This document shows positions 1 through 64,000 of a stretch of DNA of 64,000 nucleotides, in pieces. A program made the position numbers and the translations under genes. Within the stretch, counting starts at the first letter, position 1; each line of letters opens with the position of its first letter. Source of the DNA: Trichomonas vaginalis G3 (taxonomy: Eukaryota > Parabasalia > Trichomonadida > Trichomonadidae). The stretch covers positions 13,835,962 through 13,899,961 of the forward strand of contig NC_067208.1 of assembly GCF_026262505.1 (NCBI RefSeq), in the 5' to 3' direction. Below the pieces are notes generated by a model, which searched no databases, was not told where the DNA came from, and saw only the letters and a list, made by a program, of their open reading frames with translations.

Positions 1-552
1 GAAACCGTAGATTTGACACCACAAACAAAAAGTTCAGAACCATTGTCAAAACCTGTCAAAGAACTTACAGATGAAGAGAAAAATTCAATAATAGAAAGTG
101 CCAGGTCTGGAAATGCAAACCCTAACTATAAAGTCACTTTTCATAGAAATGGAACGGCTAGTATCTCAAAAAAGAAACAGACTCTCACAAATAAAATATT
201 GAAGTCTGAAGGAGCTTTCGAGACAACAGATGGAAAAGTATATTTTACTGACCAACAGTTCATTATAGAACATCTCATTGACTTAGAGTCGAAATATTCT
301 AAACTTTACAACAAACACAAAAAGTTGAAAGGAAAACAAAAACAGATGGCATATGATATTTACGAAGATACTAACGACACAACCATACCTGCAAGTGAGG
401 TAAAGTCAGAGGAACCGAAAAGTGACGAAAAACCGATAGAAGAAGGGGAGCCAAAAACTGAGGGTAGACCAAAACCAAAGTTTAGTCAACCTTCATTAGC
501 TGGTATGGGTTGGCGTCAAAGGCTTATGGTAGCTGGTGGTTATGTTAAGTAA
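1..552 (+). CDS. Maverick-associated protein of unknown function, 5' end cut by the window
   Basis: The frame is open from the first base, so the start codon lies to the left and the TTG at base 13 is unlikely to be the true start. About 183 residues are visible. The middle is lysine-rich and probably helical. A hydrophilic linker rich in Glu, Lys and Pro follows, and the last 20 residues form a compact end with GWRQRLMVAGGYVK. The next gene starts 33 bases downstream on the same strand, with a T-rich element in between. I do not recognise the family; position and composition suggest a structural or accessory Maverick protein. A function cannot be assigned. Confidence 0.6.
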   Translation, partial: ETVDLTPQTKSSEPLSKPVKELTDEEKNSIIESARSGNANPNYKVTFHRNGTASISKKKQTLTNKILKSEGAFETTDGKVYFTDQQFIIEHLIDLESKYSKLYNKHKKLKGKQKQMAYDIYEDTNDTTIPASEVKSEEPKSDEKPIEEGEPKTEGRPKPKFSQPSLAGMGWRQRLMVAGGYVK

Positions 553-565
553 AGAAAAAAAAACA

Positions 566-584
566 TTTTTTTATTTTTATAAAA
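566..584 (+). promoter_or_regulatory. T-rich Maverick upstream element
   Basis: ACATTTTTTTATTTTTATAA lies directly before the ATG at 585. Related T-rich blocks precede most other genes of this element (2481, 3600, 4811 and 5850 on the plus strand; reverse strand before 9047, 9674 and 11069). A shared promoter is an inference from position. Confidence 0.4.
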
Positions 585-1304
585 ATGCCCCTATATAGAA
601 TAGATAGAAAATCTGCTAGAATAAAAGCAGAGTTACAAAGATATGGTTGGAGAGTTTCGAAGAATTTTAAATATAGGAAGGGAAGACCCATAAAAGTCTA
701 TGACAAATTGTCTGGTCTGACCTACGAAATGGACTTAGAAACAGCGCGCGCAAACTATCCAAACAGATTAGAGAGGTTAGAAGAAGAACGTCTTATGAAC
801 TTGCCTTTCAATGTTAACGAGCCGCAAGTTGAAGGACAAGACGGCTTTGCCAGATTCTACTGGAAACATAACGAACAATTGCATCCTTTGAGAAGGAAAA
901 AAGGTAGTGCAGAGGATGGTCATGCTCCCATGGAAAGAACAAGATATGCATATGAAAAGTACCGTGAAGTTAGAAGTCAAATTACATCTGGTCGAACCTT
1001 TACAGTAAACTTTGACGAAGGAAAGAACAAAGAAGGCTTCATGGGTGTACTTGCTGCCATTCAAGACGGAAATAAGAAAGGACACAATCTCAGACTAACT
1101 ATAACAGATTTGGACGGTCATATATACTACTCACATGGCAATGTCACAACAGCCGCACAACTTCTTGACGCTTTCAAGACTACAAAGAGAGAACAAATGT
1201 TTGACTCCGACTCAGACATTTTGAATGCAATTGAAGGAATTGCAAGTGTAAAATTTGAATGGTACCAACCGAACCCTCAAGCAGTCAGACAACATGTTTG
1301 TTAG
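585..1304 (+). CDS. Maverick-associated protein of unknown function (239 aa)
   Basis: This is an intact 239-residue reading frame starting at an ATG preceded by the T-rich element typical of this transposon. The first 50 residues are strongly basic (MPLYRIDRKSARIKAELQRY onward), followed by a charged central part and a more hydrophobic C-terminal half with a possible alpha/beta fold (residues 140-235). I see no catalytic motif, membrane segment or signal peptide. It sits between two other unrecognised plus-strand genes with short spacers, as expected for a compact viral-type gene cluster. It does not look like the adenain-type protease, integrase or polymerase of Mavericks. Function is unknown. 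Confidence 0.65.
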   Translation: MPLYRIDRKSARIKAELQRYGWRVSKNFKYRKGRPIKVYDKLSGLTYEMDLETARANYPNRLERLEEERLMNLPFNVNEPQVEGQDGFARFYWKHNEQLHPLRRKKGSAEDGHAPMERTRYAYEKYREVRSQITSGRTFTVNFDEGKNKEGFMGVLAAIQDGNKKGHNLRLTITDLDGHIYYSHGNVTTAAQLLDAFKTTKREQMFDSDSDILNAIEGIASVKFEWYQPNPQAVRQHVC

Positions 1305-1358
1305 ATGAGAAATATGAAGTAAAAACGTTTTAAAACAGTATATTTTTACATATATTAA

Positions 1359-2218
1359 ATGTTTCAGGTTGAAAAACAAAGAACAAAAGCAGCAGATACA
1401 AAACCGTTAGACTATATCTTTACAAATGCCGGTAGAAATATTTCAGATGAAGAAATTTCATCCGGTGCTTACAGGTTTGACTATCCAATTCGTTGGCTTC
1501 AAAGTCCTTCAGATGCAAAGGCAATAGGATTTAGAAAAGTTTTGTTTTCAAAAAGAACTAACGCGTTTATGTTTGCGGTATATTTTCATGGGCGGTATAG
1601 AGGTCATGATGGTCTACTAGACAAATTTGACGAAATGAGAATCTTTACGGTTCGTTCAGACGAAAGTCTTGAGAAGACTCTAAATGACTTTCAAACTCAA
1701 ATAAACAAATACTACTGGGAATTTCAAGAAAAATACGATTCTTTACTAAATGGAACATACTATCTGAAACTAGAATATGACAAGATGAACTCCACAGTTT
1801 CATTTCAAAGGATTGAAAATAACCCTCCAAGAGATACACAGTTTTTATTTTGGCAAGTAGACAAACGTTCTTGGGCACAATTTCTTCGGTTACTAAACCA
1901 GAACGAACCATTACCACCTGACGGTCCGTTCTGGTTTATACGCCACCAACAGATTTGACAGTTTATAGAAACGTGTTTGACCCTCAAAATGTCATGTGTC
2001 ATGCAAGTTTTAGTTCAAGCAACAATAGTTTTCTTTGTATTGGTAAGGACTTTTATGACCTTACCTCTAAATTCTACGAACCACCTAGTAACAGTTTCTC
2101 TGACTTTCAAGTCTGGTTCACAACAAACGGTGTGCAGCATATTGTTCCATTGTACTACGACTTTTATCTCGAATTGTCTTTCATATATAACTACGGAGAA
2201 GTGCTGAAAAAGTATTGA
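1359..2218 (+). pseudogene. Frameshifted Maverick-associated gene, unknown function
   Basis: One frame runs from the ATG at 1359 to a TGA at 1956-1958 (199 codons). An overlapping frame, open across about 1935-2218, continues with protein-like sequence ending in GEVLKKY before a stop. The simplest reading is one gene of about 285 codons broken by a one-base frameshift near 1,935-1,955. Both pieces are rich in aromatic residues (Trp, Tyr, Phe) and could form a beta-rich fold, but I recognise no family. It follows the 585-1304 gene by 54 bases. A T-rich stretch (1340-1358) precedes the start. A sequencing error in a homopolymer cannot be excluded, although several neighbouring genes are broken too. 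Confidence 0.6.
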
Positions 2219-2222
2219 AAAA

Positions 2223-2281
2223 TGAGTTTTGGTTGAAAAAATACGGTGGAGCCAAAAGTGGCTCGACCTCAAAACAAGCAT
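2223..2281. repeat. Inverted-repeat partner of 3412-3470
   Basis: About 59 bases here are nearly the reverse complement of 3412-3470; the shared core contains GGTGGAGCCAAAAGTGGCTC. The two arms flank the intact KilA-N gene. The core itself holds a small hairpin (GAGCCAAAAGTGGCTC). Confidence 0.7.
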
Positions 2282-2358
2282 TTTGTGAAGAATATACCAA
2301 CCCGCGGAAAACGGCGGGTTGCTTTTTATACAAAGTTCATGCAGGAATTCCGGATGAA
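2279..2358 (+). pseudogene. Short duplicated fragment of the KilA-N gene
   Basis: This stretch resembles 2702-2779 inside the downstream KilA-N gene, including the part encoding CFLYKVHAGIPDE. It is too short to encode a domain and is followed by unrelated repeats, so it looks like a leftover from duplication or gene conversion between KilA-N genes of this element. Confidence 0.7.
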
Positions 2359-2407
2359 TTTCCTTAAGACAGAAAAAGTGAGTTAAAATGAGATTTTCAT
2401 CGTTGTG

Positions 2408-2468
2408 GTCCGACGGTTAAGCCACAAACGAATGTCCGACGGTTAAGCCACAAACGAATGTCCGACGT
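2408..2468. repeat. 26-bp tandem repeat, about 2.3 copies
   Basis: GTCCGACGGTTAAGCCACAA with CGAAT recurs at 2408, 2434 and, partly, 2460. The same CACAAACGAATGTCCGACGT word reappears at 7131-7150, at the edge of another repeat block of the same Maverick. Confidence 0.75.
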
Positions 2469-2480
2469 ACCACCAAAAAA

Positions 2481-2509
2481 TATTTTTTATTTTTATTGTA
2501 AGAACAGAA
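2481..2509 (+). promoter_or_regulatory. Conserved Maverick upstream element
   Basis: A T-rich block followed by ATTGTAAGAACA ends a few bases before the ATG at 2510. Close relatives precede the starts at 3626, 4843 and 5879. A core promoter or transcription start region is inferred from this recurrence. Confidence 0.55.
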
Positions 2510-3172
2510 ATGTCAGTCGAAGCAAAAACGTTCACGAACAAATCTAATGGCGAAACATTCACAAAAGGCACTTACAATGGTATTGAAGTCTTACGTAGAG
2601 ACAAGGATGGTTATATAAATGTAACAAATATGTGTCAGCAGTTTAGGAAAGACTTTAGAAAGTTGTTGGAAAATAAGTCCTGGGAAGAGTATTATACGGC
2701 ATTTTGTGAAGAATATACCAACCGCCGGAATTCCGACGGTTGCTTTTTATACAAGGTTCATGCAGGAATTCCTGATGAAATCAAACAGGTTAGAGGAACG
2801 TATGTAGACCCAAGACTCGTAAACTATATAGCAATGTGGGCTTCTCCAAAATATTGCATAGCAGTTGGAAAAATTCTGGACTCCATAGACAAGAAAGTTC
2901 ATGAGAAGTTAGATGAAGAAGAACTTGAAGATACAGTAGAGAATGCAAAACCTTTGTTTGAAGAAGAAGTTAGAAAAATGCATGAAAAACAAATAGAACA
3001 TGAACGTGAGATATGTTCTGGTTATAGAGATTCTCCATACGAACTAGACCAATGGGAACAAGAAGATTTAAAGAGAGAATTTAGAGAATATGAACTCGCT
3101 AAGATAACATTAGAAGCTGCAGAAAAGAAGTTAAAAGTTTGGGGTTGTTTTGTACAAAAATATTGTGAGTAA
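2510..3172 (+). CDS. KilA-N domain protein
   Basis: This intact 220-residue protein has a KilA-N DNA-binding domain over roughly residues 22-130. Visible landmarks are GYINVTNMC near residue 36, the VHAGIPDE segment, and RGTYVDPRLVNYIAMWASP followed by YCIAVGKILDSID, the helical core of the family. The C-terminal 80 residues are charged and likely coiled-coil. KilA-N proteins are common in large DNA viruses and are greatly expanded in trichomonads; they are thought to bind DNA, but the role in Mavericks is not established. The start is set by the conserved upstream element ending just before the ATG. It is flanked by inverted repeats and followed by three copies of a hairpin repeat. Confidence 0.9.
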   Translation: MSVEAKTFTNKSNGETFTKGTYNGIEVLRRDKDGYINVTNMCQQFRKDFRKLLENKSWEEYYTAFCEEYTNRRNSDGCFLYKVHAGIPDEIKQVRGTYVDPRLVNYIAMWASPKYCIAVGKILDSIDKKVHEKLDEEELEDTVENAKPLFEEEVRKMHEKQIEHEREICSGYRDSPYELDQWEQEDLKREFREYELAKITLEAAEKKLKVWGCFVQKYCE

Positions 3173-3191
3173 ATGAACCATTTATTTTCGA

Positions 3192-3549
3192 CAAAAATAT
3201 ATTTTAGGGTAGAAGGTTAGATATAACCTGTCTTCTACCCTCTTTTCTACCCTCTTGAATTTTCATGACTTCTTCGTAAATGTTTTGTCATGAATTTCAT
3301 CGTAATGAGTGTAAATGACCCAAAAATATATTTTAGGGTAGAAGGTTAGATATAACCTGTCTTCTAACCTCTTTTCTACCCTCTTGAATTTTCATGAATT
3401 TTATACAGAAAATGCTTGTTTTGAGGTCGAGCCACTTTTGGCTCCACCGTATTCTTTCAACCAAAACTCATGAATTCGGCAAAAATATATTTTAGGGTAG
3501 AAGGTTAGATATAACCTCTTTTCTAACCTCTTTTCTACCCTCTTGAATT
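3192..3549. repeat. Three copies of a hairpin intergenic repeat
   Basis: Copies lie at about 3192-3258, 3322-3390 and 3481-3549. Each begins AAAAATATATTTTAGGGTAG, continues with GGTTAGATATAACC and ends CTACCCTCTTGAAT. GGGTAGAAG and CTTCTACCC can pair, giving a stem-loop. Five more copies occur in this Maverick in both orientations, always outside genes. A terminator or insulator role is possible but unproven. The DNA between the copies shows no gene. Confidence 0.8.
3412..3470. repeat. Inverted-repeat partner of 2223-2281
   Basis: Nearly the reverse complement of 2223-2281, beyond the 3' end of the KilA-N gene. Together the arms bracket about 1.13 kb. Confidence 0.7.
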
Positions 3550-3599
3550 TGTCATGAGTTTTCCCGAAATAAAAAATAAAGTTGGTTTTTTTAAAAAAA

Positions 3600-3625
3600 T
3601 ATTTTTTTATTTTTATTGTAAGAAC
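3600..3625 (+). promoter_or_regulatory. Conserved Maverick upstream element
   Basis: Another copy of the T-rich block plus ATTGTAAGAAC, ending directly at the ATG at 3626. It argues against using the in-frame ATG at 3554. Confidence 0.55.
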
Positions 3626-4540
3626 ATGTTAGCAACAACAGCACCAAACTCGTTAGTCATGAACCCAACTTCAATGTTAGTAGAGATGAAAAGCTTCATT
3701 CCTTCTTCATATACTTTCGAAACAAAAATCCAGAAGATAAAGCAAGAACTTTTAACAAGTACTTTGGACTGTTGTGCGAAAGATGAAACAAATGAAGAAT
3801 ATCTTTATGAAATGCAGGATATTATTGACCATTTACCCAAATTGCCTGAAATCCAGCAACAAAAGCTTACTATTCCAGAATTCGATGAAATAGAAGTCAA
3901 AGCAACTGACTCAGTAGAAATAAAGAAGTTCATACGAAAGGTAAACTATGAGTTTCTTGGATTTCATTGCAACCACAAAGTCATGGACAAAGATTGCGAT
4001 ATGGTATATAAGAACATCTCTGACATATACAAATCTGGGGAGTTTAAGACCTACGACAACTTTGTTTCGTTAGTTGCTGAATGTGTATGGCAGATAAGAG
4101 ATAAAGATAGAAGAGGTAAGATATGGAATGAACAGATAAAACCCGCAACTTTTGAGTTAAAGAGAGCAATTGACGCCTTAGTCATACTAGCAGGTAAGGT
4201 TTCAGAATATAACGCAAAAATGAACCCGCAATGTTCAAAATGTAAGGCAGCAATAAGAAAATATAACTACTCAGTCAAAGAGATAGAAAGAATGCGAAAC
4301 GACTATGCAGACTTAAAGAGGGAGGCAGAGAAACCAGCAGAAGATAAAATGGACATGTTGACATTTCTAAACAAAAACTATCCAACAGCTGACGATTTCC
4401 TTCTTTCAGATGTCAAGAAGAAGTATAAAGAAACCTTCGGCATTGTTAAAACATTCGATGTACTGACAGAAGAAATAGAAGCTACGAAATTGTTTAGAAT
4501 TTCACGAATTCACAATGTTTACCATGTAAAACGCTTATAA
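3626..4540 (+). CDS. Maverick-associated protein of unknown function (304 aa)
   Basis: The frame is open from 3554, but the conserved upstream element ends at the ATG at 3626, giving MLATTAPNSLVMNP as the N-terminus and 304 residues. Most of the protein is predicted helical and charged. A possible zinc-binding pair (QCSKCKAA) lies near residue 204, followed by a coiled-coil stretch. The last 60 residues (from MLTFLNKNYPTADDF to HVKRL) look like a compact winged-helix-type end. I do not recognise the family. It sits between KilA-N-type genes, so a DNA-related accessory role is plausible but not shown. The gene's end (4517-4562) is duplicated at 5461-5506. Confidence 0.7.
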   Translation: MLATTAPNSLVMNPTSMLVEMKSFIPSSYTFETKIQKIKQELLTSTLDCCAKDETNEEYLYEMQDIIDHLPKLPEIQQQKLTIPEFDEIEVKATDSVEIKKFIRKVNYEFLGFHCNHKVMDKDCDMVYKNISDIYKSGEFKTYDNFVSLVAECVWQIRDKDRRGKIWNEQIKPATFELKRAIDALVILAGKVSEYNAKMNPQCSKCKAAIRKYNYSVKEIERMRNDYADLKREAEKPAEDKMDMLTFLNKNYPTADDFLLSDVKKKYKETFGIVKTFDVLTEEIEATKLFRISRIHNVYHVKRL

Positions 4541-4548
4541 AATAACTG

Positions 4549-4740
4549 GGGTAGAAAAGAGGTTAGAAAAGAGGTTATATCTAACCTTCTACCCTAAAAT
4601 ATATTTTTATTGAATTCTGAGTAAAATTCTGAGTAAAATGACATATGGAACACGTACTTTTTCAGTAAGGACATATGGGGTAGAAAAGAGGTTAGAAAAG
4701 AGGTTATATCTAACCTTCTACCCTAAAAATATATTTTTAT
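4549..4740. repeat. Two inverted copies of the hairpin intergenic repeat
   Basis: Copies at about 4549-4607 and 4678-4740 run opposite to those at 3.2-3.5 kb: GGGTAGAAAAGAGG first, then CTACCCTAAAATATATTTTT. They directly follow the stop of the 304-residue gene. The DNA between and after them (to 4810) contains no gene. Confidence 0.8.
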
Positions 4741-4810
4741 TGAAAAATGACCAAATTTCATGAATTTCCTTAAGATAGAAAAAATAAAATAAAGTTAGTT
4801 TTTTTTAAAA

Positions 4811-4842
4811 TATTTTTTTTATTTTGTATGTAAGAACAGGAA
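4811..4842 (+). promoter_or_regulatory. Conserved Maverick upstream element
   Basis: TATTTTTTTTATTTTGTATG followed by TAAGAACAGGAA ends at the ATG at 4843, matching the elements at 2481, 3600 and 5850. Confidence 0.55.
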
Positions 4843-5453
4843 ATGTTAAACACTGAGTTTGAAACAGTTAGAAAGATAGACAATGACACCAAAGTGGTTA
4901 GAATAGGTGATTTAAACGTAAGATACTCAAAGAAATACAACAAATATTCTTTGTCAGACATTTTATCTCCATCTGGAAAGAAAGCAAAGGACTGGGTTAG
5001 AATTGCTTCTAGTCAGAAAATTTTGACAAGAAATCCTGAGCTTATGATATCGGTAAGATTCTATGGAACTACAGCATATCTCATCGACAAAAGTCTTATA
5101 CCAATAGTTTTGTTATGGTTAGACCCAGTTGTTGGATATAACTTCATAACATATGGTTCATTCGATACGGAACGTTGCAGTGAAGGCTTACTTTACATCG
5201 TTCAGAAACCGAAGGACTTCAACACAAAAAGATATAAGATAGGAAGAACATATAATATAACTCTAAAGATAACAGTACAGTCAATAGAGTCAAGGTTGTG
5301 TTGGTTAACGATATGAGAGCTGCTGAAACAGAACTACTTGAAAAGTTTGAGAAAATGTATGGTGCTCCCACGAAAGGTAGGGAAACGTTTGAAGTAGATG
5401 AGATAGATAAAGCTATAAAAGTATTTGACGAAGTTGCTGAAAAATACATGTAA
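4843..5453 (+). pseudogene. KilA-N/MSV199-like protein with T5orf172 domain, frameshifted
   Basis: The first frame (4843-5316) gives an N-terminal region like the MSV199/KilA-N group: LSDILSPSGKKAKDWVRIAS, then a hydrophobic helix run ending in LWLDPVVGYNFI. It then enters a T5orf172 (GIY-YIG-related) segment at YKIGRTYNI and is lost. A second frame, open to a TAA at 5451-5453, carries the rest of that domain: MRAAETELLEKFEKMYGAPT and KGRETFEVDEIDKA. A frameshift between about 5,255 and 5,312 therefore splits one gene of about 203 codons. In viruses this pairing occurs in Bro/KilA-type proteins, presumed DNA-binding and possibly nucleolytic. With the break, the nuclease-like part is not made. 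Confidence 0.75.
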
Positions 5454-5460
5454 AAATAAC

Positions 5461-5552
5461 GTTTACCATGTAAAACGCTTATAAAATAACTGGGGTAGAA
5501 AAGAGGGTAGAAAAGAGGGTAGAGCTACCCTTCTACCCTAAATTATATTTTT
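5461..5552. repeat. Copy of the 304-aa gene end plus inverted hairpin repeat
   Basis: 5461-5506 repeats 4517-4562, the last codons of the 304-residue gene and its trailer, and runs into a sixth hairpin repeat (about 5492-5552). This shows segmental duplication or conversion of gene 3' ends inside the Maverick. Confidence 0.75.
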
Positions 5553-5679
5553 GCTGAAAAATGACCAAAAATCTGAGTAAAATGGCATAAGATTGCTATC
5601 CTCGAAAAACCGAGGATAGAGATTCCGTATGAAAATCATGAAGAACAGCGAGTAGGTAAGAAACCTTAGTCGTCAAAAA

Positions 5680-5796
5680 ACTCTATGAAAACAGTGAAAT
5701 TTCTCTAGACAGACTTTTTTCGGTCTTGCATAAAACTCATGAAAACAGTGAAATTTCTCTAGACAGACTTTTTCCCCAGTCGCCTAAAACTCATGA
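5680..5796. repeat. 54-bp tandem duplication of a KilA-N gene fragment
   Basis: GAAAACAGTGAAATTTCTCT occurs at 5687 and again at 5741. The sequence resembles 6085-6146 inside the broken KilA-N gene downstream (the part coding LLSEISLDEN), so it appears to derive from it. No gene is seen from 5,553 to 5,849. Confidence 0.65.
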
Positions 5797-5849
5797 AAAT
5801 CATGAATTTCCTTAAGATAGAAAAAATAAAGTTAGTTTTATTTTTATTT

Positions 5850-5878
5850 ATTTTTTTATTTTGTATGTAAAGACAGAT
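5850..5878 (+). promoter_or_regulatory. Conserved Maverick upstream element
   Basis: TATTTTTTTATTTTGTATGT followed by AAAGACAGAT ends at the ATG at 5879 and sets the start of the broken KilA-N gene. Confidence 0.5.
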
Positions 5879-6705
5879 ATGTCAACAACCGAGAACACAA
5901 CAACAGTTATAGTCCATGAAGCTATAAATGAAGAATATGAGTGGGTTCAGTTTAACAAACAACTCCGTCTCATTCGTTCGTCAAAAGACGATATGTACCA
6001 AATGCAAAGTATTTTTGACAGCATGTTTTGCTCCAGATACTAAACACGCAGACGACTGGTTCAAAAAACCAAAGCAACAAGAACTTTTGAGTGAAATTTC
6101 TCTAGACGAGAATTCTCGGCCTTGCATAAAACACATGAAAATCGTAAAAATTTGCCAATAAAATTTAAGAGGATATTATGTTCATAGACTTCTCGTAAAT
6201 AATGTGGCACAATGGGCTTCAGCTCGCTATTCATGGTATGTTTGTAAACTTCTTGACGAAATTCATAGACAAGAACGTGAAGAGATGGAAAAGAAAACTT
6301 CATGCAAAAGATGAAGTCATTGAAGCAAAAGAACAAAAACATACAGAAAAGAATACCACGTTCGGTACCAAAAGGAAAGGAAAAGAACTATAAGTATATG
6401 ATTTTACTGAAGAGATGGAAAATGAAGAAGACAGAGATATGGTTATGTTGCATTTAGTCAGAAGAAACAACAAAAGCTTTTACGACCTTGCTAAGATTTA
6501 CAAATCTGACAGAAATTGGTTCTATCGCGAAAACTTACCGATTTCAATGACACCGAATGAAGATGTGAAACAAATAGTTCAAGATACGTTACCTCAAACA
6601 CACTATGATATTAAAGGTTGTACAATACTTACATTCAAAGAAGATTTGCCGCTACTGAAAGAAAAAATAACAGAGTATTTTGACAACTTCAAACAAGCAG
6701 AGTAA
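5879..6705 (+). pseudogene. Broken KilA-N protein gene with conserved C-terminal domain
   Basis: The start after the upstream element gives MSTTENTTTVIVHEAINEEY, a KilA-N-type N-terminus, which stops at 6043. Protein-like sequence resumes in other frames: 5928-6161, then around 6200 (a stretch like the KilA-N core ending in helices), 6202-6393 (charged helix), and 6415-6705. The last piece is a clean 96-residue frame (FYDLAKIYKSDRNWFYRENL to the end) resembling the C-terminal domain often attached to viral KilA-N proteins (DUF3627-like; tentative). Several frameshifts separate the parts, so the gene is dead unless the final 96-residue frame is made alone. Confidence 0.65.
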
Positions 6706-6785
6706 ATGAACCATTTATTTTTACGCTTGACTTCAGATGGCTCAGGTAGCTCTATAAGGTAAATTGTCTTGTCAAATCCTTCTGG

Positions 6786-7130
6786 CATTCCAAGTTCTTC
6801 CTTCCGACATTCCAAGTTCTTCCTTCCGACATTCCGAGTCCTTCCATCCGACAGGAAAAAAATTTCCCGACAACTGGAAAAAAATTTCCCGACAACTGGA
6901 AAAAAATTTCCTGACAACTGGAAAAAATTTTCCTGTTGTTCGTCCGTAAACCATTCAAATTTTCGAAAATTGAGAACTTTTTGGTCGAACTTCAGGAAAA
7001 ATTTTTCCATCAGACAGGAAAAAATTTTCCATCCGACAGGAAAAATTTTTCCCGACAACTGGAAAAAAATTTCCCGACAACTGGAAAAGTTTTTCCCGAC
7101 AACAGGAAAAGTTCTTCCTTCCGACAGGAC
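6786..7130. repeat. Short tandem repeats of 21-24 bp
   Basis: Repeats of TTCCAAGTTCTTCCTTCCGA type (6786-6860) give way to TTCCCGACAACTGGAAAAAA units (6860-6935 and 7030-7115) with CATCCGACAGG variants. The block is open in several frames on both strands because the repeat lacks stops, so these frames are not evidence for genes. It separates the plus-strand gene group from the minus-strand morphogenesis genes. A proline-rich plus-strand stretch (7144-7215) after it could be the remnant of a coding sequence. Confidence 0.8.
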
Positions 7131-7232
7131 ACAAACGAATGTCCGACGTTCCTCTTCCTGAATGTCTTCCCAAACCAGAAGAACCGACAGCCCCAGCACC
7201 ACAACAGACTAAGACTCAAACACTTAGATTTT

Positions 7233-8110
7233 TCAAGCTTGACTTTTTACAATTTGAACTTTGTTTGCGTAGATATGAATTCTGAAAGAAGTATGAGGGT
7301 CTTGTATGACTTTGTACTTCTCCCAGAGTTCATGTCTGTCAAACTTACCTGCCATGGACTCTTTCATAAGTTCCATGAAATCGTCTTCGGACAATCCGGG
7401 GAAAAGTACAATGTCAGTAAGTATTCTCTTTACATCCTTACTTAAACTCTTTGCTGTCTGTACACAAATGACAACTGAGATGTTAAAGTGTCTGAGCTTC
7501 TTAAGAATTCGACACATGTCTTGTTCTCTGTTCTTTAACAAAGGATGAGAAGCAAAGTCATCTAAGATAAGAAGACATCTGTGAGGGTAAGTCTTCCAAT
7601 CGTAAGATTGCAATTTCTTCGAAATGTATTCTATCTCTTTCTGTTTGTTTCTGAAGTGTTTCTTCTCTAATATTCTCTGCATTTCCTCATTTGGGTCTTT
7701 AAACTTAGAATTGACATACTCATTTATAGCATTGTACTTCAAAACTCTTCTTTGGTACTTCTTTATCCAATCTAACAACTCAGAGTCTTTTATACATACT
7801 AACTTAGACTTCTTTATAATATCTTTGAACGAATTTACGGTTTGGTCGAATTGACCAGAAGTACTACAACAAATAACAACTAACTCATAGAATGGGTTCT
7901 TCTCATCTAGTTCTTGTTGTTGTGCAGCCATTTTAAGATAAGTGAAAGTCTTACCCGACCCAGGTGGTGCAATTAGACCTGTTATACCATTCTGAGCAAA
8001 TAGGAACTTTCATGTATAGGCTTTATCTGAGCATTTTCTAACTTCCTCTTGTTCTTGTTTAAAACATTCTCAAATTTCTTGTCAATGTCAGCAAACTTTT
8101 TTTCTAACAT
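7233..8110 (-). pseudogene. Maverick packaging ATPase (A32/FtsK-HerA-like), one frameshift
   Basis: The C-terminal frame (stop at 7233) contains, just upstream of its first ATG, a Walker A motif APPGSGKT (coded around 7,960), then LLILDDF as Walker B and a conserved VQTAKSLSKDVKRILTD helix region typical of viral DNA-packaging ATPases. The N-terminal frame, starting at the ATG at 8110 (MLEKKFADIDKK), ends in a stop at 7982. The two overlap, so one base is lost or gained near 7,985-8,000, just before Walker A. Total length about 292 codons fits the family. In Mavericks this enzyme would pump the genome into the capsid. The break removes Walker A from the N-terminal product. It is divergent from the gene at 8147. 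Confidence 0.85.
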
Positions 8111-8146
8111 ATTTTTAGAAAAATTAAAATTTTTATCTTTTAGAAA

Positions 8147-8545
8147 ATGTCTAGCGATTTCGCTATCTATATTCGAGACAAGCTTTTCGACAGCAAAACA
8201 TCTGTAGACCATAAAATCTTACATAGTGTAAACAAGAAAGGTGAATTTGTTCTAAAGTTCTGTTTCTGGGAATATGACAAGAACCATAAAACATTAGGCA
8301 GAGAAGTCTTTAAGTTTGTCAATGACAGACTTGTTGACAGAGATGACACCGATTGGAAAGATGAAGTCCAACAAAAGTTCTTAGAATGCAAAGAAGACAC
8401 ATGCGCTGTTCTTGAAGATGAAATAGGAAACAGAATAGAAGAGCTATTAAAGGACAAAGAACTTTTACATAAATATGGTTCTGAGAAATTTGACATAACT
8501 CCACCAGAGAAGAAGAAGAAGAGAGAAAAGAAGAAAAGAAAGTAG
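8147..8545 (+). CDS. Maverick-associated acidic/basic protein of unknown function
   Basis: A 132-residue frame starting MSSDFAIYIRDKLFDSKTSV, with a mixed alpha/beta N-terminal part and a lysine-rich tail (PPEKKKKREKKKRK). After the TAG at 8543-8545 the same frame stays open for 21 more codons (ending VRYDM) to a TAA at 8609-8611, close to the convergent gene ending at 8628. The TAG may therefore be a recent nonsense change or a sequencing error. It starts 36 bases from the divergent ATPase gene. It is possibly a DNA-binding core-like protein because of the basic tail, but this is a guess. Confidence 0.65.
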   Translation: MSSDFAIYIRDKLFDSKTSVDHKILHSVNKKGEFVLKFCFWEYDKNHKTLGREVFKFVNDRLVDRDDTDWKDEVQQKFLECKEDTCAVLEDEIGNRIEELLKDKELLHKYGSEKFDITPPEKKKKREKKKRK

Positions 8546-8627
8546 AAGAAAGAAGTAGAAGAGAAGAAAGAACCTGAACCAGTTCCAGAGAAGGTGAGAT
8601 ATGACATGTAAAAATAAAATTTTATTT

Positions 8628-9047
8628 TTAGAACATTTCTGGGTCAATGTCAATGTTCTCTTCCTCTTTAGGAGCAAACACTGGCTTAGACTCTAAAATC
8701 TTTTTACCTAATTTACCTTGAACTTCAACTATCTTAGACTCATAATATTCATAGTCGTCTGCTTTCTTTGGTTCATAAGGTATAACAAGTTTGTATGCTT
8801 TGCCTTCTTTAAGGTTTGAAAACCTTCTGTCAAAATTTTCTTTGACTGCTAACAAACCTTCTATGTCTAAGTCTTCAAATTTCGCACCATTTTTAGTCAC
8901 AATAGCAAACTTAACGGGTTCGATGTTCCAAACTTTGTCAAATGTAGACTTTTCAAAATGGTAGAAGTAAACATTCAAATATATGAATGGGTCTAGTTCT
9001 TCTTTGACTTCTGTCATGTACTTGTTGACTGAAATATATTTCGTCAT
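8628..9047 (-). CDS. Maverick-associated protein of unknown function (139 aa)
   Basis: This is an intact 139-residue frame with initiator MTKYISVNKYMTEVKEELDP. The N-terminal half looks like a beta-rich fold (IYLNVYFYHFEK, then PVKFAIVTKNG), the middle is helical, and the tail is acidic with NIDIDPEMF at the end. The fold could be a small single-strand DNA-binding or structural protein, but no diagnostic motif is visible. A T-rich block (9048-9085 on the reverse strand) precedes the start. It is convergent with the 8147 gene, with a 16-base gap after that gene's possible extension. Confidence 0.7.
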   Translation of the reverse strand: MTKYISVNKYMTEVKEELDPFIYLNVYFYHFEKSTFDKVWNIEPVKFAIVTKNGAKFEDLDIEGLLAVKENFDRRFSNLKEGKAYKLVIPYEPKKADDYEYYESKIVEVQGKLGKKILESKPVFAPKEEENIDIDPEMF

Positions 9048-9090
9048 CTTTTCTATCGGATAAAAAAATATTTTTTTTTAAAAAAACGTT

Positions 9091-9674
9091 TTAAAATGGT
9101 ATGCCATATAGCTTCTTGAATTTGTTAAGAAGTATTCGAACGTTTTTTCCATCTGTATCTCTAGCGTTTACATGAGCATAGCCCGTCTTAGTAAAATATA
9201 CTTGTAATTTCCTATAGTTTACGCCGGTATAAAAGTAGAAAGAGTCTTGTTCTTCGCTGTAGTAGTAAAACTCAAACGTATGCTTGCCATAGTCTGTAAT
9301 TTCAATTGCTTCATCTTCTAGTTCGTCGACAAATTCGAATACAATATCTCTAAATTTGCCTATGTTCTTATTGTTTTCAGAACGAGTAACCCAACGTAAG
9401 TTCTCAAGTCTATTGTCGCTTCTTATACGGTTTATATGGTCTACAAGAGGTAAATTGTTAGGATTCGGTATAAATGAGTTGCAATGACAATATGTTTAAA
9501 ATAGTTTTTTCCACCCATCCTCATCATAGCATATCCGTCATTTCGCTCCCATCCGCTTAAAACTCTTTTTGTCTTTTTGTTTCTGACTTCAAATGACTCA
9601 CAACAGTGAATTTCATATTTCTCATCTAACAAACAAGTTTCCCAACGGTCTTCTCCAACAAACTCAGCGTACAT
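9091..9674 (-). pseudogene. HNH endonuclease (NUMOD4/HNH_3 type), one frameshift
   Basis: The frame starting at 9674 (MYAEFVGEDRWETCLL) contains the WETCLLDEKYEIHCCESFEV segment typical of NUMOD4, then VLSGWERNDGYAMMRM and the first histidine region HIVIATH. A frameshift near 9,478-9,485 sends it to an early stop at 9441. The other frame carries LPLVDHINRIRSDNRLENLR and WVTRSENN, the HNH zinc-free nuclease core, and about 85 further codons to a TAA at 9091. The whole is about 195 codons. Such enzymes are usually homing endonucleases carried by introns or free-standing in phages and giant viruses. Here it sits between the minor capsid gene and the 139-aa gene, with no intron visible. Confidence 0.8.
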
Positions 9675-9700
9675 TTCAAATAAAATAAAAAAAATATTTT

Positions 9701-11069
9701 TTATTCTTGAGCTATTTTGTTGTTTGAGCTTTTGTTGCATTTGTTGTTCTTGAGTATTTGTTGTTGAAGTTGTTCTTGTAGTACAATACTTTCACCAGTT
9801 GCATCTTCCAATTCGAAACTTTCTGCCGTCATTGACAAATACATAGGACATAAAAGTTTTACAGGAACAAAGTTTGCGTCAACTAAGGTTAACGTTATGT
9901 TTGCAAAGTGTTTGAGTTACTAAGTTGAAAATTCTGCATTCGAATGAACAATAGGCAAACAGCAGAGAAAGTGTTGTTTATACGCATGAGTATCTTGGTC
10001 ATAGTAGTTTCTGTCGACATTCGAATAGCACTTTGAACCTTAAGTTTGAAACAATATATAAATGGTGTGCTTAAAGTCAATGGAATAGACTTCCTGTGTA
10101 TGACACCTTTTCCTGTTATAGGAAACTGTTGGTAGTAAAACCAGATATAAGTTTTGTATTATAGCTCATATCGTTTATACTAAACTCAGTCGGACATCCA
10201 AACATAATGAAACCTGCTCTAGTTGCAGCACATGTTACATCCGTCCTTAAGTATTAAATAAGTCAACAAAACCTGTTGGTGGTATATCTGAGTAAGTATC
10301 TTCAAAGAAGTATTTTTTACCATTCACAACAACAAAGTCTTCTGGTGTCAAAAGAGCAAAACAGGCTTTAGTCGTCATCGTGTTTAAGGTCAGTTTACAA
10401 TATCGTCCTTGAGGACTTTGTAAGTTTGTTGTTTATGAATTATATGACTCAGGGTTTAGTGTAATAGTATAAACCACTATGTCTTCTGCATTTACTTAGC
10501 AAGTAATTTTAATGAAATGTTGTGGTCGTCAAATATTTTTATGACGTCTGGGAAACTATATTTTAAGTTCAACGTTTCACCTCCTTTCATAACGTATATC
10601 TTGTCAATGACTTATATGAAACACCACAGCAAGCAATGTCGGTTCTATTTCTTTGATGTTTATATCGTCTGCCTCTGTCAAAGTTTCAATAGTTCTTTCA
10701 AAACTTCATGAGGTGCAATGACATATGAGTTCACTTTTACAGGGTTGTGTTCGACCAAGTTTAACATTATACCCAAAGCCTTGACAAATCTTCTCCTGAG
10801 TTTTAAGTTTGTCTTTAAGTTGTTGGTAGTCGTTTCGAATATCTGCAACAGAACTTAAGTCTCTGCTAACTTCAGGTATGTTGGTTGTTCTTTTACAGGA
10901 ACTATTGTATACCATCTTCGTCTTCGTATGGTTTCCCCACTTCAACATCTCTTTCTTTGACATTGACAACAACACTTTGACTGTTTGTTTGAGTTGGTGA
11001 ATTTAACTTCACATCTGCCATCGCCATTAAACCTTTTGAAACACTTACGCTATTTTTCGGAAATGACAT
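9701..11069 (-). pseudogene. Minor capsid protein (penton-like), several frameshifts
   Basis: The start at 11069 gives MSFPKNSVSVSKGLMAMADV, 18 bases from a divergent small frame. Protein-like pieces continue in changing frames: a stretch with VSRDLSSVADIRNDYQQLKD near 10,850, weaker parts to 9,900, and a clear C-terminal piece reading NITLTLVDANFVPVKLLCPM followed by YLSMTAES near 9,800-9,890, ending at a TAA at 9701-9703. The closing pattern (ITLTL-D-NF-PV-L) fits the single-jelly-roll penton-like protein of Polintons. The full gene would be about 456 codons, and at least four frameshifts break it. Its place between the ATPase side and the major capsid gene supports the call. Confidence 0.7.
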
Positions 11070-11087
11070 TTTACTTAGAATAAAAAG

Positions 11088-11400
11088 ATGGACGTATTCG
11101 AGTATCTCTTCGAATTGAAGCAAAACAAAGTTTACACACACAAACAATACAAGTTCATTGACAGAATAGTTCTTTACAAACAATGGAAATGTTATAGAAT
11201 AGCAGTCTTTGCTGAACCAAAATATTTCATAAAGCAAAGAAAGTTGGTATAACTGAAATGGTGAAAGTTCTTGAAGCAGACAAAAATATAACAACAAAAC
11301 TGACCGATATTTCTAAAGGTAAGTTTATTACAATTTTATGTCAAAACTGGCGTACTGTCAATTTTGACGGAGAGAAGTCAGTTCAAGAACAACTTACTGA
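11088..11400 (+). pseudogene. Small plus-strand gene, frameshifted, unknown function
   Basis: An ATG at 11088 opens MDVFEYLFELKQNKVYTHKQ and stops at a TAA at 11250-11252 after 54 codons. A second frame, open upstream of and including the ATG at 11258, continues with KVLEADKNITTKLTDISKGK. The two are probably one gene of about 100 codons broken near 11,240-11,255. It starts 18 bases from the divergent penton-like gene and runs into the 3' end of the major capsid gene, so its end is uncertain. The N-terminal part (FIDRIVLYKQWKCYRIAVFA) suggests a small beta-rich protein. No family is recognised. Confidence 0.5.
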
Positions 11401-12994
11401 CTGCTGCCAAAATCTGCTCGATGGAAGCTGTCGTTATACCAATCTGAGGAGCCCCAGCAGGTTTCATCGAACGAATTTTCAAAAGAGCATCTTCCGTGAA
11501 AAGTGCTATTGGTTTTGTAAACTTCTTTGCTTTCAATTCATTTGGACCGTCTCTGTCACCAGTATATTGTATTTGAACTGTACCAACAGTTGAAATACCA
11601 CCCATAAAGTCTTCTGAGTCAGCAAATGGAATGCCAAGCCAAAAGTTTGAACGGTCTCCATTTGTATATTGAGTTTTTTGACCTCCTGTATGGTCCATAC
11701 TTTCACATATGGCATAATAGAACTTTGCATTTCAGGGTTAATGGTTGTTGTGAAGTTGTTGTTAAAGTTCATAATCTAATGTCAAGTTGTATGACCTCAT
11801 ATCCTCAACTGTAGAATATTCTTCTCTTGGATAAGTATTTGCCATCTATGTTTATATGTATTTAATACCAGGTTGTAAAACAAGAATAGTCATTTATAGT
11901 TCGTCTGAACAGTACAAACATAGTATCTGCATGTTTCATTGCAGTTGTTAAAGCAATATCTGTTCTTGCACCTGGGTCAGCACTTTGGTTTCCAACTTCA
12001 CCTGCAAAGTCTTTGACAGATATTTGGTGTATAGGGAACATAAGTGGAACTGCAATATATTTGGCAGCTAAAGCATTTGAAATATCTGGGTCCAACATAT
12101 AGACTGCAAGTCTGCTTTCTATTCTCTTGCATTCAAACTTTTCGCATGTGAACTTAACTGGGTCCCAAGCATTCCAGCAGCATTGAAATAATAGTTTACT
12201 TCAGTGTTGAGGTTTGAGAAACCAAAGTCTAAGTCAACTTTGTCTTTGCAAAATTCGGCGAATGACGTTTGATTTGCTCCCTTTACGTCTGTAAGAGTGA
12301 ATGGGTCTTGTGTTGGTGCAATGACTAAGTTATTTTTGCTTGGAGTAAGTTCGATAGAAATTTTTCCTGCCCAGTTTGGCAAGTATCTTAAAAACCTGAA
12401 GATGAGGAAAGATGACAAAGGAACTCTAAGTTTCAGTTTTACTTGGTTACTGCTGCTGCAGTTTGTCCAGAAAGGTTAACATAAACTCCTGGAACGTTAG
12501 GGTCAAGTCTTCTTATTTTCTCAATGGTTGGCATACTGGTCTGTTTGTTCTCTAGCTTGTGGTTGTACTGAGTTTCTCAAAGCGAACCATTCATAGTTTG
12601 CCCATGTTACTGTTTGAACTAAGTCAGAGTTAGAATATATCTTATATCCCATGAAAACTTCTGGAGCATATTGGTATCCGACATAGAAAATTCCATTGCA
12701 ACCTTTCTTGTCAGACAACTTGGCAGAAGGTTTTATTTCAATGTCTTGTTCCACGTATAAGAAAGAGTTGTCAATAGAAATTATATGAAACCTGTCGCAA
12801 GCAATATCTACTGTTGTTGAAGAACCTTCTCCAAACTCACCTACGTTTCCATAAGAAACAGCAGTTGTATATTCGTAAGTTCCAGGAACTATTTCTGACC
12901 TTCTAATGGCATTGTCGCATTCGTTATACCATTCGGAAACATTTCCATTCATAGCATCCAAAACTGTTGGCGTTATATTCTGAGCGGCGTACAT
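11378..12994 (-). pseudogene. Major capsid protein (double jelly-roll), multiple frameshifts
   Basis: Beginning at the ATG at 12994 (MYAAQNITPTVLDAMNGNVS), the first 157 codons carry the N-terminal jelly-roll features: IISIDNSFLYVEQDIEIKPS, then VFMGYKIYSNSDLVQTVTWA. After a break near 12,530 come NVPGVYVNLSGQTAAA and VKLKLRVPLSS; a further break joins FLRYLPNWAGKISIELTPS, the conserved mid-protein region. Later pieces are FVLFRRTI (around 11,900), YPREEYSTVEDMRSYNLTLD (around 11,800) and FWLGIPFADSEDFMGGISTV to the stop at 11378. About 539 codons in total, with at least five frameshifts. The pattern matches Polinton double-jelly-roll capsid proteins; this is family knowledge plus motif reading, not a search. 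Confidence 0.75.
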
Positions 12995-13026
12995 TTCATA
13001 TGAGTAAAAATATAGAATAGTTGGAT

Positions 13027-14010
13027 TTATATGTCATAATAGAACCCACGTGGACCAAGCTTTACTTTCTTCCTGACTGAGTTTTTAACTCTTCTTTTTC
13101 CTTCATTGCCCTCTGCTTGAAGTTGTTGCATCTTTGCATTATGTTCATCTAGTATGTTGCAAATTTCCCATGTCCTTTTTGCCTTTTGGCTCTGGTCGCC
13201 CATCTCAGGTAACCTATATCCTAGAAAGAGTTTGTCATAGTCTGTATTTGAGTCTTTGCGTATTGTTTGCATGACTCTTTCCTGAGTTTCCGGTTCAAGC
13301 TCTTCAAACAGTGCCTGTCCATATGGAATAAGCTCGTTTCCAAATATATGTTTTTGTAGCCATTCTGGTTTTCTTTCCATGTTACCAACTATATCTTTTG
13401 TGAATGGGAAAGCTTTTACCCAATCTTTCAGTCTTGCGTCATTTATTTCTGTAGTTGGTTTTATTTTGTCAAGGAACATGTTTTTCAATACTAACATTTC
13501 ATTTGGTACTGTCCATTTGAGTTTTCTTAAATATTCATCCCTTCTCGGTTCATTGTCTGCAAAGTAAGTTTTTATGACATTTTGTAAACTTTCGTTTGCA
13601 AGGTCATGTACAATAGGTTCTCTTCCTTCTCTCTCCCTAACTTTCTTTCTAAACTCTTCACCAAATATACCATCTCTATGGTTCTGTGTAGTTCTTTGAG
13701 ATAAATGTTCTAGAACGTCAGGTGTTATATTTCCATCAGCCATGTTCATTTCATACTGGTCCAAAATATCTGCATGTTTCATATCTTTCAATGGCATTAA
13801 AGCCGCGCTTAAAATACCAGCTATATCTCGTTCACCATTGACTTCCATTGCGTCTACAACTTCTTGGAATTGTGGTTGTAAGTTTATGAACCACCTATCC
13901 GGATTAGCTTTATGACCCCATCTCATTGTAGTTCCATCGTCTGCAGAAACAAAAGTAGGTTTGGTTTCCATCTTGGTTAGGTTCTGAATGAACTTTAAAC
14001 AATGTTTCAT
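13027..14010 (-). CDS. Maverick morphogenesis-region protein, unknown function (327 aa)
   Basis: This is an intact 327-residue frame. The first ATG is at 14010; an internal Met at residue 15 (METKPTFVSADDGTTMRWGH) could be the true start. It is mostly helical and hydrophilic, with a strongly basic C-terminus (KRRVKNSVRKKVKLGPRGFY). It lies just upstream of the major capsid gene on the same strand (32-base gap) and downstream of two other structural-region genes, so it probably belongs to virion assembly. No protease triad, ATPase or integrase motif is seen. The basic tail could contact DNA or the capsid interior; that is speculation. The reading frame is unbroken, unlike its neighbours. Confidence 0.65.
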   Translation of the reverse strand: MKHCLKFIQNLTKMETKPTFVSADDGTTMRWGHKANPDRWFINLQPQFQEVVDAMEVNGERDIAGILSAALMPLKDMKHADILDQYEMNMADGNITPDVLEHLSQRTTQNHRDGIFGEEFRKKVREREGREPIVHDLANESLQNVIKTYFADNEPRRDEYLRKLKWTVPNEMLVLKNMFLDKIKPTTEINDARLKDWVKAFPFTKDIVGNMERKPEWLQKHIFGNELIPYGQALFEELEPETQERVMQTIRKDSNTDYDKLFLGYRLPEMGDQSQKAKRTWEICNILDEHNAKMQQLQAEGNEGKRRVKNSVRKKVKLGPRGFYYDI

Positions 14011-14031
14011 TTCTATATGTTTTCTTGAAAT

Positions 14032-14508
14032 TTAACCTTTTATCTTCACCGAGTTCATCCGAAGATTGAACGTTAAATGCTCGTAAGTAAAAAGGGTTGT
14101 TGTATTTGTGTACATTTTTTTCAGTACTTCCATTCTATGCTGAATATTTTCATCTGGTGTTGGAGTCTTTTGTATGTCGGCAAACATTTTTCGATATTCT
14201 TCTACTATGTCAGCCGAATTTTTTTTAGACTCTTGGAAATATTCCATATTCTCCGCATACTCTTGTTGAGGGTCAAGATTTTTCGGCTGTTCCAAATCTT
14301 CATCTAGTTCTGTGAAGTTAGTTTCCAAAGGAGTGACTTGTTCGTTTCCTTCAGGCTCTTCTAGCTGTTGTTGCTGAACTATTTCTTCCATGTCTGGTTG
14401 TATCTGAACTATTTCTTCCTGTGGAGTTTCTTGTACCTCATCTGCTGGCATTTCATATATTCCGAGACCGTTTTTAACAATTTCCCTATCTACGTCATCC
14501 GCATTCAT
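14032..14508 (-). CDS. Maverick morphogenesis-region acidic protein (158 aa)
   Basis: An intact 158-residue frame starting MNADDVDREIVKNGLGIYEM. The N-terminal two thirds are very acidic and glutamine-rich (many EEIVQ and QQQ runs) and probably disordered or coiled-coil; the end (TTTLFTYEHLTFNLRMNSVK) is more ordered. Its ATG overlaps the TGA of the upstream gene by four bases (ATGA at 14505-14508), suggesting the two are expressed together. No known family is recognised. The function is likely structural or scaffolding, by context only. Confidence 0.6.
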   Translation of the reverse strand: MNADDVDREIVKNGLGIYEMPADEVQETPQEEIVQIQPDMEEIVQQQQLEEPEGNEQVTPLETNFTELDEDLEQPKNLDPQQEYAENMEYFQESKKNSADIVEEYRKMFADIQKTPTPDENIQHRMEVLKKMYTNTTTLFTYEHLTFNLRMNSVKIKG

Positions 14509-16009
14509 AAGCTTTTTTCTTTCGTTCCGTCTCTATTTTTTACGCGTTTCATGACGAAAGTTGAATTGTCATTTAGCTCTGACATCAAATATCTCGGAGT
14601 AAATTCATCCATGTCATTTGGATGATATGCTATTAAATCATATCCCTTAGCGAGCTTGTATTTTCCAGGTTTGAGGTTATATCCGTTTTGGTGCTGAGCC
14701 ATAAAGCTAAATAGGTTCGGGTCAGTATTTCCATCCTTGAACTTTCTAATAGCTTCTTTATATCTGTCACTAAAGTCAATACTATCTGGGTAACCATAGT
14801 CTTCTTTAAGCATTTTTAAGAATTCTTGGTTCCCTTGTTCTCTACTTCTTTTATGTCCTTGCTCTGTTTGTGGTTGTTGTGCTGGTTGTGGAGGTGGTTG
14901 CTGTGCAGGGTTTTGAACTGTTGGTTGTTGTGCTGGTTGTTGTGCTGGTTTTGGTGCATGCCTGTGTCTATGTCCATGTGACGATGTAAATGTTTTAGGT
15001 AGTCCTGGTGCAGGTGCTTCTCTTGGAGGGTTTGGTGGTATATAAGTTCCACCAGCTGGCACATATGTTCCATCTGCAGCGTAATGTCCTACCTGACTTT
15101 TCGTTTTTAAGAAAGCATTTACTAGGTCTGTTTTGGTCTGTTGTAACTCTTTTTCTTGACTTTTCACAACAGTTGCTCTAACGGCGTCATAGGCACTTTG
15201 AACTGCCTGTCTCGTTGCTGCATCTGTTATTTTCGTCATATTTTGTGCTACTTCTTTTAACTCGTTGTCGAAACCTTCAGACTTCAGTTTCTTTCCAGAT
15301 GAGAAGTCGTTCACTAGTTTCACCTTACTATGAAGAGCTTCGAAGGCGTTCTTAAAGTCAGCATTTGTTAAAGTTTCATTTGAACTGTCTTCATCCGCTT
15401 GTATTTTTGTCCTTATTGACCCTATGAGTTGGGCTGCTTTAGCGTTGGCTTGGGCATCTAACCAGTCATTGTTAGCTTTTATATATTCTGCGCTTTTCAT
15501 TGCCTTTTGCATGGCTGCGTCGTTATTTTTACTTTCTTGTGCTAAGTTTTCATACTGTACGGTTTGGTTTTGCAACTGTAAAAGTTTTTCTGCCTTTACA
15601 TTTGCTTCAACTTCTTTTTTATACTCATCGCTATCCATATATGTCTTCAGGGCTTTTTGTTTTATCTCTTCATCTTTCAGTACTTTATATTGAGTAGTAT
15701 GGTTTTTTCAAATTTAACATCTTGTTCCATTTTTGCTACTTCTGCTGCTTTTTCTGACACTTTTTTTGCATATTCCTCTGTACTTAGTTCTTTCAGTTGT
15801 TCTTCTTCTTCTTTTTCTCTACGTTTAACTCATTGAGTTTCTTTGTGTGTCTGTCATATTCTAGTTTCTTTTCGTTTTCACTTATTTGCTTCTGTATGTC
15901 TATGTTTGACTTTTTGACATCTGTTATTTTGATTTTTGAGTGAACTCAAATTCATTTGACTTTGAGGGTTATAGGCTGTTCCGTCTGCAGCTCCACCATA
16001 GCCTGCCAT
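14505..16009 (-). pseudogene. Long coiled-coil Maverick protein, 5' part frameshifted
   Basis: The uninterrupted 3' part (15638-14505, 377 codons) has an alanine/lysine-rich helical region, a His/Arg cluster (SHGHRHRHAPKP), a Gln-Pro repeat linker (AQQPAQQPTVQNPAQQPPPQ) and a folded C-terminal domain ending in ELNDNSTFVMKRVKN. Upstream, protein-like sequence in shifting frames reaches an ATG at 16009 (MAGYGGAADGTAYNPQSQMN), with coiled-coil pieces such as EEYAKKVSEKAAEVAKMEQD. Three frameshifts, near 15,940, 15,825 and 15,690, separate them. The complete gene would be about 500 codons. The domain mix suggests a structural or fibre-like virion protein, without a recognised family. Translation of the 377-codon part alone is possible. 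Confidence 0.6.
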
Positions 16010-16014
16010 TTTCG

Positions 16015-16216
16015 CTAAAAAGTGCCGCTCTTAAACCTTCCACTCTGTGCACCAAGAACTCGGTTTAAAAGCATAGGATTGCTTGACATTTGTTGCAACA
16101 TAGTGGGGTCATTCAGCATTTGTTGTTGCAACTGTTGTTGTGGTGTTAGTTTTTACTATTGGATGTTTCAATGCTCTCTTCCTCTTACGTATATTCTTAC
16201 GTAGCTTACGTGGCAT
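16015..16216 (-). pseudogene. Small basic core-like Maverick protein, frameshifted
   Basis: The ATG at 16216 opens MPRKLRKNIRKRKRALKHPI, a very basic N-terminus. A one-base shift near 16,145-16,155 is needed to reach the rest, which is Gln/Met-rich and closes with LGAQSGRFKSGTF before a TAG at 16015. The whole is about 67 codons. Small arginine-rich proteins of this kind act as DNA-condensing core proteins in adenovirus-like particles, which is the likely role here by analogy. It is the first gene at the right end of the element and lies six bases upstream of the next gene. Confidence 0.5.
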
Positions 16217-17387
16217 TTTAAGTGAATTAAAAATGGTTTTTGACAGATGTTTATATGACACTTTCTACCCTCTTGAATTTTCTGAAACTTTCTTGTCAAT
16301 TTTTTGTTGAGACTTCTTCGTAAAGACTTTGTAAAGACTTTCTCATGAACTTTCTTGTCAATTTCTTGTCAATTGTTTTGTAAAGTTTTCTTCATCGTAA
16401 AGACTTTGTAAATGACCCAAAAATATATTTTAGGGTAGAAGGTTAGATATAACCTGTTTTCTAACCTCATTTCTACCCTCTTGAATTTTCATGAATTTTC
16501 ATGAATTTCTTCGTAAATGTTTTTGTTAAGACTTCTTCATCTAATTTCTCATGAACTTTCTTGTCTATGTTTTGTAAAGTTCTTCATCGTAAAGACTTTG
16601 TAAAGACTTCTTCGTCTAATGTTTTGTAAAGTTCTTCATCGTAAAGACTTTGTAAAGACTGTCTAATTCGGAAAAGTTCTTCATCGTTTTGTTGAGAAAG
16701 TTCATGAGGGTAGAAATTGAGGTTAGAAAACAGGTTATATCTAACCTTCTACCCTAAAATATATTTTTGCCTGATTTACACTCATTGACGATGAAGTTTT
16801 GTAATGTTCTTCATCGTAAAGACTTTGTCAAGAACTTTCTTGTCTATGTTTTGTAAAGACTTCTTCGTAAAGACTTTCTCATGAACTTTGTCAAGAACTT
16901 TCTTGTCTATGTTTTGTAAAGACTTCTTCGTAAAGACTTTCTTGTCTATGTTTTGTAAAGACTTTGTAAAGACTTTGTCAAGAACTTTCTTGTCTATGTT
17001 TTGTAAAGACTTCTTCGTAAAGACTTTGTAAAAGACTTTCTCATGAACTTTCTTGTCTATGTTTTGTAAAGACTTTGTAAAGACTTTGTTGAGAGTTCAT
17101 CGTAAAGACTTTGTAAAGTTCTTCTTCGTAAAGACTTTGTAAAGACTTCTTCGTAAACTTTGTAAAGACTTTGTCAAGAACTTTCTTGTCTATGTTTTGT
17201 AAAGACTTCTTCGTAAAGACTTTGTAAAGACTTTCTCATGAACTTTCTTGTCTATGTTTTGTAAAGACTTTGTAAAGACTTTGTTGAGAGTTCATCGTAA
17301 AGACTTTGTAAAGTTCTTCTTCGTAAAGACTTTGTTGAGAGTTCCTCATGAACTTTCTTGTCTATGTTTTGTAAAGTTCTTCTTCGT
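16217..17387. repeat. Non-coding block of short repeats at the Maverick right end
   Basis: No gene is visible. The region is built from recurring words such as GTAAAGACTTTGTAAAGACT, TTTCTTGTCTATGTTTTGTA and CTTCTTCGTAAAGAC in irregular order, increasingly regular from about 16,790 onward. Two hairpin repeats are embedded: about 16420-16490 (direct) and 16708-16768 (inverted). It may be the sub-terminal part of the long terminal repeat of the Maverick; the partner would lie outside the window. Confidence 0.75.
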
Positions 17388-17508
17388 AAAAACTTCATTT
17401 ATACTAAACATCTTCAGGGCGTAACGCGCCTGGAAGCCCTCCGAATAAAAACTTCATTTATACTCATTCATCCTCAGGGCTAGAAGGCACGAAGTGCCTG
17501 GAAGCCCC
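17388..17508. repeat. Two tandem stem-loop units at the Maverick end
   Basis: AAAAACTTCATTTATACT starts both units (17388 and 17447). Each then has CAGGGC, a stem-loop (GGCG-TAACG-CGCC in the first, AGGCAC-GAA-GTGCCT in the second) and CTGGAAGCCC. These are the most GC-rich bases of the area and lie directly before the T run, consistent with terminal structure. Confidence 0.6.
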
Positions 17509-17512
17509 ACTA

Positions 17513-17514
<2 letters not shown>

Positions 17515-17547
<33 letters not shown>
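17515..17547. repeat. 33-base T run at the Maverick/array junction
   Basis: A pure T run separates the Maverick end from segment A. In the right-hand copy of A the same boundary (AATGACTAAT) is preceded by segment R instead. It may be a biological junction or an assembly scar. Confidence 0.6.
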
Positions 17548-17550
<3 letters not shown>

Positions 17551-18114
17551 GACTAATATTGCCAAAGGAGAAGGGAAAATTTTATAAAATTTTATCATAT
17601 TAAGGTATAAAACTATTATTTCCTATATATTTATGAATCAAATAGTAAGATAATCACTCTTTGTTAGACTAAATTAAATGAAAAAAGTCTAAATTGTATG
17701 ATCGTCTAAACTCAGTATAACCTATACCAAAGCTTATTAATGGCTTATGCAAATATACAGCTGATGTTAGCTTAGTTTTTGACCAAAATACAAAAAAAAA
17801 TTATGAGTACAATATGATCAAAGTTTTATAAAAGCAGCCGAAAACAGCATTCAATTGGAATGGTATTATCAATGATAATCATTCAAGACACTTTTATCAA
17901 AAAATTTACATAAATCTTTTTCAAAACAGAGTATTTTTGCAAAAATTTCATCGAAAAGATAGCTTTGTCTAATAAAAATGATATGGTACGGAAAATCTAT
18001 TGAAAATAATCTGAGGAATTTGAAATTCATTAAAAAGTCTTGAAAAAAGTGAATGCATTCATGAATGTCCCATATCCATTTTATCCTGTTGTTTCATAAT
18101 TCCATATTGCCGAT
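17548..18114. repeat. Segment A, left copy
   Basis: This 0.57-kb AT-rich stretch is nearly identical to 58912-59482. It begins AATGACTAATATTGCCAAAG and ends CATATTGCCGATT just before segment R. No gene is visible in it. It bounds the tandem array on the left. Confidence 0.85.
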
Positions 18115-18385
18115 TATTCCAGTTTTTGGTGCTTTTCTATGATAACCAAATTGATTTGGTTATCATAGAAAAGAGACCATTATAATGCTTAAAATTAATT
18201 ATGTTTAGGGCCGGTTTATTGGAATAAGGAAGTTTATAATACGTGAACACTTGTTTCCTCATCGAAAAGTCATAACGCATAAAGTCGATGTTTCCTTAGT
18301 ACAAAAAGTGACATATGACGCTTAACTCTTTATTCCAGATAATGACCATATTTATGGGATTAAAAAGTTTAGGAAGCTTCTCCCC
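18115..18385. repeat. Segment R, first copy (271 bp) with 42-bp palindrome
   Basis: R runs from TATTCCAGTTTTTGG to GGAAGCTTCTCCCC and recurs nine times. Its palindrome (18132-18173) has arms CTTTTCTATGATAACCAAAT and the exact complement around a TG centre. The copies at the outer edges (18115, 58641, 59483) read TTCCAGTTTT, whereas the six internal ones read TTCCATTTTT. Confidence 0.85.
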
Positions 18386-18401
18386 AGTAATAATACATTA
18401 C

Positions 18402-18506
18402 CATAAAAAACTCCAAAAGAGTTTCATTTTTAAAATAGTTCGTAAAATATTACTAATACCTTTTGATGCATAAAAAACTCCAAAAGAGTTTCATTTTTAA
18501 AATAGT
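18402..18506. repeat. 38-bp direct repeat within each unit
   Basis: CATAAAAAACTCCAAAAGAG with its downstream TTTCATTTTTAAAATAGT occurs at 18402-18439 and 18469-18506. The pair is present in every unit; in later units the first copy has one extra A. Confidence 0.8.
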
Positions 18507-18863
18507 CGATATCAATTCAAAAAATTGAAACTATACCGTCAACTGTCAATTTTTCAATAGTTCGTTTTTTTAAATGTAATTGCTTTTTTTATATGCATTA
18601 ATCATTTGATAGTAGTGGGATCAAATTACATATCTTAAAAATGTATTCCGAGTGGAAAAAAAATCAATAGAATTGACCACAGATATCTGTTTAATCCAAA
18701 AATATTATTAGAATCATATTTAATAAAAATGCTATGCTTTTAGAAATAAACGGAAGAATAAACGCACTGTTTCAAACCGTCAAAATTGAATTTGTGTCAA
18801 ATATCTTGAATTTACAATTTTAGCTATTTAGATAATTAGAGAAGCATTTGATCAATTTTTGTG

Positions 18864-21142
18864 TTAAGGATACCCTTACGTGTCAGATTTTTTGCGCATA
18901 CAAAGAAGTCATGCTAGACATGAGCTATAAACCTGAAATTTTAGCAACATATTTAAAACTTTTTAAACTACAATACACTTTAATATTCAAGAACAAAAAT
19001 ATTCTTTTTAGAAATTACATAATTATTTTATGTGAAATCTATATAAAAACATATTTTGCGAGCGTAACTTTTTTCTTTATAAGCACCTTATATGACTGAT
19101 AAACTGTGAAGGCACATAATTGTTAATTCATAGAGTTGATATGTTTCCAAAATTGAGAGGAAATTTGAAAATTGAATACCCTTTCAATTCAATTTTCAAA
19201 AGATATCAGCTCCTTCAATAATTGAAGGACGATTTTGATCATTTGCTCTTAAAACAAGTATGCCATGGAGAAAAAAGTTACGCTCGCAAATCTGAAATAT
19301 AACTATCATATAAAAAAATTAAATTTCTAATTTTTTACTCTATAGATATTATTGGCCATTTGTGTAATGCATAAAAGTTTATGTCATATGCATACATTTG
19401 GAAGTATGGGAGACGAGGGAAATTACTTCTATGAGGGACTAGGATTTTTAAAAATTTCTCTATCGGACTCACCATTCAATTTCTCGAAAATTAAAAAAAA
19501 TCAATAATAGCTAAAATGTATTATGCATAACAAATTTTAATGTTACACGGTATTTTTTTGAACTTCATGACATGAATTTTCTTTATATTTTTTTTTTTTG
19601 GATTTTCTATGATTTATGCGATAGGCTGGAACAACATTGTAAGTGCAATGATATCATTTATAGAGAAATCTCTTCAGCATTCAGAACTCGCAACCACAAA
19701 AATATTCATTTGCTAAGTAAGTAAAGTTGATTAAGTTCGACACTTAGCTTTTATACGTAAAACTAAGTGTGTATTGTTATTTCTTGTTAAATTATTGAGA
19801 AAAAAATAAATTGTAAGAGAAACGATACTGATTATTGAAAGAATATTGAGGGTAGCTGCAGATTTCTTCATTAACATGCCGGAAATTTGTTAATCTTGGT
19901 TTTCTATCATAAAATCTGTCGAAGAATCTAAAAACGGAGATATGAAATAGAGATCATGTAAATCTAGAGTATCCTGTCAGAAAAAGAGACTAAGCATGTA
20001 ACCCTTTTTTGGTCATAAACACTTTTTACCACTTAGTCATACAGATGATCATTAAATTTAAACGAGCACTTTTTGTCAGAATTTATTCTTTTACAAAGAC
20101 AGAAGATTTTAGTATTATTTAATATTAGTGCTGTAGCAAAATTCAAAAAACGGTGAAAATTCAGTGAATTTGTGAATTCACATTTTTTTTCGACATTTTT
20201 CTTGATATATCCATGCACATTAAGAACACAGCTTTGATACGCTTAAAAAAGCATATTTCATATGAAATTGTTAAAGAAATAAACAATTTATATAAAAATT
20301 GCACTTATGGGCAGTTTAGATATATAATTTATATATAACATATATACAAATCCATAGACAAAGTGCAATAACTACAATGTTGTAGAAAATTACAGCAGAA
20401 ATACTGACTTTTTGAAGGATAATAAGAATTCTTCTAAATGTTGTATTTTTATAATTTGATTGATTTTTTTTTACTATTTCATTAATCTTTTATGAATAAT
20501 AATTATTTTTAATATATGTGCTATTAAAATTTCAAATTTTGACTAATATATCTAAGTTATCTGAACGAAACATTTAGAAAATATCATACTTACATTGAAA
20601 TAGCAAGTAGAGCATATTAATAGCAAGTTTCTTGGCTTTATATCTATCATCTATTGTTGTTTGATCAAACAAAATTCACTCTATTATATGGTGTCAATTA
20701 ATTAAAACAATTTTTAATAGTTATTTATTTAGTGCGAATAAGTGCAAACTCATAAATGAATAACTTAATAGTAGAAATGAATTATCTGATATAAATCTCA
20801 CATTTTGTCCATCAGAAATACTTTAATTGCATACGCATAACTATTAGTAATACGTCTGGAGTGTCAATTAATAACAATCCCACAACAAGTAAAATTCAGA
20901 TTTTTATTAAACTTATTTTTTCCTAAAAGTTTTCTCAAATTACTATATATACATATGTGGATAAAATAATAGTAATATTGTAAAAAATTAGATAATTTTT
21001 TTTATTTGAGAACCTCTCAAAAGTTCATTCAATTTATCAATTGTTTCAGTTTGATGTATATTCATTTCTGGAGCCTAAAACTTTAGCAATCATGACAATA
21101 TCATATTCTCTTTCTAACTACGCAATGTAAGGGTATCCTTAA
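18864..21142. mobile_element. TTAA-flanked inverted-repeat element inside the unit
   Basis: TTAA-GGATACCCTTAC at 18864-18879 is mirrored by GTAAGGGTATCC-TTAA at 21127-21142, enclosing 2.27 kb that ends 86 bases before the start of the fusion gene. TTAA target sites are typical of piggyBac-like elements, but the enclosed DNA has no long gene. It may be an old non-autonomous insertion or the true ends of the unit's own mobile element. Equivalent positions exist in all seven units. Apart from a nested inverted repeat, I see nothing coding; the short open frames inside are disrupted by indels in some units. Confidence 0.55.
19055..19290. repeat. Nested 236-bp inverted-repeat element
   Basis: TTTGCGAGCGTAACTTTTTT-CT (19055-19076) is perfectly complemented at 19269-19290. 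Inside are further stems, for example CCTTCAATAATTGAAGG. The form resembles a small MITE or a structured RNA; no target duplication is obvious. It is present in every unit. Confidence 0.6.
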
Positions 21143-21227
21143 ACAATTATTTTTCGAATTTCTGAGATATGAAAATTAATTCACTAACTTCTTAAAAACA
21201 TGAATTGAATGAAAACTCTTAGAAGAA

Positions 21228-23333
21228 ATGTTCATATCACTTTCATTAATGGAGTACAAGGATGATTCCGAGTTCTTGGATGATATCCAGAAGTCCAAAA
21301 CCCGATCCAAGGAAATCGTGAGAATGCAAATGCACTTAGCTTATCTTGATGAATCAGAGCCCGCAAGTGAAGATGAAAATCAAGCACCAGCTAATGCCGA
21401 AGAATTTAAAGTTGTCAGAAAGTTTAGCTTACAAAAATTCCTTGAGGCACACCCAATCTTAAATGTCAAAGACCTTTGTAACTTTTCTTTGGATCAACTC
21501 TTGTATTTAGTTGATGTTGTTCGCGAGCATGAGTTTTCATCCAGACGCGGTCGGAAAAACGGTTGTGATCCATTAGATGCGTTATTCCTAACATTAACTT
21601 ACTATTGCACTTATCTTCCATTGCAAAAAATGTCAGGAATTGTTAGTTTGAAACAGAGTTACCTCAGCAAAATCATTAACAAAACAACAAACAGGATGTT
21701 CCCAATTTTCATTGCTGAATTCATTCCAAAACAATATTCTCCCTGTGACAAGGAGTTCGATAACTTTCCAACATGTGTTGCTGCAGTTGATAGCTCTACT
21801 ATTCCTTTTACCGTTCCTCTTGATCTTGCTGAGCGTAAAAGTTCATGGGATGCTAAAAACCATTGCAATGGTATGAAGGTTCAAGTTCTTGTTAATCCTT
21901 TAGGACAGGTAATTCACATGAATACAAGTTTTTTAGCTTCAGTTCACGATAAGAAAGTATTTGATTTATCAGGAGCTTCAGATTTTTTACATGTCCAACG
22001 TGGAGTTGAATCTGTTGCATTAGGACTTCTTGCAGATAGAGGTTACATCGGTATTCAGAAATACCATCCAACAGCCGTCATTATGCAAAGAGGTGATGAC
22101 GAAGAAGTTACAAAACGCAATAATGCGATTGCACATGATCGCCAAATTGTCGAACGCCGCTTTGCACGCGATAAAAGTAATTGGAGTGTCTTGGCAATAG
22201 GATATCGTGGTGAAAAAGGCAATCTTCCACTTATTGTTCAAGGATTGTTTGCTTTAGATAACTATCACATCGATTCCACACCTCTCAGTGAGAAGGATAA
22301 CTGCGATTTTCCTTGCACTCCAAAAGATGAAAAAGAAGCTGCAGCAACACCAGAACCAAATGGTTCAGGAAGCCCAATGCCAAAGCCAAGATGTGTTCCA
22401 AAAGATCTTTATCTCCAAACTCCAGAAACTCCAATGAAGATTCCATCTCCACTAGCTGGATATGAAAAGATTGATAAGATACTTATTAAAAGAACACAAA
22501 ATGCAATCTACAACATCGAAACAAAAATGTCAATTCCAGGATTACATAATGAGGGAGCTACCTGCCATGTCAATGCCGTTTTGCAAGTTTTGTTCTACGT
22601 AAATACTTTCAGAAAAGATGTAATGGAGCATTTGGGAGATGTCGAATATACGCCAGTGAAAGCACTTGCCGAAATTTATGATCAGATGTTGCACTACCGC
22701 CACAAGGAATACACAATTTCATGCTCACAATTCATCACAACACTCGGCAAGCAATACTTCCAGCAGCAAGATGCCGATGACACATTTCAAAAGATTGTAC
22801 ATGATGTTACGGAATCAGCAAACAAACCAGATATTGCCGTTACATTCCAATATCAAACTGAGACTCCTGATGAAAGCTTCTATTCGGTTTCGCTTCACAT
22901 TCCTCTTGGTGCAGCAGGTATTGATCAAGGAATTAAACAAATGTGCACAGATGATTCTCATATCAATGAAATCTCAACATTCCTCTGGGTCGACGTTCAG
23001 AGGAATTGGTCTGATCCAAATGTCTTCTTTGACAAATTTGAGATCAAGAAGAACTACAAAACTCAACTCAGTGATGGAACGTATGTATTTAAGATACATT
23101 CCATTATTGCTTATCATCAAGGTCATTTCGTTGCCTTCGTCAACAAAGGAAGAGTTTGGTTCATGCTCGACGATGAAATTACTTACATTGTTCCTGATGG
23201 TTTGATCAAAGGTCTTCAAGGTGGAGATGTTGGCAGCGATTTGTGGTCATATCTTGGTGGTGTCAAATGGCTTGCAAAATGTGTCATCTATCGCAAACAC
23301 AAGTTCTATGGAGCTGGTGATGATGATGATTGA
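21228..23333 (+). CDS. DDE transposase fused to USP7-like deubiquitinase, unit 1
   Basis: The 701-residue protein has an N-terminal charged region, a helix-turn-helix of the transposase-associated type (about residues 85-155, with LDALFLTLTYYCTYLPLQKM), and a DDE_4-type nuclease core: VAAVDSSTIPF (D188), the SVHDKKVF motif (H240-D241), LLADRGYIG (D270) and IVERRFARDKSNW (E309). A Pro-rich linker (360-410) leads to a ubiquitin-specific protease: Cys box PGLHNEGATCHVNAVLQ (C446), QQDADDTF (Q-D box), and His box HSIIAYHQGHFVAFV (H633) with WFMLDDE (D648/D649). The order and words such as GATC and LF-VNTFRK resemble USP7; the ubiquitin-holding fingers are short. All catalytic residues are present. 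The likely start is Met8 (21249), next to initiator motifs. The fusion suggests a transposase that edits ubiquitin on itself or on chromatin; that is inference. Confidence 0.9.
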   Translation: MFISLSLMEYKDDSEFLDDIQKSKTRSKEIVRMQMHLAYLDESEPASEDENQAPANAEEFKVVRKFSLQKFLEAHPILNVKDLCNFSLDQLLYLVDVVREHEFSSRRGRKNGCDPLDALFLTLTYYCTYLPLQKMSGIVSLKQSYLSKIINKTTNRMFPIFIAEFIPKQYSPCDKEFDNFPTCVAAVDSSTIPFTVPLDLAERKSSWDAKNHCNGMKVQVLVNPLGQVIHMNTSFLASVHDKKVFDLSGASDFLHVQRGVESVALGLLADRGYIGIQKYHPTAVIMQRGDDEEVTKRNNAIAHDRQIVERRFARDKSNWSVLAIGYRGEKGNLPLIVQGLFALDNYHIDSTPLSEKDNCDFPCTPKDEKEAAATPEPNGSGSPMPKPRCVPKDLYLQTPETPMKIPSPLAGYEKIDKILIKRTQNAIYNIETKMSIPGLHNEGATCHVNAVLQVLFYVNTFRKDVMEHLGDVEYTPVKALAEIYDQMLHYRHKEYTISCSQFITTLGKQYFQQQDADDTFQKIVHDVTESANKPDIAVTFQYQTETPDESFYSVSLHIPLGAAGIDQGIKQMCTDDSHINEISTFLWVDVQRNWSDPNVFFDKFEIKKNYKTQLSDGTYVFKIHSIIAYHQGHFVAFVNKGRVWFMLDDEITYIVPDGLIKGLQGGDVGSDLWSYLGGVKWLAKCVIYRKHKFYGAGDDDD
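21237..21247 (+). promoter_or_regulatory. Initiator motifs before the fusion gene
   Basis: TCACT (21237) and TCATT (21243) fit the trichomonad initiator TCA-Y-W and lie 4-10 bases before the second in-frame ATG at 21249. This favours translation from that ATG (MEYKDDSEF) over the one at 21228. The same sequence precedes the gene in all units. Confidence 0.5.
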
Positions 23334-26300
23334 AAACAGTTTAATTTTTTTTAATCTTATTATAAGGGATAATTCTCTAAATATATGATTTTTTCTTAAG
23401 TTAGTGAATATTTTTCTTGTGTGCTTTTACTTATTTAAGTATTTAGTATTATTACTTAAAAATTTTGAACATTTATTTTATAATATTGAGATTTAAAATA
23501 AACTATTGCTCGATCGTATCTTTATTTGCTCTTTTAATAAAAAATCTAACTTACTATTGATTAGATATTGATTTAAAAAAATAATATAATAGCATAATAA
23601 AATTTCTTTATTTCCCCGTACAAAGATATAGCCGTAACAAGACATTAACGTTTGGAAAGTAAATTTGAAAAAAAGTATTATATTATAAAAGAAGTTACAA
23701 ATTTTTAGAATATTTTTGTAAAATAAGAGCAAAAAGTAGAATGCAAACTCTTCGGGTACTAAAACCTGCCATTAAATTGAGATAAATAATAGATTTTGTA
23801 AAATTTTGTTGTAATTCTTGTATCAGTCTTGCCTTGAGTATGAGTTTGAGTCTACCCTTGTTTCCATATTGCCTATTCCTGTTTTAACGCGGCTATTCCT
23901 ATTCCATTTTTTGGTGCTTTTCTATGATAACCAAATTGATTTGGTTATCATAGAAAAGAGACCATTATAATGCTTAAAATTAATTATGTTTAGGGCCGGT
24001 TTATTGGAATAAGGAAGTTTATAATACGTGAACACTTGTTTCCTCATCGAAAAGTCATAACGCATAAAGTCGATGTTTCCTTAGTACAAAAAGTGACATA
24101 TGACGCTTAACTCTTTATTCCAGATAATGACCATATTTATGGGATTAAAAAGTTTAGGAAGCTTCTCCCCAGTAATAATACATTACCATAAAAAAACTCC
24201 AAAAGAGTTTCATTTTTAAAATAGTTCGTAAAATATTACTAATACCTTTTGATGCATAAAAAACTCCAAAAGAGTTTCATTTTTAAAATAGTCGATATCA
24301 ATTCAAAAAATTGAAACTATACCGTCAACTGTCAATTTTTCAATAGTTCGTTTTTTTAAATGTAATTGCTTTTTTTATATGCATTAATCATTTGATAGTA
24401 GTGGGATCAAATTACATATCTTAAAAATGTATTCCGAGTGGAAAAAAAATCAATAGAATTGACCACAGATATCTGTTTAATCCAAAAATATTATTAGAAT
24501 CATATTTAATAAAAATGCTATGCTTTTAGAAATAAACGGAAGAATAAACGCACTGTTTCAAACCGTCAAAATTGAATTTGTGTCAAATATCTTGAATTTA
24601 CAATTTTAGCTATTTAGATAATTAGAGAAGCATTTGATCAATTTTTGTGTTAAGGATACCCTTACGTGTCAGATTTTTTGCGCATACAAAGAAGTCATGC
24701 TAGACATGAGCTATAAACCTGAAATTTTAGCAACATATTTAAAACTTTTTAAACTACAATACACTTTAATATTCAAGAACAAAAATATTCTTTTTAGAAA
24801 TTACATAATTATTTTATGTGAAATCTATATAAAAACATATTTTGCGAGCGTAACTTTTTTCTTTATAAGCACCTTATATGACTGATAAACTGTGAAGGCA
24901 CATAATTGTTAATTCATAGAGTTGATATGTTTCCAAAATTGAGAGGAAATTTGAAAATTGAATACCCTTTCAATTCAATTTTCAAAAGATATCAGCTCCT
25001 TCAATAATTGAAGGACGATTTTGATCATTTGCTCTTAAAACAAGTATGCCATGGAGAAAAAAGTTACGCTCGCAAATCTGAAATATAACTATCATATAAA
25101 AAAATTAAATTTCTAATTTTTTACTCTATAGATATTATTGGCCATTTGTGTAATGCATAAAAGTTTATGTCATATGCATACATTTGGAAGTATGGGAGAC
25201 GAGGGAAATTACTTCTATGAGGGACTAGGATTTTTAAAAATTTCTCTATCGGACTCACCATTCAATTTCTCGAAAATTAAAAAAAATCAATAATAGCTAA
25301 AATGTATTATGCATAACAAATTTTAATGTTACACGGTATTTTTTTGAACTTCATGACATGAATTTTCTTTATATTATTTTTTTTTTTGGATTTTCTATGA
25401 TTTATGCGATAGGCTGGAACAACATTGTAAGTGCAATGATATCATTTATAGAGAAATCTAAAACTTCAGCATTCAGAACTCGCAACCACAAAAATATTCA
25501 TTTGCTAAGTAAGTAAAGTTGATTAAGTTCGACACTTAGCTTTTATACGTAAAACTAAGTGTGTATTGTTATTTCTTGTTAAATTATTGAGAAAAAAATA
25601 AATTGTAAGAGAAACGATACTGATTATTGAAAGAATATTGAGGGTAGCTGCAGATTTCTTCATTAACATGCCGGAAATTTGTTAATCTTGGTTTTCTATC
25701 ATAAAATCTGTCGAAGAATCTAAAAACGGAGATATGAAATAGAGATCATGTAAATCTAGAGTATCCTGTCAGAAAAAGAGACTAAGCATGTAACCCTTTT
25801 TTGGTCATAAACACTTTTTACCACTTAGTCATACAGATGATCATTAAATTTAAACGAGCACTTTTTGTCAGAATTTATTCTTTTACAAAGACAGAAGATT
25901 TTAGTATTATTTAATATTAGTGCTGTAGCAAAATTCAAAAAACGGTGAAAATTCAGTGAATTTGTGAATTCACATTTTTTTTCGACATTTTTCTTGATAT
26001 ATCCATGCACATTAAGAACACAGCTTTGATACGCTTAAAAAAGCATATTTCATATGAAATTGTTAAAGAAATAAACAATTTATATAAAAATTGCACTTAT
26101 GGGCAGTTTAGATATATAATTTATATATAACATATATACAAATCCATAGACAAAGTGCAATAACTACAATGTTGTAGAAAATTACAGCAGAAATACTGAC
26201 TTTTTGAAGGATAATAAGAATTCTTCTAAATGTTGTATTTTTATAATTTGATTGATTTTTTTTTACTATTTCATTAATCTTTTATGAATAATAATATTTT

Positions 26301-27018
26301 TAATATATGTGCTATTAAAATTTCAAATTTTGACTAATATATCTAAGTTATCTGAACGAAACATTTAGAAAATATCATACTTACATTGAAATAGCAAGTA
26401 GAGCATATTAATAGCAAGTTTCTTGGCTTTATATCTATCATCTATTGTTGTTTGATCAAACAAAATTCACTCTATTATATGGTGTCAATTAATTAAAACA
26501 ATTTTTAATAGTTATTTATTTAGTGCGAATAAGTGCAAACTCATAAATGAATAACTTAATAGTAGAAATGAATTATCTGATATAAATCTCACATTTTGTC
26601 CATCAGAAATACTTTAATTGCATACGCATAACTATTAGTAATACGTCTGGAGTGTCAATTAATAACAATCCCACAACAAGTAAAATTCAGATTTTTATTA
26701 AACTTATTTTTTCCTAAAAGTTTTCTCAAATTACTATATATACATATGTGGATAAAATAATAGTAATATTGTAAAAAATTAGATAATTTTTTTTATTTGA
26801 GAACCTCTCAAAAGTTCATTCAATTTATCAATTGTTTCAGTTTGATGTATATTCATTTCTGGAGCCTAAAACTTTAGCAATCATGACAATATCATATTCT
26901 CTTTCTAACTACGCAATGTAAGGGTATCCTTAAACAATTATTTTTCGAATTTCTGAGATATGAAAATTAATTCACTAACTTCTTAAAAACATGAATTGAA
27001 TGAAAACTCTTAGAAGAA

Positions 27019-29126
27019 ATGTTCATATCACTTTCATTAATGGAGTACAAGGATGATTCCGAGTTCTTGGATGATATCCAGAAGTCCAAAACCCGATCCA
27101 AGGAAATCGTGAGAATGCAAATGCACTTAGCTTATCTTGATGAATCAGAGCCCGCAAGTGAAGATGAAAATCAAGCACCAGCTAATGCCGAAGAATTTAA
27201 AGTTGTCAGAAAGTTTAGCTTACAAAAATTCCTTGAGGCACACCCAATCTTAAATGTCAAAGACCTTTGTAACTTTTCTTTGGATCAACTCTTGTATTTA
27301 GTTGATGTTGTTCGCGAGCATGAGTTTTCATCCAGACGCGGTCGGAAAAACGGTTGTGATCCATTAGATGCGTTATTCCTAACATTAACTTACTATTGCA
27401 CTTATCTTCCATTGCAAAAAATGTCAGGAATTGTTAGTTTGAAACAGAGTTACCTCAGCAAAATCATTAACAAAACAACAAACAGGATGTTCCCAATTTT
27501 CATTGCTGAATTCATTCCAAAACAATATTCTCCCTGTGACAAGGAGTTCGATAACTTTCCAACATGTGTTGCTGCAGTTGATAGCTCTACTATTCCTTTT
27601 ACCGTTCCTCTTGATCTTGCTGAGCGTAAAAGTTCATGGGATGCTAAAAACCATTGCAATGGTATGAAGGTTCAAGTTCTTGTTAATCCTTTAGGACAGG
27701 TAATTCACATGAATACAAGTTTTTTAGCTTCAGTTCACGATAAGAAAGTATTTGATTTATCAGGAGCTTCAGATTTTTTACATGTCCAACGTGGAGTTGA
27801 ATCTGTTGCATTAGGACTTCTTGCAGATAGAGGTTACATCGGTATTCAGAAATACCATCCAACAGCCGTCATTATGCAAAGAGGTGATGACGAAGAAGTT
27901 ACAAAACGCAATAATGCGATTGCACATGATCGCCAAATTGTCGAACGCCGCTTTGCACGCGATAAAAGTAATTGGAGTGTCTTGGCAATAGGATATCGTG
28001 GTGAAAAAGGCAATCTTCCACTTATTGTTCAAGGATTGTTTGCTTTAGATAACTATCACATCGATTCCACACCTCTCAGTGAGAAGGATAACTGCGATTT
28101 TCCTTGCACTCCAAAAGATGAAAAAGAAGCTGCAGCAACACCAGAACCAAATGGTTCAGGAAGCCCAATGCCAAAGCCAAGATGTGTTCCAAAAGATCTT
28201 TATCTCCAAACTCCAGAAACTCCAATGAAGATTCCATCTCCACTAGCTGGATATGAAAAGATTGATAAGATACTTATTAAAAGAACACAAAATGCAATCT
28301 ACAACATCGAAACAAAAATGTCAATTCCAGGATTACATAATGAGGGAGCTACCTGCCATGTCAATGCCGTTTTGCAAGTTTGTTCTACGTAAATACTTTC
28401 AGAAAAGATGTAATGGAGCATTTGGGAGATGTCGAATATACGCCAGTGAAAGCACTTGCCGAAATTTATGATCAGATGTTGCACTACCGCCACAAGGAAT
28501 ACACAATTTCATGCTCACAATTCATCACAACACTCGGCAAGCAATACTTCCAGCAGCAAGATGCCGATGACACATTTCAAAAGATTGTACATGATGTTAC
28601 GGAATCAGCAAACAAACCAGATATTGCCGTTACATTCCAATATCAAACTGAGACTCCTGATGAAAGCTTCTATTCGGTTTCGCTTCACATTCCTCTTGGT
28701 GCAGCAGCAGGTATTGATCAAGGAATTAAACAAATGTGCACAGATGATTCTCATATCAATGAAATCTCAACATTCCTCTGGGTCGACGTTCAGAGGAATT
28801 GGTCTGATCCAAATGTCTTCTTTGACAAATTTGAGATCAAGAAGAACTACAAAACTCAACTCAGTGATGGAACGTATGTATTTAAGATACATTCCATTAT
28901 TGCTTATCATCAAGGTCATTTCGTTGCCTTCGTCAACAAAGGAAGAGTTTGGTTCATGCTCGACGATGAAATTACTTACATTGTTCCTGATGGTTTGATC
29001 AAAGGTCTTCAAGGTGGAGATGTTGGCAGCGATTTGTGGTCATATCTTGGTGGTGTCAAATGGCTTGCAAAATGTGTCATCTATCGCAAACACAAGTTCT
29101 ATGGAGCTGGTGATGATGATGATTGA
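27019..29126 (+). pseudogene. Transposase-deubiquitinase, unit 2, frameshifted in the Cys box
   Basis: One T is missing in the run near 28,378 (GTTTGTTC instead of GTTTTGTTC), so the first frame ends at 28392 after LQVCST. The transposase half and C446 are kept, but most of the protease is lost. The rest stays open in another frame (28380-29126) and carries a three-base in-frame insertion (an extra Ala after GAA). A truncated transposase without deubiquitinase could be made. Homopolymer sequencing error is possible because the break is in a T run. Confidence 0.85.
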
Positions 29127-32100
29127 AAACAGTTTAATTTTTTTTAATCTTATTATAAGGGATAATTCTCTAAATATATGATTTTTTCTTAAGTTAGTGA
29201 ATATTTTTCTTGTGTGCTTTTACTTATTTAAGTATTTAGTATTATTACTTAAAAATTTTGAACATTTATTTTATAATATTGAGATTTAAAATAAACTATT
29301 GCTCGATCGTATCTTTATTTGCTCTTTTAATAAAAAATCTAACTTACTATTGATTAGATATTGATTTAAAAAAATAATATAATAGCATAATAAAATTTCT
29401 TTATTTCCCCGTACAAAGATATAGCCGTAACAAGACATTAACGTTTGGAAAGTAAATTTGAAAAAAAGTATTATATTATAAAAGAAGTTACAAATTTTTA
29501 GAATATTTTTGTAAAATAAGAGCAAAAAGTAGAATGCAAACTCTTCGGGTACTAAAACCTGCCATTAAATTGAGATAAATAATAGATTTTGTAAAATTTT
29601 GTTGTAATTCTTGTATCAGTCTTGCCTTGAGTATGAGTTTGAGTCTACCCTTGTTTCCATATTGCCTATTCCTGTTTTAACGCGGCTATTCCTATTCCAT
29701 TTTTTGGTGCTTTTCTATGATAACCAAATTGATTTGGTTATCATAGAAAAGAGACCATTATAATGCTTAAAATTAATTATGTTTAGGGCCGGTTTATTGG
29801 AATAAGGAAGTTTATAATACGTGAACACTTGTTTCCTCATCGAAAAGTCATAACGCATAAAGTCGATGTTTCCTTAGTACAAAAAGTGACATATGACGCT
29901 TAACTCTTTATTCCAGATAATGACCATATTTATGGATTAAAAAGTTTAGGAAGCTTCTCCCCAGTAATAATACATTACCATAAAAAAACTCCAAAAGAGT
30001 TTCATTTTTAAAATAGTTCGTAAAATATTACTAATACCTTTTGATGCATAAAAAACTCCAAAAGAGTTTCATTTTTAAAATAGTCGATATCAATTCAAAA
30101 AATTGAAACTATACCGTCAACTGTCAATTTTTCAATAGTTCGTTTTTTTAAATGTAATTGCTTTTTTTATATGCATTAATCATTTGATAGTAGTGGGATC
30201 AAATTACATATCTTAAAAATGTATTCCGAGTGGAAAAAAAATCAATAGAATTGACCACAGATATCTGTTTAATCCAAAAATATTATTAGAATCATATTTA
30301 ATAAAAATGCTATGCTTTTAGAAATAAACGGAAGAATAAACGCACTGTTTCAAACCGTCAAAATTGAATTTGTGTCAAATATCTTGAATTTACAATTTTA
30401 GCTATTTAGATAATTAGAGAAGCATTTGATCAATTTTTGTGTTAAGGATACCCTTACGTGTCAGATTTTTTGCGCATACAAAGAAGTCATGCTAGACATG
30501 AGCTATAAACCTGAAATTTTAGCAACATATTTAAAACTTTTTAAAACAATACACTTTAATATTCAAGAACAAAAATATTCTTTTTAGAAATTACATAATT
30601 ATTTTATGTGAAATCTATATAAAAACATATTTTGCGAGCGTAACTTTTTTCTTTATAAGCACCTTATATGACTGATAAACTGTGAAGGCACATAATTGTT
30701 AATTCATAGAGTTGATATGTTTCCAAAATTGAGAGGAAATTTGAAAATTGAATACCCTTTCAATTCAATTTTCAAAAGATATCAGCTCCTTCAATAATTG
30801 AAGGACGATTTTGATCATTTGCTCTTAAAACAAGTATGCCATGGAGAAAAAAGTTACGCTCGCAAATCTGAAATATAACTATCATATAAAAAAATTAAAT
30901 TTCTAATTTTTTACTCTATAGATATTATTGGCCATTTGTGTAATGCATAAAAGTTTATGTCATATGCATACATTTGGAAGTATGGGAGACGAGGGAAATT
31001 ACTTCTATGAGGGACTAGGATTTTTAAAAATTTCTCTATCGGACTCACCATTCAATTTCTCGAAAATTAAAAAAAATCAATAATAGCTAAAATGTATTAT
31101 GCATAACAAATTTTAATGTTACACGGTATTTTTTTGAACTTCATGACATGAATTTTCTTTATATTATTTTTTTTTTGGATTTTCTATGATTTATGCGATA
31201 GGCTGGAACAACATTGTAAGTGCAATGATATCATTTATAGAGAAATCTAAAACTTCAGCATTCAGAACTCGCAACCACAAAAATATTCATTTGCTAAGTA
31301 AGTAAAGTTGATTAAGTTCGACACTTAGCTTTTATACGTAAAACTAAGTGTGTATTGTTATTTCTTGTTAAATTATTGAGAAAAAAATAAATTGTAAGAG
31401 AAACGATACTGATTATTGAAAGAATATTGAGGGTAGCTGCAGATTTCTTCATTAACATGCCGGAAATTTGTTAATCTTGGTTTTCTATCATAAAATCTGT
31501 CGAAGAATCTAAAAACGGAGATATGAAATAGAGATCATGTAAATCTAGAGTATCCTGTCAGAAAAAGAGACTAAGCATGTAACCCTTTTTTGGTCATAAA
31601 CACTTTTTACCACTTAGTCATACAGATGATCATTAAATTTAAACGAGCACTTTTTGTCAGAATTTATTCTTTTACAAAGACAGAAGATTTTAGTATTATT
31701 TAATATTAGTGCTGTAGCAAAATTCAAAAAACGGTGAAAATTCAGTGAATTTGTGAATTCACATTTTTTTTCGACATTTTTCTTGATATATCCATGCACA
31801 TTAAGAACACAGCTTTGATACGCTTAAAAAAGCATATTTCATATGAAATTGTTAAAGAAATAAACAATTTATATAAAAATTGCACTTATGGGCAGTTTAG
31901 ATATATAATTTATATATAACATATATACAAATCCATAGACAAAGTGCAATAACTACAATGTTGTAGAAAATTACAGCAGAAATACTGACTTTTTGAAGGA
32001 TAATAAGAATTCTTCTAAATGTTGTATTTTTATAATTTGATTGATTTTTTTTTACTATTTCATTAATCTTTTATGAATAATAATTATTTTTAATATATGT

Positions 32101-32808
32101 GCTATTAAAATTTCAAATTTTGACTAATATATCTAAGTTATCTGAACGAAACATTTAGAAAATATCATACTTACATTGAAATAGCAAGTAGAGCATATTA
32201 ATAGCAAGTTTCTTGGCTTTATATCTATCATCTATTGTTGTTTGATCAAACAAAATTCACTCTATTATATGGTGTCAATTAATTAAAACAATTTTTAATA
32301 GTTATTTATTTAGTGCGAATAAGTGCAAACTCATAAATGAATAACTTAATAGTAGAAATGAATTATCTGATATAAATCTCACATTTTGTCCATCAGAAAT
32401 ACTTTAATTGCATACGCATAACTATTAGTAATACGTCTGGAGTGTCAATTAATAACAATCCCACAACAAGTAAAATTCAGATTTTTATTAAACTTATTTT
32501 TTCCTAAAAGTTTTCTCAAATTACTATATATACATATGTGGATAAAATAATAGTAATATTGTAAAAAATTAGATAATTTTTTTTATTTGAGAACCTCTCA
32601 AAAGTTCATTCAATTTATCAATTGTTTCAGTTTGATGTATATTCATTTCTGGAGCCTAAAACTTTAGCAATCATGACAATATCATATTCTCTTTCTAACT
32701 ACGCAATGTAAGGGTATCCTTAAACAATTATTTTTCGAATTTCTGAGATATGAAAATTAATTCACTAACTTCTTAAAAACATGAATTGAATGAAAACTCT
32801 TAGAAGAA

Positions 32809-34914
32809 ATGTTCATATCACTTTCATTAATGGAGTACAAGGATGATTCCGAGTTCTTGGATGATATCCAGAAGTCCAAAACCCGATCCAAGGAAATCGT
32901 GAGAATGCAAATGCACTTAGCTTATCTTGATGAATCAGAGCCCGCAAGTGAAGATGAAAATCAAGCACCAGCTAATGCCGAAGAATTTAAAGTTGTCAGA
33001 AAGTTTAGCTTACAAAAATTCCTTGAGGCACACCCAATCTTAAATGTCAAAGACCTTTGTAACTTTTCTTTGGATCAACTCTTGTATTTAGTTGATGTTG
33101 TTCGCGAGCATGAGTTTTCATCCAGACGCGGTCGGAAAAACGGTTGTGATCCATTAGATGCGTTATTCCTAACATTAACTTACTATTGCACTTATCTTCC
33201 ATTGCAAAAAATGTCAGGAATTGTTAGTTTGAAACAGAGTTACCTCAGCAAAATCATTAACAAAACAACAAACAGGATGTTCCCAATTTTCATTGCTGAA
33301 TTCATTCCAAAACAATATTCTCCCTGTGACAAGGAGTTCGATAACTTTCCAACATGTGTTGCTGCAGTTGATAGCTCTACTATTCCTTTTACCGTTCCTC
33401 TTGATCTTGCTGAGCGTAAAAGTTCATGGGATGCTAAAAACCATTGCAATGGTATGAAGGTTCAAGTTCTTGTTAATCCTTTAGGACAGGTAATTCACAT
33501 GAATACAAGTTTTTTAGCTTCAGTTCACGATAAGAAAGTATTTGATTTATCAGGAGCTTCAGATTTTTTACATGTCCAACGTGGAGTTGAATCTGTTGCA
33601 TTAGGACTTCTTGCAGATAGAGGTTACATCGGTATTCAGAAATACCATCCAACAGCCGTCATTATGCAAAGAGGTGATGACGAAGAAGTTACAAAACGCA
33701 ATAATGCGATTGCACATGATCGCCAAATTGTCGAACGCCGCTTTGCACGCGATAAAAGTAATTGGAGTGTCTTGGCAATAGGATATCGTGGTGAAAAAGG
33801 CAATCTTCCACTTATTGTTCAAGGATTGTTTGCTTTAGATAACTATCACATCGATTCCACACCTCTCAGTGAGAAGGATAACTGCGATTTTCCTTGCACT
33901 CCAAAAGATGAAAAAGAAGCTGCAGCAACACCAGAACCAAATGGTTCAGGAAGCCCAATGCCAAAGCCAAGATGTGTTCCAAAAGATCTTTATCTCCAAA
34001 CTCCAGAAACTCCAATGAAGATTCCATCTCCACTAGCTGGATATGAAAAGATTGATAAGATACTTATTAAAAGAACACAAAATGCAATCTACAACATCGA
34101 AACAAAAATGTCAATTCCAGGATTACATAATGAGGGAGCTACCTGCCATGTCAATGCCGTTTTGCAAGTTTTGTTCTACGTAAATACTTTCAGAAAAGAT
34201 GTAATGGAGCATTTGGGAGATGTCGAATATACGCCAGTGAAAGCACTTGCCGAAATTTATGATCAGATGTTGCACTACCGCCACAAGGAATACACAATTT
34301 CATGCTCACAATTCATCACAACACTCGGCAAGCAATACTTCCAGCAGCAAGATGCCGATGACACATTTCAAAAGATTGTACATGATGTTACGGAATCAGC
34401 AAACAAACCAGATATTGCCGTTACATTCCAATATCAAACTGAGACTCCTGATGAAAGCTTCTATTCGGTTTCGCTTCACATTCCTCTTGGTGCAGCAGGT
34501 ATTGATCAAGGAATTAAACAAATGTGCACAGATGATTCTCATATCAATGAAATCTCAACATTCCTCTGGGTCGACGTTCAGAGGAATTGGTCTGATCCAA
34601 ATGTCTTCTTTGACAAATTTGAGATCAAGAAGAACTACAAAACTCAACTCAGTGATGGAACGTATGTATTTAAGATACATTCCATTATTGCTTATCATCA
34701 AGGTCATTTCGTTGCCTTCGTCAACAAAGGAAGAGTTTGGTTCATGCTCGACGATGAAATTACTTACATTGTTCCTGATGGTTTGATCAAAGGTCTTCAA
34801 GGTGGAGATGTTGGCAGCGATTTGTGGTCATATCTTGGTGGTGTCAAATGGCTTGCAAAATGTGTCATCTATCGCAAACACAAGTTCTATGGAGCTGGTG
34901 ATGATGATGATTGA
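32809..34914 (+). CDS. Transposase-deubiquitinase fusion, unit 3
   Basis: Open over all 701 codons, with the same translation as unit 1 as far as I can read. The DDE residues and the protease C/H/D set are intact. Upstream non-coding DNA of this unit has small deletions (for example near 29,935 and 30,543) not seen in the others, while the gene itself is unchanged. Confidence 0.9.
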   Translation: MFISLSLMEYKDDSEFLDDIQKSKTRSKEIVRMQMHLAYLDESEPASEDENQAPANAEEFKVVRKFSLQKFLEAHPILNVKDLCNFSLDQLLYLVDVVREHEFSSRRGRKNGCDPLDALFLTLTYYCTYLPLQKMSGIVSLKQSYLSKIINKTTNRMFPIFIAEFIPKQYSPCDKEFDNFPTCVAAVDSSTIPFTVPLDLAERKSSWDAKNHCNGMKVQVLVNPLGQVIHMNTSFLASVHDKKVFDLSGASDFLHVQRGVESVALGLLADRGYIGIQKYHPTAVIMQRGDDEEVTKRNNAIAHDRQIVERRFARDKSNWSVLAIGYRGEKGNLPLIVQGLFALDNYHIDSTPLSEKDNCDFPCTPKDEKEAAATPEPNGSGSPMPKPRCVPKDLYLQTPETPMKIPSPLAGYEKIDKILIKRTQNAIYNIETKMSIPGLHNEGATCHVNAVLQVLFYVNTFRKDVMEHLGDVEYTPVKALAEIYDQMLHYRHKEYTISCSQFITTLGKQYFQQQDADDTFQKIVHDVTESANKPDIAVTFQYQTETPDESFYSVSLHIPLGAAGIDQGIKQMCTDDSHINEISTFLWVDVQRNWSDPNVFFDKFEIKKNYKTQLSDGTYVFKIHSIIAYHQGHFVAFVNKGRVWFMLDDEITYIVPDGLIKGLQGGDVGSDLWSYLGGVKWLAKCVIYRKHKFYGAGDDDD

Positions 34915-37900
34915 AAACAGTTTAATTTTTTTTAATCTTATTATAAGGGATAATTCTCTAAATATATGATTTTTTCTTAAGTTAGTGAATATTTTTCTTG
35001 TGTGCTTTTACTTATTTAAGTATTTAGTATTATTACTTAAAAATTTTGAACATTTATTTTATAATATTGAGATTTAAAATAAACTATTGCTCGATCGTAT
35101 CTTTATTTGCTCTTTTAATAAAAAATCTAACTTACTATTGATTAGATATTGATTTAAAAAAATAATATAATAGCATAATAAAATTTCTTTATTTCCCCGT
35201 ACAAAGATATAGCCGTAACAAGACATTAACGTTTGGAAAGTAAATTTGAAAAAAAGTATTATATTATAAAAGAAGTTACAAATTTTTAGAATATTTTTGT
35301 AAAATAAGAGCAAAAAGTAGAATGCAAACTCTTCGGGTACTAAAACCTGCCATTAAATTGAGATAAATAATAGATTTTGTAAAATTTTGTTGTAATTCTT
35401 GTATCAGTCTTGCCTTGAGTATGAGTTTGAGTCTACCCTTGTTTCCATATTGCCTATTCCTGTTTTAACGCGGCTATTCCTATTCCATTTTTTGGTGCTT
35501 TTCTATGATAACCAAATTGATTTGGTTATCATAGAAAAGAGACCATTATAATGCTTAAAATTAATTATGTTTAGGGCCGGTTTATTGGAATAAGGAAGTT
35601 TATAATACGTGAACACTTGTTTCCTCATCGAAAAGTCATAACGCATAAAGTCGATGTTTCCTTAGTACAAAAAGTGACATATGACGCTTAACTCTTTATT
35701 CCAGATAATGACCATATTTATGGGATTAAAAAGTTTAGGAAGCTTCTCCCCAGTAATAATACATTACCATAAAAAAACTCCAAAAGAGTTTCATTTTTAA
35801 AATAGTTCGTAAAATATTACTAATACCTTTTGATGCATAAAAAACTCCAAAAGAGTTTCATTTTTAAAATAGTCGATATCAATTCAAAAAATTGAAACTA
35901 TACCGTCAACTGTCAATTTTTCAATAGTTCGTTTTTTTAAATGTAATTGCTTTTTTTATATGCATTAATCATTTGATAGTAGTGGGATCAAATTACATAT
36001 CTTAAAAATGTATTCCGAGTGGAAAAAAAATCAATAGAATTGACCACAGATATCTGTTTAATCCAAAAATATTATTAGAATCATATTTAATAAAAATGCT
36101 ATGCTTTTAGAAATAAACGGAAGAATAAACGCACTGTTTCAAACCGTCAAAATTGAATTTGTGTCAAATATCTTGAATTTACAATTTTAGCTATTTAGAT
36201 AATTAGAGAAGCATTTGATCAATTTTTGTGTTAAGGATACCCTTACGTGTCAGATTTTTTGCGCATACAAAGAAGTCATGCTAGACATGAGCTATAAACC
36301 TGAAATTTTAGCAACATATTTAAAACTTTTTAAACTACAATACACTTTAATATTCAAGAACAAAAATATTCTTTTTAGAAATTACATAATTATTTTATGT
36401 GAAATCTATATAAAAACATATTTTGCGAGCGTAACTTTTTTCTTTATAAGCACCTTATATGACTGATAAACTGTGAAGGCACATAATTGTTAATTCATAG
36501 AGTTGATATGTTTCCAAAATTGAGAGGAAATTTGAAAATTGAATACCCTTTCAATTCAATTTTCAAAAGATATCAGCTCCTTCAATAATTGAAGGACGAT
36601 TTTGATCATTTGCTCTTAAAACAAGTATGCCATGGAGAAAAAAGTTACGCTCGCAAATCTGAAATATAACTATCATATAAAAAAATTAAATTTCTAATTT
36701 TTTACTCTATAGATATTATTGGCCATTTGTGTAATGCATAAAAGTTTATGTCATATGCATACATTTGGAAGTATGGGAGACGAGGGAAATTACTTCTATG
36801 AGGGACTAGGATTTTTAAAAATTTCTCTATCGGACTCACCATTCAATTTCTCGAAAATTAAAAAAAATCAATAATAGCTAAAATGTATTATGCATAACAA
36901 ATTTTAATGTTACACGGTATTTTTTTGAACTTCATGACATGAATTTTCTTTATATTATTTTTTTTTTTGGATTTTCTATGATTTATGCGATAGGCTGGAA
37001 CAACATTGTAAGTGCAATGATATCATTTATAGAGAAATCTAAAACTTCAGCATTCAGAACTCGCAACCACAAAAATATTCATTTGCTAAGTAAGTAAAGT
37101 TGATTAAGTTCGACACTTAGCTTTTATACGTAAAACTAAGTGTGTATTGTTATTTCTTGTTAAATTATTGAGAAAAAAATAAATTGTAAGAGAAACGATA
37201 CTGATTATTGAAAGAATATTGAGGGTAGCTGCAGATTTCTTCATTAACATGCCGGAAATTTGTTAATCTTGGTTTTCTATCATAAAATCTGTCGAAGAAT
37301 CTAAAAACGGAGATATGAAATAGAGATCATGTAAATCTAGAGTATCCTGTCAGAAAAGAGACTAAGCATGTAACCCTTTTTTGGTCATAAACACTTTTTA
37401 CCACTTAGTCATACAGATGATCATTAAATTTAAACGAGCACTTTTTCAGAATTTATTCTTTTACAAAGACAGAAGATTTTAGTATTATTTAATATTAGTG
37501 CTGTAGCAAAATTCAAAAAACGGTGAAAATTCAGTGAATTTGTGAATTCACATTTTTTTTCGACATTTTTCTTGATATATCCATGCACATTAAGAACACA
37601 GCTTTGATACGCTTAAAAAAGCATATTTCATATGAAATTGTTAAAGAAATAAACAATTTATATAAAATTGCACTTATGGGCAGTTTAGATATATAATTTA
37701 TATATAACATATATACAAATCCATAGACAAAGTGCAATAACTACAATGTTGTAGAAAATTACAGCAGAAATACTGACTTTTTGAAGGATAATAAGAATTC
37801 TTCTAAATGTTGTATTTTTATAATTTGATTGATTTTTTTTTACTATTTCATTAATCTTTTATGAATAATAATTATTTTTAATATATGTGCTATTAAAATT

Positions 37901-38595
37901 TCAAATTTTGACTAATATATCTAAGTTATCTGAACGAAACATTTAGAAAATATCATACTTACATTGAAATAGCAAGTAGAGCATATTAATAGCAAGTTTC
38001 TTGGCTTTATATCTATCATCTATTGTTGTTTGATCAAACAAAATTCACTCTATTATATGGTGTCAATTAATTAAAACAATTTTTAATAGTTATTTATTTA
38101 GTGCGAATAAGTGCAAACTCATAAATGAATAACTTAATAGTAGAAATGAATTATCTGATATAAATCTCACATTTTGTCCATCAGAAATACTTTAATTGCA
38201 TACGCATAACTATTAGTAATACGTCTGGAGTGTCAATTAATAACAATCCCACAACAAGTAAAATTCAGATTTTTATTAAACTTATTTTTTCCTAAAAGTT
38301 TTCTCAAATTACTATATATACATATGTGGATAAAATAATAGTAATATTGTAAAAAATTAGATAATTTTTTTATTTGAGAACCTCTCAAAAGTTCATTCAA
38401 TTTATCAATTGTTTCAGTTTGATGTATATTCATTTCTGGAGCCTAAAACTTTAGCAATCATGACAATATCATATTCTCTTTCTAACTACGCAATGTAAGG
38501 GTATCCTTAAACAATTATTTTTCGAATTTCTGAGATATGAAAATTAATTCACTAACTTCTTAAAAACATGAATTGAATGAAAACTCTTAGAAGAA

Positions 38596-40701
38596 ATGTT
38601 CATATCACTTTCATTAATGGAGTACAAGGATGATTCCGAGTTCTTGGATGATATCCAGAAGTCCAAAACCCGATCCAAGGAAATCGTGAGAATGCAAATG
38701 CACTTAGCTTATCTTGATGAATCAGAGCCCGCAAGTGAAGATGAAAATCAAGCACCAGCTAATGCCGAAGAATTTAAAGTTGTCAGAAAGTTTAGCTTAC
38801 AAAAATTCCTTGAGGCACACCCAATCTTAAATGTCAAAGACCTTTGTAACTTTTCTTTGGATCAACTCTTGTATTTAGTTGATGTTGTTCGCGAGCATGA
38901 GTTTTCATCCAGACGCGGTCGGAAAAACGGTTGTGATCCATTAGATGCGTTATTCCTAACATTAACTTACTATTGCACTTATCTTCCATTGCAAAAAATG
39001 TCAGGAATTGTTAGTTTGAAACAGAGTTACCTCAGCAAAATCATTAACAAAACAACAAACAGGATGTTCCCAATTTTCATTGCTGAATTCATTCCAAAAC
39101 AATATTCTCCCTGTGACAAGGAGTTCGATAACTTTCCAACATGTGTTGCTGCAGTTGATAGCTCTACTATTCCTTTTACCGTTCCTCTTGATCTTGCTGA
39201 GCGTAAAAGTTCATGGGATGCTAAAAACCATTGCAATGGTATGAAGGTTCAAGTTCTTGTTAATCCTTTAGGACAGGTAATTCACATGAATACAAGTTTT
39301 TTAGCTTCAGTTCACGATAAGAAAGTATTTGATTTATCAGGAGCTTCAGATTTTTTACATGTCCAACGTGGAGTTGAATCTGTTGCATTAGGACTTCTTG
39401 CAGATAGAGGTTACATCGGTATTCAGAAATACCATCCAACAGCCGTCATTATGCAAAGAGGTGATGACGAAGAAGTTACAAAACGCAATAATGCGATTGC
39501 ACATGATCGCCAAATTGTCGAACGCCGCTTTGCACGCGATAAAAGTAATTGGAGTGTCTTGGCAATAGGATATCGTGGTGAAAAAGGCAATCTTCCACTT
39601 ATTGTTCAAGGATTGTTTGCTTTAGATAACTATCACATCGATTCCACACCTCTCAGTGAGAAGGATAACTGCGATTTTCCTTGCACTCCAAAAGATGAAA
39701 AAGAAGCTGCAGCAACACCAGAACCAAATGGTTCAGGAAGCCCAATGCCAAAGCCAAGATGTGTTCCAAAAGATCTTTATCTCCAAACTCCAGAAACTCC
39801 AATGAAGATTCCATCTCCACTAGCTGGATATGAAAAGATTGATAAGATACTTATTAAAAGAACACAAAATGCAATCTACAACATCGAAACAAAAATGTCA
39901 ATTCCAGGATTACATAATGAGGGAGCTACCTGCCATGTCAATGCCGTTTTGCAAGTTTTGTTCTACGTAAATACTTTCAGAAAAGATGTAATGGAGCATT
40001 TGGGAGATGTCGAATATACGCCAGTGAAAGCACTTGCCGAAATTTATGATCAGATGTTGCACTACCGCCACAAGGAATACACAATTTCATGCTCACAATT
40101 CATCACAACACTCGGCAAGCAATACTTCCAGCAGCAAGATGCCGATGACACATTTCAAAAGATTGTACATGATGTTACGGAATCAGCAAACAAACCAGAT
40201 ATTGCCGTTACATTCCAATATCAAACTGAGACTCCTGATGAAAGCTTCTATTCGGTTTCGCTTCACATTCCTCTTGGTGCAGCAGGTATTGATCAAGGAA
40301 TTAAACAAATGTGCACAGATGATTCTCATATCAATGAAATCTCAACATTCCTCTGGGTCGACGTTCAGAGGAATTGGTCTGATCCAAATGTCTTCTTTGA
40401 CAAATTTGAGATCAAGAAGAACTACAAAACTCAACTCAGTGATGGAACGTATGTATTTAAGATACATTCCATTATTGCTTATCATCAAGGTCATTTCGTT
40501 GCTTTCGTCAACAAAGGAAGAGTTTGGTTCATGCTCGACGATGAAATTACTTACATTGTTCCTGATAGTTTGATCAAAGGTCTTCAAGGTGGAGATGTTG
40601 GCAGCGATTTGTGGTCATATCTTGGTGGTGTCAAATGGCTTGCAAAATGTGTCATCTATCGCAAACACAAGTTCTATGGAGCTGGTGATGATGATGATTG
40701 A
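38596..40701 (+). CDS. Transposase-deubiquitinase fusion, unit 4
   Basis: Open over 701 codons. One missense change, G658S (VPDSLIKG), and a silent C-to-T near 40,503 distinguish it; both lie near the protease C-terminus, after the catalytic Asp. The upstream DNA has unit-specific small deletions (near 37,356, 37,447 and 37,665). Confidence 0.9.
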   Translation: MFISLSLMEYKDDSEFLDDIQKSKTRSKEIVRMQMHLAYLDESEPASEDENQAPANAEEFKVVRKFSLQKFLEAHPILNVKDLCNFSLDQLLYLVDVVREHEFSSRRGRKNGCDPLDALFLTLTYYCTYLPLQKMSGIVSLKQSYLSKIINKTTNRMFPIFIAEFIPKQYSPCDKEFDNFPTCVAAVDSSTIPFTVPLDLAERKSSWDAKNHCNGMKVQVLVNPLGQVIHMNTSFLASVHDKKVFDLSGASDFLHVQRGVESVALGLLADRGYIGIQKYHPTAVIMQRGDDEEVTKRNNAIAHDRQIVERRFARDKSNWSVLAIGYRGEKGNLPLIVQGLFALDNYHIDSTPLSEKDNCDFPCTPKDEKEAAATPEPNGSGSPMPKPRCVPKDLYLQTPETPMKIPSPLAGYEKIDKILIKRTQNAIYNIETKMSIPGLHNEGATCHVNAVLQVLFYVNTFRKDVMEHLGDVEYTPVKALAEIYDQMLHYRHKEYTISCSQFITTLGKQYFQQQDADDTFQKIVHDVTESANKPDIAVTFQYQTETPDESFYSVSLHIPLGAAGIDQGIKQMCTDDSHINEISTFLWVDVQRNWSDPNVFFDKFEIKKNYKTQLSDGTYVFKIHSIIAYHQGHFVAFVNKGRVWFMLDDEITYIVPDSLIKGLQGGDVGSDLWSYLGGVKWLAKCVIYRKHKFYGAGDDDD

Positions 40702-43700
40702 AAACAGTTTAATTTTTTTAATCTTATTATAAGGGATAATTCTCTAAATATATGATTTTTTCTTAAGTTAGTGAATATTTTTCTTGTGTGCTTTTACTTA
40801 TTTAAGTATTTAGTATTATTACTTAAAAATTTTGAACATTTATTTTATAATATTGAGATTTAAAATAAACTATTGCTCGATCGTATCTTTATTTGCTCTT
40901 TTAATAAAAAATCTAACTTACTATTGATTAGATATTGATTTAAAAAAATAATATAATAGCATAATAAAATTTCTTTATTTCCCCGTACAAAGATATAGCC
41001 GTAACAAGACATTAACGTTTGGAAAGTAAATTTGAAAAAAAGTATTATATTATAAAAGAAGTTACAAATTTTTAGAATATTTTTGTAAAATAAGAGCAAA
41101 AAGTAGAATGCAAACTCTTCGGGTACTAAAACCTGCCATTAAATTGAGATAAATAATAGATTTTGTAAAATTTTGTTGTAATTCTTGTATCAGTCTTGCC
41201 TTGAGTATGAGTTTGAGTCTACCCTTGTTTCCATATTGCCTATTCCTGTTTTAACGCGGCTATTCCTATTCCATTTTTTGGTGCTTTTCTATGATAACCA
41301 AATTGATTTGGTTATCATAGAAAAGAGACCATTATAATGCTTAAAATTAATTATGTTTAGGGCCGGTTTATTGGAATAAGGAAGTTTATAATACGTGAAC
41401 ACTTGTTTCCTCATCGAAAAGTCATAACGCATAAAGTCGATGTTTCCTTAGTACAAAAAGTGACATATGACGCTTAACTCTTTATTCCAGATAATGACCA
41501 TATTTATGGGATTAAAAAGTTTAGGAAGCTTCTCCCAGTAATAATACATTACCATAAAAAAACTCCAAAAGAGTTTCATTTTTAAAATAGTTCGTAAAAT
41601 ATTACTAATACCTTTTGATGCATAAAAAACTCCAAAAGAGTTTCATTTTTAAAATAGTCGATATCAATTCAAAAAATTGAAACTATACCGTCAACTGTCA
41701 ATTTTTCAATAGTTCGTTTTTTTAAATGTAATTGCTTTTTTTATATGCATTAATCATTTGATAGTAGTGGGATCAAATTACATATCTTAAAAATGTATTC
41801 CGAGTGGAAAAAAAATCAATAGAATTGACCACAGATATCTGTTTAATCCAAAAATATTATTAGAATCATATTTAATAAAAATGCTATGCTTTTAGAAATA
41901 AACGGAAGAATAAACGCACTGTTTCAAACCGTCAAAATTGAATTTGTGTCAAATATCTTGAATTTACAATTTTAGCTATTTAGATAATTAGAGAAGCATT
42001 TGATCAATTTTTGTGTTAAGGATACCCTTACGTGTCAGATTTTTTGCGCATACAAAGAAGTCATGCTAGACATGAGCTATAAACCTGAAATTTTAGCAAC
42101 ATATTTAAAACTTTTTAAACTACAATACACTTTAATATTCAAGAACAAAAATATTCTTTTTAGAAATTACATAATTATTTTATGTGAAATCTATATAAAA
42201 ACATATTTTGCGAGCGTAACTTTTTTCTTTATAAGCACCTTATATGACTGATAAACTGTGAAGGCACATAATTGTTAATTCATAGAGTTGATATGTTTCC
42301 AAAATTGAGAGGAAATTTGAAAATTGAATACCCTTTCAATTCAATTTTCAAAAGATATCAGCTCCTTCAATAATTGAAGGACGATTTTGATCATTTGCTC
42401 TTAAAACAAGTATGCCATGGAGAAAAAAGTTACGCTCGCAAATCTGAAATATAACTATCATATAAAAAAATTAAATTTCTAATTTTTTACTCTATAGATA
42501 TTATTGGCCATTTGTGTAATGCATAAAAGTTTATGTCATATGCATACATTTGGAAGTATGGGAGACGAGGGAAATTACTTCTATGAGGGACTAGGATTTT
42601 TAAAAATTTCTCTATCGGACTCACCATTCAATTTCTCGAAAATTAAAAAAAATCAATAATAGCTAAAATGTATTATGCATAACAAATTTTAATGTTACAC
42701 GGTATTTTTTTGAACTTCATGACATGAATTTTCTTTATATTATTTTTTTTTTTGGATTTTCTATGATTTATGCGATAGGCTGGAACAACATTGTAAGTGC
42801 AATGATATCATTTATAGAGAAATCTAAAACTTCAGCATTCAGAACTCGCAACCACAAAAATATTCATTTGCTAAGTAAGTAAAGTTGATTAAGTTCGACA
42901 CTTAGCTTTTATACGTAAAACTAAGTGTGTATTGTTATTTCTTGTTAAATTATTGAGAAAAAAATAAATTGTAAGAGAAACGATACTGATTATTGAAAGA
43001 ATATTGAGGGTAGCTGCAGATTTCTTCATTAACATGCCGGAAATTTGTTAATCTTGGTTTTCTATCATAAAATCTGTCGAAGAATCTAAAAACGGAGATA
43101 TGAAATAGAGATCATGTAAATCTAGAGTATCCTGTCAGAAAAAGAGACTAAGCATGTAACCCTTTTTTGGTCATAAACACTTTTTACCACTTAGTCATAC
43201 AGATGATCATTAAATTTAAACGAGCACTTTTTGTCAGAATTTATTCTTTTACAAAGACAGAAGATTTTAGTATTATTTAATATTAGTGCTGTAGCAAAAT
43301 TCAAAAAACGGTGAAAATTCAGTGAATTTGTGAATTCACATTTTTTTTCGACATTTTTCTTGATATATCCATGCACATTAAGAACACAGCTTTGATACGC
43401 TTAAAAAAGCATATTTCATATGAAATTGTTAAAGAAATAAACAATTTATATAAAAATTGCACTTATGGGCAGTTTAGATATATAATTTATATATAACATA
43501 TATACAAATCCATAGACAAAGTGCAATAACTACAATGTTGTAGAAAATTACAGCAGAAATACTGACTTTTTGAAGGATAATAAGAATTCTTCTAAATGTT
43601 GTATTTTTATAATTTGATTGATTTTTTTTTACTATTTCATTAATCTTTTATGAATAATAATTATTTTTAATATATGTGCTATTAAAATTTCAAATTTTGA

Positions 43701-44389
43701 CTAATATATCTAAGTTATCTGAACGAAACATTTAGAAAATATCATACTTACATTGAAATAGCAAGTAGAGCATATTAATAGCAAGTTTCTTGGCTTTATA
43801 TCTATCATCTATTGTTGTTTGATTGATCAAACAAAATTCACTCTATTATATGGTGTCAATTAATTAAAACAATTTTTAATAGTTATTTATTTAGTGCGAA
43901 TAAGTGCAAACTCATAAATGAATAACTTAATAGTAGAAATGAATTATCTGATATAAATCTCACATTTTGTCCATCAGAAATACTTTAATTGCATACGCAT
44001 AACTATTAGTAATACGTCTGGAGTGTCAATTAATAACAATCCCACAACAAGTAAAATTCAGATTTTTATTAAACTTATTTTTTCCTAAAAGTTTTCTCAA
44101 ATTACTATATATACATATGTGGATAAAATAATAGTAATATTGTAAAAAATTAGATAATTTTTTTTATTTGAGAACCTCTCAAAAGTTCATTCAATTTATC
44201 AATTGTTTCAGTTTGATGTATATTCATTTCTGGAGCCTAAAACTTTAGCAATCATGACAATATCATATTCTCTTTCTAACTACGCAATGTAAGGGTATCC
44301 TTAAACAATTATTTTTCGAATTTCTGAGATATGAAAATTAATTCACTAACTTCTTAAAAACATGAATTGAATGAAAACTCTTAGAAGAA

Positions 44390-46495
44390 ATGTTCATATC
44401 ACTTTCATTAATGGAGTACAAGGATGATTCCGAGTTCTTGGATGATATCCAGAAGTCCAAAACCCGATCCAAGGAAATCGTGAGAATGCAAATGCACTTA
44501 GCTTATCTTGATGAATCAGAGCCCGCAAGTGAAGATGAAAATCAAGCACCAGCTAATGCCGAAGAATTTAAAGTTGTCAGAAAGTTTAGCTTACAAAAAT
44601 TCCTTGAGGCACACCCAATCTTAAATGTCAAAGACCTTTGTAACTTTTCTTTGGATCAACTCTTGTATTTAGTTGATGTTGTTCGCGAGCATGAGTTTTC
44701 ATCCAGACGCGGTCGGAAAAACGGTTGTGATCCATTAGATGCGTTATTCCTAACATTAACTTACTATTGCACTTATCTTCCATTGCAAAAAATGTCAGGA
44801 ATTGTTAGTTTGAAACAGAGTTACCTCAGCAAAATCATTAACAAAACAACAAACAGGATGTTCCCAATTTTCATTGCTGAATTCATTCCAAAACAATATT
44901 CTCCCTGTGACAAGGAGTTCGATAACTTTCCAACATGTGTTGCTGCAGTTGATAGCTCTACTATTCCTTTTACCGTTCCTCTTGATCTTGCTGAGCGTAA
45001 AAGTTCATGGGATGCTAAAAACCATTGCAATGGTATGAAGGTTCAAGTTCTTGTTAATCCTTTAGGACAGGTAATTCACATGAATACAAGTTTTTTAGCT
45101 TCAGTTCACGATAAGAAAGTATTTGATTTATCAGGAGCTTCAGATTTTTTACATGTCCAACGTGGAGTTGAATCTGTTGCATTAGGACTTCTTGCAGATA
45201 GAGGTTACATCGGTATTCAGAAATACCATCCAACAGCCGTCATTATGCAAAGAGGTGATGACGAAGAAGTTACAAAACGCAATAATGCGATTGCACATGA
45301 TCGCCAAATTGTCGAACGCCGCTTTGCACGCGATAAAAGTAATTGGAGTGTCTTGGCAATAGGATATCGTGGTGAAAAAGGCAATCTTCCACTTATTGTT
45401 CAAGGATTGTTTGCTTTAGATAACTATCACATCGATTCCACACCTCTCAGTGAGAAGGATAACTGCGATTTTCCTTGCACTCCAAAAGATGAAAAAGAAG
45501 CTGCAGCAACACCAGAACCAAATGGTTCAGGAAGCCCAATGCCAAAGCCAAGATGTGTTCCAAAAGATCTTTATCTCCAAACTCCAGAAACTCCAATGAA
45601 GATTCCATCTCCACTAGCTGGATATGAAAAGATTGATAAGATACTTATTAAAAGAACACAAAATGCAATCTACAACATCGAAACAAAAATGTCAATTCCA
45701 GGATTACATAATGAGGGAGCTACCTGCCATGTCAATGCCGTTTTGCAAGTTTTGTTCTACGTAAATACTTTCAGAAAAGATGTAATGGAGCATTTGGGAG
45801 ATGTCGAATATACGCCAGTGAAAGCACTTGCCGAAATTTATGATCAGATGTTGCACTACCGCCACAAGGAATACACAATTTCATGCTCACAATTCATCAC
45901 AACACTCGGCAAGCAATACTTCCAGCAGCAAGATGCCGATGACACATTTCAAAAGATTGTACATGATGTTACGGAATCAGCAAACAAACCAGATATTGCC
46001 GTTACATTCCAATATCAAACTGAGACTCCTGATGAAAGCTTCTATTCGGTTTCGCTTCACATTCCTCTTGGTGCAGCAGGTATTGATCAAGGAATTAAAC
46101 AAATGTGCACAGATGATTCTCATATCAATGAAATCTCAACATTCCTCTGGGTCGACGTTCAGAGGAATTGGTCTGATCCAAATGTCTTCTTTGACAAATT
46201 TGAGATCAAGAAGAACTACAAAACTCAACTCAGTGATGGAACGTATGTATTTAAGATACATTCCATTATTGCTTATCATCAAGGTCATTTCGTTGCCTTC
46301 GTCAACAAAGGAAGAGTTTGGTTCATGCTCGACGATGAAATTACTTACATTGTTCCTGATGGTTTGATCAAAGGTCTTCAAGGTGGAGATGTTGGCAGCG
46401 ATTTGTGGTCATATCTTGGTGGTGTCAAATGGCTTGCAAAATGTGTCATCTATCGCAAACACAAGTTCTATGGAGCTGGTGATGATGATGATTGA
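44390..46495 (+). CDS. Transposase-deubiquitinase fusion, unit 5
   Basis: Open over 701 codons and apparently identical in protein to unit 1. The unit is the longest because of a four-base duplication upstream (GATTGATC near 43,822). Catalytic residues of both enzymes are intact. Confidence 0.9.
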   Translation: MFISLSLMEYKDDSEFLDDIQKSKTRSKEIVRMQMHLAYLDESEPASEDENQAPANAEEFKVVRKFSLQKFLEAHPILNVKDLCNFSLDQLLYLVDVVREHEFSSRRGRKNGCDPLDALFLTLTYYCTYLPLQKMSGIVSLKQSYLSKIINKTTNRMFPIFIAEFIPKQYSPCDKEFDNFPTCVAAVDSSTIPFTVPLDLAERKSSWDAKNHCNGMKVQVLVNPLGQVIHMNTSFLASVHDKKVFDLSGASDFLHVQRGVESVALGLLADRGYIGIQKYHPTAVIMQRGDDEEVTKRNNAIAHDRQIVERRFARDKSNWSVLAIGYRGEKGNLPLIVQGLFALDNYHIDSTPLSEKDNCDFPCTPKDEKEAAATPEPNGSGSPMPKPRCVPKDLYLQTPETPMKIPSPLAGYEKIDKILIKRTQNAIYNIETKMSIPGLHNEGATCHVNAVLQVLFYVNTFRKDVMEHLGDVEYTPVKALAEIYDQMLHYRHKEYTISCSQFITTLGKQYFQQQDADDTFQKIVHDVTESANKPDIAVTFQYQTETPDESFYSVSLHIPLGAAGIDQGIKQMCTDDSHINEISTFLWVDVQRNWSDPNVFFDKFEIKKNYKTQLSDGTYVFKIHSIIAYHQGHFVAFVNKGRVWFMLDDEITYIVPDGLIKGLQGGDVGSDLWSYLGGVKWLAKCVIYRKHKFYGAGDDDD

Positions 46496-49400
46496 AAACA
46501 GTTTAATTTTTTTTAATCTTATTATAAGGGATAATTCTCTAAATATATGATTTTTTCTTAAGTTAGTGAATATTTTTCTTGTGTGCTTTTACTTATTTAA
46601 GTATTTAGTATTATTACTTAAAAATTTTGAACATTTATTTTATAATATTGAGATTTAAAATAAACTATTGCTCGATCGTATCTTTATTTGCTCTTTTAAT
46701 AAAAAATCTAACTTACTATTGATTAGATATTGATTTAAAAAAATAATATAATAGCATAATAAAATTTCTTTATTTCCCCGTACAAAGATATAGCCGTAAC
46801 AAGACATTAACGTTTGGAAAGTAAATTTGAAAAAAAGTATTATATTATAAAAGAAGTTACAAATTTTTAGAATATTTTTGTAAAATAAGAGCAAAAAGTA
46901 GAATGCAAACTCTTCGGGTACTAAAACCTGCCATTAAATTGAGATAAATAATAGATTTTGTAAAATTTTGTTGTAATTCTTGTATCAGTCTTGCCTTGAG
47001 TATGAGTTTGAGTCTACCCTTGTTTCCATATTGCCTATTCCTGTTTTAACGCGGCTATTCCTATTCCATTTTTTGGTGCTTTTCTATGATAACCAAATTG
47101 ATTTGGTTATCATAGAAAAGAGACCATTATAATGCTTAAAATTAATTATGTTTAGGGCCGGTTTATTGGAATAAGGAAGTTTATAATACGTGAACACTTG
47201 TTTCCTCATCGAAAAGTCATAACGCATAAAGTCGATGTTTCCTTAGTACAAAAAGTGACATATGACGCTTAACTCTTTATTCCAGATAATGACCATATTT
47301 ATGGGATTAAAAAGTTTAGGAAGCTTCTCCCCAGTAATAATACATTACCATAAAAAAACTCCAAAAGAGTTTCATTTTTAAAATAGTTCGTAAAATATTA
47401 CTAATACCTTTTGATGCATAAAAAACTCCAAAAGAGTTTCATTTTTAAAATAGTCGATATCAATTCAAAAAATTGAAACTATACCGTCAACTGTCAATTT
47501 TTCAATAGTTCGTTTTTTTAAATGTAATTGCTTTTTTTATATGCATTAATCATTTGATAGTAGTGGGATCAAATTACATATCTTAAAAATGTATTCCGAG
47601 TGGAAAAAAAATCAATAGAATTGACCACAGATATCTGTTTAATCCAAAAATATTATTAGAATCATATTTAATAAAAATGCTATGCTTTTAGAAATAAACG
47701 GAAGAATAAACGCACTGTTTCAAACCGTCAAAATTGAATTTGTGTCAAATATCTTGAATTTACAATTTTAGCTATTTAGATAATTAGAGAAGCATTTGAT
47801 CAATTTTTGTGTTAAGGATACCCTTACGTGTCAGATTTTTTGCGCATACAAAGAAGTCATGCTAGACATGAGCTATAAACCTGAAATTTTAGCAACATAT
47901 TTAAAACTTTTTAAACTACAATACACTTTAATATTCAAGAACAAAAATATTCTTTTTAGAAATTACATAATTATTTTATGTGAAATCTATATAAAAACAT
48001 ATTTTGCGAGCGTAACTTTTTTCTTTATAAGCACCTTATATGACTGATAAACTGTGAAGGCACATAATTGTTAATTCATAGAGTTGATATGTTTCCAAAA
48101 TTGAGAGGAAATTTGAAAATTGAATACCCTTTCAATTCAATTTTCAAAAGATATCAGCTCCTTCAATAATTGAAGGACGATTTTGATCATTTGCTCTTAA
48201 AACAAGTATGCCATGGAGAAAAAAGTTACGCTCGCAAATCTGAAATATAACTATCATATAAAAAAATTAAATTTCTAATTTTTTACTCTATAGATATTAT
48301 TGGCCATTTGTGTAATGCATAAAAGTTTATGTCATATGCATACATTTGGAAGTATGGGAGACGAGGGAAATTACTTCTATGAGGGACTAGGATTTTTAAA
48401 AATTTCTCTATCGGACTCACCATTCAATTTCTCGAAAATTAAAAAAAATCAATAATAGCTAAAATGTATTATGCATAACAAATTTTAATGTTACACGGTA
48501 TTTTTTTGAACTTCATGACATGAATTTTCTTTATATTATTTTTTTTTTGGATTTTCTATGATTTATGCGATAGGCTGGAACAACATTGTAAGTGCAATGA
48601 TATCATTTATAGAGAAATCTAAAACTTCAGCATTCAGAACTCGCAACCACAAAAATATTCATTTGCTAAGTAAGTAAAGTTGATTAAGTTCGACACTTAG
48701 CTTTTATACGTAAAACTAAGTGTGTATTGTTATTTCTTGTTAAATTATTGAGAAAAAAATAAATTGTAAGAGAAACGATACTGATTATTGAAAGAATATT
48801 GAGGGTAGCTGCAGATTTCTTCATTAACATGCCGGAAATTTGTTAATCTTGGTTTTCTATCATAAAATCTGTCGAAGAATCTAAAAACGGAGATATGAAA
48901 TAGAGATCATGTAAATCTAGAGTATCCTGTCAGAAAAAGAGACTAAGCATGTAACCCTTTTTTGGTCATAAACACTTTTTACCACTTAGTCATACAGATG
49001 ATCATTAAATTTAAACGAGCACTTTTTGTCAGAATTTATTCTTTTACAAAGACAGAAGATTTTAGTATTATTTAATATTAGTGCTGTAGCAAAATTCAAA
49101 AAACGGTGAAAATTCAGTGAATTTGTGAATTCACATTTTTTTTCGACATTTTTCTTGATATATCCATGCACATTAAGAACACAGCTTTGATACGCTTAAA
49201 AAAGCATATTTCATATGAAATTGTTAAAGAAATAAACAATTTATATAAAAATTGCACTTATGGGCAGTTTAGATATATAATTTATATATAACATATATAC
49301 AAATCCATAGACAAAGTGCAATAACTACAATGTTGTAGAAAATTACAGCAGAAATACTGACTTTTTGAAGGATAATAAGAATTCTTCTAAATGTTGTATT

Positions 49401-50180
49401 TTTATAATTTGATTGATTTTTTTTTACTATTTCATTAATCTTTTATGAATAATAATTATTTTTAATATATGTGCTATTAAAATTTCAAATTTTGACTAAT
49501 ATATCTAAGTTATCTGAACGAAACATTTAGAAAATATCATACTTACATTGAAATAGCAAGTAGAGCATATTAATAGCAAGTTTCTTGGCTTTATATCTAT
49601 CATCTATTGTTGTTTGATCAAACAAAATTCACTCTATTATATGGTGTCAATTAATTAAAACAATTTTTAATAGTTATTTATTTAGTGCGAATAAGTGCAA
49701 ACTCATAAATGAATAACTTAATAGTAGAAATGAATTATCTGATATAAATCTCACATTTTGTCCATCAGAAATACTTTAATTGCATACGCATAACTATTAG
49801 TAATACGTCTGGAGTGTCAATTAATAACAATCCCACAACAAGTAAAATTCAGATTTTTATTAAACTTATTTTTTCCTAAAAGTTTTCTCAAATTACTATA
49901 TATACATATGTGGATAAAATAATAGTAATATTGTAAAAAATTAGATAATTTTTTTTATTTGAGAACCTCTCAAAAGTTCATTCAATTTATCAATTGTTTC
50001 AGTTTGATGTATATTCATTTCTGGAGCCTAAAACTTTAGCAATCATGACAATATCATATTCTCTTTCTAACTACGCAATGTAAGGGTATCCTTAAACAAT
50101 TATTTTTCGAATTTCTGAGATATGAAAATTAATTCACTAACTTCTTAAAAACATGAATTGAATGAAAACTCTTAGAAGAA

Positions 50181-52286
50181 ATGTTCATATCACTTTCATT
50201 AATGGAGTACAAGGATGATTCCGAGTTCTTGGATGATATCCAGAAGTCCAAAACCCGATCCAAGGAAATCGTGAGAATGCAAATGCACTTAGCTTATCTT
50301 GATGAATCAGAGCCCGCAAGTGAAGATGAAAATCAAGCACCAGCTAATGCCGAAGAATTTAAAGTTGTCAGAAAGTTTAGCTTACAAAAATTCCTTGAGG
50401 CACACCCAATCTTAAATGTCAAAGACCTTTGTAACTTTTCTTTGGATCAACTCTTGTATTTAGTTGATGTTGTTCGCGAGCATGAGTTTTCATCCAGACG
50501 CGGTCGGAAAAACGGTTGTGATCCATTAGATGCGTTATTCCTAACATTAACTTACTATTGCACTTATCTTCCATTGCAAAAAATGTCAGGAATTGTTAGT
50601 TTGAAACAGAGTTACCTCAGCAAAATCATTAACAAAACAACAAACAGGATGTTCCCAATTTTCATTGCTGAATTCATTCCAAAACAATATTCTCCCTGTG
50701 ACAAGGAGTTCGATAACTTTCCAACATGTGTTGCTGCAGTTGATAGCTCTACTATTCCTTTTACCGTTCCTCTTGATCTTGCTGAGCGTAAAAGTTCATG
50801 GGATGCTAAAAACCATTGCAATGGTATGAAGGTTCAAGTTCTTGTTAATCCTTTAGGACAGGTAATTCACATGAATACAAGTTTTTTAGCTTCAGTTCAC
50901 GATAAGAAAGTATTTGATTTATCAGGAGCTTCAGATTTTTTACATGTCCAACGTGGAGTTGAATCTGTTGCATTAGGACTTCTTGCAGATAGAGGTTACA
51001 TCGGTATTCAGAAATACCATCCAACAGCCGTCATTATGCAAAGAGGTGATGACGAAGAAGTTACAAAACGCAATAATGCGATTGCACATGATCGCCAAAT
51101 TGTCGAACGCCGCTTTGCACGCGATAAAAGTAATTGGAGTGTCTTGGCAATAGGATATCGTGGTGAAAAAGGCAATCTTCCACTTATTGTTCAAGGATTG
51201 TTTGCTTTAGATAACTATCACATCGATTCCACACCTCTCAGTGAGAAGGATAACTGCGATTTTCCTTGCACTCCAAAAGATGAAAAAGAAGCTGCAGCAA
51301 CACCAGAACCAAATGGTTCAGGAAGCCCAATGCCAAAGCCAAGATGTGTTCCAAAAGATCTTTATCTCCAAACTCCAGAAACTCCAATGAAGATTCCATC
51401 TCCACTAGCTGGATATGAAAAGATTGATAAGATACTTATTAAAAGAACACAAAATGCAATCTACAACATCGAAACAAAAATGTCAATTCCAGGATTACAT
51501 AATGAGGGAGCTACCTGCCATGTCAATGCCGTTTTGCAAGTTTTGTTCTACGTAAATACTTTCAGAAAAGATGTAATGGAGCATTTGGGAGATGTCGAAT
51601 ATACGCCAGTGAAAGCACTTGCCGAAATTTATGATCAGATGTTGCACTACCGCCACAAGGAATACACAATTTCATGCTCACAATTCATCACAACACTCGG
51701 CAAGCAATACTTCCAGCAGCAAGATGCCGATGACACATTTCAAAAGATTGTACATGATGTTACGGAATCAGCAAACAAACCAGATATTGCCGTTACATTC
51801 CAATATCAAACTGAGACTCCTGATGAAAGCTTCTATTCGGTTTCGCTTCACATTCCTCTTGGTGCAGCAGGTATTGATCAAGGAATTAAACAAATGTGCA
51901 CAGATGATTCTCATATCAATGAAATCTCAACATTCCTCTGGGTCGACGTTCAGAGGAATTGGTCTGATCCAAATGTCTTCTTTGACAAATTTGAGATCAA
52001 GAAGAACTACAAAACTCAACTCAGTGATGGAACGTATGTATTTAAGATACATTCCATTATTGCTTATCATCAAGGTCATTTCGTTGCCTTCGTCAACAAA
52101 GGAAGAGTTTGGTTCATGCTCGACGATGAAATTACTTACATTGTTCCTGATGGTTTGATCAAAGGTCTTCAAGGTGGAGATGTTGGCAGCGATTTGTGGT
52201 CATATCTTGGTGGTGTCAAATGGCTTGCAAAATGTGTCATCTATCGCAAACACAAGTTCTATGGAGCTGGTGATGATGATGATTGA
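50181..52286 (+). CDS. Transposase-deubiquitinase fusion, unit 6
   Basis: Open over 701 codons; the protein reads the same as unit 1, with both active sites intact. Only small upstream homopolymer-length differences were noticed. Confidence 0.9.
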   Translation: MFISLSLMEYKDDSEFLDDIQKSKTRSKEIVRMQMHLAYLDESEPASEDENQAPANAEEFKVVRKFSLQKFLEAHPILNVKDLCNFSLDQLLYLVDVVREHEFSSRRGRKNGCDPLDALFLTLTYYCTYLPLQKMSGIVSLKQSYLSKIINKTTNRMFPIFIAEFIPKQYSPCDKEFDNFPTCVAAVDSSTIPFTVPLDLAERKSSWDAKNHCNGMKVQVLVNPLGQVIHMNTSFLASVHDKKVFDLSGASDFLHVQRGVESVALGLLADRGYIGIQKYHPTAVIMQRGDDEEVTKRNNAIAHDRQIVERRFARDKSNWSVLAIGYRGEKGNLPLIVQGLFALDNYHIDSTPLSEKDNCDFPCTPKDEKEAAATPEPNGSGSPMPKPRCVPKDLYLQTPETPMKIPSPLAGYEKIDKILIKRTQNAIYNIETKMSIPGLHNEGATCHVNAVLQVLFYVNTFRKDVMEHLGDVEYTPVKALAEIYDQMLHYRHKEYTISCSQFITTLGKQYFQQQDADDTFQKIVHDVTESANKPDIAVTFQYQTETPDESFYSVSLHIPLGAAGIDQGIKQMCTDDSHINEISTFLWVDVQRNWSDPNVFFDKFEIKKNYKTQLSDGTYVFKIHSIIAYHQGHFVAFVNKGRVWFMLDDEITYIVPDGLIKGLQGGDVGSDLWSYLGGVKWLAKCVIYRKHKFYGAGDDDD

Positions 52287-55200
52287 AAACAGTTTAATTT
52301 TTTTTAATCTTATTATAAGGGATAATTCTCTAAATATATGATTTTTTCTTAAGTTAGTGAATATTTTTCTTGTGTGCTTTTACTTATTTAAGTATTTAGT
52401 ATTATTACTTAAAAATTTTGAACATTTATTTTATAATATTGAGATTTAAAATAAACTATTGCTCGATCGTATCTTTATTTGCTCTTTTAATAAAAAATCT
52501 AACTTACTATTGATTAGATATTGATTTAAAAAAATAATATAATAGCATAATAAAATTTCTTTATTTCCCCGTACAAAGATATAGCCGTAACAAGACATTA
52601 ACGTTTGGAAAGTAAATTTGAAAAAAAGTATTATATTATAAAAGAAGTTACAAATTTTTAGAATATTTTTGTAAAATAAGAGCAAAAAGTAGAATGCAAA
52701 CTCTTCGGGTACTAAAACCTGCCATTAAATTGAGATAAATAATAGATTTTGTAAAATTTTGTTGTAATTCTTGTATCAGTCTTGCCTTGAGTATGAGTTT
52801 GAGTCTACCCTTGTTTCCATATTGCCTATTCCTGTTTTAACGCGGCTATTCCTATTCCATTTTTTGGTGCTTTTCTATGATAACCAAATTGATTTGGTTA
52901 TCATAGAAAAGAGACCATTATAATGCTTAAAATTAATTATGTTTAGGGCCGGTTTATTGGAATAAGGAAGTTTATAATACGTGAACACTTGTTTCCTCAT
53001 CGAAAAGTCATAACGCATAAAGTCGATGTTTCCTTAGTACAAAAAGTGACATATGACGCTTAACTCTTTATTCCAGATAATGACCATATTTATGGGATTA
53101 AAAAGTTTAGGAAGCTTCTCCCCAGTAATAATACATTACCATAAAAAAACTCCAAAAGAGTTTCATTTTTAAAATAGTTCGTAAAATATTACTAATACCT
53201 TTTGATGCATAAAAAACTCCAAAAGAGTTTCATTTTTAAAATAGTCGATATCAATTCAAAAAATTGAAACTATACCGTCAACTGTCAATTTTTCAATAGT
53301 TCGTTTTTTTAAATGTAATTGCTTTTTTTATATGCATTAATCATTTGATAGTAGTGGGATCAAATTACATATCTTAAAAATGTATTCCGAGTGGAAAAAA
53401 AATCAATAGAATTGACCACAGATATCTGTTTAATCCAAAAAATTATTAGAATCATATTTAATAAAAATGCTATGCTTTTAGAAATAAACGGAAGAATAAA
53501 CGCACTGTTTCAAACCGTCAAAATTGAATTTGTGTCAAATATCTTGAATTTACAATTTTAGCTATTTAGATAATTAGAGAAGCATTTGATCAATTTTTGT
53601 GTTAAGGATACCCTTACGTGTCAGATTTTTTGCGCATACAAAGAAGTCATGCTAGACATGAGCTATAAACCTGAAATTTTAGCAACATATTTAAAACTTT
53701 TTAAACTACAATACACTTTAATATTCAAGAACAAAAATATTTTTAGAAATTACATAATTATTTTATGTGAAATCTATATAAAAACATATTTTGCGAGCGT
53801 AACTTTTTTCTTTATAAGCACCTTATATGACTGATAAACTGTGAAGGCACATAATTGTTAATTCATAGAGTTGATATGTTTCCAAAATTGAGAGGAAATT
53901 TGAAAATTGAATACCCTTTCAATTCAATTTTCAAAAGATATCAGCTCCTTCAATAATTGAAGGACGATTTTGATCATTTGCTCTTAAAACAAGTATGCCA
54001 TGGAGAAAAAAGTTACGCTCGCAAATCTGAAATATAACTATCATATAAAAAAATTAAATTTCTAATTTTTTACTCTATAGATATTATTGGCCATTTGTGT
54101 AATGCATAAAAGTTTATGTCATATGCATACATTTGGAAGTATGGGAGACGAGGGAAATTACTTCTATGAGGGACTAGGATTTTTAAAAATTTCTCTATCG
54201 GACTCACCATTCAATTTCTCGAAAATTAAAAAAAATCAATAATAGCTAAAATGTATTATGCATAACAAATTTTAATGTTACACGGTATTTTTTTGAACTT
54301 CATGACATGAATTTTCTTTATATTATTTTTTTTTTTGGATTTTCTATGATTTATGCGATAGGCTGGAACAACATTGTAAGTGCAATGATATCATTTATAG
54401 AGAAATCTAAAACTTCAGCATTCAGAACTCGCAACCACAAAAATATTCATTTGCTAAGTAAGTAAAGTTGATTAAGTTCGACACTTAGCTTTTATACGTA
54501 AAACTAAGTGTGTATTGTTATTTCTTGTTAAATTATTGAGAAAAAAATAAATTGTAAGAGAAACGATACTGATTATTGAAAGAATATTGAGGGTAGCTGC
54601 AGATTTCTTCATTAACATGCCGGAAATTTGTTAATCTTGGTTTTCTATCATAAAATCTGTCGAAGAATCTAAAAACGGAGATATGAAATAGAGATCATGT
54701 AAATCTAGAGTATCCTGTCAGAAAAAGAGACTAAGCATGTAACCCTTTTTTGGTCATAAACACTTTTTACCACTTAGTCATACAGATGATCATTAAATTT
54801 AAACGAGCACTTTTTGTCAGAATTTATTCTTTTACAAAGACAGAAGATTTTAGTATTATTTAATATTAGTGCTGTAGCAAAATTCAAAAAACGGTGAAAA
54901 TTCAGTGAATTTGTGAATTCACATTTTTTTTCGACATTTTTCTTGATATATCCATGCACATTAAGAACACAGCTTTGATACGCTTAAAAAAGCATATTTC
55001 ATATGAAATTGTTAAAGAAATAAACAATTTATATAAAAATTGCACTTATGGGCAGTTTAGATATATAATTTATATATAACATATATACAAATCCATAGAC
55101 AAAGTGCAATAACTACAATGTTGTAGAAAATTACAGCAGAAATACTGACTTTTTGAAGGATAATAAGAATTCTTCTAAATGTTGTATTTTTATAATTTGA

Positions 55201-55968
55201 TTGATTTTTTTTTACTATTTCATTAATCTTTTATGAATAATAATTATTTTTAATATATGTGCTATTAAAATTTCAAATTTTGACTAATATATCTAAGTTA
55301 TCTGAACGAAACATTTAGAAAATATCATACTTACATTGAAATAGCAAGTAGAGCATATTAATAGCAAGTTTCTTGGCTTTATATCTATCATCTATTGTTG
55401 TTTGATCAAACAAAATTCACTCTATTATATGGTGTCAATTAATTAAAACAATTTTTAATAGTTATTTATTTAGTGCGAATAAGTGCAAACTCATAAATGA
55501 ATAACTTAATAGTAGAAATGAATTATCTGATATAAATCTCACATTTTGTCCATCAGAAATACTTTAATTGCATACGCATAACTATTAGTAATACGTCTGG
55601 AGTGTCAATTAATAACAATCCCACAACAAGTAAAATTCAGATTTTTATTAAACTTATTTTTTCCTAAAAGTTTTCTCAAATTACTATATATACATATGTG
55701 GATAAAATAATAGTAATATTGTAAAAAATTAGATAATTTTTTTTATTTGAGAACCTCTCAAAAGTTCATTCAATTTATCAATTGTTTCAGTTTGATGTAT
55801 ATTCATTTCTGGAGCCTAAAACTTTAGCAATCATGACAATATCATATTCTCTTTCTAACTACGCAATGTAAGGGTATCCTTAAACAATTATTTTTCGAAT
55901 TTCTGAGATATGAAAATTAATTCACTAACTTCTTAAAAACATGAATTGAATGAAAACTCTTAGAAGAA

Positions 55969-58074
55969 ATGTTCATATCACTTTCATTAATGGAGTACAA
56001 GGATGATTCCGAGTTCTTGGATGATATCCAGAAGTCCAAAACCCGATCCAAGGAAATCGTGAGAATGCAAATGCACTTAGCTTATCTTGATGAATCAGAG
56101 CCCGCAAGTGAAGATGAAAATCAAGCACCAGCTAATGCCGAAGAATTTAAAGTTGTCAGAAAGTTTAGCTTACAAAAATTCCTTGAGGCACACCCAATCT
56201 TAAATGTCAAAGACCTTTGTAACTTTTCTTTGGATCAACTCTTGTATTTAGTTGATGTTGTTCGCGAGCATGAGTTTTCATCCAGACGCGGTCGGAAAAA
56301 CGGTTGTGATCCATTAGATGCGTTATTCCTAACATTAACTTACTATTGCACTTATCTTCCATTGCAAAAAATGTCAGGAATTGTTAGTTTGAAACAGAGT
56401 TACCTCAGCAAAATCATTAACAAAACAACAAACAGGATGTTCCCAATTTTCATTGCTGAATTCATTCCAAAACAATATTCTCCCTGTGACAAGGAGTTCG
56501 ATAACTTTCCAACATGTGTTGCTGCAGTTGATAGCTCTACTATTCCTTTTACCGTTCCTCTTGATCTTGCTGAGCGTAAAAGTTCATGGGATGCTAAAAA
56601 CCATTGCAATGGTATGAAGGTTCAAGTTCTTGTTAATCCTTTAGGACAGGTAATTCACATGAATACAAGTTTTTTAGCTTCAGTTCACGATAAGAAAGTA
56701 TTTGATTTATCAGGAGCTTCAGATTTTTTACATGTCCAACGTGGAGTTGAATCTGTTGCATTAGGACTTCTTGCAGATAGAGGTTACATCGGTATTCAGA
56801 AATACCATCCAACAGCCGTCATTATGCAAAGAGGTGATGACGAAGAAGTTACAAAACGCAATAATGCGATTGCACATGATCGCCAAATTGTCGAACGCCG
56901 CTTTGCACGCGATAAAAGTAATTGGAGTGTCTTGGCAATAGGATATCGTGGTGAAAAAGGCAATCTTCCACTTATTGTTCAAGGATTGTTTGCTTTAGAT
57001 AACTATCACATCGATTCCACACCTCTCAGTGAGAAGGATAACTGCGATTTTCCTTGCACTCCAAAAGATGAAAAAGAAGCTGCAGCAACACCAGAACCAA
57101 ATGGTTCAGGAAGCCCAATGCCAAAGCCAAGATGTGTTCCAAAAGATCTTTATCTCCAAACTCCAGAAACTCCAATGAAGATTCCATCTCCACTAGCTGG
57201 ATATGAAAAGATTGATAAGATACTTGTTAAAAGAACACAAAATGCAATCTACAACATCGAAACAAAAATGTCAATTCCAGGATTACATAATGAGGGAGCT
57301 ACCTGCCATGTCAATGCCGTTTTGCAAGTTTTGTTCTACGTAAATACTTTCAGAAAAGATGTAATGGAGCATTTGGGAGATGTCGAATATACGCCAGTGA
57401 AAGCACTTGCCGAAATTTATGATCAGATGTTGCACTACCGCCACAAGGAATACACAATTTCATGCTCACAATTCATCACAACACTCGGCAAGCAATACTT
57501 CCAGCAGCAAGATGCCGATGACACATTTCAAAAGATTGTACATGATGTTACGGAATCAGCAAACAAACCAGATATTGCCGTTACATTCCAATATCAAACT
57601 GAGACTCCTGATGAAAGCTTCTATTCGGTTTCGCTTCACATTCCTCTTGGTGCAGCAGGTATTGATCAAGGAATTAAACAAATGTGCACAGATGATTCTC
57701 ATATCAATGAAATCTCAACATTCCTCTGGGTCGACGTTCAGAGGAATTGGTCTGATCCAAATGTCTTCTTTGACAAATTTGAGATCAAGAAGAACTACAA
57801 AACTCAACTCAGTGATGGAACGTATGTATTTAAGATACATTCCATTATTGCTTATCATCAAGGTCATTTCGTTGCCTTCGTCAACAAAGGAAGAGTTTGG
57901 TTCATGCTCGACGATGAAATTACTTACATTGTTCCTGATGGTTTGATCAAAGGTCTTCAAGGTGGAGATGTTGGCAGCGATTTGTGGTCATATCTTGGTG
58001 GTGTCAAATGGCTTGCAAAATGTGTCATCTATCGCAAACACAAGTTCTATGGAGCTGGTGATGATGATGATTGA
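55969..58074 (+). CDS. Transposase-deubiquitinase fusion, unit 7 (last)
   Basis: Open over 701 codons with one conservative change, I420V, in the linker before the protease. After this gene the unit continues normally to segment R at 58641, where the array ends and segment A follows instead of another unit. Confidence 0.9.
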   Translation: MFISLSLMEYKDDSEFLDDIQKSKTRSKEIVRMQMHLAYLDESEPASEDENQAPANAEEFKVVRKFSLQKFLEAHPILNVKDLCNFSLDQLLYLVDVVREHEFSSRRGRKNGCDPLDALFLTLTYYCTYLPLQKMSGIVSLKQSYLSKIINKTTNRMFPIFIAEFIPKQYSPCDKEFDNFPTCVAAVDSSTIPFTVPLDLAERKSSWDAKNHCNGMKVQVLVNPLGQVIHMNTSFLASVHDKKVFDLSGASDFLHVQRGVESVALGLLADRGYIGIQKYHPTAVIMQRGDDEEVTKRNNAIAHDRQIVERRFARDKSNWSVLAIGYRGEKGNLPLIVQGLFALDNYHIDSTPLSEKDNCDFPCTPKDEKEAAATPEPNGSGSPMPKPRCVPKDLYLQTPETPMKIPSPLAGYEKIDKILVKRTQNAIYNIETKMSIPGLHNEGATCHVNAVLQVLFYVNTFRKDVMEHLGDVEYTPVKALAEIYDQMLHYRHKEYTISCSQFITTLGKQYFQQQDADDTFQKIVHDVTESANKPDIAVTFQYQTETPDESFYSVSLHIPLGAAGIDQGIKQMCTDDSHINEISTFLWVDVQRNWSDPNVFFDKFEIKKNYKTQLSDGTYVFKIHSIIAYHQGHFVAFVNKGRVWFMLDDEITYIVPDGLIKGLQGGDVGSDLWSYLGGVKWLAKCVIYRKHKFYGAGDDDD

Positions 58075-58640
58075 AAACAGTTTAATTTTTTTTAATCTTA
58101 TTATAAGGGATAATTCTCTAAATATATGATTTTTTCTTAAGTTAGTGAATATTTTTCTTGTGTGCTTTTACTTATTTAAGTATTTAGTATTATTACTTAA
58201 AAATTTTGAACATTTATTTTATAATATTGAGATTTAAAATAAACTATTGCTCGATCGTATCTTTATTTGCTCTTTTAATAAAAAATCTAACTTACTATTG
58301 ATTAGATATTGATTTAAAAAAATAATATAATAGCATAATAAAATTTCTTTATTTCCCCGTACAAAGATATAGCCGTAACAAGACATTAACGTTTGGAAAG
58401 TAAATTTGAAAAAAAGTATTATATTATAAAAGAAGTTACAAATTTTTAGAATATTTTTGTAAAATAAGAGCAAAAAGTAGAATGCAAACTCTTCGGGTAC
58501 TAAAACCTGCCATTAAATTGAGATAAATAATAGATTTTGTAAAATTTTGTTGTAATTCTTGTATCAGTCTTGCCTTGAGTATGAGTTTGAGTCTACCCTT
58601 GTTTCCATATTGCCTATTCCTGTTTTAACGCGGCTATTCC

Positions 58641-58911
58641 TATTCCAGTTTTTGGTGCTTTTCTATGATAACCAAATTGATTTGGTTATCATAGAAAAGA
58701 GACCATTATAATGCTTAAAATTAATTATGTTTAGGGCCGGTTTATTGGAATAAGGAAGTTTATAATACGTGAACACTTGTTTCCTCATCGAAAAGTCATA
58801 ACGCATAAAGTCGATGTTTCCTTAGTACAAAAAGTGACATATGACGCTTAACTCTTTATTCCAGATAATGACCATATTTATGGGATTAAAAAGTTTAGGA
58901 AGCTTCTCCCC
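58641..58911. repeat. Segment R closing the array (eighth copy)
   Basis: A full 271-bp R with the palindrome at 58658-58699. It follows unit 7's own 3' end but has the TTCCAG variant of the outer R copies, and leads directly into segment A. Confidence 0.85.
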
Positions 58912-59482
58912 AATGACTAATATTGCCAAAGGAGAAGAGAAAATTTTATAAAATTTTATCATATTAAGGTATAAAACTATTATTTCCTATATATTTATGA
59001 ATCAAATAGTAAGATAATCACTCTTTGTTAGACTAAATTAAATGAAAAAAGTCTAAATTGTATGATCGTCTAAACTCAGTATAACCTATACCAAAGCTTA
59101 TTAATGGCTTATGCAAATATACAGCTGATGTTAGCTTAGTTTTTGACCAAAATACAAAAAAAAATTATGAGTACAATATGATCAAAGTTTTATAAAAGCA
59201 GCCGAAAACAGCATTCAATTGGAATGGTATTATCAATGATAATCATTCAAGACACTTTTATCAAAAAATTTACATAAATCTTTTTCAAAACAGAGTATTT
59301 TTGCAAAAATTTCATCGAAAAGATAGCTTTGTCTAATAAAAATGATATGGTACGGAAAATCTATTGAAAATAATCTGAGGAATTTGAAATTCATTAAAAA
59401 GTCTTGAAAAAAGTGAATGCATTCATGAATGTCCCATATCCATTTTATCCTAGTTGTTTCATAATTCCATATTGCCGATTCC
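58912..59482. repeat. Segment A, right copy
   Basis: Nearly identical to 17548-18114, with single-base differences (GAAGAGAAAA against GAAGGGAAAA near the start) and a small insertion of TCC at its right end. It contains no gene. Confidence 0.85.
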
Positions 59483-59753
59483 TATTCCAGTTTTTGGTGC
59501 TTTTCTATGATAACCAAATTGATTTGGTTATCATAGAAAAGAGACCATTATAATGCTTAAAATTAATTATGTTTAGGGCCGGTTTATTGGAATAAGGAAG
59601 TTTATAATACGTGAACACTTGTTTCCTCATCGAAAAGTCATAACGCATAAAGTCGATGTTTCCTTAGTACAAAAAGTGACATATGACGCTTAACTCTTTA
59701 TTCCAGATAATGACCATATTTATGGGATTAAAAAGTTTAGGAAGCTTCTCCCC
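59483..59753. repeat. Segment R, final solo copy
   Basis: The ninth R, again 271 bp, palindrome at 59500-59541. It ends with GGAAGCTTCTCCCC and is followed by unrelated host DNA (AATAAATTTCAACTTTCG), so this is the right boundary of the whole repeated region. Confidence 0.85.
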
Positions 59754-60072
59754 AATAAATTTCAACTTTCGATTTAAAAAAAAATATTCAAACGATACAT
59801 GGAAATATGAAATGATTATCGAATAGTTATTTATTTCTTTTATCCTGTTCTAAATAATAACTTATCCTTATTACCAACTATGACGCAAATTTGCGTCATA
59901 TATGGTTTTCCTTTTTCAGAATATATTATTGGTTTTTATCTCATACAATACTTAATAAACTAGTTTAAATGAAGATGTGAGATTACGGTCTTTCCTTAAC
60001 TATGACTCAAAAGTGAATCATATAATTTCTATGTTCTTCTCAAAAAAATAAGCTCATTCAATTGTATTACTG
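59754..60072. promoter_or_regulatory. Upstream region of the membrane protein gene with paired palindromes
   Basis: A perfect 22-bp palindrome (59879-59900, half-site TATGACGCAAA) and a related imperfect one (60001-60022, TATGACTCAAAAGTGAATCA-TA) lie 51-194 bases before the gene. Both are preceded by AAC. Paired symmetric sites at this distance suggest transcription factor binding; this is inferred. The rest of the stretch shows no gene. Confidence 0.4.
60054..60058 (+). promoter_or_regulatory. Initiator (TCATT) of the membrane protein gene
   Basis: TCATT fits the trichomonad initiator; its A lies 17 bases before the ATG at 60073, within the usual short 5' leader. Confidence 0.45.
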
Positions 60073-61218
60073 ATGTTCTTCACCCTTATATACAATATTG
60101 CCAGTGAGAATTACACTGGCCCACAATCGGCTGCACTCAACATTGCTATGTCTCAAGATATTGTTATAAATAAGTGCCAATTCATCAAAGTTGGCTCAGC
60201 ATCAGGTCCAGGTCCAATTACTCTCTACGGTACATCCGAAGGAAGCTGGGCAAACATTACTACCAACTATTTCGAATCATGTATCGGAAACCGTGGAAGT
60301 TCATTCGCTCTTAGCGGAACATTCAAACCATATTTTTATAGAAATGCAATTTACAAATCAACAATTGGTGCTGCCCAAGATTCTGTTATTGGTTATGTTG
60401 AAACATCTGTTGATATTCCTTACACACTTTCCTATTTAAGTGCTTACCAATGCGCAACAGGTAGCCGCCAACTTAATCTCCAAGGTTTCCCAACTGTTAC
60501 AAGCATTAACATTTCTTCATGTTCAGCTCTTAACGGCAAAACCAAGTCCTATGCCTACGGTAACATTTATTTCGAAACACAAAAGTCTTTCAAGGTTTCT
60601 TACAGTACATTTGAAAATAATGTAAGCCCATGTGGTGTCATTTACCTTCTTAACTGCAACAATGCTCTCTTCACAATGTGCAATATTTTCTCCAACTATG
60701 CCAATTCATATGGTCTTGTTTATGTCGAGAATTCCAAATCCCTTGACTTCAGATCATGCTCATTCTTCAAGAATGTCCTAACTAAGTGCAATATGTTCCA
60801 AACAAAGGGTTCCAATTCAAAGATCACCGTAATTTCATGCCGCCTCGATGATACATCCACCTACGGTTCTGTTGTTTTCACCCAAAACACAGTCACTAAT
60901 GATCCAACAACAAACGACCTTGCATTTTACGCAACCGGAAAAATCTTTGCTAAGAGAACTTATGTTCCAACTGCAATCGGAAGTGGATCTAACAAGGCAA
61001 CACAGACCGCTGAAGCTGCCCAAGATAGCACAGCTCAAAAGGGAAAGGATGAAACAAACGTATTCCACACTTTACTCTACACTTGCATTGTCGTTCTTGT
61101 TGCTTTCATCGGCTATATCGTTTTCGTTAACTTCTTCTGCGCAAAACCAAAGCATTCTCATGATGAAGAATACAGCTACTCAGAAGCAAACGAAGAAAGA
61201 GCTGCAATGCTTGAGTAA
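60073..61218 (+). CDS. Type I membrane protein with beta-helix (Pmp-like) ectodomain
   Basis: The 381-residue protein has a short hydrophobic N-terminus (MFFTLIYNIAS, a possible signal peptide), then about 270 residues of short repeating strands with the pattern of a right-handed parallel beta-helix: hydrophobic-N-I-S-C turns and F-x-x-N-like words (FENN, FSNY, FFKN) and many Cys and Asn. A Thr/Ala-rich stalk (300-330) leads to one membrane segment (about 332-355) and a 26-residue acidic tail ending SEANEERAAMLE. This is the plan of trichomonad polymorphic-membrane-protein-like surface proteins, thought to act in adhesion. It is somewhat short, so the N-terminus could be trimmed. Initiator placement supports this ATG. 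Confidence 0.75.
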   Translation: MFFTLIYNIASENYTGPQSAALNIAMSQDIVINKCQFIKVGSASGPGPITLYGTSEGSWANITTNYFESCIGNRGSSFALSGTFKPYFYRNAIYKSTIGAAQDSVIGYVETSVDIPYTLSYLSAYQCATGSRQLNLQGFPTVTSINISSCSALNGKTKSYAYGNIYFETQKSFKVSYSTFENNVSPCGVIYLLNCNNALFTMCNIFSNYANSYGLVYVENSKSLDFRSCSFFKNVLTKCNMFQTKGSNSKITVISCRLDDTSTYGSVVFTQNTVTNDPTTNDLAFYATGKIFAKRTYVPTAIGSGSNKATQTAEAAQDSTAQKGKDETNVFHTLLYTCIVVLVAFIGYIVFVNFFCAKPKHSHDEEYSYSEANEERAAMLE

Positions 61219-62502
61219 GTTGAGATTTTATATTTCTGTCTTGTATTTAAAAAAAATTGCTAAAATACAATTTCGATCAAATTTACGAGTTTTTGTTTAT
61301 TTTTTTTAGATTTATATTAATACTTATCTTCAGAATGAGTAGAGTATATTATTATATTATTCGTTATGTTGAATTTATGTTGTTTTATCTGTCATATTAA
61401 CAATAAATAATTTTATGGTTATGGGTGAGGCCATAATTTATACTTAAATCAGAGTTATCTCTAGAAGGATATTTGGTATTCTTGATCTTTTCCAATAACG
61501 ATGAAGGTTGTTATCAAGATTTAATCGAACTTTCTGAAACATTAAAATTGTAAATGACCTTTTTGTAAGCATCAGAGTTGTTATAGATATATCAAAGAAT
61601 TATCAAAATATTTTAATGATTCACATGATTTAAGTAATACTTATATATGAAAGAGGATTTGGTTAAAATTCTTTGTATATTTTAGTGTAGATGGTAATAA
61701 TTTAGTAATTTATGCAATCATGATACAATCTTGCATTACAACTCTGTCGCGCAATTGAAAATGATAAGATGTTCTAAAGGTTATATTTTAATTTCGTATG
61801 AGGACCCAAAATGTGCAGATTTAGTTAAGAATTGAGTAGTTTGAATGATGATTTTGATTTAAAAAGAGTAAATAAGCTCGACATTATCAACGAATACCAG
61901 CCAATGAGCTTCCGTTTGAATATGGAGCATTGTTATATTTCCAAATATTTTTCAAAATCGATAATATGAGGATAAATCTAAAATAAATTTATGAAATAAT
62001 GTTTGATTATAATATTGTTTTGGAAATTTTGTTATTCGATTTTAATTTTCTTCATTAAAAGCTGAAAAGACAAAGAAAATAAATCACAGCATCAACTCAA
62101 TAAATTTTACAAGCTTCATTTATTGGAATATTTTATTTAATCTTCATTATATTTAATCTAAAATAATCAAATTCAAAGAGTAATGTTATGAAAACATGAT
62201 ACCATATTAACTTAGAATATGTTTTACAAAGATTTACTTCCCAACAAGACTATAAACCATTAGAAGAACATAAGAATTAAAAACATTTTCATTGTTAAGG
62301 ATCCTGTTTGGATAAGAATCTTCTCCAACTCTAAAATTCAGTTTGGAGATACTTTACGAATTGTATTTTTCTAAATATCAGTCATGTTCCGAAATGTGAT
62401 TCAATTTGTGTTCAATCTTAATATATATATAGAGTATATAACATTTAATTAAGCATTGGCAAATTATAATTTTACTTTTAAGTGCTAAAAATAAACAGGA
62501 AT
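61219..62502. other. Intergenic AT-rich DNA
   Basis: About 1.3 kb between the convergent membrane protein and lipase genes. No intact gene is seen; a possible eroded coding stretch is listed separately. The part from 61,900 to 62,500 appears to be plain AT-rich DNA. Confidence 0.6.
61451..61833 (+). pseudogene. Possible eroded protein-coding remnant
   Basis: Short protein-like pieces appear in succession in changing frames: SELSLEGYLVFLIFSNNDEG with CYQDLIELSETL (61,451-61,552), NDLFVSIRVVIDISKNYQNI (61,554 onward), VDGNNLVIYAIMIQ and CSKGYILISYEDPKCADLVK up to a TGA at 61831-61833. The style recalls the N-terminal region of trichomonad ankyrin-repeat proteins, but this is only an impression. 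Stops and frameshifts separate the pieces. Confidence 0.3.
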
Positions 62503-63654
62503 CTATTTTTTATCATTTTCGAGCATTTGAAGTAACTCAGCCACGCTGTCATGATAAATTATCATTGCGTGATCTTCTTCATTCACTCCTTTTCTAAATA
62601 CACCGAAATATTCGATATTATCATCAATTTTTTCTGCCGAAATTCTCTTGAACGTAGAACCTGTCAAAAGGAATCTATACATTCTTCCTGGAGGATACAA
62701 AGCTGTTGTTCTCATTGAGATCTTCTTCAAATCCTCAATAATTTTATCCATTGACGGAGAAGGTTGTTCGAAAGGATTCGAAAACATGTCTAAATCTTCT
62801 GGAAGAGGAAGTGGATCTGAAATATCACGCGTAATACAGTCTTCTACGAATTTACGAATAATTTCTGGGAGTTCTGTCTCTGGAACTTGGGCTGTGTTAT
62901 GAAGAGATAAAAATGGAACTGGATCGTCACTGACAACAAACGATGTAATGTAGTTATATGAATCAGGAATGACTTCACTACTAACACATGGTACTGGTGA
63001 AAAGCATACAGCCTTGATATTTAGATCTGGATAATGTTTTTTCATAAGGATGGCAAGAACAGAGGCAACTGCTGCACCAAGTGAGTGCCCGGTAATAACA
63101 ATTTGCCTACCATTATTCTCTTTAGATAGATTTACAAGATGTTCAGAACTTCGTACAAATATTCCGTTGGCTGCTGAAAAAACGCCATTATGCATGAGAA
63201 TTCCATCTACATTTATAGCACTAGCCTTAACATCTGTGAAGAAATCACCAAATGTATATGATCCACGTACTGCAAGGATGATTTTATTTCGTTCTTCGCT
63301 ATTAACAATAAAATATGGTGTCTTATCAATATTCGAGTTTGGATCTTCAAATATTATATGATTAATTTCTTTTGGTATGGTTCTTTTTGCGGGTTCATTA
63401 TAAACTTCTTTTGAAAGAATCGCGTAATCAAGAAATTCTTTGAGTTGATCTTCAGTGAACTCTGCTTTTTCGCATTGTGGGCGTGGGTGTAAAGAATCTA
63501 GTATTAAATGAAAGAAAATTTTAAAAGTTAATTTTGCTGGATTTGTCAGCAGATATGCAGTAATCTGGGCATACTCAACTGCTTTTCTACTACCTATAGT
63601 AGTTTTCCAAAGTTCTTTTGCACCTTCATTGAGCTTCTGCAACTTTGATGTCAT
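62503..63654 (-). CDS. Class 3 lipase (alpha/beta hydrolase)
   Basis: An intact 383-residue protein of the lipase class 3 family, which hydrolyses acylglycerols and includes diacylglycerol-lipase-like enzymes. Landmarks are IILAVRGSYTFGDFFTDVKA (residues 125-144, oxyanion region), the nucleophile elbow GHSLGAAVAS (Ser191), VVSDDPVPFLS (Asp244 the likely acid) and DHAMIIYHDS (His362 the likely base). The N-terminal 60 residues include a hydrophobic stretch (LTFKIFFHLILDSL) that might bind membrane, but there is no clear signal peptide. An initiator TCATT (63656-63660, reverse strand) lies four bases before the ATG. It is convergent with the surface protein gene, 1.3 kb away. Confidence 0.9.
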   Translation of the reverse strand: MTSKLQKLNEGAKELWKTTIGSRKAVEYAQITAYLLTNPAKLTFKIFFHLILDSLHPRPQCEKAEFTEDQLKEFLDYAILSKEVYNEPAKRTIPKEINHIIFEDPNSNIDKTPYFIVNSEERNKIILAVRGSYTFGDFFTDVKASAINVDGILMHNGVFSAANGIFVRSSEHLVNLSKENNGRQIVITGHSLGAAVASVLAILMKKHYPDLNIKAVCFSPVPCVSSEVIPDSYNYITSFVVSDDPVPFLSLHNTAQVPETELPEIIRKFVEDCITRDISDPLPLPEDLDMFSNPFEQPSPSMDKIIEDLKKISMRTTALYPPGRMYRFLLTGSTFKRISAEKIDDNIEYFGVFRKGVNEEDHAMIIYHDSVAELLQMLENDKK

Positions 63655-63655
63655 A

Positions 63656-63660
63656 AATGA
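63656..63660 (-). promoter_or_regulatory. Initiator (TCATT) of the lipase gene
   Basis: On the reverse strand TCATT sits directly before the start codon, fitting the TCA-Y-W initiator and a leader of only a few bases. Confidence 0.45.
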
Positions 63661-64000
63661 ATCAATAAATTCATCGAGAAAAATTCGAAATCTTAATAAA
63701 ACCTCATGACATATATTTGTTTTAAAGAAAGCAATAAAATAATTTTAAGGTTATTTGATCAAATAAGAGCTATCGTTCATTCAATAAATGATCAGATGGA
63801 ATCAAAAGCGTGTTGTTATGGCCAAGAAATATCATGTGCTAAATCAAATGATCTTAAATCCAAGAGGGTTCTATGGATTTTGTATTGAATGATTAAAACT
63901 TCATTTTCATTCCACCAGAATACAACAAATAGATTGAACAGATCTTAGATTGTAATGTGTTCATCTGGTAAGGCGACTATTTCCACTATTGAAAGGAAGT
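63661..64000. other. DNA upstream of the lipase, no gene recognised
   Basis: A 60-codon open frame (63706-63888) has no initiator or recognisable domain and is probably chance. Nothing else is visible up to the window end. Confidence 0.5.

Follow-up and report, generated by a model that had tools for sequence, protein, structure and literature searches.

A transposase–ubiquitin-specific protease fusion of Trichomonas vaginalis as the gene of a PHIS-type DNA transposon, repeated in a seven-unit tandem array

In the stretch of the Trichomonas vaginalis genome analysed here (hereafter designated the window; 64,000 nucleotides, C6:13835962-13899961, from a searched genome of 180,853,573 bases in 86 contigs), one forward-strand open reading frame of 701 codons (21228-23333) joins a transposase core to a ubiquitin-specific protease (USP) domain within a head-to-tail array of similar units. 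The features of the gene and the array, with the sources of evidence where several were used, are as follows.

21249-23333, forward strand: transposase-USP fusion gene, open from 21228 (701 codons); open reading frame, database protein P0001, N-termini of relatives
21786-22262, forward strand: DDE_Tnp_4 transposase core, residues 187-345 (D188, D270, E309); Pfam, alignment
22539-23177, forward strand: ubiquitin-specific protease domain, residues 438-650 (N441, C446, Q514-D515, H633, D648); Pfam, PDB sequence search, fold, alignment
18123-58912, forward strand: array in which seven units, 5785-5795 bp long, follow one another head to tail, all with the fusion frame (open in six of seven); 31-mer scan, unit comparison
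23895-24170, forward strand: right terminal repeat, 276 bp, ending CTTCTCCCC; also in direct orientation at the unit junctions
18132-18173, no strand: 42-bp palindrome within the terminal repeat, with 20-nt arms that are 100% complementary
17549-18385, reverse strand: left-end fragment (inner part B plus terminal repeat) in opposite orientation, forming the left border of the array
58912-59753, reverse strand: second left-end fragment (B plus terminal repeat), forming the right border of the array
18868-21138, no strand: 2,271-bp foreign insert with GGATACCCTTAC ends and TTAA flanks, lying within the first unit and recurring in the other units

The product of the frame is probably a protein of 694 residues translated from the second ATG (21249), because the database protein P0001, titled 'ZGC:162945 family [Trichomonas vaginalis G3]', is the window protein beginning at that position. 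Moreover, the N-terminus MxYKD, or a near variant of it, recurs in several relatives, which favours the same ATG, and the TCATT immediately 5' of it resembles the trichomonad initiator motif. Both domains exceeded the curated Pfam cut-offs, DDE_Tnp_4 over residues 187-345 (E 6.6e-30, 104.3 bits; cut-off, 24.8) and UCH over residues 438-650 (E 1.1e-12, 48.5 bits; cut-off, 23.9), in agreement with the first-pass annotation, which had read a DDE_4-type core and a USP in this frame and had placed D188, H240, D241, D270, E309, C446, H633, D648 and D649 correctly. In the alignment, D188, D270 and E309 are invariant across all relatives that cover these positions, and none of N441, C446, Q514, D515 and H633 varies among the five lineages whose sequences include the USP domain. 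Only 25 of the 200 USP columns are invariant, and the chance of these five residues falling among them is 2e-5, a figure that leaves out P0006 and treats the lineages as unrelated; in P0006, Q514 is replaced by R and, where the alignment is doubtful, H633 by N. Position 648 is either D or N among the relatives, and USPs tolerate both residues at the equivalent position.

The C-terminal half has the Cys and His boxes of a USP (peptidase C19), and its predicted structure, when compared by a structure aligner, is a USP fold, with USP18 as the top match and USP18, USP46, USP7 and USP1 all within about one Z unit. The best profile scores in the PDB sequence search were those of USP12 and USP46. Pfam, the PDB sequence search and the fold comparison thus agree on the USP identity proposed earlier; the further wording 'USP7-like' holds in so far as USP7 lies within about one Z unit by fold, but not by profile, where USP12 and USP46 came out best. 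Structure prediction, which had been suggested for the fusion, gave the USP fold for the USP half but a pLDDT of 32.6 for the full length. The USP half is probably catalytically competent.

A search of the genome with the fusion (64 of 155 candidates scored) listed 68 matches, 16 of which are stop-free over residues 1-701; six of these lie in the window and the other ten elsewhere on C1, C2, C4, C5 and C6. Two copies on C3 carry stops. A second family, about 40% identical, contributes ten full-length stop-free copies to the matches listed. Both ends are present in six of the 11 first-family loci that were extracted (L031, L034, L035, L036, L037 and L040), the other five missing at least one terminus, and all six two-ended copies are flanked by a 3-bp target duplication, AAT or ATT. 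Three of them (L034, L035 and L037) are 4523-4526 bp long, and in the remaining three, insertions or an additional end fragment add to the length. The terminal inverted repeats (TIRs) of L034 and L037 span 276 bp (99.6%), and the frames of more than 60 residues in these two copies, introns not considered, are only the 701-codon frame and an overlapping 175-codon frame. The second-family element L042 is likewise complete, with a length of 4334 bp, and has the same layout; its inverted ends measure about 298 bp and its flanks are AAT/AAT. When the flanks of L035 were joined with a single ATT, 40 matching places were scored (216 candidates), all running through the joint; the match extends over the full 200 bases at 35 of them and over 197 at the other 5. 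This insertion lies in a repeated sequence that is common in uninterrupted form. A search for the empty site of L034 returned only its own two occupied flanks. Near-identical copies are present on several chromosomes. These dispersed copies, together with the 276-bp TIRs, the 3-bp duplications and the empty sites of one insertion, indicate recent mobility and uphold the earlier assignment of the fusion to a mobile element. It is nearly certain that the fusion gene is the single gene of an autonomous-looking, recently mobile DNA transposon of PHIS type (IS5/Harbinger-like), and the transposase function is well supported by the catalytic residues, inverted ends, duplications and empty sites.

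According to the excerpted text of PMC4482050, the PHIS superfamily groups PIF/Harbinger, ISL2EU, Spy, Pangu and Nuwa, with target duplications of TWA in Harbinger, AT in ISL2EU and ANT in Pangu. The present element has a DDE_Tnp_4-type transposase with D, D and E, as well as TIRs and short target duplications (6/6 copies of the first family, 1/1 of the second, and one empty-site case), as expected of the superfamily. Its AAT or ATT duplications are not the TWA of PIF/Harbinger, and flanks of AAT/AAT or ATT/ATT are not the 2-bp AT duplication (A/AT/T) of ISL2EU; PIF/Harbinger proper and ISL2EU are excluded on these grounds. PIF/Harbinger elements typically have a second ORF bearing a Myb/SANT domain, and no second ORF of this type was found among the frames of more than 60 residues in L034 and L037 (introns not considered). 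The duplications, being AAT or ATT only, fit the ANT of Pangu, and ANT and AWT are indistinguishable here because a middle G or C was unseen. Pangu thus shares with the element the DDE_Tnp_4-type transposase and the 3-bp duplications (PMC4482050), but the C-terminal USP sets the element apart; by term counts, the available text of that paper contains neither ubiquitin, protease nor Trichomonas. The T. vaginalis transposable element families in print include Harbinger.1, Harbinger.1N1 and Harbinger.2 (PMC7845603, in excerpt).

Three protein searches gave 3, 18 and 3 hits, and the fusion was found also in P0002 (38% identity over 92%), in P0003 (34%) and in the fragments P0005/P0010/P0015, P0006 and P0022. 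In the 18-hit search, P0005, P0006, P0010 and P0015 have both domains by precomputed Pfam labels, P0011 reaches into the Cys box, P0004, P0008, P0014 and P0021 extend beyond the DDE core without a USP, and the remaining hits are cut short. Transposases without a USP are represented by P0014, P0021 and L045:485-1834, a third DDE_Tnp_4 family of the genome with a 449-residue frame, which was picked from the genome matches to DDE_Tnp_4 and has no UCH match at that place. Among the window protein, P0002 and P0003, identity is 44-53% in the DDE half and 23-30% in the USP half, the latter diverging much faster. The fusion may have arisen once, because in a DDE tree of 11 rows a 100/99 branch sets off the five USP-labelled rows, together with three that are unlabelled; L045 forms a very long branch. 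None of 34 pattern matches in a viral contig collection was confirmed as a relative, nor was any of 66 in a genome contig collection from which records of the window's own genome were possibly left out. Among 17 recent copies, no signal of purifying selection was detected in any part: non-synonymous and synonymous changes numbered 2/1 in the DDE part, 5/0 in the linker (one shared site) and 7/4 in the USP part, where five of the seven non-synonymous changes come from one stop-bearing copy. In the whole genome, 37 of 149 scored UCH matches (169 candidates) lie within the ORFs of the first and second families (22 and 15, respectively; overlap judged by hand).

Collectively, the element is likely to be a one-gene PHIS-type transposon in which a probably active deubiquitinase, tethered to the transposase, may protect the transposase complex. 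In such a mechanism, the transposase half would bind and cut the element ends, and the USP half, as an active deubiquitinase tethered to it, would strip ubiquitin, at donor and target sites alike, from the transposase or from proteins next to it such as histones and repair factors; the complex would then survive long enough for transposition to be completed. The parallels with Ginger1 (OTU/Ulp1) and Helitrons (OTU/VTD) suggest a common benefit of ubiquitin removal at transposition. As to the main role of the USP, we favour protection of the transposase itself or of its complex only tentatively; the fast divergence of the USP half, the changes at Q514 and H633 in P0006 and the lack of visible purifying selection among recent copies speak against it. 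Somewhat less probable is that the USP acts at the cut site on chromatin or repair factors (ubiquitinated histone H2A/H2B, PCNA, FANCD2-like) and not on the transposase; Bao et al. propose a repair function for transposase-linked Ulp1 and OTU domains (PMC2836005, in excerpt), and USP46 and USP1 are among the closest folds beside USP18 and USP7, but these fold rows are tied and uninformative on the substrate. We regard it as unlikely that the USP is a passenger, that is, a captured host domain retained only for its fold, which would serve dimerisation or nuclear localisation, or an enzyme cleaving another ubiquitin-like modifier. USP18, the top fold row, is a de-ISGylase, and both the fast divergence and the invisibility of purifying selection among recent copies would suit a passenger, but N441, C446, Q514, D515 and H633 are invariant in the five covering lineages (25 of 200 USP columns invariant, P0006 left out) and position 648, D or N, stays within the range that USPs allow.

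In the window, the fusion is not a lone gene, its frame being one of seven array units. Further frames begin at 27019, 32809, 38596, 44390, 50181 and 55969, of which only that at 27019 is split, and unit pairs differ by 0-4 substitutions and 3-13 gap columns over about 5.79 kb. The 18868-21138 segment, which dispersed copies (L034 and L037 among them) lack, is a foreign insert, because L034 and similar copies join window position 18867 directly to 21139. The array unit is the element plus this 2,271-bp insert, minus the left end. No inverted pair of at least 200 bases exists in window positions 16000-64000, and hence no unit has both inverted ends of the complete element; since each retains the right end and not the left, the units are probably not mobile by themselves. 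At the junctions, the right terminus CTTCTCCCC is joined to AGTAATAAT..., within the left part of the element, and such an array would follow from an aberrant insertion by one end, for which AGT fits ANT, and later unequal exchange. Most window copies have I420 and the dispersed copies V420; the shared I420 is as expected from local amplification. It is improbable that the seven-fold repeat is an assembly artefact, with the transposon and the fusion real and the copy number not: the units are indeed near-identical and differ mainly by short indels, but a few substitutions and indels are private to single units, and a 20.3-Mb contig spans the repeat. Least probable of all is a domesticated host gene cluster instead of transposon debris, as the likeness of seven units (0-4 substitutions per pair over about 5.79 kb, six frames open) is equally explained by recent tandem amplification, complete mobile elements outside the window carry this gene too, and the array is bordered on either side by a fragment of a transposon end and contains a nested insert of foreign origin.

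Two other readings of the array parts were rejected. The 42-bp palindrome does not represent the abutting ends of a circular element, as the dispersed copies have the termini GGGGAGAAGC...GCTTCTCCCC with the palindrome inside the 276-bp repeat, and the blocks of B and terminal repeat at the array borders are not LTR-like direct repeats but inverted left-end fragments. An Rfam search of one unit gave only miRNA families, at the palindrome and far below the gathering scores, and a tRNA scan found no tRNA. The TTAA insert has inverted GGATACCCTTAC ends, no long ORF and a perfect 22-bp inverted repeat (19055-19076 and 19269-19290, 192 nt apart), and part of it recurs, almost unchanged, at 40 or more places in the genome; its TTAA flanks are reminiscent of Kolobok or piggyBac elements. 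At the right border of the array (58912-59753) and in the dispersed L040:7957-8797, the right terminus is succeeded by a left-end fragment in inverted orientation (R-B-R). In L040 this arrangement has matching AAT flanks outside it, and it may be an end variant that itself moves. Directly next to the truncated B block is a stretch of 33 T (17516-17548) with ...GGAAGCCCCACTACC in front of it; GGAAGCCCCACTACC with a T-run also abuts truncated left ends in L033 and L044, and in L039 and L041 it lies on the right in inverted orientation. It resembles an inserted element with a poly(A) tail, which is odd in T. vaginalis, described as having class 2 elements (PMC7845603, in excerpt). Minisatellite-like arrays of TTTGTAAAGAC units (16482-17356) separate the transposon array from a Maverick/Polinton-like gene block on its left (585-15638), in which the following were identified.

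2510-3172: KilA-N
3554-4540: DUF3839
7233-7931, reverse strand: Pox_A32-type ATPase
14032-15638, reverse strand: DUF4106, two frames

On the right of the array are a 381-residue frame with no Pfam match (60073-61218) and a class-3 lipase gene (62503-63654, reverse strand).

The first-pass annotation had known of no described transposon of this design. This claim of novelty fails, because the design is already in print: Bao, Kapitonov and Jurka (2010; PMC2836005, in excerpt), citing Gladyshev and Arkhipova (2009), mention T. vaginalis XP_001314237.1 as a protein with transposase_11 and peptidase C19 domains. That protein resembles ours in that a single chain has a DDE transposase and, C-terminal to it, a C19 (USP) peptidase, and it bears the same organism name as P0001 and P0002; in the excerpt the mention is a single sentence, comparable by description only, without ends, duplications, families or a tandem array. 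No account of the element ends, target duplications or tandem array was found in the open-access literature searched, and worked out here are the ends of the element, its insertion footprint and the seven-copy tandem array. From the same excerpt, Ginger1 also combines a cut-and-paste transposase with a C-terminal ubiquitin/SUMO protease, but its transposase is Gypsy-integrase-like and its protease OTU or Ulp1, in contrast to DDE_Tnp_4 and USP here. Helitrons likewise have a transposon protein with a deubiquitinase domain, VTD or OTU, but this is a rolling-circle RepHel protein with another protease class; the authors showed activity for one Helitron VTD and proposed that such domains protect transposition proteins from the proteasome (PMC9741609, in excerpt).

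Unrelated transposons (Ginger, Mutator and Helitrons) have joined ubiquitin/SUMO proteases to their machinery (PMC2836005, PMC9741609; both in excerpt). With a single gene, defined ends, two families and many intact copies that are nearly identical, the present element makes a clean case, so that the role of the protease, which we prefer to see in protection of the transposase complex, is testable by a single cysteine change. Deubiquitinase gene counts in the T. vaginalis genome include transposon copies. It is conceivable, although we would not yet call it probable, that a clade of trichomonad cut-and-paste transposons made an active USP a fixed covalent part of its transposase and kept it across relatives that are about half identical in the transposase, the transposons also having supplied about one quarter of the USP-like matches of the genome. 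If this is true, part of the apparent deubiquitinase expansion of the parasite would be transposon cargo.
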